Assembly (NCBI GenBank): GCA_026874595.1
Contig: CM049309.1
Span: 93,890,723-93,954,722, forward strand
Length of the DNA: 64,000 bases
Reading direction: 5' to 3'
From: Sipunculus nudus
Lineage: Eukaryota; Annelida; Sipuncula; Golfingiida; Sipunculidae
Under the pieces are notes generated by a model. That model was not told where the DNA came from. It did not search any database and saw only the letters and a list, made by a program, of their open reading frames with translations. Below, piece by piece: positions 1 through 64,000 of the stretch (position 1 is the stretch's first letter; each line of letters begins with the position of its first letter). The position numbers were made by a program, and so were the translations under genes.

Positions 1-447
1 TAACAATATACAGGAATTTGTAATGAGCGGACGTTGATCGACTGGTACCCGCCACTAAGATCTATTATCGCCCGCTTTTTCGAGATCAAACAGCGATAAG
101 ATCAGAGCAGGTTCCCAGTCTAAATCCCGTTGCAAAGGACTGTGGGTCATTTAATGTAATCATGGCGGCAAGTTCTCTATGTAAACACATCAGCTCTTGG
201 CAAAATTATGGATAAGTAGGGCTATTGAGCATTATTTTGGTGCCAATACTTTACAGATGTTTAATAAAACATCCAAAGACAACAAAAAGGTAATTATTTT
301 ATGTTGACACCGCTTGAAATATCAATTATACGATTCCAAAGGGGTCTCCTATTTGGAACCTTACGAGGCGTTTTCCTAAGAGTCTTTCCCAAGACGTTGT
401 TGACGGAGAGGAGCAGAGCAGATCGGAATCACACGTCTTGGGCCAAG
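1..447. other. No gene seen; unique-looking left edge
   Basis: No recognisable gene, repeat unit or RNA is seen. Short open frames near 301-565 overlap the start of the neighbouring dispersed repeat on both strands and have no coding character. Confidence 0.5.
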
Positions 448-1267
448 ACAAGACATCTAGACATATTGTCAGAGCCAGGTCAGTTGCCATGGTGATGTCT
501 GGACCCCACCTGTTTGTACTGAGTGACCTCTTGACTTGGCTGCTGAAACTCAAATCTGTTTTCATATACAGAAAGCCTTTTTCAATTGGCTACAATGTTT
601 TTTTTAAACTGTATTTACCTAATCTATTCTAATAAAACTGGCAGAACCCTACCATAGAATAATTCTTGTAAAGTTTAAACCAATCAGCTTAACAGTTTCA
701 TCATAAATCAGTGTATAAGCTAGAAGAGTTTAAAATTACATTTTCGCTTGTAAAAAACACATCAATGTAGGTGGCGCCACCAATATCTCAAAATCAGATA
801 TGACATATGTGACAAACATTGGTATAAAATTTGGTGATTATAGCTCTAGCCATTTCTGAGATTTTAATTTTAGTGTGCTTTTTTGGACAGATGACTAAGT
901 TCAACCTCCTGTAGCTTGCCCAAAAATCTCCAAACTGGAACCATTTGAACAAACTTGAGAGAGATTGTTCCAGAGATCATTTCTGTGAAATATTGGACAA
1001 TTTGGCTGGACAGTTTCAGAGAAGAAGATTTTTAAGGGTTTTTAAGCTTTTTCTCTATAAAATCTAAATTAATGCAGATACCCAATAATAAGCTCCAGGG
1101 CACCAAGTTTCACATGTGACTAATTCTTACATATAATTTGGAGCTGCTAGCTCCGACGGTTTCTGACTTACAGCCATGGACGGCGGAAAGCCAGCCCTGG
1201 ACGGCGGACGGCTGACGATGGACGGACGACGCTGAGCCATTGCATAAGCTCACAGGTTTGCTAAAAA
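448..1267 (+). repeat. Dispersed repeat family B, copy 1
   Basis: This copy aligns by eye, in reverse complement, with 60035-61255 at the other end of the window. Shared landmarks in order are a TCTAGAC block, a segment reading CAGTTGCCATGG, the palindrome GGTGGCGCCACC at 770-781, the phrase AAATTTGGTGATTATAGCTC, and a GGACGG-rich stretch ending in GCATAAGCTCACAGGTTTGC. No open frame runs through it. Family B recurs at about 3520, 13365, 14640, 60035 and 61513. It behaves as a non-coding interspersed element, perhaps a MITE or other non-autonomous element; the class is not known. Confidence 0.75.
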
Positions 1268-2284
1268 ATATATTATATTCACTTTTGAATACTTTCACAT
1301 CACTGTCAAGACACTTATAACAATTATTAACATTTTAGACATCATAATGAGAACTTGTCTTTAAGACCTGATTTTTTTATCAGATTTTTAATTTTTTTTT
1401 TTTTAAATTTGTATCAGAAAAAAAGAAAATAATCTCTACTACAAAACTAATACATGTGTTAAAAATAACCGAAGGATCAAAACAAACCAATATATTATAC
1501 AAGGAGCAAACTGGAGTAGGGAATGTTTAATTTTATTAACTGAAATAAAGTTATCAGAAATATAAATTTTGATTATTTACCCAGTATCATGTAACAGCTG
1601 ATACAGCCATGAGTCTGAATGTTATTATTCAAACATATTGACATCTTTAATGAGCACTTGTCTGAGTAATTTTTAAAAATTTTTGACATATTTCATTTTT
1701 TTTTTTTAATTTTGTAATAACAAAAAAACTCCAACAAATTAAACACCTGGAAAGGACTTGGAAATTTAGAATATTTAATATGATCAAATGCATCCTTGTC
1801 TATCATTAACTTGCTTCATGTAATCCCTGCTTCATGTAATAAACAACAATTATATTTAATTATTTGTTTTTCATGTTTATGATTGAAATTAAAAAATACC
1901 CAATGGTGAATGCATGTTGTCATTTGAAATATTTTCAGCAATCCATGAAAGATCCATAAAACATCAGTAATTGCAAGGTCCCTGTTCCTCATTAACCATA
2001 AAATTCCTTTTCCATTTATTTTTCTTAAAGTTGTTATTGTAAACCAATAATTTTTTTTTAAATTATTGTTTATTGTTATGTTTTTGGCCAAACAATTACA
2101 AGAGGAGGGGGGTTGAATAGCTATATCCAGCTGAGGCCACCGAAGAGCTGGCTTGCTGCAGTATATGTCTCGCTTCAAGCATGAAAGGTCAATATGGGGA
2201 CATATAGAGGGGCTTCAGTACAGCCTAGGTGTGACATGGTCTCATAAAAAATGTAATAAAAGTTACAGTTTTTGGTCAATTCCT
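1268..2284. other. AT-rich gap, no feature
   Basis: Very AT-rich sequence with several T and A runs. No exon, RNA gene or clear repeat unit is seen. Confidence 0.5.
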
Positions 2285-2957
2285 TTCAAATTTCAGAATT
2301 AAGCAGCTGAAATCCTTACATGTGCATGATATGAAAATTAAACCAACAGTACTTACAGGGAAAAAACGTGCCATGCCCAAATTTGGGCAAAATTTTAAGT
2401 ACTGATTTCATATTTATGCAAATATCTTATAAAACTTGAAAAATTCAGATCTAATTTTCGGTATACAATTGAATCTTGATTAAATGGAGTTATATCCCTG
2501 AAAAGAAGTCTCTAGCTTCAGCCATTCTTATGTAAAGTGAGTTAATATATTTCCTGATTTTTTTATGAGGTGCATTATGTTCTGGCCCATAACTTCAACA
2601 AATTAGGCAATACTGACGTAATTTTTGGTATGTACATAGAAAATGTATGGAAGAATATGCAAATTCACTATGATCAAAATCAGATCAGTGGTTTTGATAT
2701 TAGGCAGTCTTTTAGTGTAACAATGTTTTTTTTATGGAAAATGGAGGTTTTTCCTTAATATCTCGAAGGAACGAAGTCCTAATGACCCAATTTTTGGTAT
2801 GGTAGGAGATTTTGGGGACATCTAACTGTATGCCGAATTTCGGATTCGTAGGTCTAACGGTTTCTAAACGTGCCAGTTTAACGGACAGATGGACGGACAG
2901 CCGACGGACAAAGAACCACGACTATAGCTCAGGTGACTTATTGTCAGCTGAGCTAAA
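2285..2957 (+). repeat. Dispersed repeat family A, copy 1
   Basis: The first half matches 6480-6925 (+) and about 42290-42730 (-). The second half (about 2690-2957) matches 15385-15697, 15698-16073 (interrupted) and 42060-42290 (-). The right end carries a GACGGACA-type stretch and finishes in an imperfect palindrome, AGCTCAGGTGACTT...GTCAGCTGAGCT, at about 2924-2954. No coding frame. This is an interspersed non-autonomous element with a hairpin terminus. Confidence 0.7.
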
Positions 2958-3519
2958 AAATGCTTAGTTCTCACCAGCAGTTCTGCACTTCTGATTTTAT
3001 TTATTAAATTGCAATTGCAAGCCGTTTGTCTTGGTGGAACTGTTGAACTCTTCCTGCTTACGCTTTGTCGGCTGTCAGTTGATCTGATCATTTGCTGCTT
3101 AGAGTTACTCTGCTCTTTCTTCACATTCACAATTGCGGGTATCAGGCAGACCTTCCGTGCGTGGCCCCATCAGGTATATGGCTGCTTCCGTAACCAACTT
3201 GTAATATCCATGGAACGATGCTTCTATTATGTAATCTGAACTTGATATGATCAGTGCAGAGAAGAGAACCCTATTTATATTGATATGTAATGGCAAAATT
3301 GTGAAACCAATGCCCCTTTGAAGAGGCATCGCAAGGTTCTGGTATTGATAGTCATTGTTGTTTGAGCTTTGTGTAATAGAGAATTCATACCTATTTTGGT
3401 GCATATTAAAATATTGATATATACCCCATTGCGCAAATGGAACCCCATGAAACTTTGAAAAACTGCCTGAGTGCGAAAATTGAGCCCCGTAAATATAAAG
3501 CCAACAACAGCTGAATCAC
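2958..3519. other. GC-richer unassigned stretch
   Basis: On the minus strand, short overlapping open frames at about 2990-3240 have a less AT-biased composition and could derive from an exon. No splice pair, domain or homology is recognised, so no gene is called. Confidence 0.25.
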
Positions 3520-4132
3520 ATAACATATGATATGTGACAGATTATTGCATAAAATCTGGGGATGTTAGCTCCTGCTATTCCTAAGAAATTATGGGTTAAT
3601 GTACAGATGACCGATGACCCCCGTACAAAAAAGGTCAATGCAGCTAGGTGGGCCACCAATACCTGAATTTCATATTTGACTCATTTGACCAACACTGGCA
3701 TAAAATTTGGTGATGATAGCTTCGGCTGTTTCTGAGATTGTCATTTTAGTATGCTTTTTTTGGACAGATGTTCAACTTCCTGTAACTCAACCAAAATTCA
3801 CCAAACTTGAAACATTCGAACAAACTTGAGAGAGAGAAGGTATAAGAGATTATTTCTGTGAAATTTTGAACAATTTGGTAGGACTGTTTCAGAGGAGAAG
3901 ATAAGTTATTTAGCTTTTTCTCTATAAAATCTTAGAAAAAGCAGTTAGCCAAAAAATAAACAAAATCCTATAGAGTTTTTCAGATGGCTAATTTTTTGCA
4001 TTAATTTTGTGATGCTAGCTCTTGTCGTTTTTGAGATAGTATGGGTTAACGTACAGACGACGCACGAAGGATGACAGCCAACTGACAACGGACAACGCCA
4101 CACCATCGCATTAGCTCACAGGTTCACTAAAA
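3520..4132 (+). repeat. Dispersed repeat family B, copy 2
   Basis: It shares with copy 1 the phrases ACCAACATTGGCATAAAATT-like, CAAACTTGAGAGAGA and GAAGAAGAT-like in the same order, and ends in ATTAGCTCACAGGTTCACT. The GGTGGCGCCACC site is degraded here to GGTGGGCCACC near 3647. Non-coding. Confidence 0.7.
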
Positions 4133-4799
4133 AGGACAGACAGGCTGATAGATAAACAAAGCTGATAATATATGAAGTTTCAATTATTTCTTAATTTTAT
4201 TTATTATATCAAATTTTTTAAAGTTTAAAATCTGCAATAATACACAAATGAATATATAATTAGCTTTCAAATTTCAGACTTAAATAGCTTTATTCCAAAC
4301 ACATACAGCATATTAAAGTTATTTCAACAGTGCTTATAGGAAAAATTTCATAATTAATATATATTTAATGATAACGGAGAGATGATGGACAGAGCTGATC
4401 ACTTTACGCTCCATTCTCCTAAGGCAAGAATATGTTTCAATAAGATCTGAATTTTTTCTAATCCTATTATTCTTTAATCAAATAAATTTTACACATTTGC
4501 AATAAAAACTAATGTTCCAGTGCACAGGAATCAATGGCAGCAGAGGGTGGTGGGGGTTGGGGGTGGGGGTGGGGGGGTGGGGGGGATTAACAACATACAT
4601 ACAGGGCAAACAAAGCCTGATCTCCAATTCTGCTGAGGCAGGAAAATAATGAACAAATGTTTGTATTAGATCTTCATTTTTTTATCACATCAATTTTTTT
4701 TTATTTTAAGTTTATATTTCTATACATTTCAAATATAACATATATATCTTAATATATCTTCTGAGTGTTTTTGTATAATCAGCTCTAAAACAAAGAAAA
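4133..4799. repeat. AT-rich gap with G-run and a short inverted-repeat partner
   Basis: A G-rich run (GGGGTTGGGGGTGGGG type) lies at about 4540-4587. The segment 4588-4760 (GCTGAGGCAGGAAAATAATG and flanks) recurs in reverse complement at about 44330-44450, so it is part of another dispersed repeat. No gene is seen. Confidence 0.5.
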
Positions 4800-6074
4800 A
4801 TAGGTCAAGGTCACCCATCATTGCACTTGACCAAGATTTTGTTGATATACATCTTCACTGATGAAATAAAATTCCAGCGGTAAATCCTTTTAGAGATATC
4901 CCGCTCACAAGGCCAAAATTGAAAAATCCGATAAAAATTGATTAAAAAATCAGAAATTTCAGGTGGCGCCACCAAAACTGTGCAACACATACAGACCATC
5001 AGTCCCAACGATCATAGTAAGTTTTGTGAAAATCCACACAATGGTTCCTGAGATACACATACAGACCATCAGTCCCAATGATCATAGTAAGTTTTGTGAA
5101 AATCCACACAATGGTTCCTGAGATATAAGCTTATGAGTGTTTTTCTATAATCAGCTCTAAAATGTAGAAAAATGGGTCAAGGTCACCCATCTTTGAACTT
5201 GACTGAGATTTTATCGATACACACCAAAAATCAGGCAAATATCTGTAGGCATTGCGAAAAAAAGTCTGTACATGTGTATATGTCATGAAATTTTCTATGT
5301 TCAGTAGCCATAAAATGGTCAAAAGTAGGTCAACTGGGAGAAAAAGCGAACTCGATCTGTAACTGGTCTATATCTGCCCACATACCCAAAAATATCTGCA
5401 GGCATTGTGAAAAAAAGTCCGTACATGTGTATTTGTCATGAAAATTGCCCACACACCAAAAATCAGGCCAATATCTGTAGGCATTGCGAAAAAAACGTCT
5501 GTACATGTGTATTTGTCATAAAAGTTTATATTTTTCATGAAATTTTCTATGTTCAGGAGCCGTAAAATGGTCAAAAGTAGGTCAACTGGGAGAAAAAGCG
5601 AAATCAATCTGTAACTGGTCTATATCAGCCCACATACCAAAAATCAGGCCAATATCTGCAGGCATTGCGTAAAAAAGTCCGTACATGTGTATTTGTCATG
5701 AAAATCTCTATTTTTCATGAAATTTTCTAAGTTTAGGAGCCGTTAAATGGTCAAAAGTATGTCAACCAGGACGAAACTTTAACTGGTCATTATCTGCCCA
5801 CACACCAAAAATCAGGTCTGCAGGCATTGCGAAAAAAAGTCCGTACATGTGTATTTGTCATGAAAATTTATATTTTTCATGAAATTTTCTATATTTAGGA
5901 GCCGTAAAACAGTCAAAAGTAGGTCAACTGGGACGAAATGCAAAATCAATCTGTAACTGGTCAATATCTGCCCACACACCAAAAAGCAGGCCAATATCTG
6001 CAGGCATTGCGAAAAAAAGTCCATACAACTGTTTGATTTCGGAATGATGGAAGGACGGACATGGGTAAAACTAT
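4800..6074 (+). repeat. Family C: tandem array of 160-180 bp units
   Basis: The key GGCATTGCG recurs at about 5249, 5480, 5661, 5823 and 6003, with a GGCATTGTG variant near 5402. Each is followed by AAAAAAAGTCCGTACATGTG, a GTCATGAAA stretch and TCAAAAGTAGGTCAACTGGG. Full units are about 160-180 bp with one shortened unit. The left part (4800-5130) is a related but different module containing GGTGGCGCCACC at 4962-4973 and an internal 66 bp duplication (about 4990-5055 and 5056-5125). Non-coding. Confidence 0.8.
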
Positions 6075-6103
6075 ATGCCCCGGCCACTTTGTGGCGGGGG
6101 CAT
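6075..6103. repeat. Terminal hairpin of family C
   Basis: The 13-base arms ATGCCCCGGCCAC and GTGGCGGGGGCAT pair with one mismatch around a TTT loop. The hairpin lies exactly between the family C array and the family A copy, and so probably marks an element end. Confidence 0.7.
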
Positions 6104-6925
6104 AAAAATTGATTTCTTTAAAAATGCTACATTAACACAACATGGCATCTGGATTACACCATGAATTACTTTTTCAAGGAAAGTTTTTGAATATTTGAGT
6201 GGAAACAGCATTACAATTAAGGAGATACAGTGAAAACAATAACAATTACTGCATAACACTTGGTGGGTTGAGTTTTTTTTTTTGGGGGGGGGGGATTGGG
6301 GTGGTGATTTGAGAATAACTTTACACCTGTCACAGCAGGGGATCTCCCCCAGTGACTGTAACAAATCATAAACCCAGGCATAGCTCACTTCCAGTGACCT
6401 GAAGTGGGACCCTGCATCTGAACAAAGCAAATGACCACAATAGAGCCTCAAGAAAAAAATTAAATACCTAGCCTAATTTTCAAGCTTCTATTTTCAAATT
6501 TCAGATTTAAACAAATTAAATACTTATGTTTACATGCTTTGAAAATTAAATCAATGGTACTTACAGGAAAAAAAAATGCCATGGTCAAAGTTGGGCAAAA
6601 TTTAAGGTACTGGTTTTATTTTTATGCTAATAACTTAAATAATTTACAAAATTCAGACCTAATTTTGGGTAAACAATTGAAGTTGAATTAAACATAGTTA
6701 TATACTTGGAAAAATAGACTCTAGTTTATAAAATTTTTCATGTTGAGTAAATATTTTACCTGATTTTTTACAAAGTCCATTATGTTCAGGCCCATAATTT
6801 TAAGTAACCCTTGTCAGTCTTAATTTCTGGCATGTATATAGGAAATATATAGGAGATTATTACTGGTAAACATTAAGAAAAACATATAAGCGGTTTTGAT
6901 ATTAGCCAGTCCTGAAGTGTGATGA
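6104..6925 (+). repeat. Dispersed repeat family A, long copy 2
   Basis: It matches 42290-43055 in reverse complement along its whole length. Shared landmarks are ACAACATGGCATCTGGATTA, a homopolymer junction (T-run into G-run at about 6272-6293), CACCTGTCACAGCAGGGGAT, and the ATTATGTTCAGGCCCATAA block. The copy extends family A leftwards compared with copy 1. Non-coding. Confidence 0.75.
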
Positions 6926-7549
6926 TATAGGCCAGTAGAAAATGACATAAATCTAGCACAACCCTGACATTTTCCATAACAACCAAATTTTTGTTGCATT
7001 GTGTCTGTATGGCCATCACAACACCCCACAAGAAATTCAACCATAATCAACCATTGGGAAATAGTATTTTGACACTGTTTTTCAAAATGGGCGCCATCAA
7101 ATTCACAGAATTTATATTTCTGACCGTAAGTTCTCTTCTAGGACAGCTAGAGACATGATTTTGGTGTCCACACCCATGTTTTAGGGTGCTAAGAAACCAA
7201 TATTATCATTGAAAATAATCAATATCCCTTCATTTTCATGAAATTAAAAAAAATGATTATTTTTTGGTCGAAAAAGAGAATTTTTTTACCATTAGTCTTG
7301 ATGCAATATTGCTGCCATTTTTGTTTTACAAAATGAGCACCAACAATTTACTGTTATAAGGAGACTAGTTATGGTATTGATTTACACATTAATGTCTCTT
7401 TGCTTTACAGGAAGATGTGTTGCAAAATCAATTTATTCATTATTTTTGTTCGATCGACAGTAAAGTTGATGGCGACAAACAATAGAATACTTCAAATATC
7501 TTCAAAAATATTTTCAAATATCTAAAGCTCTTTTTCTCTTTGAAGGTAA
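6926..7549. other. Upstream flank of the PIN/XPG-like relic
   Basis: AT-rich sequence without a recognisable promoter or exon. It may be the untranslated leader of the multicopy element that carries the relic, but no inverted or direct terminal repeat matching 12090-12640 was found by eye. Confidence 0.35.
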
Positions 7550-10500
7550 CCAATAGCTGCTAATACGAGTAGTGACATATGTGTAGTGTGTGTTGGAGTT
7601 GGTGGTGGTGGTAGTAAACAGTGTTGGACCCTAGGAGCAAAAGGCTATCAAACTTTCATTGAAACTTCCAAGAAACGTGGTGATGAACTTTATTTGGCAT
7701 GTTCTTCCTCTGACAAGCACTATGTATATGATAGCTGTTACAAGACGTACACATCACACAAAAACATCATCAAGAGTCAGAAATCCCAAAGCACAAAATC
7801 AGAACAGGCATTGACCACATCATCACTTCGATCCAATAAAAGACCATATGATTATCCTTCACACTGCTTAATATGCACTGAAGAACTTGATTTTGAAAAT
7901 GCTCTTCGTCACCCAAGCCCACAAACACAGATCAGTAGTGTTGAAGTGATCAACAAGGAAATGAAGAGTGTCATACAGGAGAGCCTGCTGTCAGTGTGTG
8001 AGCTGGCCGTCAATGTAAAATCACGAATATTGTTGGCTGGTGACATTTGAGCAGTGGAAACCAAGTATCACAGAACATGTATGCAAAAGGACATGTCTCA
8101 ACAAGGTGGAACAAGTGCTGAATCTCCATCTGGTATCAACATCCGTAATCTAAATGTTATGAACGACGAAACATTTAAAACAGTCTGTGAATGGCTTGTG
8201 ATGCCAGAGCAACAACACTGCCAGTTTTCACTAACTGACCTAAGGGATCACTTATCTAGTCATTTACCATTATATGTACCAGCTTACAGCACGAAGCACA
8301 TCAAACATCGCTTATTTGAATATTTTGGAGATCAAGTTATAATATCAGAATTAGATGGAAAAGTCAACGTTGTTGCAATTCAGGACAAAGCTGCATCCAT
8401 CCTTCATGAATCTTACACCCAGTCTGCACAAGACAGTGAAGATGATGAAACTATGAAAGTGACAAATTCCAGAATCAAACAAGACATATCAGACACTGAT
8501 CACCAAACTGATGTTTATCCATCACCAGCTGATACAAATCTTGATAACCTTGAGGATATTGTTCCAGAGTCTCTCCAGTGCCTCATGAAGACTATGTTTA
8601 CAGATTCTCTTAGTGAAACAGGAAAGCGAAAGCAGACATCTCTATCGCAAGTCTTGATGCATGCAGTTGGAAAAAAGTCATTCATATTGCCTTTACTTCT
8701 GTCAATTGGTCCGTTTATTCACCAGACTACACGTTCACAGGTACCACTTGATGTGTTGTCCACTCTTGGTCTCAGTGTGTTAAGACTAGGTCATTGCCTT
8801 TGAACAATCTGCAGCAGTTGAACAATCAGTTTCAGATGTTCCACCTGGGCTCTCAGCACAGAACAACAATGCAGGCTTCTGTAAGTGGATTGCTGACAAC
8901 TTCGACTATAATGAAGACACTGTCACAGACAGTGATAGTACTCATGCCATATGCATTATTGCATGACAGACACCAGCAGGCAAGAACACAGAGTTTACAT
9001 GTATCAAATGCAGGCCAGTGACAGCAGAGGACTTACTTCGTACAGGTGAATTTGGGCTTCTGGTGAAGGAGTATAAGAAACCAACAATATCAAAGATGTC
9101 TGATGTCAAGATCAAACCAATCAAGCCTATCAGACTGCTAACCACTTGGACAACACTTCAACACCTGGACATGTTGTGGTTGTGTTCTAGTCTCTTCAAG
9201 GCTAACCCACCAAACTGGCAAGGATTTATGTCAAAGGTTTATGCTGGTCATGCTGATTGTACAACTGTAAGGTACAACCCAATGATTCCATTGAATCCAT
9301 CCACAGATGAAGCCGTTTACAGCACAATGACATTTGTTCAAAAGGAGGCAAACAAATTGGGATTGTGTTGTGCTTCTTTAACCTTTGACCAACCATTGTA
9401 CCTAAAGAGCTACAGGATAAAACAGGACAACCATCCCGTATTTGAACACATCAATGTATGACTTGGTGGATTTCATCAGTTGATGTCCTTCCTTGGAGCA
9501 GGCTGCAAAATCATGGAAGGCAGTGGACTTGAGGACCTGTGGGCAACAGTGTATGCCAGAGGATCCATTCCTAAAATGATGGAGGGTAAGTCTTACACTA
9601 AATGCCTTTGTGCATGTCTCTTAACGAATGCAGCCCTACACTTAACGCTACTGAAGTCAACAGTAGCGACTGATGCAGATGTTGAACTTGCTGATGACAT
9701 TATTGACATGCTGGAGGGATTTTGGAAGTAGATCAAGACGTCACAGAAATCCAAATCACTGAAAAAGAGCCAAACACAGCAGAGCCAGTCAACACAACAA
9801 AAGGGGAGACTGTTGGAGACTTCCTTCATGCTATCACAGACAATGACAATCTATTGGGAGAAGACTTGAGTACAGGACTCCGGGAATTATATGGCGATTT
9901 GACACAGGATTTTGTATCTATAGATGATGTGGATGATAATGTATCTTCGCAACAACCTTTCAACAAAGTCAACATCTGGAAAAGACATCCAGCAGTCGTC
10001 CAGGACTGGAAAACTGTGGCTTCAATTCACAGAATTTGTGTCCATTGCCCAAATGTTTATACGGGCTGAGCACATTGGAGATTGGAATCTGCATCTGAAA
10101 GCAACTCAAGATATGCTACCATTCTTTGCTGCCGCAGCTCATAACAATTATACCAAGTGTTGTCGCCTGTATCTACCAGACTGCAATGAGTTGTGTCCGT
10201 GCCTTGTTCAAGCCATGGAAGATGGCCAATTCACGATTCGGCGGAACCCCCATTTACTGTGGAGTGGAATCTGGTCAGATATGACCATTGAACAATGCCT
10301 CATGCGAGCTGGGAAGACACAACGTGGTTTAATAAACATCACCCACAAAGAAGCGGCAAAGACCAAATGGCTATTGACTGCCCATGTCATTGCTCAATAC
10401 ACCAAAGCCATCAGATTTCTCACTGAGACTTTCACAGGAACATGGTCAGAACAACATTGTGAGGTTCACCCTGGCCACATCAAGAAAGATCTGAAAGATT

Positions 10501-12089
10501 TAAAAGCATTTCAAACATTTCTTGAAAGCCATAATCCCTTCACAACAACAGATTGCACAGATTGCAATCAATTGAGAAATATTTCCATGGAAGTAATTGC
10601 TGATGACAGAGTAAATGTAGACGATGCCAAAAGTATAGGCATAGCAATTCACAACCAACTTACCGGTCTGAGGTACAGAGACATAACCATGAAAAGGTCA
10701 AACCAAGCGCAAACTTTTGCTGTCACGAGAAAGTCTGTAAAAGTTGATGGTGTAGAAGTCCGCATGAGTTCGGCAGAGCTTCTACAAAGGCTGCTATCAA
10801 TTGCATGCACAAGTGGACCACCAAATGCTTATGTTTTTAGGTACGAGCTAGCCACAGTTCCACCAGCATTGTTTCAAGATGATGGAAGCATGCGCAAATC
10901 TCAGAAGTCACAACTGGCCAAACACATATTACAGCTTGATCCTGATATTACTAGTCAAGACATTCAAGAACCCCTCGTCACAATTTATGATGGCTGTGCT
11001 TTATTGCATAGAATCCCGTGGCAAACTGTTGGTACACTGGAGACAGTTTGCTAGTCATTCTTAACCTTTATTACAAACCGAAGGTCATCAAATTCTCCTG
11101 TGACTGTAGTATTTGACAGCTACAATGTTCTGACGACAAAGGATCCTGAGCAAAAACGAAGACGACTATTGAAAACACAGTGCCCTGACGTGGTTGTTAA
11201 TATCCATATGCCTGTCCCATCATTTCTGTCCAACAAAACTTCCTTGATGTCCTGACAGCATACTTTCATAAGTCTGGCATACATGTTGTGCTTGCCGGTG
11301 ACGAGGGTGATGCTGATGTTGTTATTGTCAAACGTGCCATCCAGATGGCACCATGTTACCAAAATGTGATGGTAATCGCAGATGACACAGATGTGTTGAT
11401 TCTTCTTCTTTATCATGCAACTGACGAGAGTAACTTCTACATGAAAACAAAGGACCATATGATCTCAATCAATATTGCAAAGGAGATCTTGGGCCGAGAA
11501 CTTTGTATGTGTTTGCCATTCGTACACGCCATGTCTGGCTGCAATACAACATCTGGACTCTACAGTTTGGGTAAGATCAAGCACTTAAAACTTCTACAAT
11601 CATCACAGAAATGGAGATCAGATGTTCTTGTGTTTGGTGACTCATCAGCATCACTGCAGAAAATAACAGATATGGGTGAACTGTTTGTTCAATACTTATA
11701 CAGTGGCGGATCCAGCCTTCTAAGAGGAATTGACCATCTGCGTTATCTGCATGCAATCTCACCCAAGTATATTCTTGCTGAACGCTTACCACCAACGAGC
11801 AGAGCTTGCTACTTCCATTGTTTGAGGGTCCATCACCAGGTAACTACATGGATCAATCTAAAAACAACTCTGGACAAAGAACATCATGGCTTTAGTGTAG
11901 AAGGCGGTAAAGTTTATCCAATCTCACTGACCTGGATTCGTCACCACCAGAGTTGTTGCAGTTCATCAAATGCTCATGCAAAAGTACCAGAAATCTGTGC
12001 TCTTCTTGTAACTGTTCCAAAAGAAGATTGCCTTGTAGCACTGCAAATGTAAAGGAGTGGGCGAAAATGGCATGCAGAGACTACCATAA
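7550..12089 (+). pseudogene. Relic of a multicopy Cys-rich protein with a PIN/XPG-like nuclease domain
   Basis: An intronless coding relic of about 1500 codons. N-terminal part (7580-8120): Cys-rich, with CVVC and HCLIC motifs and a YHRTCM motif, like a zinc-binding region. Middle: LGGFHQLMSFLGAG-type block at about 9462-9505 (first codon now a stop), then GIWSDMTIEQCLMRAGKTQ near 10263-10320. C-terminal half: VVFDSYN (11106-11126), AGDEGDADVVIVKRA (about 11294-11340), ADDTDVLILLL and HAMSGCNTTSG (11525-11560), the acidic pattern of a PIN/XPG-like nuclease. A Cys tail (FIKCSCKS, CSSCNCSKR) follows at about 11957-12040. The order matches a large uncharacterised invertebrate family I know from memory. 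Lesions: TGA 8048-8050, 8964-8966 and 9459-9461; TAG 11052-11054; frame changes near 8790, 9720, 9990, 11244, 11925 and 12042. The likely original stop is TAA 12087-12089. No ATG is visible before the Cys region, so the 5' end is missing or spliced. Function unknown; probably carried by a mobile element. Confidence 0.75.
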
Positions 12090-12639
12090 GATCCCAGTTG
12101 TGATAACATTGTTGATTTATGCATACTTGACGTTTGAGGGAGGGGGGGGGGGGGGGGGGGTAGTTACCAGTTGGATGCTTTTTAAATGAAAAGACAAATA
12201 TGATGCTTAATATGTTAGTCATCTTGATGTACATTTTAGTTTGAATATGTAGTTGTTAAGTTTTGAGATGAACAAGGGACCTATGGGTCACGGCGCTCAG
12301 CTCTTATATATGATAAAAAAATATGACTTAGAAATGAGGCACATGCTGGTTTTGTGTGGTAATAAATATAAGCTGTATTATGAGTTGTTGTTGTTTAGCT
12401 TATGTATGATTTTGATAGTACCTTTGGAGACAGGGAAGAGGATTGATTTCATTTATTTTATTAACAAGGCCTACAGGCCTAATGTGAACCTGTGCATATG
12501 GATATACACCAGGTATAACGCTTCAATGCTGAACCACTACTTTTCATATATATGAACAATGCAAGTACTAAACATTTTGAACAAGAAACAATACACAAAC
12601 ATCACTGCTGAAATTCTGGCATGGGTGCACACAACACAA
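12090..12639. other. Downstream flank of the relic with G-run
   Basis: Contains a run of about 19 G (12142-12160) and AT-rich sequence. A segment at about 12265-12300 (AAGGGACCTATGGGTCAC) resembles, in reverse complement, 44795-44815 and 48785-48800, so it is a small dispersed repeat fragment. No gene. Confidence 0.4.
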
Positions 12640-13364
12640 AAATTATTGTAGGTGGCACCACCAGTCTTGTATACAACAAAGCTATTTGACATGTACACAT
12701 ATGCCCAATTTCAGGCTGATATATCAAATTCCTCCGTAGAATTAAGCAGGCACATACACTTTGCAGAAGTCATTGTAGATGGCGACACCTGTCTTGTGAA
12801 CAAGAAAGCCATTAAAGACACATAGACAGGTCAGAATATCAGGCCAATACACAAACGTACCTTGAGTCTGATGCATGGGGCTGACCAGGCTTAGGTGAGA
12901 AAGGCTGTTGCCCCGAGTGCACTGTGACAAATTGCTGGCTCAGGCTACTGCACTGAGTGAACTCTTGACCTGCACCTGGCTAGACTGAGTGAACTTTTGA
13001 CCTGTACCTGGCTCCACTGAGTGAACTCTTGACCTGTTGCATAATCTGACATAGTTGGCAGTGTGCCAAAGCCATAAATAAATCCAGGCTGACCTTTTGC
13101 CTATTGCCAATTCTGAAATAGTAGTCACACAATTGCATAAGCTCACATATAGGCTCCATATGCAGCCCTGAGGGGCATGACACCCATGAGGTGATCACAT
13201 GCTGCCCATGAGGTGATCACATGCCTTGTGCTTGGCTGCACTGATTGAACTGTTGACCTATATTTGGCTGCAATGAATGAACTCTTGATCTGTTACCAAA
13301 TCTGAAACAGTTGGCAGTTTCTCAACCTATTCAAGAAACATACACAATCTTGGCCTGTTATGTA
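12640..13364 (+). repeat. Composite short tandem repeats
   Basis: About three copies of a unit of about 31 bp with the core ACTGAGTGAACTCTTGACCTG lie at 12950-13040, and a 22 bp duplication with core CCCATGAGGTGATCACATGC lies at 13181-13225. Further diverged copies (CTGCACTGATTGAAC, CTGCAATGAATGAACTC) run to 13300. A degraded palindrome GGTGGCACCACC is at about 12652. Non-coding. Confidence 0.65.
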
Positions 13365-13640
13365 ACTCTGCTAAAATTTATCCAACACAAACCATTTGAA
13401 CAAATTTGAGAAGGCTCGCCTCTGGGATCATTGCTGTAAATATTGAACAATTTGGCTGGACTGTTTACAAGAAGAAGACTTTTAAAGTTTTTTACAGCTT
13501 TTTCCCTGTAAAATCTAAATAAACGCAGATAGCAAAAATAAGCTGAATCCATCAACATTTGATGTGTGACTGATAATTGCATAAAATTTTTGGATGGTAG
13601 CTCCTGCTATTCCTGAGAAATTATGAGTTAGTGTACAGAT
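13365..13640 (+). repeat. Dispersed repeat family B, partial copy 3
   Basis: It carries the family B middle segment (ACCATTTGAACAAATTTGAG, TTGGCTGGACTGTTT, GAAGAAGA) and the TAATTGCATAAAATTTTTGG end, without the GGTGGCGCCACC start. Non-coding. Confidence 0.65.
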
Positions 13641-13819
13641 TATATGTAATATCATAATTCTACATTTTTAAAATCTTTTAAAAAACATTCTTGTCAATAT
13701 TTTCCATAGATATTCTGAAATCTAAATGTCTAGAGGCATGATGTAATGGATGCTGATAAACTGGTGCTAGGCTAGATGTATCTGCTTCACACAGCTAACA
13801 CATATGGTAAAATGACTCA
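13641..13819. other. Short gap
   Basis: Nothing recognised. Confidence 0.4.
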
Positions 13820-14639
13820 ATTCAATCTTTATAATTCAGCCAAAATTCATTTTTTCGAACCATAAAAGACTATTATTTACAGAATGATTCAGGGAATTAT
13901 TCTTGCAAAATATTAAACAAACTGGCCTCAGTATCATCAGTCGAAAAACATTTTGTAGGTTTATAACTCATATGGGAAAATACAGCAAAATGGCAAAGTT
14001 CAGCTTTCCATAACTCAGCCAAAAATCATTGAACCAAAACCATTTGAACAACTTGAATTATCAACTTCTAAGGATAAAATTTGTGAGATTAAAGAATTTG
14101 GCCCAGTGGTTTTTCAGAAGATTTTTGTAGCCACTTAGCTAACATGGGCTGTTATGGCATATGACTAAATTCAGCTTCCAATAACTCAGCCAAAAGTCAC
14201 TGAACTATGACCATTTGAACAAACTTGAATTATCAACATCTAAGGATAATTAATGTGTGAGATTTCAGAATTTGGCCCAGTGGTTTTTGAGAAGAAGATT
14301 TTTGTAGCCACTTAGCTTACATTGCCTGTTATGGCATATGACTAAATTCAGCTTCCCATAACTCAGCCGAAAGTCACTGAACTGAAACCATTTGAACAGA
14401 CTTGAATTATCAACATCTAAGGATAATTTATGTGTGAGATTTAAGAATTTGGCCCAGTGGTTTTTCAGAAGAAGATTTTTGTAGCCACTTAGCTAAAATG
14501 GGCTTTTATGGCATATGACTAAATTCAGGTTCCCATAACATAGCCAAAAGTCACTGAACTGAGACCATTTGAACAAACTTCAGAAAGCACTACCCTAGGA
14601 TCATTTCTGTGTGATATTAAACAATTTGACCATTTTGTT
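13820..14639 (+). repeat. Tandem array of about 176 bp units
   Basis: GGCCCAGTGG recurs at 14100, 14274 and 14451 (spacing 174 and 177). Each is followed by TTTTTCAGAAGAAGATTTTT, GTAGCCACTTAGCTAA and ATGGCATATGACTAAATTCA, and then CATAACTCAGCC and CACTGAACT. A more diverged unit precedes at about 13840-14000. The unit is related to the middle of family B (CCATTTGAACAAACTTGA), so this looks like local tandem amplification of a B-type module. Confidence 0.8.
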
Positions 14640-15175
14640 TCAGAGAAGAAGTTATTTGTAGCTGTCAGTATGATACGGGCATTGATGACCCCCATACAAA
14701 AAAGGCCAATGCAGGTGGCGCCACCAATTCCTCAATTTCAGATATGACTCATGTGACCAACATTGGCATAAAATTTGGTGATGATAGCTCAAGCCATTTC
14801 TGAGATGTAATTTTAGTATGTTTTTTGGACAGATGACTAAGTTCAACCCTCTGTGACTCGGCCAAAAATCACGGAACTTAAACCATTCGAACAAACTTGA
14901 GAGAGATTGTTCCAGGAATCATTTCTGTAAAATATTGGACAATTTGGCTGAACAGATTCGGAGAAGAAGATTTTTTAAGCTTTTTTAGCTTTTTCCCTAT
15001 AAAATCTAAGAAAATGCAGTTAGCCAAAAAATAAGCAAAAGAGTTTTTTAGATGACTAATTTTATGCATAAAATTTCGTGATGCTAATTCGTGCCGTTTT
15101 CAAGATAGTATGGGTTAACGTACAGACGACGGACGACGCCACACCATCGCATAAGCTCACAGGTTCGCTAACAAA
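14640..15175 (+). repeat. Dispersed repeat family B, copy 4
   Basis: A good B copy: ACGGGCATTGATGACCCCC, GGTGGCGCCACC at 14714-14725, AACATTGGCATAAAATTTGG, GAGAGATTGTTCCAGGAATC, the GACGGACGACGCC stretch and the end GCATAAGCTCACAGGTTCGC. It is the closest match to 60035-60480 in reverse complement. Confidence 0.75.
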
Positions 15176-15384
15176 TGGAGTGCTTTTGTCACACAGATTT
15201 TGACTTGGCCATATAACTTATAAGCAGCACATATAATAAAAGAGTTTAACTATTTATTAAAATTTAATAACAAATATTGTGCCAATATAATTTTTATTAA
15301 AAAAAATAATATGAAAATCATATGATTTTTTTAAATAAAATATAATGGAAATGATTATTAAAATAACATTATAGAATAATCATG
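15176..15384. other. AT-rich gap
   Basis: AT-rich with no feature beyond A/T runs. Confidence 0.4.
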
Positions 15385-15697
15385 AAGAAAACCAGATGAG
15401 TGGTTTTGATATTAGACAGTCCTGAAGGTTTTTTTTTTATGGAAAATGGAGGTTTTTCCTTAATATCTCAAAAGGAATGAAGTCCTATTGACCAAATTTT
15501 CGGCATGGTAGGAGATTTTGAGGACATCTAACTGTATGCCGAATTTCAGATTCGTAGGTCCAATGGTGTCGAAAAGTGCCAGTCTTACAGACAGACGGAC
15601 GGACAGACAGACGGACAGACAGACAGACGGATGGACTGACGACGGACAATGGACCATGACTATAGCTCAGATGACTTATAGTCAGCTGAGCTAAAAA
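15385..15697 (+). repeat. Dispersed repeat family A, 3' part, copy 3
   Basis: It contains GGTTTTGATATTAGACAGTC, GGAAAATGGAGGTTTTTCC, GGACATCTAACTGTATGCCG, a GACA/GACG tetranucleotide run (15590-15645) and the terminal palindrome at 15664-15692, whose arms AGCTCAG and CTGAGCT enclose TGACT...AGTCA. Non-coding. Confidence 0.75.
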
Positions 15698-16073
15698 TTG
15701 AGGTTTTTCCTTAATTTCTCAAAGGGATGAAGTCGCAAAGACCCAGTTTTCGGCTTGGTAGGAGATCTTGGGGACATCTAACATTATGCCAAATTTTGGA
15801 TTCCTAGGTCTTTGGGAATTTCAATTGATTTCTTGTATTATCGCATAACCGTCCGCAGACTTGGATGCCGGCCTTGTGTATCTATTATATAAACAAGTAC
15901 CGGCAAACGATATAACATGGTTTAAAGCTCATTAAACGGTAGGGGATTGTTGTTATAAGGTAAATTGAAGACTATTTAAACCAAGATCAACACAAATAGC
16001 GATTCAAGCGCCTGTGGACGGACAATGGACCACGACTATAGCTCAGATGACTTACAGTCAGCTGAGCTAAAAA
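15698..16073 (+). repeat. Family A, copy 4, interrupted
   Basis: The A sequence runs 15698-15815 (GGACATCTAAC, ATGCCAAATTTTGGATTCC) and resumes at about 16015 with GGACGGACAATGGACCACGA and the AGCTCAG...CTGAGCT palindrome (about 16037-16065). About 195 bp between these halves is foreign to other A copies, suggesting an insertion or replacement. Confidence 0.6.
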
Positions 16074-17544
16074 TAGTAACTGAGATAATACCAACTGAGC
16101 TAATTATGTTCGGATTATTGTTTGCCATATAACTGTGATAATATACGTAGTGGTATGAGTTGGTTCCTTTTTCATAATCGCTCATCGGTTTGGGCAGCCG
16201 ATCAATGATCGATTATTAATCGGTTCAGACAAATATAAAGAAATGTGCAAATATCTGTGAAACTGTACTCTCTTAACCCAGCCGGCATGTCTTAGTAATT
16301 CTACCTGACGAAAAGAAGTTTTTGCCTTTTTATAATTTCCTTTTATCACTAAGATATGCTTCTCAAAGTTTTATTTCAATTAATTATTTTAATCAAGAAT
16401 TAAACCGCAGTCCAGGACATCTACTTGCTGGCCCTCAATGAATACTCCCGCGTATCATTTTAACTTTACCACCAGGACTTCCATTTTATAACGATTATGA
16501 CGAATGCCAATATGCATACTGGTTTCACAGGCCTGCCAGAAAAATTACAGGCCCATATAATTTTTGGTAAAAATTCGAAAATAAGTAATATAAAGCCAAA
16601 AATATAATCACTCATGCGGCAGGGGCACCTGACATCAGTTGAGGAGATTATTTCTAAGAGAATCTTGAAAATTTGCATAGACCTGAGCCTTATGGAGCAT
16701 TTAAACCCCACACCGCCCATAATTTGCAATGAACAACTCGAAAGAAAACTCATTATATGAAGCGTGGAATGTTGTAAAAAATGGAAGAGTAATTTTTGCC
16801 TATAACTTAAACACATTCTGGTAAAAACAATCATGAGTATGATGTAATCAATAGTTGCCTTTGGTAATCGAGCGCTTGAAAGTGGCAGCAAACCGACTGA
16901 CTTTCGAAAAAACTTGATGATCGGCCCATCACTAAATATATGTTATACTACTGGTTTGGCCTGTGTTAACATGTAATGGTACATTAGGATGTCAGATCAT
17001 TACACTGATTTCCTGCTGTTATCTCACTGTTACACTGATTTCCTGCTGTTATCTCACTTCTCCATAGCTGTCCCTGATTAACTGGAGTGTATTTAATGGA
17101 CTCTGAGTAGGTGTGAATAAGGGGGGGGGGGGGGGAGCAAACCTTCAACTCTTAATCCTGGTAAAGCAAGTCAAATGCTGTATGCTTTTAATATATGAAA
17201 CCTATTTAATATATACTGAATACTGAATAGATGTTGTCGGACGATGGTCCTCAGAGGGCCCCATGTTTCTGCTAGTGCTGGACTAGTTTACATATGGGTA
17301 AAAAATTAAGTAAAATTTGAAAAATATCACAAACAGAAACAGGTTTTTATCAATATGCACGAGGGAAAAAATCATACTGGATTAAAGAAGGTATGTCCGA
17401 AATAATGTGTGCAATAGAAAACTAGAATATGGGTAGTCGACAAGCGACTACGTGTATCCGCCTAAATCAGAGTGTAACGGGTGAAGTGAGACATGGATTG
17501 GGTGGCAAGGGGAAATAGAGTGAGGTGTGTTGCATATTAGCATG
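16074..17544. other. Mostly unique stretch; short open frames, 30 bp duplication, G-run
   Basis: A 141-codon minus-strand open frame (16466-16891) has no recognised motif and AT-driven hydrophobic composition. On the plus strand, a 48-codon frame (16614-16760) has more protein-like content and is treated as a finding. A direct duplication of about 30 bp with core CACTGATTTCCTGCTGTTAT lies at about 17005-17057, and a G-run at 17119-17136. Confidence 0.4.
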
Positions 17545-18425
17545 GATGTCTGCAGCCGAAATATGTTTGTAGGTTGTGCCACCTACCAGAAATCCAGAAA
17601 GCTGTCCAAGTTGTATACATATACAAAATTTTAGGCAAAAGGTCAAACCACTACATGTATATGAGTGACTTTATCCCATGGCAGAAAAACAGACAGACAC
17701 TTTGCAAAAATGGTTGCAGGTGGCCCCTCCAGTTTTGTGTATGATAAAGAGCTATGTGAGATCTAAACACATGCAAAATTTTGGCCTAATCGGTCAAACG
17801 GTTCCTGAGATAGGAGCTTGGATGTCTGCAGCGTGAACTAGAATGTAGGTGATGCCACCTGCCACAAAATCAAGAAAGCTGTCCAGGATGTATAAACCTG
17901 CAAAATTTTAGGCAGTAATGTCAAACCACTACAGAGATATGAGTGATTTTAGCCCACAGCAGACAAACAGACGGACGCTATGCATAAATGGTTGCAGCTG
18001 GCCCCTCCAGTTTTATGTATGAAAAAGAGCTATGTGAGATCTATACACATGCAAAATTTTGGCCCAATCGGTCAAACGGTTCCCGAGATATGAGCTTGGA
18101 TGTCTGCAGCGTAAACTTGAATATAGGTGGTGCCACCTGTCATAAAATCAAGAAAGCTATCCAGGATGTATAAACCTGCAAAATTTCAGGTGGATAAGTC
18201 AAACCACTGCTGAGATATGAGTGATTTTATCCCAAGGCAGATGAACAGATGGACACTGTGCAAACATGGTTGCAGGTGGTGCCACCATTTTTTGTGTATG
18301 TTATAAAGCTATCCAAGGGCTACATTTGTACAAAAATTTTTTCCTGATTGGTCAAATGGTTCCCGAGATATGTATGTTTATGTATCGAAACAGACGCACA
18401 AATGGACGCTGGGCAGAGAGGGAAG
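17545..18425 (+). repeat. Family D: tandem array with 278 bp period
   Basis: TGGTTGCAG recurs at 17711, 17989 and 18267, exactly 278 bp apart. Each unit contains two related halves of about 140 bp, one with GGTCAAACGGTTCC and GGATGTCTGCAG, the other with TCAAACCACTAC and GAGATATGAGTGATTTTA. Degraded palindromes GGTGATGCCACC and GGTGGTGCCACC occur within. An isolated copy lies at about 61340-61512 on the minus strand. Non-coding. Confidence 0.85.
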
Positions 18426-18595
18426 GTCAGAGATCAAAACAAAATCGGGGCGCAGCAGTTCACATGTGATATGAACATAATCCCTGGTTTCGTAAAATTC
18501 TGCCCAGCGGTTACGGAGAAGTTCTCCGGAATCCTACGCGTTGGTGGCGGCGTGCAACTGAAAACATAGTATACCCAAAACTCTGTTTTGGCGGA
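18426..18595. other. Repeat-associated spacer
   Basis: It starts with the GCAGCAGTTCACATGTGA segment also seen, inverted, at about 61365-61385, so it belongs to the family D end. Otherwise nothing recognised. Confidence 0.4.
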
Positions 18596-18895
18596 TACAA
18601 TCACTGGATGTAGTCTGTTAGCCATATTTGATTTTGAGCAAGTCTGTAATTCAATAGGTCTGGAGCCCTCATAGGGACCAATGATCACTGTAAAGTTGGA
18701 AAAGCTGAAGTATATTGTTGTTTAGTTATCACGCATGAAAGAAAATCAGCAATTTGGCAGTGGCGGCCATATTGAAATTCCAACAGGTCCGTAATTCAAA
18801 AGGTCTGGAGCCCTTCAAGTACCAATCATCCCTGTGAATTTGGGAAAGCTGCAGCAGGTTGTTGATGAGTAACTGCACATGAAAGAAAATCATTG
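18596..18895 (+). repeat. Two diverged tandem copies of about 145 bp
   Basis: The phrase AGGTCTGGAGCCCT occurs at about 18655 and 18801. Flanking matches include GCCATATT upstream and GAAAGAAAATCA downstream of each copy. Non-coding. Confidence 0.65.
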
Positions 18896-19239
18896 ATCGG
18901 GATGTGGAGACAGTAGTTTGATGGCTTGTGATTGGCCAATAGTATTGCCAAGGGTAACTTTGGTTACGCATACTTGATAATAATCTACATTTTTTCTTTC
19001 CTTTTTTAATGAATTTATGTTGAAACAGACAAAAAAAACCGAAAAACAAGGCAGGTTTGTTCATTTCCCCTGTAAAGTATAAACACATGTTCAGATATGG
19101 TAAATTACTAGGTATATTAAATCCATTTTAGCAAATAGCAATCAATCATGTCTGTTAAAATATTTTATGACTTATGGTTTGAATGATTGCTAATTGTTTT
19201 ATAATTAATTTTTCATTCCAATCATCAAACTGTTGGAAG
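18896..19239. other. Unassigned gap
   Basis: No gene or repeat recognised. Confidence 0.4.
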
Positions 19240-19309
19240 TACTGCCAACCAGACCACACAGCCAATCAGACCAGTACTGGCAGTAGTGTTTTAGACCCTT
19301 ATCTGACAG
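19240..19309 (+). other. Possible small internal exon
   Basis: A 70-nt stretch follows a pyrimidine-rich segment (TTTTTCATTCCAATCATC) ending in AAG and precedes GTAGGC, an acceptable donor. One frame reads through it with Ser/Thr/Asn-rich content (starting YCQPDHTANQTSTG). There is no partner exon, no homology and only weak splice sites, so this is a low-confidence suggestion. Confidence 0.2.
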
Positions 19310-20945
19310 GTAGGCACCGTACGTCTTTAGAATTGTTTACGAATTTAAACTTGATGTGGTACTTAGTTTGTGTGATGGTACACAAAGTTCCCAACCTGAT
19401 CACGTGAAGTCATCACAAAACGGAGGACTTGTCTTCTGTATTCACATCCTCCGATCCGTTGCGATTTACGCCAAGACTCAACATGTGAGATTGTGACTTG
19501 ATGTAAAACTATCCTCACTCTGTAGTACTTTCCTCCACTGTACACTCAACATTTAACTAAGCACTACGTCACAAGTTGAGGTGGACACGATCTGGGTCAC
19601 ACCGCTTGTCTCGACGTGGGAGGATTTACAAACACCAGTTTACGACCCCACGGCCACTTGTCACCAGTATGTCTTCACAGTCAACTTCCTCGTTCGTCTC
19701 TGATTGACAGAGGCAATGGGGAAGACAGATTTACAAAGTTTAATAACATTCATCAACACTGGTTGGGCACCTAAACCAACATAAATGAAAATGTGACCGA
19801 AGTAATTGAATGCGCAGTGTAGAATCCGGTTTCCACGGTACTAACCTGCTAACGTGTGTACTCCGATAAACCGCCCTATAATTGTGATCACCCACTGCAT
19901 AAATAAAATATATCATAGCTGCGGTGAGATTGTCTGCCAATTGATACTATTTTGTGGGTTATAAAATTACACCAGTTCAACATTAATTCTCATTAAATGA
20001 CCCATTGCATTAATGAACATTAAAAACAAAACAAAAATAATAAATAAATTTAACATTATTTTAGGCCTGTAAGCTTTCAGTTATATTTCTCCTCAACAAT
20101 TAAATTATTGAGATGTTCAGAATTAATTATGTTTATTTATTTTAATATCATGTTCGCATTCGAATATATAGAATATGTATTCGTATTCAGTGAATACATA
20201 ATTAATACCTTATTTTGTAAATTTATCACCCGAATTTAATTTGATTTGTTCCTATAATAAACATATATCACAGCAATGTTTTCTTTCATGTAGGCCTAAT
20301 TATCTGGGAAAAAAATTATTGAAACAATAACACACAGGTTAAGAGAAAATAGGACAAAGAAACTATTTAATATCGGTTAGATTACATAATTTAGAATCAT
20401 ATCTGCATATAGAAAACTAAAACACCTCACGAAAAATAACATCTCACAAAAAAGGCAGAATGCATCGTAACATAACTTTGCATAACGATACCTTGTATGT
20501 TTCTCCACATATATCACAAAGCAGAGAATTTATAGGAGTTCAGGACTGGATAATAAAATAATGAGAAAAATATCGATTTCATGTGGAATAGATTATTCTT
20601 CATCACTTTATCGAGAAATTTTCTTTGAGCTCGAGTTATATACTCTCATATAAACATAAGACTCTCACCTTTTATGTTTATTGAGGAAATCCACAAAGCT
20701 ATAGCTATAAATAGGTAATCATGCGCATGTATACCGTATATATAGTCCTGGACTAAGTCCACTTCAGCAGAGTTGGAAACGGAACAAAATGGACACATGA
20801 ATCTAAATACGAATACAGAATATATATTTGTTTATTGAGATTAGAATTAGCCGAAACTGCCTCAAACTTCAGTTCTCTTCGCCAGGTAAACCACCACAAA
20901 TTTTGTGTAACAAACTTTTTTTCCTTCATTATTGATCAAATAAAA

Positions 20946-20948
<3 letters not shown>
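19310..20948. other. Unique-looking sequence, no gene
   Basis: The first 430 bases are of more balanced composition; the rest is AT-rich. No exon with both splice sites, no RNA gene and no repeat family is recognised. Confidence 0.45.

Positions 20949-20993
<45 letters not shown>
20949..20993. repeat. (TA)n microsatellite
   Basis: Uninterrupted TA repeat of about 45 bases. Confidence 0.95.
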
Positions 20994-20996
<3 letters not shown>

Positions 20997-22424
20997 TTAA
21001 AATATGGGATAAATCTACTACATTTTGGCCTGCAAATCCACAACAAGTCTTATTACAATTCATTTGGAATAACATGCATATTCATCAAAATAGCAAGTAA
21101 AACAGTATACTAGAGATTTTTTCATGACATTGCCATGGAATAATATGTATTCATAGTTTATACGAACCGAATGGAGATTCTAAGAAATTTTCGGAAATAT
21201 TTCACCCGGAAAATAAACTATTAAAACAAACCTTATGTTCTGAAATTCCGTATACAGCATGCATGCATGCAGTACTAAAGGAGTGAAAATAAATTCTAAA
21301 ATCAGGGAGCACGGGAGATAATTACGTTAAAGACATTTGCAATATATGAAATGCATATACATGCTATTGTTTTAATCAAATTTGCCAGTTATCTTTTAGC
21401 CTTTTTATACTCAATATAAAGTGGAGTATCCCGATCTCTAGACCCTTTTTAATTCATTAAATTCTTTTCTTTTTTTAGAAACTTATGCAAATAGGAGAGT
21501 CTCCACACGTGCTTTATTTAAGCACAATACGATTTCTTTGCTATAATTATTCACCTAATTGTTTCAATGTTCCCCTTTAGTATCTGATCACAGTGTGTAT
21601 GTATGTATGTATGTATGTATGTATATTGTCGCACTTTTTTTAATTTTTGAAAGTCAAATAAATGTTTTTAAGTTTATCGCTATGCAGGCTTTGATTAAAT
21701 CTTATCATAGCCATCATCATCATGAACTTGCATTACCCGGTTATCATAACCTGTTTTTATGACAAAGTGAACGATATGCGTACAGCCTCTCATGATAAGT
21801 CCTATGGTCCTATGTTACTGTACGTCACAGTAACTGATACAGTTACCCTGAAATTTGGTCAGCTATAACAGGTAATGGTGTTCTTTTTATCAGAATGGTG
21901 CAGCAACATTATTATAACATTTTAGCCTTCCACGAACAAAGCCCTTTATATCTATAAAATATACATGTATATTCACGAGTCATCCCCAACAACTCCCTTT
22001 CATCATGTGAAATCAAACAAAGTCCTCCCCAGTCGTTGTTGGTTCACACAGTTTGGACAGGAAATGACGCAGATAATCTGATAATTTTTCATGTTTGCAT
22101 TTAAGTGGCTTTGGGTATAGGCCTATATGCAACTGGTCTCATACACCATGTATAAGGATATGGCTAAAGGTATGGATACGTCTATAGCTATCATAACCAG
22201 TGTAGCCCTGTACAGACGTAGGTCTTAAGAACTTTATTCTTTACAGAAATGTGCATTGTTTATTGATCTTGTACGTTATAGAGTTATATATAGAGTTATA
22301 AATATATTATAGACATGACACAGTTACATAAATGATCATTACAACATATATATTAAGAAGTGCTTTTGACAACAATATTATTAAATTCATAACTGACTGT
22401 GTTTCCTTTCTGGATATAAAAACG
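20994..22424. other. AT-rich gap with two short microsatellites
   Basis: A GCAT repeat lies at about 21257-21271 and a TATG repeat at about 21596-21625. No gene recognised. Confidence 0.5.
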
Positions 22425-23135
22425 ATAGTCAATATGAACTGATAACCTTTAATGTCCCCAGATTGTTACATGGATAATTTATACTGATAACCTTTAACGT
22501 CCCATGATCATCACATGATCAATATAGTAATAATCTTTAATGTCCCATGATCGTCACATGAACAATATACACTGATAACCTTTTTATGTCACCATGCAGA
22601 TCGTCACATGCGTATATACTGATCACCAGATCGTCACATGGACAATATATACTGATAATCTTTAAATGTCCCAAGATTGTCACATGGACATTTTTACTGA
22701 TAACCTTGAATGTCCAAGATCATCACATGCACAATATTTATTGATAACCCTTAATGTTTCGAGATTGTCACATGGACAATATATACATGTTAACCTTTAA
22801 TGTCCCCAGATCGATCGTCACATGGACAATATATACTGATAACATTTAATGTCCCGCGATCGTCACATGGACAATATATACTGATAACTTTTAATGTCCC
22901 GCGATCGTCACATGGACAATATATACGTGTTAACCTTTAATGTCCCCAGATCGATCGTCACATGGACAATATATATATATACTGATAACTTTTAATGTCC
23001 CGCGATCGTCACATGGACAATATATACTGATAACCTTTTAATGTCCCCGGATCAATCGTCACAGGGACGATACATACTGATAACCTTTGATGTCCCTAGA
23101 TCGATTTTTACATGGAAAATATATTTTTATCTCCT
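22425..23135 (+). repeat. Minisatellite, units of about 45-65 bp
   Basis: About 13 diverged copies are built on the modules TCGTCACATGGACAATATA, TACTGATAACCTTTAATGTC and CCCAGATCGATCG. Unit length varies by insertion of GATC, TATA or CCC steps. A separate single copy lies at about 23330-23385. No frame is maintained, so it is not coding. Confidence 0.9.
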
Positions 23136-23517
23136 TTATTTTAAGTCTCAGACTGGTTTTTGTTGAAAACATGTTATATTTCATCATCGACGAGTTTTAT
23201 TGGAATAGTTGACGCTTAATGGTTTACATTGACAGAACAAGAATAAAGGTGTAGATAAGTATATACTTGAATATTTTATAAAGCGTTTACTGTGATATGT
23301 TTTAAGTATATATATATATATACTATTTGTACATGGACAATATATACTGTAACCTTTAATGTCCCCAGATCGTCACATGCACCGTTGTGCGTAAGGTGTA
23401 AAGATGTTATAAGCGACCATTCGTTCACCATTAATTGTTAATTAGCTTATAGCATCCTTTTCTACATGACATTACGGTGGCTCGTAAAGAACGCCCAGAA
23501 TTTTTTTTATCTCGTTT
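23136..23517. repeat. AT-rich gap with orphan minisatellite copy
   Basis: It holds a short TA repeat (about 23305-23322) and an orphan copy of the preceding minisatellite (GTACATGGACAATATATACTG) at 23329-23385. No gene. Confidence 0.55.
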
Positions 23518-23538
23518 CCACGCGATAGTATCGCGTGG
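23518..23538. repeat. Perfect 21-base palindrome with central G
   Basis: The arms CCACGCGATA and TATCGCGTGG are exact complements around one G. Related to the cluster at 24249-24390. Confidence 0.85.
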
Positions 23539-23946
23539 CCACGTGTTAGTATGTCATGCTAGCTAAGCCCTCATTTGGACAAGAATGTCTGTGGTCTGTT
23601 GTATGTCGAGCGTTGATGCAGCTTAAATTGTTTGTAGATATTTCGTTGTATGTGAGTTAGCACCGATTGCTTTGAGGTAAATTTTTAGCAGTTCTCATTG
23701 CGTTGGTTCAACATTTCATTACGTTGGTTCAACTAGCCCATTTTTATTTGTTCATGGAAAACTGTATTGAGTTTGTTTTAGGGTAAGGATGATATAAACC
23801 CTTAGGTACCAAACAGATGAATTAAATTGAAACACTTGTTTTGTATTTTACCTTCTCAGAATTTTTTTTTAGCTGGGGTTAGGGTTATATAATTTTGGAT
23901 ATACCAAACAGGGAAAACAAAATGTCACAATAATACTTCAGTTATA
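23539..23946. other. Unassigned gap
   Basis: Contains a short direct repeat, CGTTGGTTCAAC, at about 23701 and 23721. No gene. Confidence 0.4.
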
Positions 23947-24012
23947 AAGTGTTCATATTATGAAGTGTTCATATTATGAAGTGTTCATATTATGAAGTGT
24001 TCATATTATGAC
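23947..24012 (+). repeat. 16 bp tandem repeat, four copies
   Basis: The unit AAGTGTTCATATTATG is repeated four times without change. Confidence 0.95.
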
Positions 24013-24248
24013 GCATATTTTATCCGAACTAACCGCCTCCCGACCCCCCCGCCCCTCCCCTCCCCCTAACACATTCTTTGAATAAACATGGCCCATGAGT
24101 GTGGAATGAGTCCCGGTTGCATCATTTAAGGTCTCAACTTACTAAGCCCGCTCCATATGTATGCGAATATAGTCTTCATGCAGAATAGAGAAACATGTCT
24201 TAAGATCTATAGGTTTTTCTGTATTGTCTATCTAAATTTATCTTTTTC
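24013..24248. other. C-rich tract and gap
   Basis: A C-rich tract lies at about 24036-24066. Nothing else recognised. Confidence 0.4.
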
Positions 24249-24390
24249 CCACGCAATAATTATTGCGTGGCACGCAATAATTATTGCGTGGCCACGCGAT
24301 AGTATGACGAGGGAACGAGATAATTTTCGCGTGGCAACGACATACTATCTCATGGGAACGTAATAATTATCGCGTGGCCACGAGATAAAA
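24249..24390. repeat. Palindrome cluster (CCACGC/GCGTGG)
   Basis: A perfect 22-base palindrome (arms CCACGCAATAA and TTATTGCGTGG) at 24249-24270 is immediately followed by a second, overlapping copy (to about 24292), then by degenerate forms (CACGCGATAGTATGACGAGG, TCGCGTGGCAACGACATACT, TTATCGCGTGGCCACGAGAT). Such units form cruciform-prone arrays. No coding frame. Confidence 0.85.
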
Positions 24391-24763
24391 ATATTTTTGT
24401 CTATGTCCTGTAAGAGCCACCGAATAAAAGTGAAAATAATGCAGTATACAACTAGTAATGATAACCGTGATGGTGGAGATACATGCAGGTTACAGATACA
24501 CACAGTATCAGGATGGAGAGAACGTCATAATAAATATACAACTGCATTTATCTGTCCAAGTATCTTTCGAATTCAGTTAAACTGGCAGATGATTTGTAGC
24601 TGTACCCACATCTCTATAAGCTTTTTGCCCATTGAGGTGTTGTAGAGTTCCTTAGCCATAGTTTGATGTGCGGAATCTTGGCATTGCGAGTAATTATAAT
24701 ATTCTTGATCTGCGGATCAATTAATAATGTGAACATCCTCAGAACAGTATTGGATTAAATGTT
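24391..24763. other. Unassigned gap
   Basis: No exon, RNA or repeat family recognised. Confidence 0.4.
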
Positions 24764-24910
24764 TTGTACAATTTTGTACACCGACTTAAGAAAGTTAAGC
24801 GCAAAGCTAAGCCAAGCGCAAAGGGGTCCATGACGCCTTCCCGGGCCAGCTCCAGAACACCACGCACCGGGTCCAAGAAACGAAATCGGCCGAGAAAGCA
24901 TGCAAAGCAG
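24764..24910 (+). other. Candidate exon encoding a very basic segment
   Basis: A GC-rich island in AT-rich surroundings. One plus frame encodes a Lys/Arg/Ser-rich stretch (RLKKVKRKAKPSAKG, then SRASSRTPRTGSKKRNRPRK) typical of nuclear, nucleic-acid-binding tails. It ends in AAGCAG followed by GTTTGG, a weak donor, in phase 0. No clear acceptor is seen, although CTTAAG at 24785-24790 is possible. Composition and GC contrast favour real coding sequence. The protein is not recognised and no conserved domain is present. The minus frame is also open, which weakens the call. Confidence 0.35.
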
Positions 24911-25585
24911 GTTTGGGTCATTCTTAATTGGTGTTTCAGAAGATAATAATAACTTTTTTATTAATTAAAGGTAAAACCTTCAAGTAAAAAGCATATGCCT
25001 TTTTTAATCACAACTTTAATTTGGTATGAAAAAGAATTTAACAAAAAGAATATGAAATTATGCCCTGTGATACCTAATAGAACAATTTACCACATGTTCT
25101 GACAGGACTCATATTCGCATTCATGTATGTTGGTATACCTGACTAAGACTATGCATGATTCCTGGCTATTTGACTGTTTAGTAATTAGGGACATGGGATC
25201 AGTGGTGCCACTTATTTATTTTTGATTCTGTAAAAGCTGAAATAGTAATTTTAGCCTGAAAACCGTATGCATACGTGAGACATTTTGACCTGGGAAATCA
25301 TCACATGTTTTGCATCTCATCTCAAGACTGACATACCACAGTTCATTGAAACATTCAATGCACATGGCTTCAGAAAAATGAGATACTTATGAACATTTGT
25401 GAGATTTCACAACAGTTTAATCATATACATATACATTAAGTTTAGAAATTTACCGCATTTTTAGGATGATAGGTCTGGTTTGAATGCTGTTTTAAAAGCT
25501 CAAAACTCTGAATTATTAATATGCAGCACGGATATATTTATGTTACAAATATTTAAATTTTCACTTCTTGTATATTTATGTTCAG
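24911..25585. other. Possible intron or intergenic gap
   Basis: AT-rich. It ends in a good acceptor-like tract (TTCACTTCTTGTATATTTATGTTCAG), described here only by its last bases TATGTTCAG at 25577-25585. Confidence 0.25.
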
Positions 25586-25768
25586 ATGAAAGTTGCTATT
25601 ACTCTTGGGTGTTTACAAATCAGCTGGGAGTCATGGCCCATGGGCCACTTGTTAACCTTTTGCCTGACTGCATTCGTATATTGGATCCATATATGGTCGT
25701 ATGAAGGGACTTTCCCCACGCTGTATAATATATTATGTATGTCGACATACATGAACATTCACTGGTGA
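25586..25768 (+). other. Weak candidate terminal exon
   Basis: It follows a pyrimidine-rich CAG acceptor. Two plus frames are open: one stops at 25704, the other, in phase with the basic candidate exon at 24764-24910, stops at 25768. Neither shows a known motif. A pair of exons 24764-24910 and 25586-25768 is possible but unsupported by similarity. Confidence 0.18.
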
Positions 25769-27406
25769 TATTATTAAATGATTTATAATTATTTTTGATT
25801 AATATAAATATAAAGATAAACATTAACCTTTATATTCAAAATGTGAATATAAAGTTGTTTTTGTAGTTTTTACATGATTAAATTGTTGATAAAATACTTT
25901 GCAAATGTGTATAACATTCTTGTTGTATAATGCCAGGAGTCCAGGTCGGAGTGCAAGTTTATGGAAGGTCTTTATTGAGGCGAGTTCCTAGTCACTTTCA
26001 CATGATTTAATATATATGTTTTGCAGACCACAGCAGACACGACATAAACCCCATAATGAAGGGAAAAAAATCCAAATGCTCAAATGCACGTCATTTATCA
26101 CCCAAACCGACTTGGATAGAGACCAAAGCAAACCGGGTGATTCTCGAGTGCCCTGTATATGGTGAACACATGCACTGAGTAACGTGGCGGAAGGTGGATT
26201 ATTATGAATTTAACTGTATATTAAAAAAATAACAAAATGATATTTCCAGACTTTTGATCATTTGACAGTAGTTTATTTTTCCCTGCAGTTGGCGCTACTT
26301 GTGCAGGATTTTCTTTCTTCGTTTGACGATCTGGTATTTTACACTTTTTCCTAACTCAGTTTTCTACAGTCTTTAAATACTAGGCATGCATAATAAAATG
26401 GCTGAAACCATGTTAATATCCCGCTGCAGCTATTAGCATCACAGGCTTATTGATCATGCATCTTATGGCGATATAACACGCCACTGCTAGAGCCATGGTT
26501 CAAAAAGGCTCTCAAGAATGGGATATATTTTTGTTAAGTCGTGCAAAACTATGTTGACACAAACATGGCACCCATCTATTTTGGATGACAGCTGATCTGT
26601 TAAATTCAAATGTCTTGGTTCTTGGTTGCCCATGTTTTTTGTAGTTTATACCCCATCACTCCAACTGAAAACAATGTAGGCCTATGTAGCACTTATGAAA
26701 ATCCAATTATAAGGTAACTTTAAATCTAGTATTTTGTATGTCTGTTGAATTTTAAGGGATTCTAGCAGGGGTCTGGAGATTATATTGGCATCACTCATGC
26801 CATGTATTTCGAGTAATGAATTATTTATTTATAATAACGCATGTTATGATGTATGCAAATTTTAGTGCAAAGTAAAGGCTTTTTATTTATTATTTATTAT
26901 CGCACATTATCGCACAACTGCTCACAAGCGCTGATACTATAAAATTGTGATAGTAAAAATTAAAGCGATAAAAGTAAATTTATACAAGTCGTAGATTAAA
27001 ACGAAAAATCAGCTTAAAATATGACTAAATGGTGATACAATTACCATTCAGGTAAGTTAAGTAACAACTATTAAGTATTTATACTTATTATAGACTTTGG
27101 ATCTTAATCACTGGTCATGTTTAAAATTTACAGGTCATAAGCATTTCTAAACAGGTATGCCTTCAGTCTATTTTTAAACTATTCAAGTCTAAATGCGTCT
27201 CGTAAATAATCTGGTAAGGTGAATTTTTTAAATAATCAATATATAGTTCATGTTATATGAGGCCTGGACACAGAAAGGTCACTGTACGACCATACTTAAA
27301 TACGAATATATTTGAAAATATTGGATTTGATTACATGTTAAATATTAGGGTACTCCACCCGGATCATAAGATGTGCACTGATTTGATAGACAGGTTAAGT
27401 GGAAGC
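25769..27406. other. AT-rich gap, no gene
   Basis: No recognisable coding segment, RNA or repeat unit was found in about 1.6 kb. Confidence 0.5.
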
Positions 27407-29083
27407 AATCAGTGGCTATACGGTGCCTGAACCCTCTTCTGTTTGAACTGTATAATCAGTGGCTATACGGTGCCTGAACTCTTCTGTTTGAACTGTATAA
27501 TCAGTGGCTATACGGTGCCTGAACCCTCTTCTGTTTGAACTGTATAATCAGTGGCTATACGGTGCCTGAACCCTCTTCTGTTTGAACTGTATAATCAGTG
27601 GCTATACGGTGCCTGAACCCTCTTCTGTTTGAACTGTATAATCAGTGGCTATACGGTGCCTGAACCCTCTTCTGTTTGAACTGTATAATCAGTGGCTATA
27701 CGGTGCCTGAACCCTCTTCTGTTTGAACTGTATAATCAGTGGCTATACGGTGCCTGAACCCTCTTCTGTTTGAACTGTATAATCAGTGGCTATACGGTGC
27801 CTGAACCCTCTTCTGTTTGAACTGTATAATCAGTGGCTATACGTTGCCTGAACCCTCTTCTGTTTGAACTGTATAATCAGTGGCTATACGGTGCCTGAAC
27901 CCTCTTCTGTTTGAACTGTATAATCAGTGGCTATACGGTGCCTGAACCCTCTTCTGTTTGAACTGTATAATCAGTGGCTATACGGTGCCTGAACCCTCTT
28001 CTGTTTGAACTGTATAATCAGTGGCTATACGGTGCCTGAACCCTCTTCTGTTTGAACTGTATAATCAGTGGCTATACGGTGCCTGAACTCTTCTGTTTGA
28101 ACTGTATAATCAGTGGCTATACGGTGCCTGAACCCTCTTCTGTTTGAACTGTATAATCAGTGGCTATACGGTGCCTGAACCCTCTTCTGTTTGAACTGTA
28201 TAATCAGTGGCTATACGGTGCCTGAACCCTCTTCTGGTTGAACTGTATAATCAGGGGCTACACGGTGCATGAACCCTCTTCTGATTGAACTGTATAATCA
28301 GTGGCTATACGGTGCCTGAACCCTCTTCTGTTTGAACTGTATAATCAGTGGCTATACGGTGCCTGAACCCTCTTCTGTTTGAACTGTATAATCAGTGGCT
28401 ATACGTTGCCTGAACCCTCTTCTGTTTGAACTGTATAATCAGTGGCTATACGGTGCCTGAACCCTCTTCTGTTTGAACTGTATAATCAGTGGCTATACGT
28501 GCCTGAACCCTCTTCTGTTTGAACTGTATAATCAGTGGCTATACGGTGCCTGAACCCTCTTCTGTTTGAACTGTATAATCAGTGGCTATACGGTGCCTGA
28601 ACCCTCTTCTGTTTGAACTGTATAATCAGTGGCTATACGGTGCCTGAACCCTCTTCTGTTTGAACTGTATAATCAGTGGCTATACGGTGCCTGAACTCTT
28701 CTGTTTGAACTGTATAATCAGTGGCTATACGGTGCCTGAACCCTCTTCTGTTTGAACTGTATAATCAGTGGCTATACGGTGCCTGAACCCTCTTCTGTTT
28801 GAACTGTATAATCAGTGGCTATATGGTGCCTGAACCCTCTTCTGGTTGAACTGTATAATCAGTGGCTATACGGTGCCTGAACCCTCTTCTGTTTGAACTG
28901 TATAATCAGTTGCTATACGGTGCCTGAACCCTCTTTTGTTTGAACTGTATAATCAGTGGCTATACGGTGCCTGAACCCTCTTCTGTTTGAACTGTATAAT
29001 CAGTGGCTATACGGTGCCTGAACCCTCTTCTGTTTGAACTGTATAATCAGTGGCTATACGGTGCCTTAACCCTCTTCAGTTTG
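27407..29083 (+). repeat. 47 bp satellite, about 36 near-identical copies
   Basis: The unit is 47 bp with core segments AATCAGTGGCTATACGGTGC, CTGAACCCTCTTCTG and TTTGAACTGTAT. Most copies are identical. A 45 bp variant (TGAACTCTTCTG) occurs at 27475, 28084 and 28692, and a CTGGTTG variant at 28234 and 28842, revealing a higher-order period of 608-609 bp (13 monomers). Copies near both edges and around 28235-28285 carry more changes. Because 47 is not a multiple of three, no frame stays open. There are no spacers, so it is not a CRISPR array. Confidence 0.97.
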
Positions 29084-29529
29084 CGTAGAGAGATGCATAT
29101 ATAATATCAAGTCTTACAAAGTGGGTCCTTTCAAAGCTCCTCACGTAGCGGTTATACACTGCAGTTGTCCCAAATCTCTTCTCGTGTAACAGACGCTTTG
29201 TATTACAAGATTTTCTTGGTTCGAAGATTAGGGTGTGCAAAGAGCAAAGAAATGTAATCAGACCAATATGAGAGCATGGTATCGCAATGTGCATCCAGCT
29301 CCAAATTAAAAAAAAAATACGACACCTGCTTTCATTGGTCTGATTACACCGTTTCTGGCACGGGGCCATGGATCAGACCAACGGCAGCGAATGTCGTATG
29401 GTTAAAATTATGCGGGTGTTGTAGGTTGAATGATCTTGAATGTTCAAATCAAATGTAAATAATGATTACAAAGAGTGTTAAAATTTAGCAAGAATTACAA
29501 TCATACCCAATACATGTATATCGTATTGT
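29084..29529. repeat. Gap with 14 bp inverted repeat
   Basis: GTAATCAGACCAAT (29254-29267) and its exact complement ATTGGTCTGATTAC (29334-29347) are 66 bases apart. They may be arms of a small foldback or MITE remnant. A 97-codon minus open frame crosses it and has no known motif. Confidence 0.5.
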
Positions 29530-30446
29530 GTGGTGGGAGTGAAGAAAATGTTCCTGTTGGATAGGTTGGCCACTGTTCTCTATGTCATAGGGATGCTTTG
29601 CCCAGGTTTAGGTTTGCTGGGGGCTCCTGCTAGTGCCCCGGTGAATTGTCCCTCTCACATTTTCTCACCAAAGAAGGCCATGGCAAAGCTTAAGTCATTC
29701 AGACTCCTTTTATTTCTTTCTGTGAGGCCCTATTTACCATCGCTAAATAGCAGCAATGCGAAAAAAGGAGCAAAGTGCGCAAGTCTCTCTCTGCTAGTAC
29801 ACAGCCTCTCCATCAGCTAGCCCTATGCAGTGCCTCCACGCGGCGACACATGGAAACTGAGCACCCTTGGACTCAGGCTAAACTTCAGGGGACTCGGAGA
29901 AGGTTTACCAACGCGTGGATATGCCCTGGTGTCCATGAACCAAACCACCAGCTATGGGTTAAATAGCTTCACTGCCTTGAGGATCTCTCGGGAGAGAGAA
30001 AGGCTAAAGGAGTAAAACCTGACAGAAAATCTGGAGCCGGAGTCCCAAAGGCAGTTCGAGGCTTTATTCAGCAACGTTCTGGCAACTCCTCCGACTGCAC
30101 TGGAACCATGCTTATTTGTATCTGCCTTTCAGGAATATTTCAGTGGACGTGAAAGGGGGGGGGGGGGCTAGCAGGGTAAGCCTATCCCCCATACTCACCT
30201 ACCTAGGCTTTTTGCGCAATGTAGAGGACACTCTAGCTTCGCTTCACAACGTCGACACAACATGAGAACAGCAGTTTACTGCTTCCGACGGTGGGAGAGG
30301 CCATCGCGTGTCATTGGGCAACCCCCAACCAGTAAGGTGCTGCCTGTTAGCTTCACTGGGTGTGTGAGGTTTAGGGTGAAAACCGACAAGCGCATCCACA
30401 ACTGTGCACCCAGCAATGAAAAGAGGTAAACACATACTCCTGCCCT
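29530..30446 (+). other. Probable 5' region of the LINE relic
   Basis: GC-richer than its surroundings, ending at the start of the endonuclease relic. Short frames at 29530-29820 and 29830-30015 have no recognised motif. A G-run lies at about 30156-30168. I infer this is the element's leader or a degraded first open frame; the sequence itself does not prove it. Confidence 0.4.
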
Positions 30447-30480
30447 AAATCTGGGCACATGGAGTCAGGACCAGGATATC

Positions 30481-30513
<33 letters not shown>

Positions 30514-31308
30514 AACTTGCAAGAAATCAACGACCCTCGCAAGACTGCCGTCATTGATACGGGGCTAAGCAGACTGCAGATGGACATTGTCGCCTTGCAA
30601 GAGACAAGACTCCCAGGAACAGGAAGAATGAAAGAAAAAGACTTCTCCTTTTTTTATGGCAGGGGAAACCTCCAGATGAAACCAGAGAGCATTGAATGGG
30701 ATTCACTGTTCGAAACGGCCTGCTCGGATGCATCACCGCACCTACAGTGGGATCTGAGAGAATCCTGTCCTTTCAACTTCACTCCTCAGTTGGACAAGTC
30801 CACTAATTAGTGCCCACGCACCAACATTGACATCCTCGGCAGAAGCTAAGGACCTCAACGCTGTCATCAAACATCCCAGCAAACGAGGCAATCTTCATCC
30901 TTGGCGATTTTAACGCCAGATTAGATGCTTAACTCAGCTCCTGGCCATTGTGTTAGGGGTAGTTCGGAACTGGTAAGAAGGATGAAAATGGCCTTCACGA
31001 TACGTGCATCAGCAACACATTCTTCAGCACCAAGCCTCAACACAGAGTCTCACGTAGACATCCCCGATCGAAACACTGGCACCAACTAAATCTGATTCTT
31101 ATATGGCGTTCCAGCTTACCCAGCATCATGGTCACACGCAGCTACCAGAGTGCTGACTGCGACACGGACCACTTCTAGTGTGCAGCAAGGTGAAACTGCG
31201 CCTGAAAAAGCTGCATCACTCGAGAAAGGAAGGCAGACCCCGCATTGGCACCAACTGCATACGCAGCAAGCAGAAAGGGGAGAAGGAAGCAAAAGCACTC
31301 GAAGAATC
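30447..31308 (+). pseudogene. LINE endonuclease (EEP/AP-type) domain relic
   Basis: Translation in shifting frames gives the non-LTR retrotransposon endonuclease motifs in order: LGTW near 30450; LQMDIVALQETRLPGTG at 30574-30621 (catalytic Glu in QETR); HAPT near 30815; ILGDFNAR ending at 30920 (Asp/Asn); CISNTFFSTKPQHRVS near 31008-31050; DCDTDHF at 31154-31174 (terminal His motif); and the linker KEAKALEES ending at about 31309. The family is often misannotated as craniofacial development protein 2 (from memory). It nicks target DNA for target-primed reverse transcription. A run of about 29 T (30483-30511) interrupts the start, and there are several frameshifts and stops, so it is dead. It ends abruptly where the 112 bp satellite begins. 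Confidence 0.85.
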
Positions 31309-31315
31309 CCCAGTC

Positions 31316-34300
31316 AAGACGTGAGCTAACCTCGAGATCACTGTGATATCATTAGAGAGTCACGGGTGTGAGTTCATAACTATGAACCAACTGTGAACTC
31401 ATTGTTAGGTCACAGCAGTGAGTTCATGTCTGTTACACAACATTGAGTTCACAGTGATATCACAGAGTGACGTCAAAAATGTGACACCACGGTGAATTCA
31501 CAACCGTGAGCTCACAGTGATATCATGGCATGAGTTCATGTTTGTTACACAACAGTGAGTTCACAGTGATATCACATGATGACGTCAAAAATATGACATC
31601 ACGGTGAATTCACAACCGTGAGCTCACAGTGATATCATGGCATGAGTTCATTTTTGTTACACAACAGTGAGTTCACAGTGATATCACAGGATGACGTCAA
31701 AAATGTGACACCACGGTGAATTCACAACCGTGAGCTCACAGTGATATCATGGCATGAGTTCATGTCTGTTACACAACAGCGAGTTCAAAGTTATATCACA
31801 GGATGACATCAAAAATGTGACACCACGGTGAATTCACAACCATTTGCTCACAGTGATATCATGGGATGAGTTCATGTCTGTTACACAACAGTGAGTTCAC
31901 AATGATATCTCAGGATGACGTTATAAATGTAACACCACAGTGAATTCATAACCATGAGTTCACAATGATGGCATTGCTTGAGTTCATTTCTGTTACACAA
32001 CAGTGAGTTCACAGTGAAATCACAGGATGACGTCAAAAATGTGAAACCACGGTGAATTCACAACCGTGAGCTCACAGTGATATCATGGCATGAGTTCATG
32101 TCTGTTACCCAACAGCGAGTTCAAAGTTATATCACAGGATGACATCAAAAATGTGACACCACGGTGAATTCACAACCGTTTGCTCACAGTGATATCATGG
32201 GATGAGTTCATGTCTGTTACCCAACAGTGAGTTCACAATGATATCTCAGGATGACGTTATAAATGTAACACCACAGTGAATTCATAACCATGAGTTCATA
32301 ATGATGGCATTGCTTGAGTTAATTTCTGTTACACAACATTGAGTTCACAGTGATATCCCAGGATGAGGATAAAAAATGTGACACCACTGTGAATTCACAA
32401 CAGTGAACTCAAAATGATATAATAGCATGTGAGCCCGCGTCTCAAAATGAGACGCCGCGGTGAATTCACAACCGTGAGCTCACAGTGATAGCATAGCAGT
32501 GTGCTCATGTCTGTTACACAACAGTGAGTTCACAGTGAAATCACAGGATGACGTCAAAAATGTGAAACCACGGTGAATTCACAACCGTTTGCTCACAGTG
32601 ATATCATGGCATGAGTTCATGTCTGTTACCCAACAGTGAGTTCACAATGATATCTCAGGATGACGTTATAAATGTAACACCACAGTGAATTCATAACCAT
32701 GAGTTCATAATGATGGCATTGCTTGAGTTAATTTCTGTTACACAACATTGAGTTCACAGTGATATCCCAGGATGAGGATAAAAAATGTGACACCACTGTG
32801 AATTCACAACAGTGAACTCAAAATGATATAATAGCATGTGAGCTCGCGTCTCAAAATGAGACGCCGCGGTGAATTCACAACCGTGAGCTCACAGTGATAG
32901 CATAGCAGTGTGCTCATGTCTGTTACACAACAGTGAGTTCACAGTGAAATCACAGGATGACGTCAAAAATGTGAAACCACGGTGAATTCACAACCGTTTG
33001 CTCACAGTGATATCATGGGATGAGTTCATGTCTGTTACCCAACAGTGAGTTCACAATGATATCTCAGGATGACGTTATAAATGTAACACCACAGTGAATT
33101 CATAACCATGAGTTCACAATGATGGCATTGCTTGAGTTCATTTCTGTTACACAACATTGGGTTCACAGTGATATCCCAGGATAAGGTAAAAAAATGTGAC
33201 ACCACTGTGAATTCACAACAGTGAGCTCAAAATGATATAATAGCATGTGAGCTCACGTTTCAAAATCAGACTCCGCGGTTAATTCACAACCGTGAGCTCA
33301 CAGTGATAGCATAGCATGAGTTCATGTCTGTACACAACAGTGAGTTCACAGTAATATCATAGGATGACGTCAAAATGAGACTCCGCGGTGAATTCACAAC
33401 CGTGAGCACACAGTGAAAGCATGACATGAGGTCATGTCTCTTACACAACAGTGAGTTCACAGTGATATCAAAGGATGACGTCAAATTTTGACACCGCGGA
33501 GAATTCACAGTGATATCAGAGAGATATCTCAGGATGACTTCAAAATGTGACAGCACGGTGAATTTACGGCTGTGAAATCTCAGTGATATCATGGCATGAG
33601 TTCATGTTTGTTACACAACAGTGAGTTCACAGTGATATCACAGGATGACGTCAAAAATGTGACACCACTGTGAATTCACAACCGAGTTCACAGTGAAATC
33701 ATGGCATGAGTTCATGTCTCTTACACAACAGTCAGTTCACAGTGATATCAAAGGATGACGTCAAATTTTGACACCGCGGTGAATTCACAACCATGAGCTC
33801 ACAGTGATAGCATAGAAATGAGCTCATGTATGATATACAACAATCAGTTCACAATGATATCATAGGGAAACGTAAAAAATGTGACACCAAGGTGAATTCA
33901 TAACCGTGAGCTCACAGTAATATCATGGCATGAGTTCATGTATGTTACACAATAGTGAGTCCATAATGATATCTCAGGATGATATACAAATATGACACCG
34001 CGGAGAAGTCACAACCGTGAGCGCACAGTGACGGTATAGCAGTGAGCTCATGTATGTTACACAACGATGAGGTCACAGTGATGTCGTGGCATGAGTTCAT
34101 GTATGTTACACAACAGTGAGATTACAGTGATATCTCAGGATGACGTTAAAAATGTGACACCGTGATGAAAACACAACCGTGAGTTCACAGTGATGGCATT
34201 GCTTGAGTTGATGTTCGTTACAAAAGAGTGTGTTCACAGTAATAGCAGAGAATGACGTCATAATGTGACACCTCAGAGAATTCACAACCGAGAGTTCTGT

Positions 34301-34928
34301 GTGATATCAAGGCATGAGTTCCTTTCTGTTACACAAAAGTGAGTTCACAGTGTTATCACAGGATGACGTCAAAAATGTGACATCGTGGTAAAATCACAAC
34401 CGTGAGCTCACAGCAATATCATGACATGAGTTCATGTCTGTAACACAACAGTGAGTTCCCAATGATATCACAGGATGACATAAAAATGTGATACCACAAT
34501 GAATTCACAATTGTGAGCTCACAGTGAAAGCATGACATGAGGTCATGTGTATTTCACAACAGCTGGTTCAGAGTGATATCTCAGGAGATGTTAAAATGTG
34601 ACAGCACGGTTTATTTACAGCAACAGTGAGTTCACAATGATATCAAAGGATGACGTCAAAATCTGACACCACATCGAATTCACAACTGTGAGCTCACAGT
34701 GATAGCATGGCATGAGGTCATGTCTGTTACACAACAGTTAGTTCGGAGTGATATCTCAGGATGACGTCAAAATGTGACACTGCGGTTAATTCACGGCCGT
34801 AGACTAATAGTGATAGTACTGTATATAGCACTGAGCTCAAGCATGTTACACAACAGTGAGTTCACGGTTATATCACTGGATGAAATGGCACCGCAGTGAA
34901 TTCACACTGTGAGCTCACAGTGATAGCA
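31316..34928 (+). repeat. 112 bp satellite made of TGA-NN-TCA palindromes
   Basis: Monomer period is 112 bp (ACACAACAG at 31547, 31659 and 31771), about 32 monomers. Within it a 409 bp higher-order unit is visible (GTGAGCYCGCG at 32429 and 32838, its relative at 33247). Each monomer strings together eight-base palindromes: TGAATTCA, TGAGCTCA, TGATATCA, TGACGTCA, and the near-palindrome TGAGTTCA, usually as GTGA-NN-TCAC, spaced about 10-20 bp apart. More than a dozen exact TGACGTCA (CRE-type) sites are present. The right third (33400-34928) is more diverged. No coding frame. Confidence 0.95.
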
Positions 34929-36779
34929 TGTTACACTCCAAACGTGAAATTGCCCACATCATGAAATGGGCAGTTATTTTACCCATTTCGTGAACTGGGC
35001 AACCACTTTGCCGAATGAAATGGGCAAATTCACTAAATGCTGCTTGCCCAGTTCATGAAATGAGCAAGAAAACTGTTGCCCATTTCATGAAATGCGCACC
35101 TTTTAAACCTTTAAATCTCTAATGGATTCTGATTACCCATTCTAGCTAATATTAGATAAGGCATATATGTAAAAAATCCCTGTTTTGTGTCAGATGAAAA
35201 CAAAACATTAGAATAATTCTCTACACTTTATTTTTATTATAAACACGTATTATATCATACAAATCAGCTTGACCGTATAAGTAAATATAATAATATTTAG
35301 CTCCAATGACAATGATACATTTCACTATATTTCAGTATATATGTTTTGATATTTTTAGTAGTATTCGTGGGGTTCACAATCTAATGTTAATCATCATATG
35401 AAACATTTAAATATTTCAGGTTCTTCAATGGCTGTTTGATGATCAAAGTAAATTGTTAACGTAGCACAAGTGAAAATATGGTTTCCTTTCAGGGTTTTCA
35501 ATATTTGATGTATTAAAATACTTGAATGGGTTTCAGCAGGAATGTTTAAGGTTTTTAATTTGAAACTTTTAAGATCTATATATACTTAAATATTATACTT
35601 TACCAGTTTATACTATAATATTGTTTATTTTCTCACATCTCAGAGAAAACATTTTGAAACACTTATTTAACGGCAGGTTTAAATAATTATTTCATCTTAA
35701 TAATGTTTAAATGATTGCTATATAAAATAATTAGTTCATGCACTTTAATTGAGTTTGATCTGTTGCTTTATGGAAAACATTAAGTCTGATTTCTAGTACA
35801 GGTATTCATAATCATGTAAATGAGATGCTGTTTTCAGTAGGGTCTTAAATATTTTCAGATTATGAGGGCTATAAAAATCAAAATCAAATATAGCTCAGTT
35901 ACATTTTTAATTTGATATATCTACAAGTTGAAGAAATATATATTCTCTCAATATGTAATATTTATCTAAGCTCATCATGTAATATATGTTCAAACAGCTT
36001 TTAGGTCTGAAATTCACAAATGTGCATGTACTCACTTTTCTGGAATTTAAATAATATATTAATATATGCTTTGAATGTCACCAAGATACCAATTGGCTAA
36101 TCATTTGAAAATAACTGGGCAAGCAAAGTATACTTCTGACTCAGATGTCACTATATAGACCAACAGTTAGTAACAATCCTATGATTCACAAAGACCATTT
36201 TTAATTTAGCAGTTGAAACAAACAACCTACAAAGCATGAACTCAGTACCAACTCAGTGTGGTCAGTTAATAAGTACATACAAGTACTTTGAAGGTTTCAT
36301 TAGTTAAGTGATTATCAGGCCATAGAGCTATGAGATTGATGAAACTTACCAATATCAGTTACTCATATTTCATGTTTCTAAAATAATTTAATGTAATTGG
36401 TAATAAATAAATAATGTAAAATATAGCTTAGTAATAATTATGTACATTAATATATTAATAATTGAAAACTAGATTTATATCAATATATACATATAACTAT
36501 ATACCTATAAAATGTTAGCTGCAAATATGTCTTTTTTCACTTTATCAATTACGATTAACTCAATCAAAATAGGGAAAGGTGTTCCATGCACATTATACAT
36601 TCAATTATAGTATTCCTTAATACTTACAGAACTGAGAAATATATTGCCGATTGTTAAGTTGCTCATTTCATGAAATGGCCAAGCAGAATTTAGTGATTTT
36701 GCCCATTTCACGTAATGGGCAAAATAACTGCCCCTTTCATGCACGGCCCATTTAATGTGCAATATCACATCTGGGGCGT

Positions 36780-36783
<4 letters not shown>
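34929..36783. mobile_element. Non-autonomous DNA transposon, 1855 bp, long TIRs
   Basis: The left end TGTTACACTCCAAACGTGAA and the complement of the right end, TGTTACGCCCCAGATGTGAT, match, and the similarity continues for about 140 bases on each side (GGGCAGTTATTTT, CCCATTTCGTGAA versus CCCATTACGTGAA, TCACTAAATGCTGCTT versus TCACTAAATTCTGCTT, CATGAAATGAGCAA). The terminal zones contain repeated palindromes of the type GCCCATTTCATGAAATGGGC, probable transposase-binding sites. The 1.5 kb interior is AT-rich with no open frame, so the element depends on a transposase elsewhere. It sits at the right edge of the 112 bp satellite. Its superfamily is not recognised; no target duplication longer than 1-2 bp is evident. 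Confidence 0.85.

Positions 36784-36846
<63 letters not shown>
36784..36846. repeat. (AT)n microsatellite
   Basis: About 63 bases of uninterrupted AT repeat abutting the transposon's right end. Confidence 0.95.
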
Positions 36847-36849
<3 letters not shown>

Positions 36850-38799
36850 TATTCGTCAATCTAATTAATGTTCATATGACATTGAATCGATGTCAAGTTT
36901 TAGATGTCAAATTGACGCCAAAATGGCATCAATATTTTTTAGGTATAAGATTGCATGCATGCTTTTTAGGGGAATCATTTTTATTTGGCCTTTAATATTT
37001 TTTAATGATACAAGGGCATGAAGTGTGTTTCAAATGATATGCAATACATATAATGTCAGAAATCATTGTGAAGGTCAAATACTTGTGTATTGCTGTTATT
37101 AAATTGCTTAAATTAAAGACGTACTATATCAACATTTTCATGAGGTGACGGCACTATTATACCCATGCAGCAATAAAATACATTAAAAAATTTAGAAACT
37201 TTGTTTTCCTGGCAGAAGTTTATGTAAATTCAGGGAACAAAAAAAAATGGTAATACTGCATTTTATTGTACTTTTATTAATTCAGACCCATATGAGAAGG
37301 GGGAAACCAACCGAGCCGGCTTAGTTCCAATTTTAATAAGAAATAATTGGGTATAAACCATTGAGAGTTTTGGCGGGTTGGTTTACGCATGACTATATAA
37401 AAACTGCATGGGCATAAGATATGGGAACAACAAATGAGGCTGAGAACAAACTTTGGGTAGCTAACATCGGAAATGCATGATGGAAACGTAAAAAAAAACA
37501 GGATACAATTTCTAAAAGGCACAGACATGGAGACAGACCGAGGTCATGTTTGCATACAGGTTATAATAAATGCATTTTTAAGTAGTCTCTTGAAATTCGT
37601 AATTTGAGTTTCAATAAAACCTTAAAACACAAAAAGTAAAAAGTGTAAACAGATATTATTATTTTAAAATATCATCATTTTTATTATTATTTTATTTTAG
37701 ACAATCATACATTACATTATAATCATGTCCGTAGTTAGTTACATAAAAACATAAAAAATATATGCTTAAAAGATTATAAAAATAATAGTAAAAAAACTAA
37801 TGCAGATTAAAAAAAATGCATGCAATGTTTGTTTTAATATGTGTGATCATCACAGTGATAATGTCCATGCATATAATCATGCAAATTATCTGCATGGTTG
37901 TAAGAAAGTAATAAAATAAAAAATTTCTGCAATATGAAAGTAGATATATTTGTAAGAGTATAACAACGGGCCTTGAAATAAATTGCAGCTAGAGGCAGCA
38001 TGCAGTTACCGCTATAAACATCAAAACTCAAATGATGTAACCCTTTCAGAATTATGCCCTAAACAGTTTTTAATATAAAATGGCTTTAATGGGAAAATGT
38101 TTGAATCATAAAAGTTACATTCTATATACAACCAGCAAAATTGAATATAAATTTTCTTATATATGGTAATGAATATATATTGTCTTTAAAGGTAGAAATT
38201 AAAATTTAATCAAATAGAATATTTCTATATGTTGCTTTTAAAATGTTTTAAGGTTATTATGATGAAATGTTCCTTCTTATATATGAAATTAATTCATCCA
38301 TATTATACCTTTCATATCATTAAGCCCCCCCCCCCCCCCCAACCTATTCACACATATAGTGAAAAATTTATATCATAGCAAACATAGTAAACAGTACTAT
38401 TCAACATTTTATATTTAATTTATATTACGATTGTCAATGTGGATGTTCTTAACCCTGCACATCACCTTTGGATATGCCTGTAATTTTATTGCTCTACATG
38501 AATTTTACAGTCATAGAAGCAGCTGTTAATATTTGTTTATGGTAATACAATTGTCACTAAATCATAATTCCCTTTCAGTGAAAGTACAATTGCGCTAAAA
38601 ATGACTATACCCAGACCCTTAATTGCTTGTTTAAATGAGACCACCGGTCCTGCAATGGACGTGTTCTCAAACAACAAAGAAATTGCTGAGTGTTAAAAAA
38701 AATAGTGTATTCAAGACAGAATGATATACGTAAAAGGGGGGGGGGGATTACTTTAGCTGCATGTTTAACTGATCAGCAATGACCTAACAACCCGTTGCC

Positions 38800-38803
<4 letters not shown>
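36847..38803. other. AT-rich gap, no gene
   Basis: Nearly 2 kb of AT-rich sequence. A C-run lies at 38325-38340 and a G-run at about 38739-38748. An 83-codon minus open frame (37277-37528) has no motif and is not called. Confidence 0.5.
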
Positions 38804-38862
<59 letters not shown>

Positions 38863-38995
38863 TTATTAGTAGTAGTAGTATGACCGTACATTGTGCTTAT
38901 TTGTCTGATGAATATTAAACCTGCCATAAATATATTGTTAATATTTATTAACATTTCAAAATCTGATACATACAAGGAGAGTCAATATTTAATTG

Positions 38996-39051
<56 letters not shown>
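38804..39051. repeat. Two (AT)n microsatellites
   Basis: AT repeats at about 38804-38858 and 38999-39051, separated by about 140 bases of unique sequence. Confidence 0.95.
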
Positions 39052-39054
<3 letters not shown>

Positions 39055-39727
39055 CCTGTATAATATATTAAGCTGAAAGGGGAATAAAGATATGTACGTT
39101 ATATAATGTTATATACATGCATCAACAAATGCACATACATTCTTATCTGATGTATATATAAACTGCTATCAATCAAGAATCTTGTATAGACTGCTATCAT
39201 TTCCAAACTTGCAATTTAACCAGGAACCATTAATTGGTGGACTGTACATGATAGCAAGCTCATTCTGTGAGCACTGCGGTCCTCTCACATCAACTGTCAT
39301 ATGTCACTTGTCAAATGATCCGCTTAGGCGCACTCATGTACCAGTAACCCCCCTGCCCCCTGGCACTGGGGTCGTCTTTTTTTCTGAGTCCTTGTGATGC
39401 CAACATTCTGGCGGGAAACTAAGCATTGCAGCCGAAACCACCGAGACACCTGTTCAAGCATTGTGAGTATATCTTTGTTCTTCATTCCTTCCTGCTTTAA
39501 TACCTACAAAGCTATATGGTAAAAAAATTGGTACATAATTTTAACAAGACTAATTGTGCGGGTTGCATAAAAATCAGCCGTTTCCTTGATAAAAGTAAAC
39601 GGGGAGGTTTCCTGGCCAGCTAGCCAGTCAGATTCAATAGTATGTTGACCTACTGTATATACAAAAAAGATGATATGAAATGTAGTTATAAGGTTAATTT
39701 AATAAATCCATATATGTTTATATTTGA

Positions 39728-39766
<39 letters not shown>

Positions 39767-40492
39767 GTGTGTGTAAGTGTTTTGTAATAACCGGTATTTG
39801 TGTATATATGTATTCAAATATGTGTGTGTCTGTGTGTGAGATTATTTACTAAGTTTTCTATACAAGTAGTTGATCATAATAGTGTGACATATCAGTGTGA
39901 CTTGATCCTGAGGAGCTGCATGTCAGGGGGCATTACGCGAACTCCACAAGCAAGGAAGCCAAAGCCATAATTGTCTGACCTAGACTGAACCTGCTGCATT
40001 CCTTAGATTAACATGCCCTATACACAGACCATATTACCCCACCTCCTCCCTCTCTCTTTCTTCCTCACTTCATTTATAAACTTGAGCCATTACAGTGCTT
40101 AGGCTGTCATCTAATGCCCTTATTCACTCAAGCCTTACTATATCCTGACAAATAGCATGTTGCCCTCCCCTCTTATTTCGTCTTCATTATCTACTTTATA
40201 ATGACATTAATGACGAACACAAACATAGCATTTTAATCACATTCATATAGGCCTATTTCTAAATAACATTGAAGTTGAGTAAAAAAAAAACAAAAAATGG
40301 CAAAATTGAATATTAAAATAAAATGAATAAATAAAGTATTAGGTAAAACTAATTTTGATGTACTGAACGTACTGCATGTATTACATTAAGGTGCATTCAC
40401 TTGTGAACGACAAATTTTAAACGATAGGGTCCTTATTTAAAAATCAAATTTAACATGTATCAATCCTTTCCTTAATTTATATTTCAGTTTGA

Positions 40493-40493
<1 letters not shown>
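39052..40493. other. Gap with GC-richer island and TA repeat
   Basis: Positions 39200-39470 are GC-richer. A frame starting at an ATG near 39397 runs through PTFWRETKHCSRNHRDTCSS to a donor-like GTGAGTAT at about 39466, but there is no partner and no homology. A TA repeat occurs at about 39728-39766 and TG-rich sequence after it. No gene is called. Confidence 0.35.
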
Positions 40494-40534
<41 letters not shown>

Positions 40535-40545
40535 TATACACACAA

Positions 40546-40623
<78 letters not shown>
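40494..40623. repeat. Compound microsatellite (ATT)n-(AC)n-(AT)n
   Basis: TTA repeats (40494-40527), AC repeats (about 40540-40571) and AT repeats (40572-40622) follow each other. Open frames across this region on both strands are artefacts of the repeat. Confidence 0.95.
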
Positions 40624-40628
<5 letters not shown>

Positions 40629-41224
40629 CACTCCTTTATACAGACAGCCACTGGGACTAAAAAATGTAATACAAAAAGGGAAAAAGGGAGAGGCCTTATA
40701 ATACAGCAGTGAGCATGCAGGGTTAGGAATCAAATGGGGCCGGGAAATCTAGCCTTGATATAGGATGTTGTTGCATTTAAGTGTGGCTGTACGCGGGAGT
40801 TGTATTGTATATATAGATACTTTTATGAATATATTTGTAAAACAATCTTAAGATACCATTTGTAAAAATAAGAGTAAGCAGTTTTAAGTGAAAAAAAATC
40901 GGACCAATATAAAAAGAAAAATTTGGGGAAATGTGTTTAAAAACTGTTTCAATAATTTTATGTAAATTACTGTTAGTGATTTAAAGGGGTATGAATCAAT
41001 TAATAAAATATAAATGATAAAAAAATTAATATTTAACAAATCATAATTTTCACTGTGCATTTTACAAAAATAACAAAAAATACTTAAGGATGTGATTCAT
41101 TGCTACTTAGCTCTCATTTAAGTGGTCAGCTAGATCCAGGGAAGTCACTAAAAAGTCGCATTGGAACCTGAAATTAGGTCACTCCGAGCTATGGGGCTGG
41201 TAAATACGCCCCCGCCCGCCCGAA
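40624..41224. other. AT-rich gap, no gene
   Basis: Nothing recognised. Confidence 0.45.
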
Positions 41225-42059
41225 TAATCGAAAATTTGATTCAAAACCTTGATAACTAATACATGAATTGCCCTGAATCTTGCCTTGAAGATGACCATGA
41301 CAAGGTTTGTCAGTTCCCGAAAACTGGTGGCGCCACTTTTTTTCTCATTTTTACGATTTTTTTACTGTTTTTGAGACCGTTAAATGACAGCAATTATGAC
41401 TTTTTCTCAACTGTGGTTTCATCTAGTGTCCCAAAACCTGGTGTGTTTATTGATTATGACTGGTTTCTTGAGTTCCTGAAGACCGGTGGCGCCACCTGTA
41501 TTTTTTTCTTTTTTTTTTATGATTTTTATTTTGAGACTACCACATTATATTGAAACTATCAGATTTGCAAATGTGATTTTATCTAGTGTCATGAAACCAT
41601 GTGTTATTTGGGACCCAATAGAACAAGTGGATGCCCTATAGTAATCACCTTGTCCATCCGTCCGTCTGTCCATTTGTTCGTTTTTCTGTATGTCCGTTTA
41701 AATTTGTTTCGTGATGATAACTCAAGTTTTGACATGTCAATTTCAAACTTAGTAATATATAGCCCACCTCTATAGCAAGAAAAACAGAGGACCCACCTAT
41801 TTTTAAAGATTTTGGGTGCATTTTAAGCAAAACATTTCACCCCAAACCTTCCATCTAGCAAATATAGGTGACGTGCAAATAGAAAATCCGTTTGATTGAT
41901 TTTGGGGTCATGAGATCAAAGGACTGAAATATTGGTTTCAAACTTGACTATTATATGGCCCATCACTAAAGTAAGAACCCTTTTGATTTAGGGGTCATGA
42001 GGCCAAAAGCCAAGGTCATAGAATCCGTGCCGTGACCCACAGGTTCTTTGTTTTACATT
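41225..42059. repeat. Dispersed repeats carrying GGTGGCGCCAC
   Basis: Two related modules of about 160 bp, each with AAAACTGGTGGCGCCAC-like or GACCGGTGGCGCCACC and a TTATGACT stretch, lie at 41263-41580, with palindromes at 41326-41337 (one mismatch) and 41485-41496 (perfect). From 41640 a CCGTCCGTCTGTCC-type stretch starts another dispersed repeat with GATGATAACTCAAG. Non-coding. Confidence 0.6.
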
Positions 42060-43055
42060 CTTGTAACTCATCTGCATGAACTATAGTCGTGGTCCATTGT
42101 CCGTCGTTCGTCCGTCCCTCCGTAGATCTGGCACGTTTAGACCTAGGAATCCAAAATTCGGCATAATGTTAGATGTCCCCAGGATCTCCTACCAAGCCGA
42201 AAACTGGGTCTTTGCGACTTCGTTCCTTTGAGAAATTAAGGAAAAAATGCCTAATATCAAAACCACTCATCTGTTTTCCCTCATATTTAACATGAATATT
42301 CCTCTATATAGTTCCTGTGTGCATGCAAGAAATTAAGTCTATTAAGTATAATTTTTTTAAGTTATGGGCCCAAACATAATAGACTTTATAAAAAATCAGG
42401 AAAAATATTTACTCACTTAACATGAAAAATTTTGAAACTAGAGTCTATTTCCCAAGTATATTACCATGTTTAATTAAGATTTAATTGTTTACCAAAAATT
42501 AGATCTGAATTTTGTATTTTTTAAAGTTATCAGCATAAAAATAAAATGAGTGACTTAAATTTTGCCCAATTTTGACCATGGCACTTTTTTTCCTGTTAGT
42601 ACCATTGATTTAATTTTCACAGCATGTAAACATAAATATTTAATTTGTTTAAATCTGAAATTTGAAAAAAGCTTGAAAATTAGTCTTGTTACTTATTTTG
42701 TGCTTGAGGCTCTATTGTAGTCATTTGCTTTGATAACAGATTAAAGATGCAGGGTCCCACTCCAGGTCACTGGAATTCACCTATGCAAGGGTTTCTGATT
42801 TGTTACAGTCACTAGGGGAGATCCCCTGCTGTGACAGGTGTACTGTTATTTTCATATCACCACCCCAATCCCCCCCCCCTCCGCAAACCCAACCCACCAA
42901 GTGTTATGCAGTAATTGTTATTATTTTCACTGTATCTCCTAATTTGTAATGCTGTTTCCACTCCAATATACAAAAACTTTCCTTAAAAAGATGTAATCCA
43001 GAAGATGCCATGTTGTGTTTATGTAGCATTTTTAAAGAAATCAATTTTCTTTTAA
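42060..43055 (-). repeat. Dispersed repeat family A, long copy 5 (inverted)
   Basis: The reverse complement matches 6104-6925 and, for its start (42060-42290), 2690-2957 and 15385-15815. Landmarks include the TCGTGGTCCATTGTCCGTCG stretch, CAAGCCGAAAACTGGGTC, GATCCCCTGCTGTGACAGGT and a C-run (about 42872-42880) opposite the G-run of copy 2. It is the most complete A copy in the window. Non-coding. Confidence 0.75.
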
Positions 43056-43186
43056 ATGATTATAACAAATATAATTTAACCCACCAGTATGCTTAAATTT
43101 ATAAAATATTAAGCACATTATGGATAAATAAAGACACAATTTAAAATTGTGAAATATAAATCAAGTATTTTTTTTTATATATTTAT
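43056..43186. other. AT-rich gap
   Basis: Nothing recognised. Confidence 0.4.
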
Positions 43187-44080
43187 TTTATCCCGAGACA
43201 AAGTCGGGGGATACTATGTTTTCATACCGGTCCCGCCGCCGCCACCGCCGCCGCCGCCCCATATAAATCTTGTTGGCGTGATAACTCAAAAAATATTCCA
43301 CGGATCTTTACCAAACTTGATATATGTATAGATATGGGTGAGAGGACGACACCTATTTAAAATGAGGTCATGACCTTGACTAGGAGAGTGTCCTTGACCT
43401 TGAATATGTCTAATTTTGGGGAAAATCACACAAATTCTTAAATATCTCAAGAAATCTTGCATGGATTGATCCCAAAATCAAGTTGATCGAAGATCATGGA
43501 TAGGGTTGTCATGTTCCAGAAACTGGTGGCGCCACCTATTATTCTTTACTTATTTTCGTGCCGTTTAATACCCCCAAAATTGCTACTTGACAGTACTGTG
43601 AGCATTATAAGTCAAAAACTAATGGACAGATTTCTTTTATATTATGCATATACATAAATATGGGTTATGGGATGATGTTTATCTAAATTGGGGTCATGAC
43701 CTTTCCTATTAGAGTGGCCTTGACCTAGAATATTTGCCATATATGGTGAAAATTACACAAAATCCAATAATATCTCAATAAGGGATGCATGGATTGGTCC
43801 AAAAATCAAATTGATCGAAGATCTTGAATAGTATTGTCATGTACCGGAAACAGGTGGCGCCACCTGTTATTCTTTAACTTGTTTTCGTGCCGTTTAATAC
43901 CCCATCATTGCCACTTAACAGTACTGTGAGCATTACAAGTCAAAAACTAATGGACAAATTTCTTTCATATTATGCATATACATAGACATGGGTTTGGGAT
44001 GATGTATATTGAAATTGGGGTCATGACCTTTTCTATGAGAGTGACCTTTCCTAATAGTGTGGGCTGATATTAATTTGTTG
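43187..44080 (+). repeat. Family F: tandem modules of about 330 bp
   Basis: It begins with a hairpin-like ATCCCGAGACAAAGTCGGGG (about 43191) and a CCG repeat (43233-43260). Modules then repeat: GGTGGCGCCACC at 43525-43536 and 43853-43864, TTCGTGCCGTTTAATACC after each, AGTCAAAAACTAATGGACA, GGGTCATGACC, and ATTGATCGAAGATC before the next palindrome. Period about 328 bp. Non-coding. Confidence 0.75.
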
Positions 44081-45044
44081 CTGAAGATGGGGGGTCTATT
44101 CTTAAAGAGGGGGGGGGGGGATTGATTGTCTGCGGTGCCAAGAAATATCTAGTTGTTTTGCAGATTTAAAGATTTATTTTTGTGGTAAAAAACAAATAAA
44201 CATTTGTATGCATGATGTGGTGTTATCTGACAAGATTGAGATTTATGAAAATGCAATTGAAAATTATGAATTATTCATTTATATATGTTATATTGGAAAT
44301 GTATAGAAATGTAAACTTATAATAAAAAAAATTTGATGTGATAAAAAAATTAGGATCTAATACAAACATTTGTTCATTATTTTCCTGCCTCAGCAGAATT
44401 GGAGATCAGCCTTTATTTACCCTGTATTTATGTTGTTAATTTGATATATTTCAACTGTATATATTTCATAAAATAAAAAAAAAACATATATATTAAATAA
44501 TATATATTATGCAAAAAAAAAATAGATTCAATTAAACGTCAACAGTTAATCAAAAAGCCAACTAATGATCACGGTAATAGTACAGACCATTTGTTCACAA
44601 ACTGCTCACATGCTTCAGTTTCAACATTAGGAAACACATGGTTAGGTCACATAATATTATTTGCAACAATTTCTTGCTCATCAATACAAACAAATCATAT
44701 AAACCAACCATAGCCCATATTACCTCTTCCTCTTACACTTTATCTCCATTTGATATTATTTTTACCTTCAAGGTCAACTTCAGCTGAGCACAGTGACCCA
44801 TGGGTCCCTTGTTCAATACATGTATTAGATCATTAAAAAACACCCAGTAAATTATACAATAAAGAATGAATTTGAGATGGGCATGTTAAATATTTATTAA
44901 CTGAAATAAAAACATCAAATGTATGAATTCATATCAACCTTTACAATAAAAACAAAGGTTTACATAATATAATGTGACCATTGAAACCTATGTTATGTAT
45001 ACCAAGGCCATGCCAGCACCAGTCATGACAGGTTACGTAACACA
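44081..45044. repeat. G-run and repeat fragments
   Basis: A G-run lies at about 44109-44120. Segment 44330-44450 is the inverted partner of 4588-4760. AGCACAGTGACCCATGGGTC at about 44788 recurs in changed form at about 48775. No gene. Confidence 0.5.
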
Positions 45045-48000
45045 CTCTTAGAAATAAGGTTTCCATGGGCATCCCTGGGGAACTCTGTAGTTTCAGGTGA
45101 AAACTTGGTGGTTCTGTATGCGTTAAAATGGTTCTGTGCAAGCGACAGCATTCTTTTCAATAAAGCAGGTTCCACAGCCACGTGAAGGGTTCCTCAGACG
45201 GAGTCATATGACCTTTTGCGCACGATACACGATACCCGTGTTTTCTTTGCTAAAAGAAGCTGAATGTGGAAAGGGCACAGCACTGAAGAATATTTGAAAA
45301 TCAGATAAGTATAAGACTTTTTAACTAATAGAAACTATTTGATCTTGATTTATAAAATTGTTGGTAGCAGACCCGACTGTAATATTTATTATCAGCAGGT
45401 TTATCTGATGGACTGGCTTTAATTGTCTATCTGTTGTACTGGTCAGTCCTGGCCATCGGTGACCTTAATAGACCCGTAATGACAAGATGGCAGGTTTCCT
45501 GCTGGAGGGATAAATATACGGCCCACTAGTAGTGTGAAGATTCAGGAGGTCGGACATGTTTATTGCTGGACTGTATGTATGACTATGACATTGCTGTGTA
45601 TACATTTTGTTTCAATGAAGACCCAGCTTGGCCTGCTGTACAGCGAATACCTTTAGAATACCCTCCCATGCAGACAACATTCACTTTTGACTTTTCCACC
45701 ATGATTGACCAGCTGCCTTTCTTACAGAAGAACATGATGTGACCAAATTTCATTATGAGCAGAACATAATTTGTTTGAAATGCAATAGAAATATTTATCG
45801 AAGAAAATGTGGTTACAATAAGTGATCAATTTTAAGATATAAACACAGTAAAAATGGGCCTTTATTCAAAGTAGTACTATTTATTTTTACCAAAAATGCT
45901 GTCTCAAATATTATGGGAAATTAATACAGTACCACTAATATAATGGATATTATAAGGACCCCCTCCCCCTTGAGTCCCATGTTATGAACAAATAAATAAT
46001 AAATAAATATTAATGATTACAAAATATATTATATGAATGTATATACAATTTATTTGTTTATTTTTTTTGCCATTTTCACACATTTATTCTTTTTAACTTG
46101 CTAAATGGCTTGGCCGGAGATCTCAAAGAATATGGTGTAATAGTTGTAACATTTAAAAAAGTTGCTTTAAATTTGTACAAAAATAAACCATTAATTTCCC
46201 AACAAAATCATGCTCGGGTTTGCAATTCATTTTGATCTCATATTTATCCATTGTTTGATTAAAATGGTACCATCTTTAACTTTAATTTTTTTTAAATACT
46301 TACAGGCTTCATTAGCTCATCATTCAGCATTTTGCCTTTGAAAATGAAGTCGTGCTTTCTTTTTCTGTCATCATGCAGAGTTTAAATTGAAATAGCCAAC
46401 AAGTTTTTTTTTCATTTTTTTGGGGTATAAGTATGAAATTGAATAAAGGTTTATGCAGACATATATTTATAAATTCCTTTTTGCAATACCTTTCTCCAAA
46501 AATGTTACAAACAATTGTGTAAATGATAGACTCTAATATATATAATGTGGAGCGTTATGACAATGGGTCACAATTTTCTATGTCATTAAGGCATGATATA
46601 CATGTAAATGAACACACTGATTCGTAGGTAACTCCATTGATTTAAAAAAAATGATGTCACAATTCACATCCGCTCGATCTAAATAAATATTGTTCTATAT
46701 TTTCAGGGTGAGTGAAGACTCTTCGCTAAACAAAAGACCAATTATGAAGTATGAAGAGCTGAAGACGAAATGTTGAAATTTGTCATGGTGGTAGTATCAA
46801 AGCAAATGATCTTGCCAAGTGCAAAAACGCATGCAGCATTTAAAATAACAACAAAAGTCCCAGCAACAAGAAAACCAGCTCTGAGCAGATTGTCATAAAC
46901 TATACATTTATTATATATTTTATGATTGTCTATAACACGTTTAATTTGTCCTAGACCGATATAACCAGCTTTATTATCTTCTTGAAGTCATCTGAGCTTT
47001 GTTATAAAATGAAGTTTGGCACATGCATTTTGTGTGTATGAGGCCAGCGCATTAACTGTTAATGTCTAACAGGAAGTGAAGGCAGGCACATACTGAGTGA
47101 ATGCAACCAAATTTCCTCTTGATATCTAAGAGGGAATGAAGGTAGGCACAATTAGATCTAGTGTGAAGCCAGCCACATTTGCTTTTGATATTCAGCTGCG
47201 AGTGAAGGCAGGCACATACTGAGTGAAGATAACCACATTTCACCTGATATCTAATAGGGAGTGATGGCAGGCACATTCACATCGAGTGTGAAGCCAGCCA
47301 CATTTGCTGTTTTTTATTTGATAGTGAATGAAGGTAGTCACACACATTGCGTATGGCTAAACTCATTATAGAATTTGTTAATATATTTATTTCTTTATTT
47401 AGAAATGTGTTTAATAATGTTAATAAGAACACTTCACCTACTTTGAGTTTTCTCATTTGAAACAATTTTTTTATTTTTACATCAATTACACTTTATTCAA
47501 AAGAACTTTGTAAAACTGCTTGGCTTTAAATTTGAGAATGTCCCATTCAATAATTCAAAAGAGAATAATATTACAGTAAAAATGTCAAGTCAAATTCATC
47601 TAATTGCTTTGCTTACAATTGAAAATTCAAATTGTCTCTTTGACAGGATTTTATGCAGTTGGTTGATATTAACCTACGATGTCCTGCCATATGCTGCCAA
47701 ATCAACAATGATGCTGGTGTTATAGAATCGATAGCAGAAGAATCATATCATGCTTTCATCTTTGCTGATAGTATTCATGGAGAAAGTGGATGCAGAACCA
47801 CTTTTAAACGAATATGAAATTGATGGCTGCGTATTTTGCATTATAATCCTCAACTGGCCCAAGAAGGACCAACTAATCAGGATTTTTACAGTTAAATGTG
47901 TAAAGGGAAACAGAAAACCTATTCTATAAAGTTACTGCAGCATAAACTTTGAAGCACACATATAAGAGGATATACCAATTTTAGGATTTCTGTAGTACCC

Positions 48001-48600
48001 TGTGTCACCATTCTAAGAGAGAGATCCTGAATGTTACATCCAATCATTTCCTTGTTCTGAACTGCACATATGTAGTATATGAATTTCTTCGTTTAAAGTA
48101 AAATAAAGTATGTTTACCCCTGTATTTTATTCTTGTTTTTTTTACAGTTACTATCCATTTGATAAAAAAAAGTCCCCCATTAAAGTGTGATAATATCCAA
48201 GAGGAATGACATGCCAGTTGAGGGCATACCTCCGCCAAGGAAAAGGAATCGTGCTAGATCTGTTCCTTTATCTCGCCCTGCAGTGAATTTGAATTGGTCC
48301 TGTCTAGTTTGGTGTAATAGGTTCACCCAGAATATGTATAAACTGTCAAAGTTCCTGTCGGAACAAATAAGTCAAGGAACCCAGTTAATGTCTGTAGAAC
48401 CATTCCTGGTTAATTTAAAAAAGGACCTTAATAATGGTTTTGCAAAGACCCAGCGGAAGTAATTAGCACCATACAAGGTTCCTCAAGGGTTTCAGAAGGA
48501 ACCTTCATTCAGGGTTCCTCAGGGAACCAAGATGGGTTCCAAATATGTGACAAGCCAAAGAACCAAAATGGGTTCCACTTAGAACCCTTTATCAGCTCAG
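45045..48600. mobile_element. Possible element with GGTTCC-rich ends
   Basis: The left end (ACACTCTTAGAAATAAGGTT and further GGTTCC/GGTTCT steps to 45200) and the right end (GGTTCC steps and GAACC steps at 48475-48595) resemble the ends of widespread animal DNA elements that start ACTCTTAGAAATAAAGGTTC (from memory). The right end lacks the complementary CTAAGAGTG terminus, so the boundary is uncertain. No transposase-like frame lies between them. These could be two independent fragments. Confidence 0.3.
47055..47345. repeat. Minisatellite of about 60 bp units
   Basis: Five diverged copies are built from GAGTGAAGGCAGGCACATAC, GAGTGTGAAGCCAGCCACAT and TTGATATCTAA modules, with two unit types alternating. 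Open minus frames through it (repeating CLHS-type residues) come from the repeat. Confidence 0.8.
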
Positions 48601-49574
48601 CTGACTATAAGTCATCTGAGCTATAGCGATCACTCTTTGTTTGATCACTCTTATTCCTTACTCGTCAATATAAACCTAGCATGTCAACCAACCATGGCCT
48701 ATGTTTCCTTTTCCTCCAAGACATCGCTTTTTGTTATTATTATAGATTTTATCTTCCTGGTGAACTTCAGATGAGCACGATAACACATAGGTCCCTTGTT
48801 TTATAGTCCCGCCATCAGTCATCAGTAGAATTTCTTGTTAACAAGACAAATTTATCAAAAACAAATATTGCATTTCACCCCTCAAATGTGAAACAACTAT
48901 AATTTATCCATTTCCTGAACAAGGTTAATTCTGAGGAAATCTATGTTAAGTTACTCCTGTCACATATGAGATACTGAAGATTTTTCCTCAGATTTGACAC
49001 ACAAGATGTTTCCTTCAAGTGTTAGAAGTGTTTGAAAACTGGTGACTTGTGACCTTGATCTTCAAGATCTAATCTACAGAAATCTAGGATGATTGCATGT
49101 AACCCCCTAACTTTGGAGATATTTTCTTTAACTTTTAGGGGAGGCCGATTGGGATTGGAGACATTTATATCTTAAACAAAGCCATACTACTGAATTTATT
49201 CTTTTATCATGTGTAAATAATTTTCACAAAACCATTTTAAGGCTGTTTTGTTTTAGCTTGTCTGAAGACTTTTAACAAAGAAGATCGAATAACACCCAGA
49301 AGAGCCAGAGAGGATGTTTCTAACATCTGTCCTATCAGAAGTGTCCAGACAAAAAGAGGTCTTTTTGGCCAATGCTAATACGGGACTGAGGCGGACAGCA
49401 AATAAGTGAAAGGAGAAGTATTCCGATATCATATATGTCGTGTGTAACATTCAGTGCAACCTGACATACTGTGAAACATTAGAAATAAAATTTATAATTT
49501 TATGTGTCTTTTCCGATTTGGATGTAATGCATATTGGGTGTGTGTGTGAGGGAGAGAGAGACAGACAGACAGAG
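48601..49574. repeat. Family A terminal palindrome and gap
   Basis: The inverted family A terminus (CAGCTCAGCTGACTATAAGT, then CATCTGAGCTATAG) is at about 48593-48626. Then unassigned sequence follows, ending in GT and GA dinucleotide runs (about 49540-49578). No gene. Confidence 0.5.
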
Positions 49575-50897
49575 AGAAAGTGGTGTCATGGTGATATCAC
49601 AAAATGATCACCATGTGACCTCAGCATGTGACATCTCTGTGACATGAAGAGAGTGCGATCAAGGTGAAATGACAGTATCACCATGTGACCTAAGCATGTG
49701 ACATCACTGAGTCACCAGTGTGAGGTTACAAAATTCATGTCACAGTGAGGTCACAGCATGAGGTCTGTGTGAGCTAATCTGTGATTTCGTGGTGACATCA
49801 GCATGTGACATCTCTATGACATCGAGATAAACAGATCATGGTGAAATAACAGTATGATCACCATGTGATCTAAGCGTGTGACATCACTGTGTCACCAGTG
49901 TGAGGTTACAAAATTCATGTCACAGTGAGATCACAGCATGAGGTCTGTGTGAGCTAATCTGTGATGTCGTGGTGACATCAGCATGTGACATCTCTGTGAC
50001 ATCAAGAGAGAGATATCAGGATGAAGTCACAGTATGATCACCATGTGACCTAAGCGTGTGACATCACTGTGTCACCAGTGTGAGGTTACAAAATTTATGT
50101 CACAGTGAGGTCACAGCATGAGGTCTGTGTGAGCTAATCTGTGATGTCTTGGTGACATCAGCATGTGACATCTCTGTGACATCGAGATAGACAGATCATT
50201 GTGAAGTCACAGTATGATCACCATGTGACCTAAGCGTGTGACATCACTGTGTCACCAGTGTGAGGTTACAAAATTCATGTCACAGTGAGGTCACAGCATG
50301 AGGTCTGTGTGAGCTAATCTGTTATGTTGTGGTGACATCAGCATGTGACATCACTGTGACATCGAGATAGACAGATCATGGTGAAGTCACAGTATGATCA
50401 CCATGTGACCTAAGCGTGTGACATCACTGTGTCACCAGTGTGAGGTTACAAAATTCATGTCACAGTGAGGTCACAGCATGAGGTCTGTGTGAGCTAATCT
50501 GTTATGTTGTGGTGACATCAGCATGTGACATCACTGTGAGATCGAGATAGACAGATCATGGTGAAGTCACAGTATGATCACCATATGACCTAAGCATGTG
50601 ACATCACTGTGTTACCAGTGTGAGGTTACAAAATTCATGTCACAGTGAGGTCACAGCATGAGGTCTGTGTGAGCTAATCTGTGATGTCGTGGTGACATCA
50701 GCATGTGACATCTCTGTGACATCAAGAGAGAGATATCAGGATGAAGTCACAGTATGATCACCATGTGACCTAAGCGTGTGACATCACTGTGATACCAGTG
50801 TTAGGTTACAGATTTCATGTCACAGTGAGGTCACACGATGAGGTCATGTGATATAATATGTGATGCCATTGTGAGATCACCGTGATGTCAAATTCCC
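49575..50897 (+). repeat. 180 bp satellite, also TGA-NN-TCA based
   Basis: CACAGTGAGGTCACAGCATG-type starts recur at 49741, 49921, 50101, 50281, 50461 and 50641, exactly 180 bp apart, for about seven copies. Each unit is rich in GTGAGGTCAC, GTGACATCA, GTGAAGTCAC, ATGATCACCATG and GTGACATCACTGTG, the same GTGA-NN-TCAC grammar as the 112 bp satellite but with a different unit. The last copy (from about 50800) degrades. No coding frame. Confidence 0.95.
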
Positions 50898-50904
50898 GAC
50901 TGGG

Positions 50905-50961
50905 TCCCTCTCAGGCCCACCTGGTGCAAGTGCCCACGAAAGATGGGAACACTTCAGAGAC
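50905..50961 (+). pseudogene. Short LINE linker fragment
   Basis: About 19 codons in one frame (SLSGPPGASAHERWEHFRDS) resemble the segment that follows KALEES in the LINE family of the 30447-31308 relic (from memory of the family). After GTCACA the similarity stops. It supports the split-LINE interpretation, but it is short. Confidence 0.45.
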
Positions 50962-51109
50962 TCTGTCACACCACAAGAGATGTGAACGACAAGATTCTGT
51001 TAACTGTCAAACTTACTGGTTGAAACTCATGTATACGTATACTACAAAAGATAAATAAGACACGAGTTAACAAAAACAAATCAATATATTAAAGAAAACA
51101 TATACTTAC
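50962..51109. other. Probable intron start of the minus-strand candidate gene
   Basis: AT-rich. On the minus strand it follows the GTAAGT donor at 51109-51104. A possible acceptor (ATCTTTTGTAG) lies at about 51043-51053 on that strand. Confidence 0.3.
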
Positions 51110-51470
51110 CTTTCTCTGGAGAGGCGCTCATTACACATGGGCACTGATCGTCATTAAAGGTCGATAATAATCACAGAAACAACCACCAGGTCCATTAACC
51201 ACAGAACACAGCACATAGTAGCACAAATAATGTCCTCGGTCTGTTCCTGGAAGCGCTCACAACAGGTGTAAATTCGCCAGATTACCAGTCCGCCGGAAAA
51301 TGCTATAATCGCTCTGAAGTCCGTTACAGAGAAATGGCCTTCCTCACACACCGACAGTCTACGCTTATAGACATCATCTCTCAGCTGTCTAAACTCTGAC
51401 GCACACAGACCTGCCTCTGGAAGGCAGATATCGTTAGGCTACACGAACTCGTGCGCTGCTTGGGCATTTG
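51110..51470 (-). other. Candidate first exon (minus strand), protein unrecognised
   Basis: Read on the minus strand, this GC-balanced island lies about 25-30 bp downstream of a TATA box and ends in AAAG followed by GTAAGTAT, a strong donor. One frame is open from about 51430 to a TAA at 51154-51156. It has two hydrophobic stretches (AIIAFSGGLVIW and CCVLWLMDLVVVSVIIIDL) that could span membranes, preceded by EFRQLRDDVYKRRLSVCEE. It lacks an ATG in this frame. An upstream ATG near 51460 opens only a 28-codon frame. So it could be a leader exon with a small upstream frame, or the frame may be fortuitous. No family is recognised. Confidence 0.4.
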
Positions 51471-51494
51471 TAGTGAATTTCTTCTTAATCACGT

Positions 51495-51543
51495 CTTATA
51501 TATGCTTGCTGACGTCACAAGTCCTGATCATCTTCTGGCCAAT
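51495..51543 (-). promoter_or_regulatory. Candidate core promoter: TATA, CRE, CCAAT
   Basis: On the minus strand, TATATAAG (51502-51495) is preceded by a perfect CRE TGACGTCA (51517-51510) and a CCAAT box in reverse orientation (51543-51539). Spacing is typical of an animal Pol II promoter, with the predicted start at about 51470. The downstream exon ends in a strong donor. Confidence 0.55.
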
Positions 51544-52159
51544 CATCACTTCCTATTATGCCGACTGCCAAGCATTACATGAATCTAATTATGGACACGC
51601 CTCCAGAGACAAAACCATGAGTAAACCAAACTAAACAGGTGCCAATCCTTTGAAGTCTACAAAAAAAAAAAAATCGTTACTACAGAGACCGCAAAACAGA
51701 GACGGCTTACACCACAAGCGCTAGAATCCCTATTTATAATAAAGTCTTCATATCTCCAATGTTTTTAGAGATACTACGAAGAAATCAGGTTTAACGATCC
51801 AATAATAAAACGGTTATACTGTGTTATCACTTGTAATATGACAAGGTAGGCAAGTCAGCCATTACCTTTCGACGGCGGCCATTCCAGATTGGTCCCGAAA
51901 GGTCATGCCACTGCGCATCACTTACCTGTCAACTAAGGCCGCTTCCGCCACCGTTTGGAATGGACGACGTCGAAATTCAGACATTTGTATTGATGGTTGA
52001 AAACAATGGAAATTGGATGGATTTGATTCTGTAAATCCCGTAGTATTAAACGATCATATGGATTACGCATAAAAGGAAGATAAAGCGAGTATATGCGGGT
52101 CGAAAACGTAACTTCTCTTAATATCGCACGAACGGTTTTGGCTGACTTGCGTACCTTGA
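51544..52159. other. Unassigned gap upstream of promoter
   Basis: An A-run lies at 51661-51673. The right part (51905-52160) has minus-strand frames that continue the open frame of the adjoining LINE relic but match no known LINE segment. Confidence 0.35.
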
Positions 52160-52870
52160 CATGGTAAACCCTGACTTTCAGCAACGGAGGAAGGTGCTTG
52201 TTGTTCCAGACCCGCTTGCTCAATCTGCCAGAGGGTCATGGAGGCCTTGTCGATACGCACATTCAGCTCATCTTCCATGCTGTTGGTGTTGTTTACAGTA
52301 GAGCGTAAATATGTGAATTCATTTACCAGTGCCAGAGTGTCGTTGTTTATCTTAATGACCGGTGACAGTGAAGTTGGTTGAGCTAGGACCATTGTCTTCT
52401 TAATGTTTTTTTTTCAGGCCACGTTCCTCACGTGCAGTTGCAAAGACTGAGCATAGTGCTTGTAGATCTGTTTCTGAGTGAGACATAGGCAGCATCATCT
52501 GCATACAAACGCACAATTCCCCTGTGCACTTTGGTTTAAGCACGTAGTCTAGCCAGGTTAAACAACTTGCCGAAGCTGCGGGTGTGCAGTAGCACACAGA
52601 GACGTTGAGGGAAGCACGGCGTAAGAGGTCGGAGAAAAACACACCAATTAGTGCAGGGGCAAGAACACATCCTTGCTAAACTCGACATGAGATCGGGAAC
52701 TCTTCTGATCGAGGGCCTTCAAACTGAACTGTTGCCCTCATGTTGTTATGAAACCCCTCAATGATTTTTAGTATCTTTGGAGGACAGTCTTTAAAATACT
52801 AAAACGAGACCAGACCGACTGACATACTCAAAAGCCTTGGTGAGGTCGACAAATACCATTTATAGGGGTT
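52160..52870 (-). pseudogene. LINE reverse transcriptase relic
   Basis: Minus-strand translation across frameshifts gives MVFVDLTKAFEYVSRSG (about 52863-52815; motif A with catalytic Asp), an SCxxxGCVLAP-like block degraded near 52680, the intact motif RLYADDAAY with YADD encoded at 52505-52494, LKKTMVLAQPTS, and NEFTYLRSTVNNTNSMEDE near 52310, then SKRVWNNKHLPPLLK. This is the order of the RT domain and thumb of the same LINE family as the endonuclease relic. Several frame changes disable it. Confidence 0.8.
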
Positions 52871-53329
52871 TCTGTTGGCACAGTCTAGTAACTATAAATA
52901 CTCCCTTCATGCTCATTTTACCCCGTTATTCATGGATCTTCTCGGGAGGGGCCCTCAAATGGAGCAAACAAGCACCGTCTTTTGTTTCTTTGGTTAGTTT
53001 CAGATGAGAATTCTGATGAATGAACTTTTATAGAGTCATCTTAATCATCCATACACCGGTAATGCTCCTCCAAAACAGTTTACAAGGTCCATGGGAATTA
53101 TCCTGAAAACCTACAGGTGTTGTCATTCTTTCTAAACGAGGATTGAATTCCGTACCAGAACTCAACGATGACTGGGGACAAAGTAACATGAAAAATCACA
53201 GGATCAAAGTAACGGATTTGGTATGAAAAATAGGCACAGAGAAAAGTAACAAACCGCGGCAGGAAATTAAGTCACAGACCTGTGTATCTGTTCTCATTGT
53301 ACGCTAGACATATTTGTGATATCGTGACC
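52871..53329. other. Unassigned gap between LINE relics
   Basis: No coding motif or repeat recognised. Confidence 0.4.
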
Positions 53330-54345
53330 AGACACTATATCCAATTTTATCTGCACGCAGGCGACACCCAGATTTACCTGGCCTTCAGTTTCAAAACCGA
53401 TCCTTCTATTCACTCAGCTATGGCCTTGATTCAGCTGTGTATCACCTAAGTTAATGAATGGATGGTGAAAAATAAACTGAAGCTAAATTGTCACAAGACG
53501 GAACTGATGATCCTCACGGCTCCCAGGCTAAGACCTAGAGTAGAGCTCTCCACAATAGACATTAGCGGTTGTTCTATCACAGCTAGTCCATCCATGAGAA
53601 ATCTTGGTATGTAGTTGGTTTGACCAGGCAGTCACCATGGAGGAGCATGTTAAGTTCGTGTGCAAATTCTGCTACTCCCATGTGCACAACATTGCTGCCA
53701 TCAGACACATGCTCACCAGAGAAGCAACAGAATAACTTATGCAAGCCTTTATTACATCTAGGCTTGACAACTGTAACTCGTTCCTGGTTAATATCCCGGA
53801 ATCAGTTACGAAGAAGCTGAAGCGTGTGCTCATCACTGCAGTCAGGACGGTAGTGCTCCAAGCTACCTTGCTGAGCATGTGCGACCATACCAGCCATCAC
53901 GTAGTTTACGCTCTAGTGACCAGCATCTTCTGTGTCAACCAGCTGCTCATACGAGAACATATGGTGATCGTTTTTTTTCAGTGGCTACGCCAAAATTATG
54001 GACGAGTTAACCGCATGTGTGATAATTAAAACGGTTTCAAAAGACAAATGAAAACATATCTGTTTCGGGCTGCATTTTTAAATTTATAGTTTTGCTCTTT
54101 ATAAACTATGCCTCTATTTAGTTATATTTATAATGGGAACATCATGAATTTTTAGCTGCAATTTCTAGTATATCTTACCATTATATCTTTAGTTTTTTTA
54201 TCTCAATGCATTTAGTTGTTTTAGCTTTCTTAACTTTTTATTATTTTTTTATCATTACATGTTTTATCTTCACCTGTAATGGCGCCATTGAGCAGTACTT
54301 GGTGATGGATATTGGTGCGTTTTTAAATGAATAAATATTATATTA
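53330..54345 (+). pseudogene. CR1-like LINE reverse transcriptase 3' relic
   Basis: Plus-strand frames give HAGDTQIYLAF (53354-53386), a decayed YADDTQ catalytic motif (Tyr-Ala-Asp changed to His-Ala-Gly), then NEWMVKNKLKLNCHKTELM, MRNLGM, TREATE, AFITSRLDNCNSFLVNIPES (about 53742-53800) and the C-terminal FKRQMKTYLFRAAF near 54040, followed by a stop. The 3' region contains GGCGCCATTGAGCAGTACTT and a GGTGATGGATATTGGTGCG stretch, resembling the conserved CR1/L2 3' end, and finishes in an AT-rich short repeat. Internal stops and a rearranged block (about 53870-54030) make it inactive. Confidence 0.85.
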
Positions 54346-55139
54346 CTATATAAATATAAATATGAATAGTACATATAAATATTGTCCTAAATTATTGTAT
54401 TTACACATACTCTTACAATAATGCCTTCTATGAATTATGCCCTAGGTTTCAAAATAGTTGAAGTCAAATTATCAACATTTAAAAAATAAAATGACTAAGG
54501 TATCTGAAATTGCTATATTAATTAAAATGACAAGAAAAATGCTGATACTTACCGGATTTCACGACTCCTCGGCTTACACTCGAACTCACGACCTGTGCTC
54601 TGTTGAGTCCTGTGCACTGCCTATGGAACACAGAAGCCGGTAAAAGGCAAAGTTAAACATGCGACTTGAACATATTCAATTATATTACCACGAGGAATAC
54701 AATTATAAATGTTATAGACGCGCATTTCCACCATATACATATAGATATACATTTATCAACATGTTACAAACCATTGCTTGTTTGGACTTTCCAGTTAATA
54801 TCCAAATTTTGAAGAAATATTATGTTATGGCCAGCCACACGTGAACTCCCACCCTCTGAAGTTTGACTACGTCATGCAAAGATATTTAAGAGAACAGTAG
54901 TTGAAAAACAGAAAATCTTCATATATTTTTTTAAAAGGTGCCTCAAAATGTCACCTTTACATTACATATTTAAAAATATTCGCAAATAGGGAGGAGGGGG
55001 ACACTCCCTAACCCAACCCCCTGTACCTGTAACTTTTTAAATGAACATGGCTTTTGATTTTATTCATGCAGATGAATATAAAGAAAAACAAATATTTATA
55101 TTTTTCATAGGCTGAAAATATATTAAGTATATAGAAATA

Positions 55140-55146
<7 letters not shown>
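54346..55146. other. Gap with weak tRNA-like remnant
   Basis: At about 54640-54545 (minus) a GTCGTGAGTTCGAGTG segment recalls a Pol III B box, perhaps a decayed tRNA-derived SINE. It does not fold convincingly. A G-rich tract and AT-rich sequence follow. No gene. Confidence 0.3.

Positions 55147-55186
<40 letters not shown>
55147..55186. repeat. (AT)n microsatellite
   Basis: About 40 bases of TA repeat. Confidence 0.95.
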
Positions 55187-55188
<2 letters not shown>

Positions 55189-55259
55189 TAATATAATATT
55201 GCATGTATAAATATTGCTAAGAACCCATCAACCTCTAAACCAAAATTAGCGTCCCCCTG

Positions 55260-55501
55260 TTCTTAAAATTCTGCATCCGCCACTGCAGTTACGTCTCTGC
55301 TTTGCGCAGTATTGTGGTTAAACGGATTGTCGATAGGTGGCGCTAGTTACAGGTGTTTACTCCTATCTTTGCGGTGGCCAAGTTGACATTATGAGGTCAT
55401 GACCTAAGACCCATTTTCCGCGAGGGGCATGACAGAGGCAAGACTTTGAAATCGGCAGATAAAAAACTGCATTGACACGTCTTGATTTCAAAGAATTTCA
55501 G
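55260..55501 (+). other. Candidate non-coding first exon
   Basis: A GC-balanced island ending in AATTTCAG followed by GTAAGTGT (donor GT at 55502), a near-consensus 5' splice site. The exon contains a GGTCATGACC palindrome. All three frames meet stops and the only ATGs open very short frames, so it would be a 5' untranslated exon. The start is not defined by a TATA box. Pairing with the candidate last exon at 58288 is an inference from strand and spacing only. Confidence 0.4.
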
Positions 55502-57300
55502 GTAAGTGTCATCTATTTCATTGTAAGTTTTAGAAATCTACAAGAAATCAAGATTCGCAGGTGTTGTTATGGTATTAAAAATAGTTTAAATGCACATGAA
55601 GCGATCCATGTCATATTGTTTTGAACATCGTGATTGCGGGATGACTGTAGCCGGGGTCTGAGGTCGGTGACTTTGTTGTTGTTCAGACGCGCCATGTGAC
55701 GCGCGTGAATGCTAACCTGAGGAGGTGTGTTTACAGCTGTAGTTGGTGGTTTCTTATTGAGGCATAGTACCTCCTTGATACGTATGTTATACCTAAAAAA
55801 ATGCCAAAATGGCGAATCCATAAATCATTTCAAGGCATATATATTATCACAAGTCAGTTGGAGCTTATAGGCCTACTTAGTTACAGAGAATATAAGTCGC
55901 CCTTGAAAAGTACTCCACACCTGTTACTTGACTATTAGCTCGAATAAATCGGACTCAATATTAGGGCTAATTGACTATATAATATGAATCTGAATATCTG
56001 TATGATGTCAACGGCTGTTCAGTTTAGGGAGTACCGTATACGTAGAAGGACTTTAATGCTAGAGTACTTGAGTACTCAAGTTATAATATTTTGGACTTGA
56101 GTACCTAATTGATTAATTATGTGTATGTGTAATACTGTACAGCCATTGAACTAGGGACTGCCACGACCGCTAGGGGCGCTGGTGACCAACTTCTTCACGC
56201 AGCGAACTTTTTTGGTTCCCAAAAGACATGCTGTATTACGGCATAGTACACAGGAGCGACTTATGGAGAGTGTCAGGAGTTATGGATTGCGTTAAGAACC
56301 ATGTCTAGGTTACGTTTATAGCTGTTTGGCTGCAGAGAAGGCGAGAGAAGCTCACCGAGAGATTTTTGAAGTAGGCAGAGAGTGAAAGAAACACTATAGG
56401 GGTATGATATCCACCATAAACAGTTTGTATTTGATTCATAATAAATTATTGTATAGTACTGACATGTTAATTCGGTGAATTAATATGAAATTAAGCCGTA
56501 GAGGTTGTTTAAATCATTCCCACGATTGTAGCACCCCCTTGTGTCAGGAAGGCAAGATGGTCGATATTGACGGAAATTGAGCGATAATAAGGGTTTTTAT
56601 CACAATGTACATGAAGTAGCTGAACAATATTTTTTTAGAATTGTCTTTTACTGGTTAAATGAGCCGTATATGGATGAAACTGATGAATAGGTGATGTTTT
56701 GGATTAACTGTAAAAACAAAACATGTGTTGTATTATTTGTTATTTCTGAAAAAAAAAAATTTTCAATGACTTTTTTTTTCTTTCTTTCAGTTTCAGTTCT
56801 CCAGCTCAAGGAATTGTTTATCAGTGTACAATACTGTACAGGCAACACATATTGAAATATTTTCATGTTTTGGTTATTTCATAATAAAAAAATATAATAA
56901 ATAATATAAAAAAAATCTTTTATAGAAAGGATATTGCTGTAACTTGAAAAAAGGGGGAAACTACAGAATTCTGTTGGTCTTTAGACAAACAGTTTATTGT
57001 TATTTACTTCCATGCACTGTGACACAAAGTTGTTTTTATCAGAAAAGAAAATTTGTTATATTGCAAAAAATGTGATATTAACCCAATTAGCAGTGTCTGG
57101 TGAGGGATTTATTTGCATTGACATTTTCTGTCAGAATTCTTAAATCTTTAATTGAAAAAAAATATGATCAGTTAGTGATAGGCCTATATCTGCTTTAGGC
57201 CTGTTATTTTATTAATGCTTTATTTTATTCAGTGGCATCAACTTATCATCAAGGAGGATGACTCCAGTCGTAGGAGGTTTTTTTTTTATTTTCTTATGAA
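55502..57300. other. Possible intron / unassigned
   Basis: Includes a GC-richer patch at 56160-56400 whose plus frame reads AEKAREAHREIFEVGRE before a stop; it might be an exon but lacks clear splice sites. Otherwise AT-rich with T-runs. Confidence 0.3.
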
Positions 57301-57371
57301 CACATACACACACACCCTTGCACACACACACACATATATATATATACATAAATATATATATAAATAGATAA

Positions 57372-57414
<43 letters not shown>

Positions 57415-57431
57415 TATATATATATATATAT
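57301..57431. repeat. Compound (CA)n-(AT)n microsatellite
   Basis: CACACA stretches (57301-57333) are followed by interrupted TA repeats to 57431. A 75-codon minus frame over it is an artefact. Confidence 0.95.
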
Positions 57432-58287
57432 GTATTCACATACCCCTTAAAGTGTCTTTATGACCTATTTCAAATATATTACAAATAAATTTAAGGGTTT
57501 AAGAAAATAAGATATTATGTTTCCATTATAGTTTTGTCCTAAATTATGTGAAATAATATTTCATTGTATACTCATAAACAGAACAAAAATCTATAATTCT
57601 TATTATGGGTATATTTCATTTCCAATATCTAAATATTATTTTCTGAATAGCAGGGACCATCTCCCACTTTGCTAAAAAGGAGTTGGGGATATATACCCCC
57701 ATCCCCCTTTATTCACATCCCTGATTTTATTTAAATGAATATGTCAAATTCTTTTATTACAATAATCCAGTACAACATTTCATGCCTCAGCATTAAAGTT
57801 AATTTACTTTTTTAAGTAACTTCTTTATTGCTTCCCTATTGATGTATATGCTACACTCCAATGTTCTTGTTGTAGTGGTCAACATGTATATTTTTAGGTT
57901 GCCTATCATGTGAAACATATCTTCACTTCCTCTGTTGGTTCTAATCACATATTTAAATTTTGGTCTTGCACCAGTTCCCTAATTGCATGTGAAACTTATT
58001 TGTATGACATGTTTTACTTTAAAATGTCAGTCGGCACTGAAAGATAAAAGTCTGCAGTAGCAGTAAGTAAATAGTTCACAGTTTATAAAAAATAATTTTA
58101 TTGTAAATTTATGTATGAAAGTGCAATTATTTTGGTACTGTTGCTTGCAAGATATTTTTATGTAGGCTAATGATTATTTCCAGAAAACCAAATCTCTTAC
58201 AAAGACTATAAGGAAACAAAATATAAGCAACACATTTATTTTAACTGATTTGAGTTTTATTCATCATACTCCAGGTTTTTGTAGCAG
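57432..58287. other. AT-rich gap ending in an acceptor
   Basis: No repeat family recognised. It ends in TTTTTGTAGCAG, an acceptor-like context at 58276-58287. Confidence 0.4.
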
Positions 58288-58660
58288 CAGCCCAACAGTG
58301 ACATCAAGGAGCGTTATCCTGCTATAGTGGACTTCCTGAATATCCCCAGAGAGAGGATTCATGTACTGGTCAAGGCTTTTGCCTCTGAGATATGACTATA
58401 TCAAGCAGCAGCACAGTGACTAAGTAATGTATTTCTGCGGCGGACTGTAAAATGTGCAAATATGGCAAACTTTATGCCAAAATTTATGATAGTTTGCATC
58501 ACATCTTACTAGTTTTCTTTATATGTGGCTATGAGACAATGTCTGAAGAACTAAAAACACCTGTCAAGCTGTCTGAATAAATGTTTATTATTGTGTTGCA
58601 GACTGGAACCAGTTTTTTTTCCATAAATTCAATAAAAGCTAAATTTCCGAGTGTGAATGT
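58288..58660 (+). CDS. Candidate terminal exon: C-terminal 35 codons plus 3' UTR
   Basis: After a pyrimidine-rich acceptor (candidate AG at 58284, 58287 or 58290) one frame reads 35 codons beginning QPNSDIKERYPAIVDFLNIP and ending in VKAFASEI, with a TGA at 58393-58395. The content is amphipathic and protein-like, unlike the AT-driven frames around it. The 3' UTR has AATAAA at 58576-58581 and 58631-58636, the second followed by a GT-rich element (GTGTGAATGTGTTTG), as in animal poly(A) sites. I do not recognise the protein. The upstream coding exons are not identified; the candidate first exon at 55260-55501 could belong to the same gene. Confidence 0.45.
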
Positions 58661-59030
58661 GTTTGTTTTCATGATGTATAATACCTAGGTGATTGTCAGT
58701 AATGAACAAAGAACAGTATTTTCTGCTTATTTACATTATAAGCTTTCTTTTGATACCCAACATGTGATATTTAACCCATTTTGAAAAAATAGTTGGCGGT
58801 CCCTAATTGAACGGTGTGCAAAATTAGATAAAATCTAAGGTGAAGAGAATGGTTCTAAGTTCTGCCTGTAGGCAACTCTTTCTTATTTACTTGAGGAAAG
58901 TGAATATCTCACCATGAACTTGTAAAATCTAATTTAATAGACTAAAGAATGTGTGCCCTTGCAATGCTTGGATTAACTGATATTAAGCATATACAGGCAG
59001 CTCCCTTGTTTTATTATAGGAAGTGTCTAG
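58661..59030. other. Gap, no feature
   Basis: Nothing recognised. Confidence 0.4.
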
Positions 59031-59180
59031 GCAGCCGACACTGTCCGCTGCGGAGTGTCAGAACCCTGGACTGTCTAGGCAGCTGACAATGTCTACACTG
59101 TCGGCTGCCTAGACAGTCCACACTCCACCCACTGCGCAGCCGACAATGCTTTTACTGATATCACTAAGTGTCAGCTGCCC
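59031..59180. repeat. Inverted-repeat cluster with a strong hairpin
   Basis: Arms GACTGTCTAGGCAGCTGACA (59069-59088) and TGTCGGCTGCCTAGACAGTC (59099-59118) pair over 20 bp with one mismatch (a G-U pair if transcribed) around a 10-base loop. Additional GTCTAGGCAGCCGACA (about 59026-59041) and GCAGCCGACAATG copies flank it. Confidence 0.9.
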
Positions 59181-60034
59181 AGGTGTGTGACATTCTAGAC
59201 CTTGTAGTAATAGTTAGTAAAATGTTGCTGAATGAAAAACAGGTAACAGGGTTGGATTTTTATCTTGGAAAATTAGAACTAGAAATGCAGCATCACATTT
59301 CATATAATATAAATAAAGAAAATATGGTAAACAACTTATTTCTTGTGCACTAGAATACATACACCTACACTACGTGTATTTCATAAGCATGTATAATATG
59401 CATTTCATAGACTGACAAAGTCAGATGATTAATGCAGTTTAGGCCTACACACTGTTTGTTGTGTGTTTTTTTTGCACTAGACCCCTTGATGATCCATTGA
59501 TGTTATTGTGGGTATTTATTAGTATCATGGTTTGGCAATCTGTTACACAAATGATTTCATAGGTCACTAATGGTGAGAGAGCAGATTCTGAGTTCCTGGT
59601 GAATAGTGAGTGAGTAGATAGCAACTGTCGTCATAAGCCAGGGCTTAATGAATGTAATAAAATAACACATTTGGTGGTCTATCAGGGCTTCACATATATA
59701 AAGGTTTGAAATCAAGGATAGTTAATAATGGCTTGTCAGCACCATGGCAGTCAACAACTCTGTTGGGGTTGAATTTCCCTCTTTTTGTGATTTGGAGAAA
59801 AGTTAAATCTGTAACAAAAGTCCAATCATGTCAAATTGGGGAAATGGATTCAAAAACCATTATTGGGTCTTAAGAAGTGGTGTTCTAATAAGTCATTTAA
59901 TCCTGAAGTAAAAAACACATACCTTTTACATGTATTCATGTGTGCATGGTTGCCGCAATTATAAAAATATTGTTCATTCTGATTAAAAGTAGCAGGACTG
60001 GTCCCCCCAAATTACCTGACTTATTTAATTTTTT
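59181..60034. other. Gap, no gene called
   Basis: A 60-nt open stretch (59183-59242) sits between CAG and GTAACA but lacks a pyrimidine tract. No motif recognised. Confidence 0.35.
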
Positions 60035-61255
60035 TTAGCGAACTTGTGAGCTTATGCGATGGTGCGTCGTCTGTATGTTAACCATAGCTATCTCAAAAAC
60101 GGCAGAAGCTAGCATCACCAAATTTTTTGCAAATAATCAGTCATCTGAAAAACTCTATCAGATTTTGTTTATTTTTTTTTCTAACAGCATTTTCTTAGAT
60201 TTTATAGGGGAAAAGCTTAAAAAAGCTTTAAAAATCTTCTTCTCCGAAACTGTCCAGCCAAATTGTCCAATATTTGACAGAAATGATTCATGGAACAATT
60301 TTTCTCAAGTTTGAAAGTTGAACTTAGTCATCTGTCCAAAAAAGCATACTCAAATTACAATCTCAGAAACGGCTGGAGCTATCATCACCAAATTTTATGC
60401 CAATGTTGTTCACATTAGACATATCTGAAATTGAGGTATTGGTGGCGCCACCTGCATTGGCCTTTTTTGTACGGGGGTCATCAGTGCTTGTATCATACTG
60501 ACGGCTACAAAAACCTCTTCTCTGAAACCATAATGCCAAATAGTTTAATATCGCACAGAAATGATCCTAGGGTAGTGCTTTCTGAAGTTTGTTCAAATGG
60601 TCTCAGTTCAGTGACTTTTGGCTGAGTTAAGGGAAGCTGAATTTAGTCATATGCTGTAACAGCCCATTTTAGCTCAGTGGCTACAAAGATTTTCTTCTCA
60701 ATTGTCCAATATTTCACAGAAATGATCCCTGGAACAATCTCTTTCAAGTTTGTTCGAATGGTTCTAGTTCAGAGATTTTTGGCCGAGTTACAGGAGGTTG
60801 AACTTAGTCATCTGTCCAAAAAGGCACACTAAAATTAAAATCTCAGAAACGGCTAGAGCTATAATCACCAAATTTTATACCAATGTTTGTCACATGTCTT
60901 ATCTGAAATTCAGGTATTGGTGGCGCCACCTACATTGATGTGTTTTTTACAAGCAAAAATGTTATTTTAAACTGTTAAGCTGATTGGTTTAAACTTTACA
61001 AGAATTATTCTATGATAGGGATCTGCCAGTTTTATAAGAATGGATTGGGTAAATACAGCTTTAAAAAAGCTTTGTAGCCAATTGAAAAAGGTTTTTCTGT
61101 TTGAAAACAGATCTGAAAACATTCTGAGCCATTCAGCGGCCAAATCAAGAGATCACTCAGTACAAACAGGTGAGGTCCAGACATCACCATGGCAACTGAC
61201 CTGGCTCTGGCCGGTGTCTAGACAATGTGTCTAGACGTCTAGACACAGCGTCTAG
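60035..61255 (-). repeat. Dispersed repeat family B, long copy 5 (inverted)
   Basis: The reverse complement matches 448-1267 and 14640-15175. It holds two GGTGGCGCCACC palindromes (60441-60452 and 60919-60930), two copies of the TCTGTCCAAAAA...GGCTAGAGCT module, and the CAGTTGCCATGG-like end. The doubled middle suggests a B copy nested in, or duplicated within, another B copy. Confidence 0.8.
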
Positions 61256-61276
61256 ACGTCTAGACACAATGTCTAG
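61219..61276. repeat. Cluster of six TCTAGA palindromes
   Basis: TCTAGA occurs six times in under 60 bases, twice as the 14-base palindrome TCTAGACGTCTAGA. The same motif, once, marks the outer end of B copy 1 near 457. Confidence 0.9.
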
Positions 61277-61339
61277 ATGCAGAATTCCCAGATTATTGGA
61301 ACTAATCTTTCAACTGTTTGAAAAAACTTGGTTTGCATT

Positions 61340-61512
61340 TTAAGTGAATCAGGTTTATCATCAGGTCACATGTGAACTGCTGCATCCTCATTTTTGGTTG
61401 ACCTCTGACCTTTCCTCGCTGCCCAGCGTCCATTTGTGCGTCTGTTTCCACACATAAACCCACATATCTCCAGAACCGTTTGACCGATCAGGCTAAAAAT
61501 TTTGCACAAATG
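61340..61512 (-). repeat. Family D fragment (inverted)
   Basis: The reverse complement matches 18300-18485, including GTTTGACCGATCAGGC, the CGTCCATTTGTGCGTCTGTT block and CACATGTGAACTGCTGC. Confidence 0.75.
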
Positions 61513-61620
61513 TAGTCGTCTGTCGTCCGTAGTCTGTACGTTAACCTATACTATTTTGAAAACAGCAAGAGTTAGCATCACCAAATTTTATGCAAAAAAT
61601 TAGTCATCTAAAAAACTCTA
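61513..61620 (-). repeat. Family B end fragment (inverted)
   Basis: GTCGTCTGTCGTCCGTAGTC, GTACGTTAACC and AGTTAGCATCACCAAATTTT match the right end of B copy 4. It is fused directly to the family D fragment. Confidence 0.7.
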
Positions 61621-62429
61621 ACCAACCTGTTGACACTTGACCATGCATTCAGTTTGTTTAGGGAGAATGCTGTTGATGAGAGTATGTAAGTCATTAATTA
61701 TTGTTAATTGACTAGTGAAACAGTGCACGCTGGTAAATCTTGATGTGGAATCAAAGGGTCACGTTTTACCCACCTTAGTGAATCAAAATTATCTGGGAAA
61801 CAGTCCCTCTTTCTACTGAAATAAATGGACATTACTGCATTGCTATAAAGAAAAGGTGACCCAATAGTGACCCATAACCAAATGAACTCCTGACACGTGT
61901 GCAACACACAAGTGTGTACAAATCTTCCAGTAAACTAACAAGCGCATTGCCTGACTCGATCGAGCCCAAGCGTCGGCAAGAAACATCTAGGGGACTTTGT
62001 TCTAATAAAAATATAACGAAACAAACCTATATTTATGTCCTGTTCCCATTTCAGTTTGTGGTCAATTCGATTGTAATGTGAAGTATACTGATCACAACTG
62101 ATGCCATCTATTGGTAGCTTCTGGTATCTTTGCTCATACTGACTCAGTTAGTATTTCATACTCGCACAGTTTCAATTTCATGCTCTTTCTGCAACCGCAA
62201 ATATTGCGAATTAAAAGCCACCGCAAATAAGATGACAACCAAAGTATGTAACACCCTGTATTTCACAATACTGCTACTCCTAATATAAGGTTGAGCACTT
62301 GAAATTAGGTCATCTTCATTTATTATAGTGATATTTATAGCTCCAAGTGCACTTCTTCCACCAGATACTTGTATTCCGATGCCAATAGCTCACTGTCACT
62401 GTCAGTGCTCCAGTTCAGATATATACATA
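61621..62429. other. Gap, no gene
   Basis: No motif or repeat family recognised. Confidence 0.4.
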
Positions 62430-63120
62430 GCATACACAACATGTTTTGTTATGATGTATACACAACATCATGTACAGACAGCATGTTTTGTTATGATGTT
62501 TACACAGCATCATGTAAACACGACATGCTTTGTTATGATGTATACACAGCATCATGTATACACAGCAAGTTTTGTTATGATGTATACACAGCATCATGTA
62601 TACACGACATGCTGTGTTATGATGTATACACAGCATCATGTATACATGACATGCTTTGTTATGATGTATACACAATATCATGTATACACGACATGCTTTG
62701 TTTTGATGTATACCGGCATCATGTATACACAACATGTTTTGTTATGATGTATACACAGCATGTATACACAGCATGTTTTGTTATGATGTATACACAACAT
62801 CATGTATACACAGCATGTTTTGTTATGATGTATACACAGCATCATGTATACACGACATGATTTGTTGCTTTGTTATGATGTATACACAGCATAATGTATA
62901 CACAGCATGTTTTGTTATGATGCATACACAGCATCATGTATACACGACATGCTGTGTTATGATGTATACACAGCATCATGTATACATGACATACTTTTTT
63001 ATGATGTATACACAATATCATGTATACACAACATGTTTTGTTATGATGTATACACAACATCATGTATGCACAACATGTTTTGTTATGATGTACACACAAC
63101 ATCATGTATACACAACATGA
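62430..63120. repeat. 42 bp minisatellite, about 16 copies
   Basis: TTATGATGTATACAC recurs at 62449, 62491 and 62533 (42 bp). Each unit holds CATCATGTATACAC and ACATGTTTTG or ACATGCTTTG. Since 42 is divisible by three, several frames on both strands stay open and encode 14-residue repeats (YDVYTASCIHDMLC on the plus strand). One shortened unit (62757-62775) and one lengthened unit (about 62865) shift the frame, which argues against selection for coding. Confidence 0.95.
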
Positions 63121-64000
63121 TTTGGTTATCAGTTCTAGTGGAGTGTCAAGGAAAAAGGGCCACTTATATGTCCCTTTTTATTTTCAAAAGAAAAAGTAGA
63201 ATGATCATTGATTCAGTTTGCCTCGTAAACAAAAGTTTTCATGGTGTGCAGTACTGAAGTATCTATGTAACCTCAAGTTAGGACTGGCTGAACAGTCAGT
63301 GAGCATTGTTGGCTTAGTCATGCAGTAATTTACATGAATAATTAAACATGTTTGGATCATCTTGACAATACATAATGGCTATTTCTGAATGAGCCTCTTG
63401 TGTACCTGAATATGTAATGATCGCTCCATGGGGGCTTTGGGGTTATTGATTTTCATGGCTGCCAACAGATGTCTCTGGCAGGTCTGCTGTACTCCGGTGA
63501 TGGCCAGTATTTACAGCCAACAGCTGTGCATGCTGTATGTCAAGATGACACACACACAAAGTAGATGTGCAGAATGGATGTGAAACATGTATGTAATTGC
63601 AGTGTTTCCCAATAAGTATTCTTCATATCTTAAGTTAGGCTTTGAAGGTCTGACCTATTACTTTATTTAAGTATGAGGACATTCCATTGGCTTGTGAAAC
63701 ATTTGTAGCACCAAATATTTGCCTTTTCATATATTTGGACAGCACCTTTTAATTTGGTCCAAGCTATAATCTGTTTCATCATTTCATACCCACCTGTTTA
63801 TCAGTTTCATTTTGAAGGGAAAACTGTTTTAGGGTAGATCTACAATACACATATATTTAAAACAAAAGTATTTAAATTATGAGAAATAGTCTACATTTTA
63901 AAAACATATCAGCCTCACTTATGGTGGTCAGGGTCATTGGTCACATGCAAAAAACAGTCTCATTTGACAGCTGCTGATTGGATGATGTCATATAAACACT
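63121..64000. other. Right edge, no gene
   Basis: Nothing recognised beyond unique-looking sequence. Confidence 0.45.

Follow-up and report, generated by a model that had tools for sequence, protein, structure and literature searches.

A Probable Giant Non-autonomous DNA Transposon with Satellite Arms Interrupts a LINE in Sipunculus nudus

The stretch of Sipunculus nudus DNA analyzed here (64,000 nucleotides of contig CM049309.1, referred to below as the window) contains a LINE that breaks off within its endonuclease region and two satellites that follow it, and raises the question of what kind of sequence separates the parts of the LINE and how it came to be there. The initial annotation viewed it as a foldback-like element. 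The analyses described here uphold a single mobile insertion with satellite arms that splits the LINE, but not a foldback element in the strict sense. The features are listed in Table 1.

Table 1. Features of the insertion and its surroundings (positions are those of the window)
Feature	Position	Strand	Basis
LINE endonuclease relic, 5' side of insertion	30447..31308	+	46 DNA matches for 30301-31308 in the genome, window included
Target duplication TC, left copy	31307..31308		No gap or second TC in LINE copies
Left terminal inverted repeat CCCAGTC	31309..31315		68 left ends genome-wide, control 0
Left arm, 112-bp satellite of TGANNTCA palindromes	31309..34900		Period, copy and motif analyses
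Interior, broadly collinear in other copies	34901..49559		No coding signal found
Site of about 195 bp missing from the window copy, present in 18 of 18 other copies scored	38029..38029		Alignments break at query position 3130
Length-variable region	42070..42352		Copy alignments
Right arm, 180-bp satellite of the same palindromes, TGANNTCA	49560..50904		Period, copy and motif analyses
Right terminal inverted repeat GACTGGG	50898..50904		47 right ends genome-wide, control 0
Target duplication TC, right copy	50905..50906		Flank comparison of copies
LINE continuation 3' of insertion	50907..50983	+	Furthest alignment is locus L005

The sequence from 31309 to 50904 is a precise 19.6-kb insertion within the LINE, and other copies of the LINE cross the break point ungapped. 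When 30301-31308 was joined to 50907 onwards, 22 of 29 LINE loci, which represent 17 distinct places because some overlap, were ungapped at the junction and extended 24-77 bases past it. The LINE had been proposed to be interrupted after the residues KALEES at 31308, and the segment 50905-50961 does align beside KALEES in other copies; the LINE resumes there as claimed but extends a little further, to about 50983, as indicated by the reach of the gap-free alignments. The relic itself gives only a weak match to Exo_endo_phos in Pfam (E 0.0016, under the Pfam cut-off). In most of the aligned LINE copies the target site is AATCCCT, with a close variant in a few, and there is neither a gap nor a second TC, so that these are empty sites, the unoccupied copies for which a search had been suggested. 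The TC noted earlier on both outer sides of the insertion is therefore a 2-bp target duplication.

The proposed boundaries, CCCAGTC and GACTGGG, are exact and recur throughout the genome. The right end (...CCGACTGGG, stopping at 50904) is common to 47 genomic places and the left end (CCCAGTCAAGACGTGAG, starting at 31309) to 68, in searches with patterns of 34 and 32 bases, respectively, and a tolerance of 3 mismatches; controls gave 0. The suggested search for further copies bounded by CCCAGTC and satellite thus revealed a family. Of the 47 right ends, 42 are paired with a left end, giving two-ended copies with a median length of 22.4 kb, 37 of which span 19.1-28.9 kb; of the 68 left ends, at least 26 are unpaired, one of which does have a right end, but one that has diverged beyond what the search pattern recognizes. 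One shorter relative, of 9.75 kb, was also observed. The sequence flanking the copies varies, and 37 of the 42 with flanks read have identical 2-bp flanks (chance expectation 3.1, P about 5e-37), the exceptions being C4_65.1, C8_28.3, C9_15.6, C14_43.9, and C11_39.6. Satellite arms are prone to misassembly, which could favor a segmental duplication or assembly artefact instead of transposition, but exact ends in differing contexts on many contigs, the target duplications in 37 of 42 copies, and the empty LINE sites make this explanation hardly credible.

The target duplication has no fixed sequence, being AT in 10 of 37 cases and TA in 3 of 37, and its A/T neighbors are not fixed. Tc1/mariner, for which a TA duplication is expected, does not match in this feature, nor does ISL2EU (PHIS), for which AT within A|AT|T is expected. 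Helitrons and Helentrons were rejected because these have no target duplication in the description given in PMC7492417, whereas 37 of 42 copies here have one.

The element has moved recently, since three copies on different contigs (C8, C9, and C12) are 99.8-99.9% identical across about 2,845 bp compared. Long alignments with other copies show 92-98% identity in the left half of the interior (18 other copies scored) and 89-98% in the right half, the comparisons covering the best 19 of 10012 candidates and the best 19 of 19032, respectively. Within the length-variable region, the copy at 12.5 Mb of contig C3 is longer than that in the window by about 0.9 kb and the copy at 9.4 Mb of the same contig by about 7 kb, which includes a 289-bp minisatellite array.

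The common grammar attributed to the two satellites proves to reflect arrays of one palindrome, TGANNTCA. The left arm has 131 occurrences of it, the right arm 34, the interior 8, and the sequence outside 19; in 200 letter shuffles per arm the maxima were 6 (left) and 2 (right). Its spacing in the arms is mostly 11 and 13-14 bp. The monomers do differ in length, as first noted, being 112 bp on the left, with higher-order periods as well (e.g. 409), and 180 bp on the right. Among the best 40 of 81 candidate matches to the right arm that were scored (for the left arm, the best 30 of 118), 37 are located at a listed right end; the remaining 3 are at C11:57327639, where the final bases of the end are missing, C15:34294906, and C8:27712053. 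Satellites lacking intact ends, the occurrence of which had been raised as an argument against a single element, therefore do occur, although those of the right-arm type are uncommon. The arms are probably transposase-binding arrays.

Long arms made of tandem subrepeats are also a property of true foldback elements of the Mutator or P/Galileo type, whose arms are long and inverted, and Galileo arms contain repeated transposase sites (PMC3688188; this and the other articles cited are drawn on for their descriptions of the features named). Foldback elements are mostly placed in Mutator (PMC4079207). However, the best local score between the two arms is 53 in either orientation (controls 28 and 23), so that neither arm is an inverted copy of the other. 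Inverted repetition at the termini is limited to 7 bp, and 2 bp of target are duplicated, as opposed to 8-10 bp in Tetris, a foldback element of the non-autonomous kind from Drosophila virilis (PMC4079207). The foldback nature originally suggested is thus not borne out, and a true foldback element is very unlikely. Tetris does resemble the giant element in that its description reports no conserved open reading frames and no autonomous partner, in the internal tandem repeats of about 220 bp in its terminal regions, and in having ends in common with a smaller element, DAIBAM, as the giant element has with a smaller one, but it has long inverted-repeat arms and differs also in that three structurally complete copies are reported (PMC4079207). 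Galileo, of the P superfamily, likewise has long repetitive ends, and its several binding sites are proposed to make up for the cost that length imposes, but its arms are inverted and it has a known transposase with a THAP domain (PMC3688188).

The short terminal inverted repeat, the non-inverted arms, and the lack of a coding signal in the interior indicate that the element is likely to be a giant, apparently non-autonomous class II (cut-and-paste) transposon rather than a true foldback element. A read-through HMM scan of the six frames of the 14.7-kb interior found no Pfam domain. Such scans covered the window interior, locus L077, L121, and, in L122 and L123, about 4.9 kb apiece: nothing was found at E 0.1 in the first two, three weak matches in L121 were all under the cut-offs, and L122 and L123 together gave one sub-cut-off weak match, in L122. 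Pfam matches to 10 frames of the window were weak and under the cut-offs, and Rfam at the gathering threshold gave nothing over 31000-51200.

A decayed autonomous element, in which a former interior transposase has either mutated past recognition or belongs to a type not yet described, would be similar in size to very large coding elements, for example the soybean CACTA element of 20.5 kb (PMC2613891). The read-through scans detect strongly conserved domains only, the LINE relic used as positive control being detected only at E 0.0016, and a transposase could have escaped them if it is absent from Pfam or split into very short exons. Of 20 other copies, 8 keep a 92-residue frame at 48184 open, but it is broken in the other 12, the three almost identical recent copies among them, and the changes fall at every codon position. 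The longest stop-to-stop frame in the interior is only 97 residues, comparison with a diverged copy shows codon-position bias in 0 of 41 interior windows, and 22 of 107 indels relative to that copy are multiples of three. A decayed autonomous element is therefore a doubtful alternative.

An origin as a CACTA/EnSpm-type (CMCT) element with altered termini, given the 2-bp target duplication and subterminal repeats, is slightly less doubtful, although still improbable. The duplication is within the 2-5 bp range of CMCT elements (PMC12730594), the subterminal motif arrays are CACTA-like (PMC2613891), and the genome holds 7 matches to TNP2 (PF02992), 4 of them without stops. In contrast, the termini are CCC..GGG, as opposed to CA..TG in most CMCT cases (PMC12730594), and none of the 7 TNP2 matches falls inside any of the 26 paired copies of a related 5.8-kb family or lies within 3 kb of one, a result that applies to PF02992-recognizable transposases. 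The 20.5-kb soybean element, Tgmt*, is of similar size to the giant element and has asymmetric subterminal repeats able to form palindromes, but it encodes transposase, has CACTA termini and a 3-bp duplication, and its repeats span only 159 and 732 bp (PMC2613891).

If the element is a non-autonomous transposon, a transposase supplied from elsewhere would bind the palindromes of the arms, which are candidate binding sites, as multimers; neighboring palindromes are often spaced at 11 bp, close to one turn of the helix, which fits such binding. The bound enzyme would then join the two distant ends, cut at CCCAGTC, and insert the element with a 2-bp stagger, and the numerous sites in each arm may offset its length. 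To judge from common ends and from size, the enzyme would likely come from the 5.8-kb family mentioned above, a sister family of mostly 5.1-6.4 kb whose left end agrees with that of the giant element in its first 22 bases and in which 26 of 43 right ends are paired, 19 of the 26 pairs being at 5.08-6.42 kb; C3:69653355-69659141 and C5:71919479-71925039 are two of its members. Genome searches with PF02992 and PF13359 did not find a partner transposase. For DDE_Tnp_4, the transposase type of ISL2EU (PHIS), visual inspection placed none of the best 150 of 701 candidates in the 26 intervals.

None of the superfamilies compared matches every terminal feature, and no element of this kind appeared in the titles and abstract openings of the open-licence literature among the matches listed. 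Other systems offer partial parallels: the Cg_HINE elements of oyster, which are non-autonomous Helentrons, also disperse satellite-like arrays, but their description gives no target duplication and places the repeats centrally and not at both ends (PMC7492417); LARDs (large retrotransposon derivatives) also have a long non-coding interior mobilized in trans but are LTR retrotransposons with an inter-LTR length rarely over 10 kb (PMC6431247). It is conceivable, although we suggest it only tentatively, that the element represents a superfamily of DNA transposons in animals that has yet to be described, with CCCAGTC ends, 2-bp duplications, and palindrome-array arms that allow a transposase to mobilize 20-29 kb of non-coding DNA as a unit, the interior being kept because the element works best when long or has an unrecognized non-coding function.

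As a rule, DNA transposons of the non-autonomous kind are short. In this genome a unit of roughly 20 kb without detectable coding is present in about 40 copies that have moved, some of them recently, and a non-coding DNA transposon that is so long and recently mobile is unusual. At either end it carries a satellite-like array of the same palindrome, with a monomer frame that differs between the two ends. The element offers a case in which to test how transposition deals with length and how arrays of transposase-binding sites give rise to satellites.

The satellite-armed interval of 19.6 kb, which the initial annotation described as splitting a LINE relic, is an insertion in an existing LINE copy, with a duplicated TC on its flanks. 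The relic has 46 DNA matches, counting its own, in the 1.43-Gb assembly (153 contigs) that holds the window at C4:93890723-93954722, and when positions 30301-31308 were joined to the sequence beginning at 50907, an alignment crossing the junction gap-free and extending 24-77 bases past it was obtained for 22 of 29 further LINE loci, the 22 representing 17 distinct places. The site in other LINE copies is mostly AATCCCT, a few having a close variant, and no second TC is present at the insertion site in the LINE loci aligned through the junction; these gap-free copies therefore identify the interval as an insertion into a pre-existing LINE copy. It should be noted that a 47-bp tandem array lies just upstream of the relic, and that pieces of the same LINE recur on contig C9 in an arrangement that suggests a duplicated block (see the table).

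Coordinates of the element and associated features (C numbers, contigs of the same assembly; L numbers, genomic loci in it)
Feature	Location	Description
Element	window 31309-50904	termini CCCAGTC and GACTGGG
Left arm	window 31309-34900	112-bp satellite
Interior	window 34901-49559	
Right arm	window 49560-50904	180-bp satellite
Tandem array	window 27407-29083	47-bp unit, ~36 copies, 97% matches
92-aa frame	window 48184-48462	
LINE pieces	C9:71.48-71.68 Mb (L013, L017-L020, L024, L027-L030)	single strand, spaced roughly 16 to 80 kb
Unpaired left-end clusters	C17:52221955, 52227229, 52234334; C17:53544243, 53548979; C12:69872263, 69879720	one strand
Short C11 copy (L119)	C11:39655177-39662963	7.6 kb
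Minisatellite in one element copy	L121 (C3:9435800-9443050), 3016-5710	289-bp unit, ~9 units
Frames matching CACTA TNP2 family	C5:65958699, C8:57458013, C2:44916544, C12:5842402	stop-free, 549-973 aa

Further copies with the same ends are present in the genome: at ≤3 mismatches there are 47 matches to the right end and 68 to the left end, and 0 for the controls of each. A properly oriented left end lies within 60 kb of 42 of the 47 right ends and, with lengths computed to the nearest left end, 37 of the 42 paired copies are 19.1-28.9 kb (median of all 42, 22.4 kb), the shortest three being 7.6, 10.8, and 14.6 kb and the longest two 36.8 and 56 kb; one copy on C17 comes to 16.0 kb instead if measured to the following left end, the one used for reading the target duplication. 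At least 26 left ends are unpaired, some in clusters, and the right-end pattern search of the genome found no right end near those on C17 and C12. The interior is broadly collinear between copies, with identities in long alignments of 92-98% for its left half (18 other copies scored), 89-98% for its right half in the copies scored, and 82-90% for the diverged copy L077. The short C11 copy is a deletion derivative harboring a retrotransposon with long open frames, presumably Ty3/gypsy-like. One further copy contains a minisatellite.

Identical 2-bp flanks are found in 37 of the 42 copies in which both were read, including that in the window (AT 10, AA 6, GT 5, TA 3, TT 3, CT 2, CA 2, TC 2, GA 2, AC 1, TG 1), as compared with a chance expectation of 3.1 from the dinucleotide frequencies of the window; the five copies without a match include one at 15.6 Mb of C9, which has one flank in a local repeat, and the short C11 copy. 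Among 25 copies compared across 1.0-1.3 kb of the interior, the median pairwise distance is 0.031 (maximum 0.091), and the nearest relative of the window copy, on C5, is at 0.013. Across ~2,845 bp reaching the right end of the element, three copies, on C8, C9, and C12, are the same but for 3-4 positions and one gap; the C8 and C12 copies have a 2-bp duplication and the C9 copy has none.

The longest stop-to-stop frame fully within the element (105 aa) is in the left satellite, and that of the interior is 97 aa. Six-frame scans of the interior, with stops as X, gave no Pfam domain at E 0.1, at a modest sensitivity, the adjacent LINE relic scoring just E 0.0016, under the Pfam cut-off; no Rfam family reached its gathering score. 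Among 20 other copies that hold the 92-aa frame at whole length or with gaps, it is open in 8 and disrupted by stops or indels in 12, and changes in it affect all three codon positions. In the comparison with L077, none of 41 windows has a codon-position bias at P < 0.01, and 22 of 107 indels are multiples of three.

L122, a 9.75-kb relative on C5 flanked on both sides by GT, has shorter arms and the termini CCCAGTT and AACTGGG, so that its inverted repeat is altered on both sides together; the 4.9 kb scanned contained no Pfam match above cut-off. The general pattern of CCCAGTC followed by two palindromes (274 matches, some overlapping; control, 24) led to a second family, whose left end has its first 22 bases in common with the element. 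This family has 34 left ends and 43 right ends, with no match in the controls; they form 26 pairs, 19 of them at 5.08-6.42 kb, and the family would be the natural place for a putative transposase. These 26 intervals, with 3 kb added on either side, contain none of the seven CACTA TNP2 transposase matches in the genome and, as judged by eye, none of 150 scored DDE_Tnp_4 matches (of 701) is inside the intervals themselves. Stop-free frames matching the TNP2 family are present on four contigs.

In the parts of the published descriptions covered, CMCT elements have termini that are mostly CA..TG and duplications of 2-5 bp (PMC12730594), ISL2EU targets A|AT|T (PMC4482050), Tc1/mariner duplicates TA (PMC10045372), and the foldback Tetris duplicates 8-10 bp (PMC4079207). 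None of these descriptions matches the terminal features of the element. The other superfamilies are likewise not known to fit, and the element is therefore named a giant non-autonomous DNA transposon of unassigned superfamily. The sections covered of a review of giant transposons set the size limit on coding regions and, for non-coding units, cite LTR derivatives, rarely >10 kb (PMC6431247); in those of a bivalve transposon survey the word foldback is absent (PMC10294476).

The foldback-like character proposed in the initial annotation is not upheld by the arms, which score 53 against each other in either orientation (controls 28 and 23) and so are not inverted copies. They have palindromic words in common, not an inverted sequence, which sets the element apart from foldbacks. 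Counts of TGANNTCA are 131 for the left arm, 34 for the right arm, 8 for the interior, and 19 for the remaining window; with one mismatch allowed, its spacing peaks at 11, 13, 25, and 14 bp in the left arm and at 11, 13, and 14 bp in the right, and no comparable peak is found in the interior or flanks. In Galileo, the transposase binds repeated sites in the long ends, and these were suggested to make up for the cost of length (PMC3688188). By analogy, the arm palindromes may bind transposase and would thereby offset the cost of length in the element.
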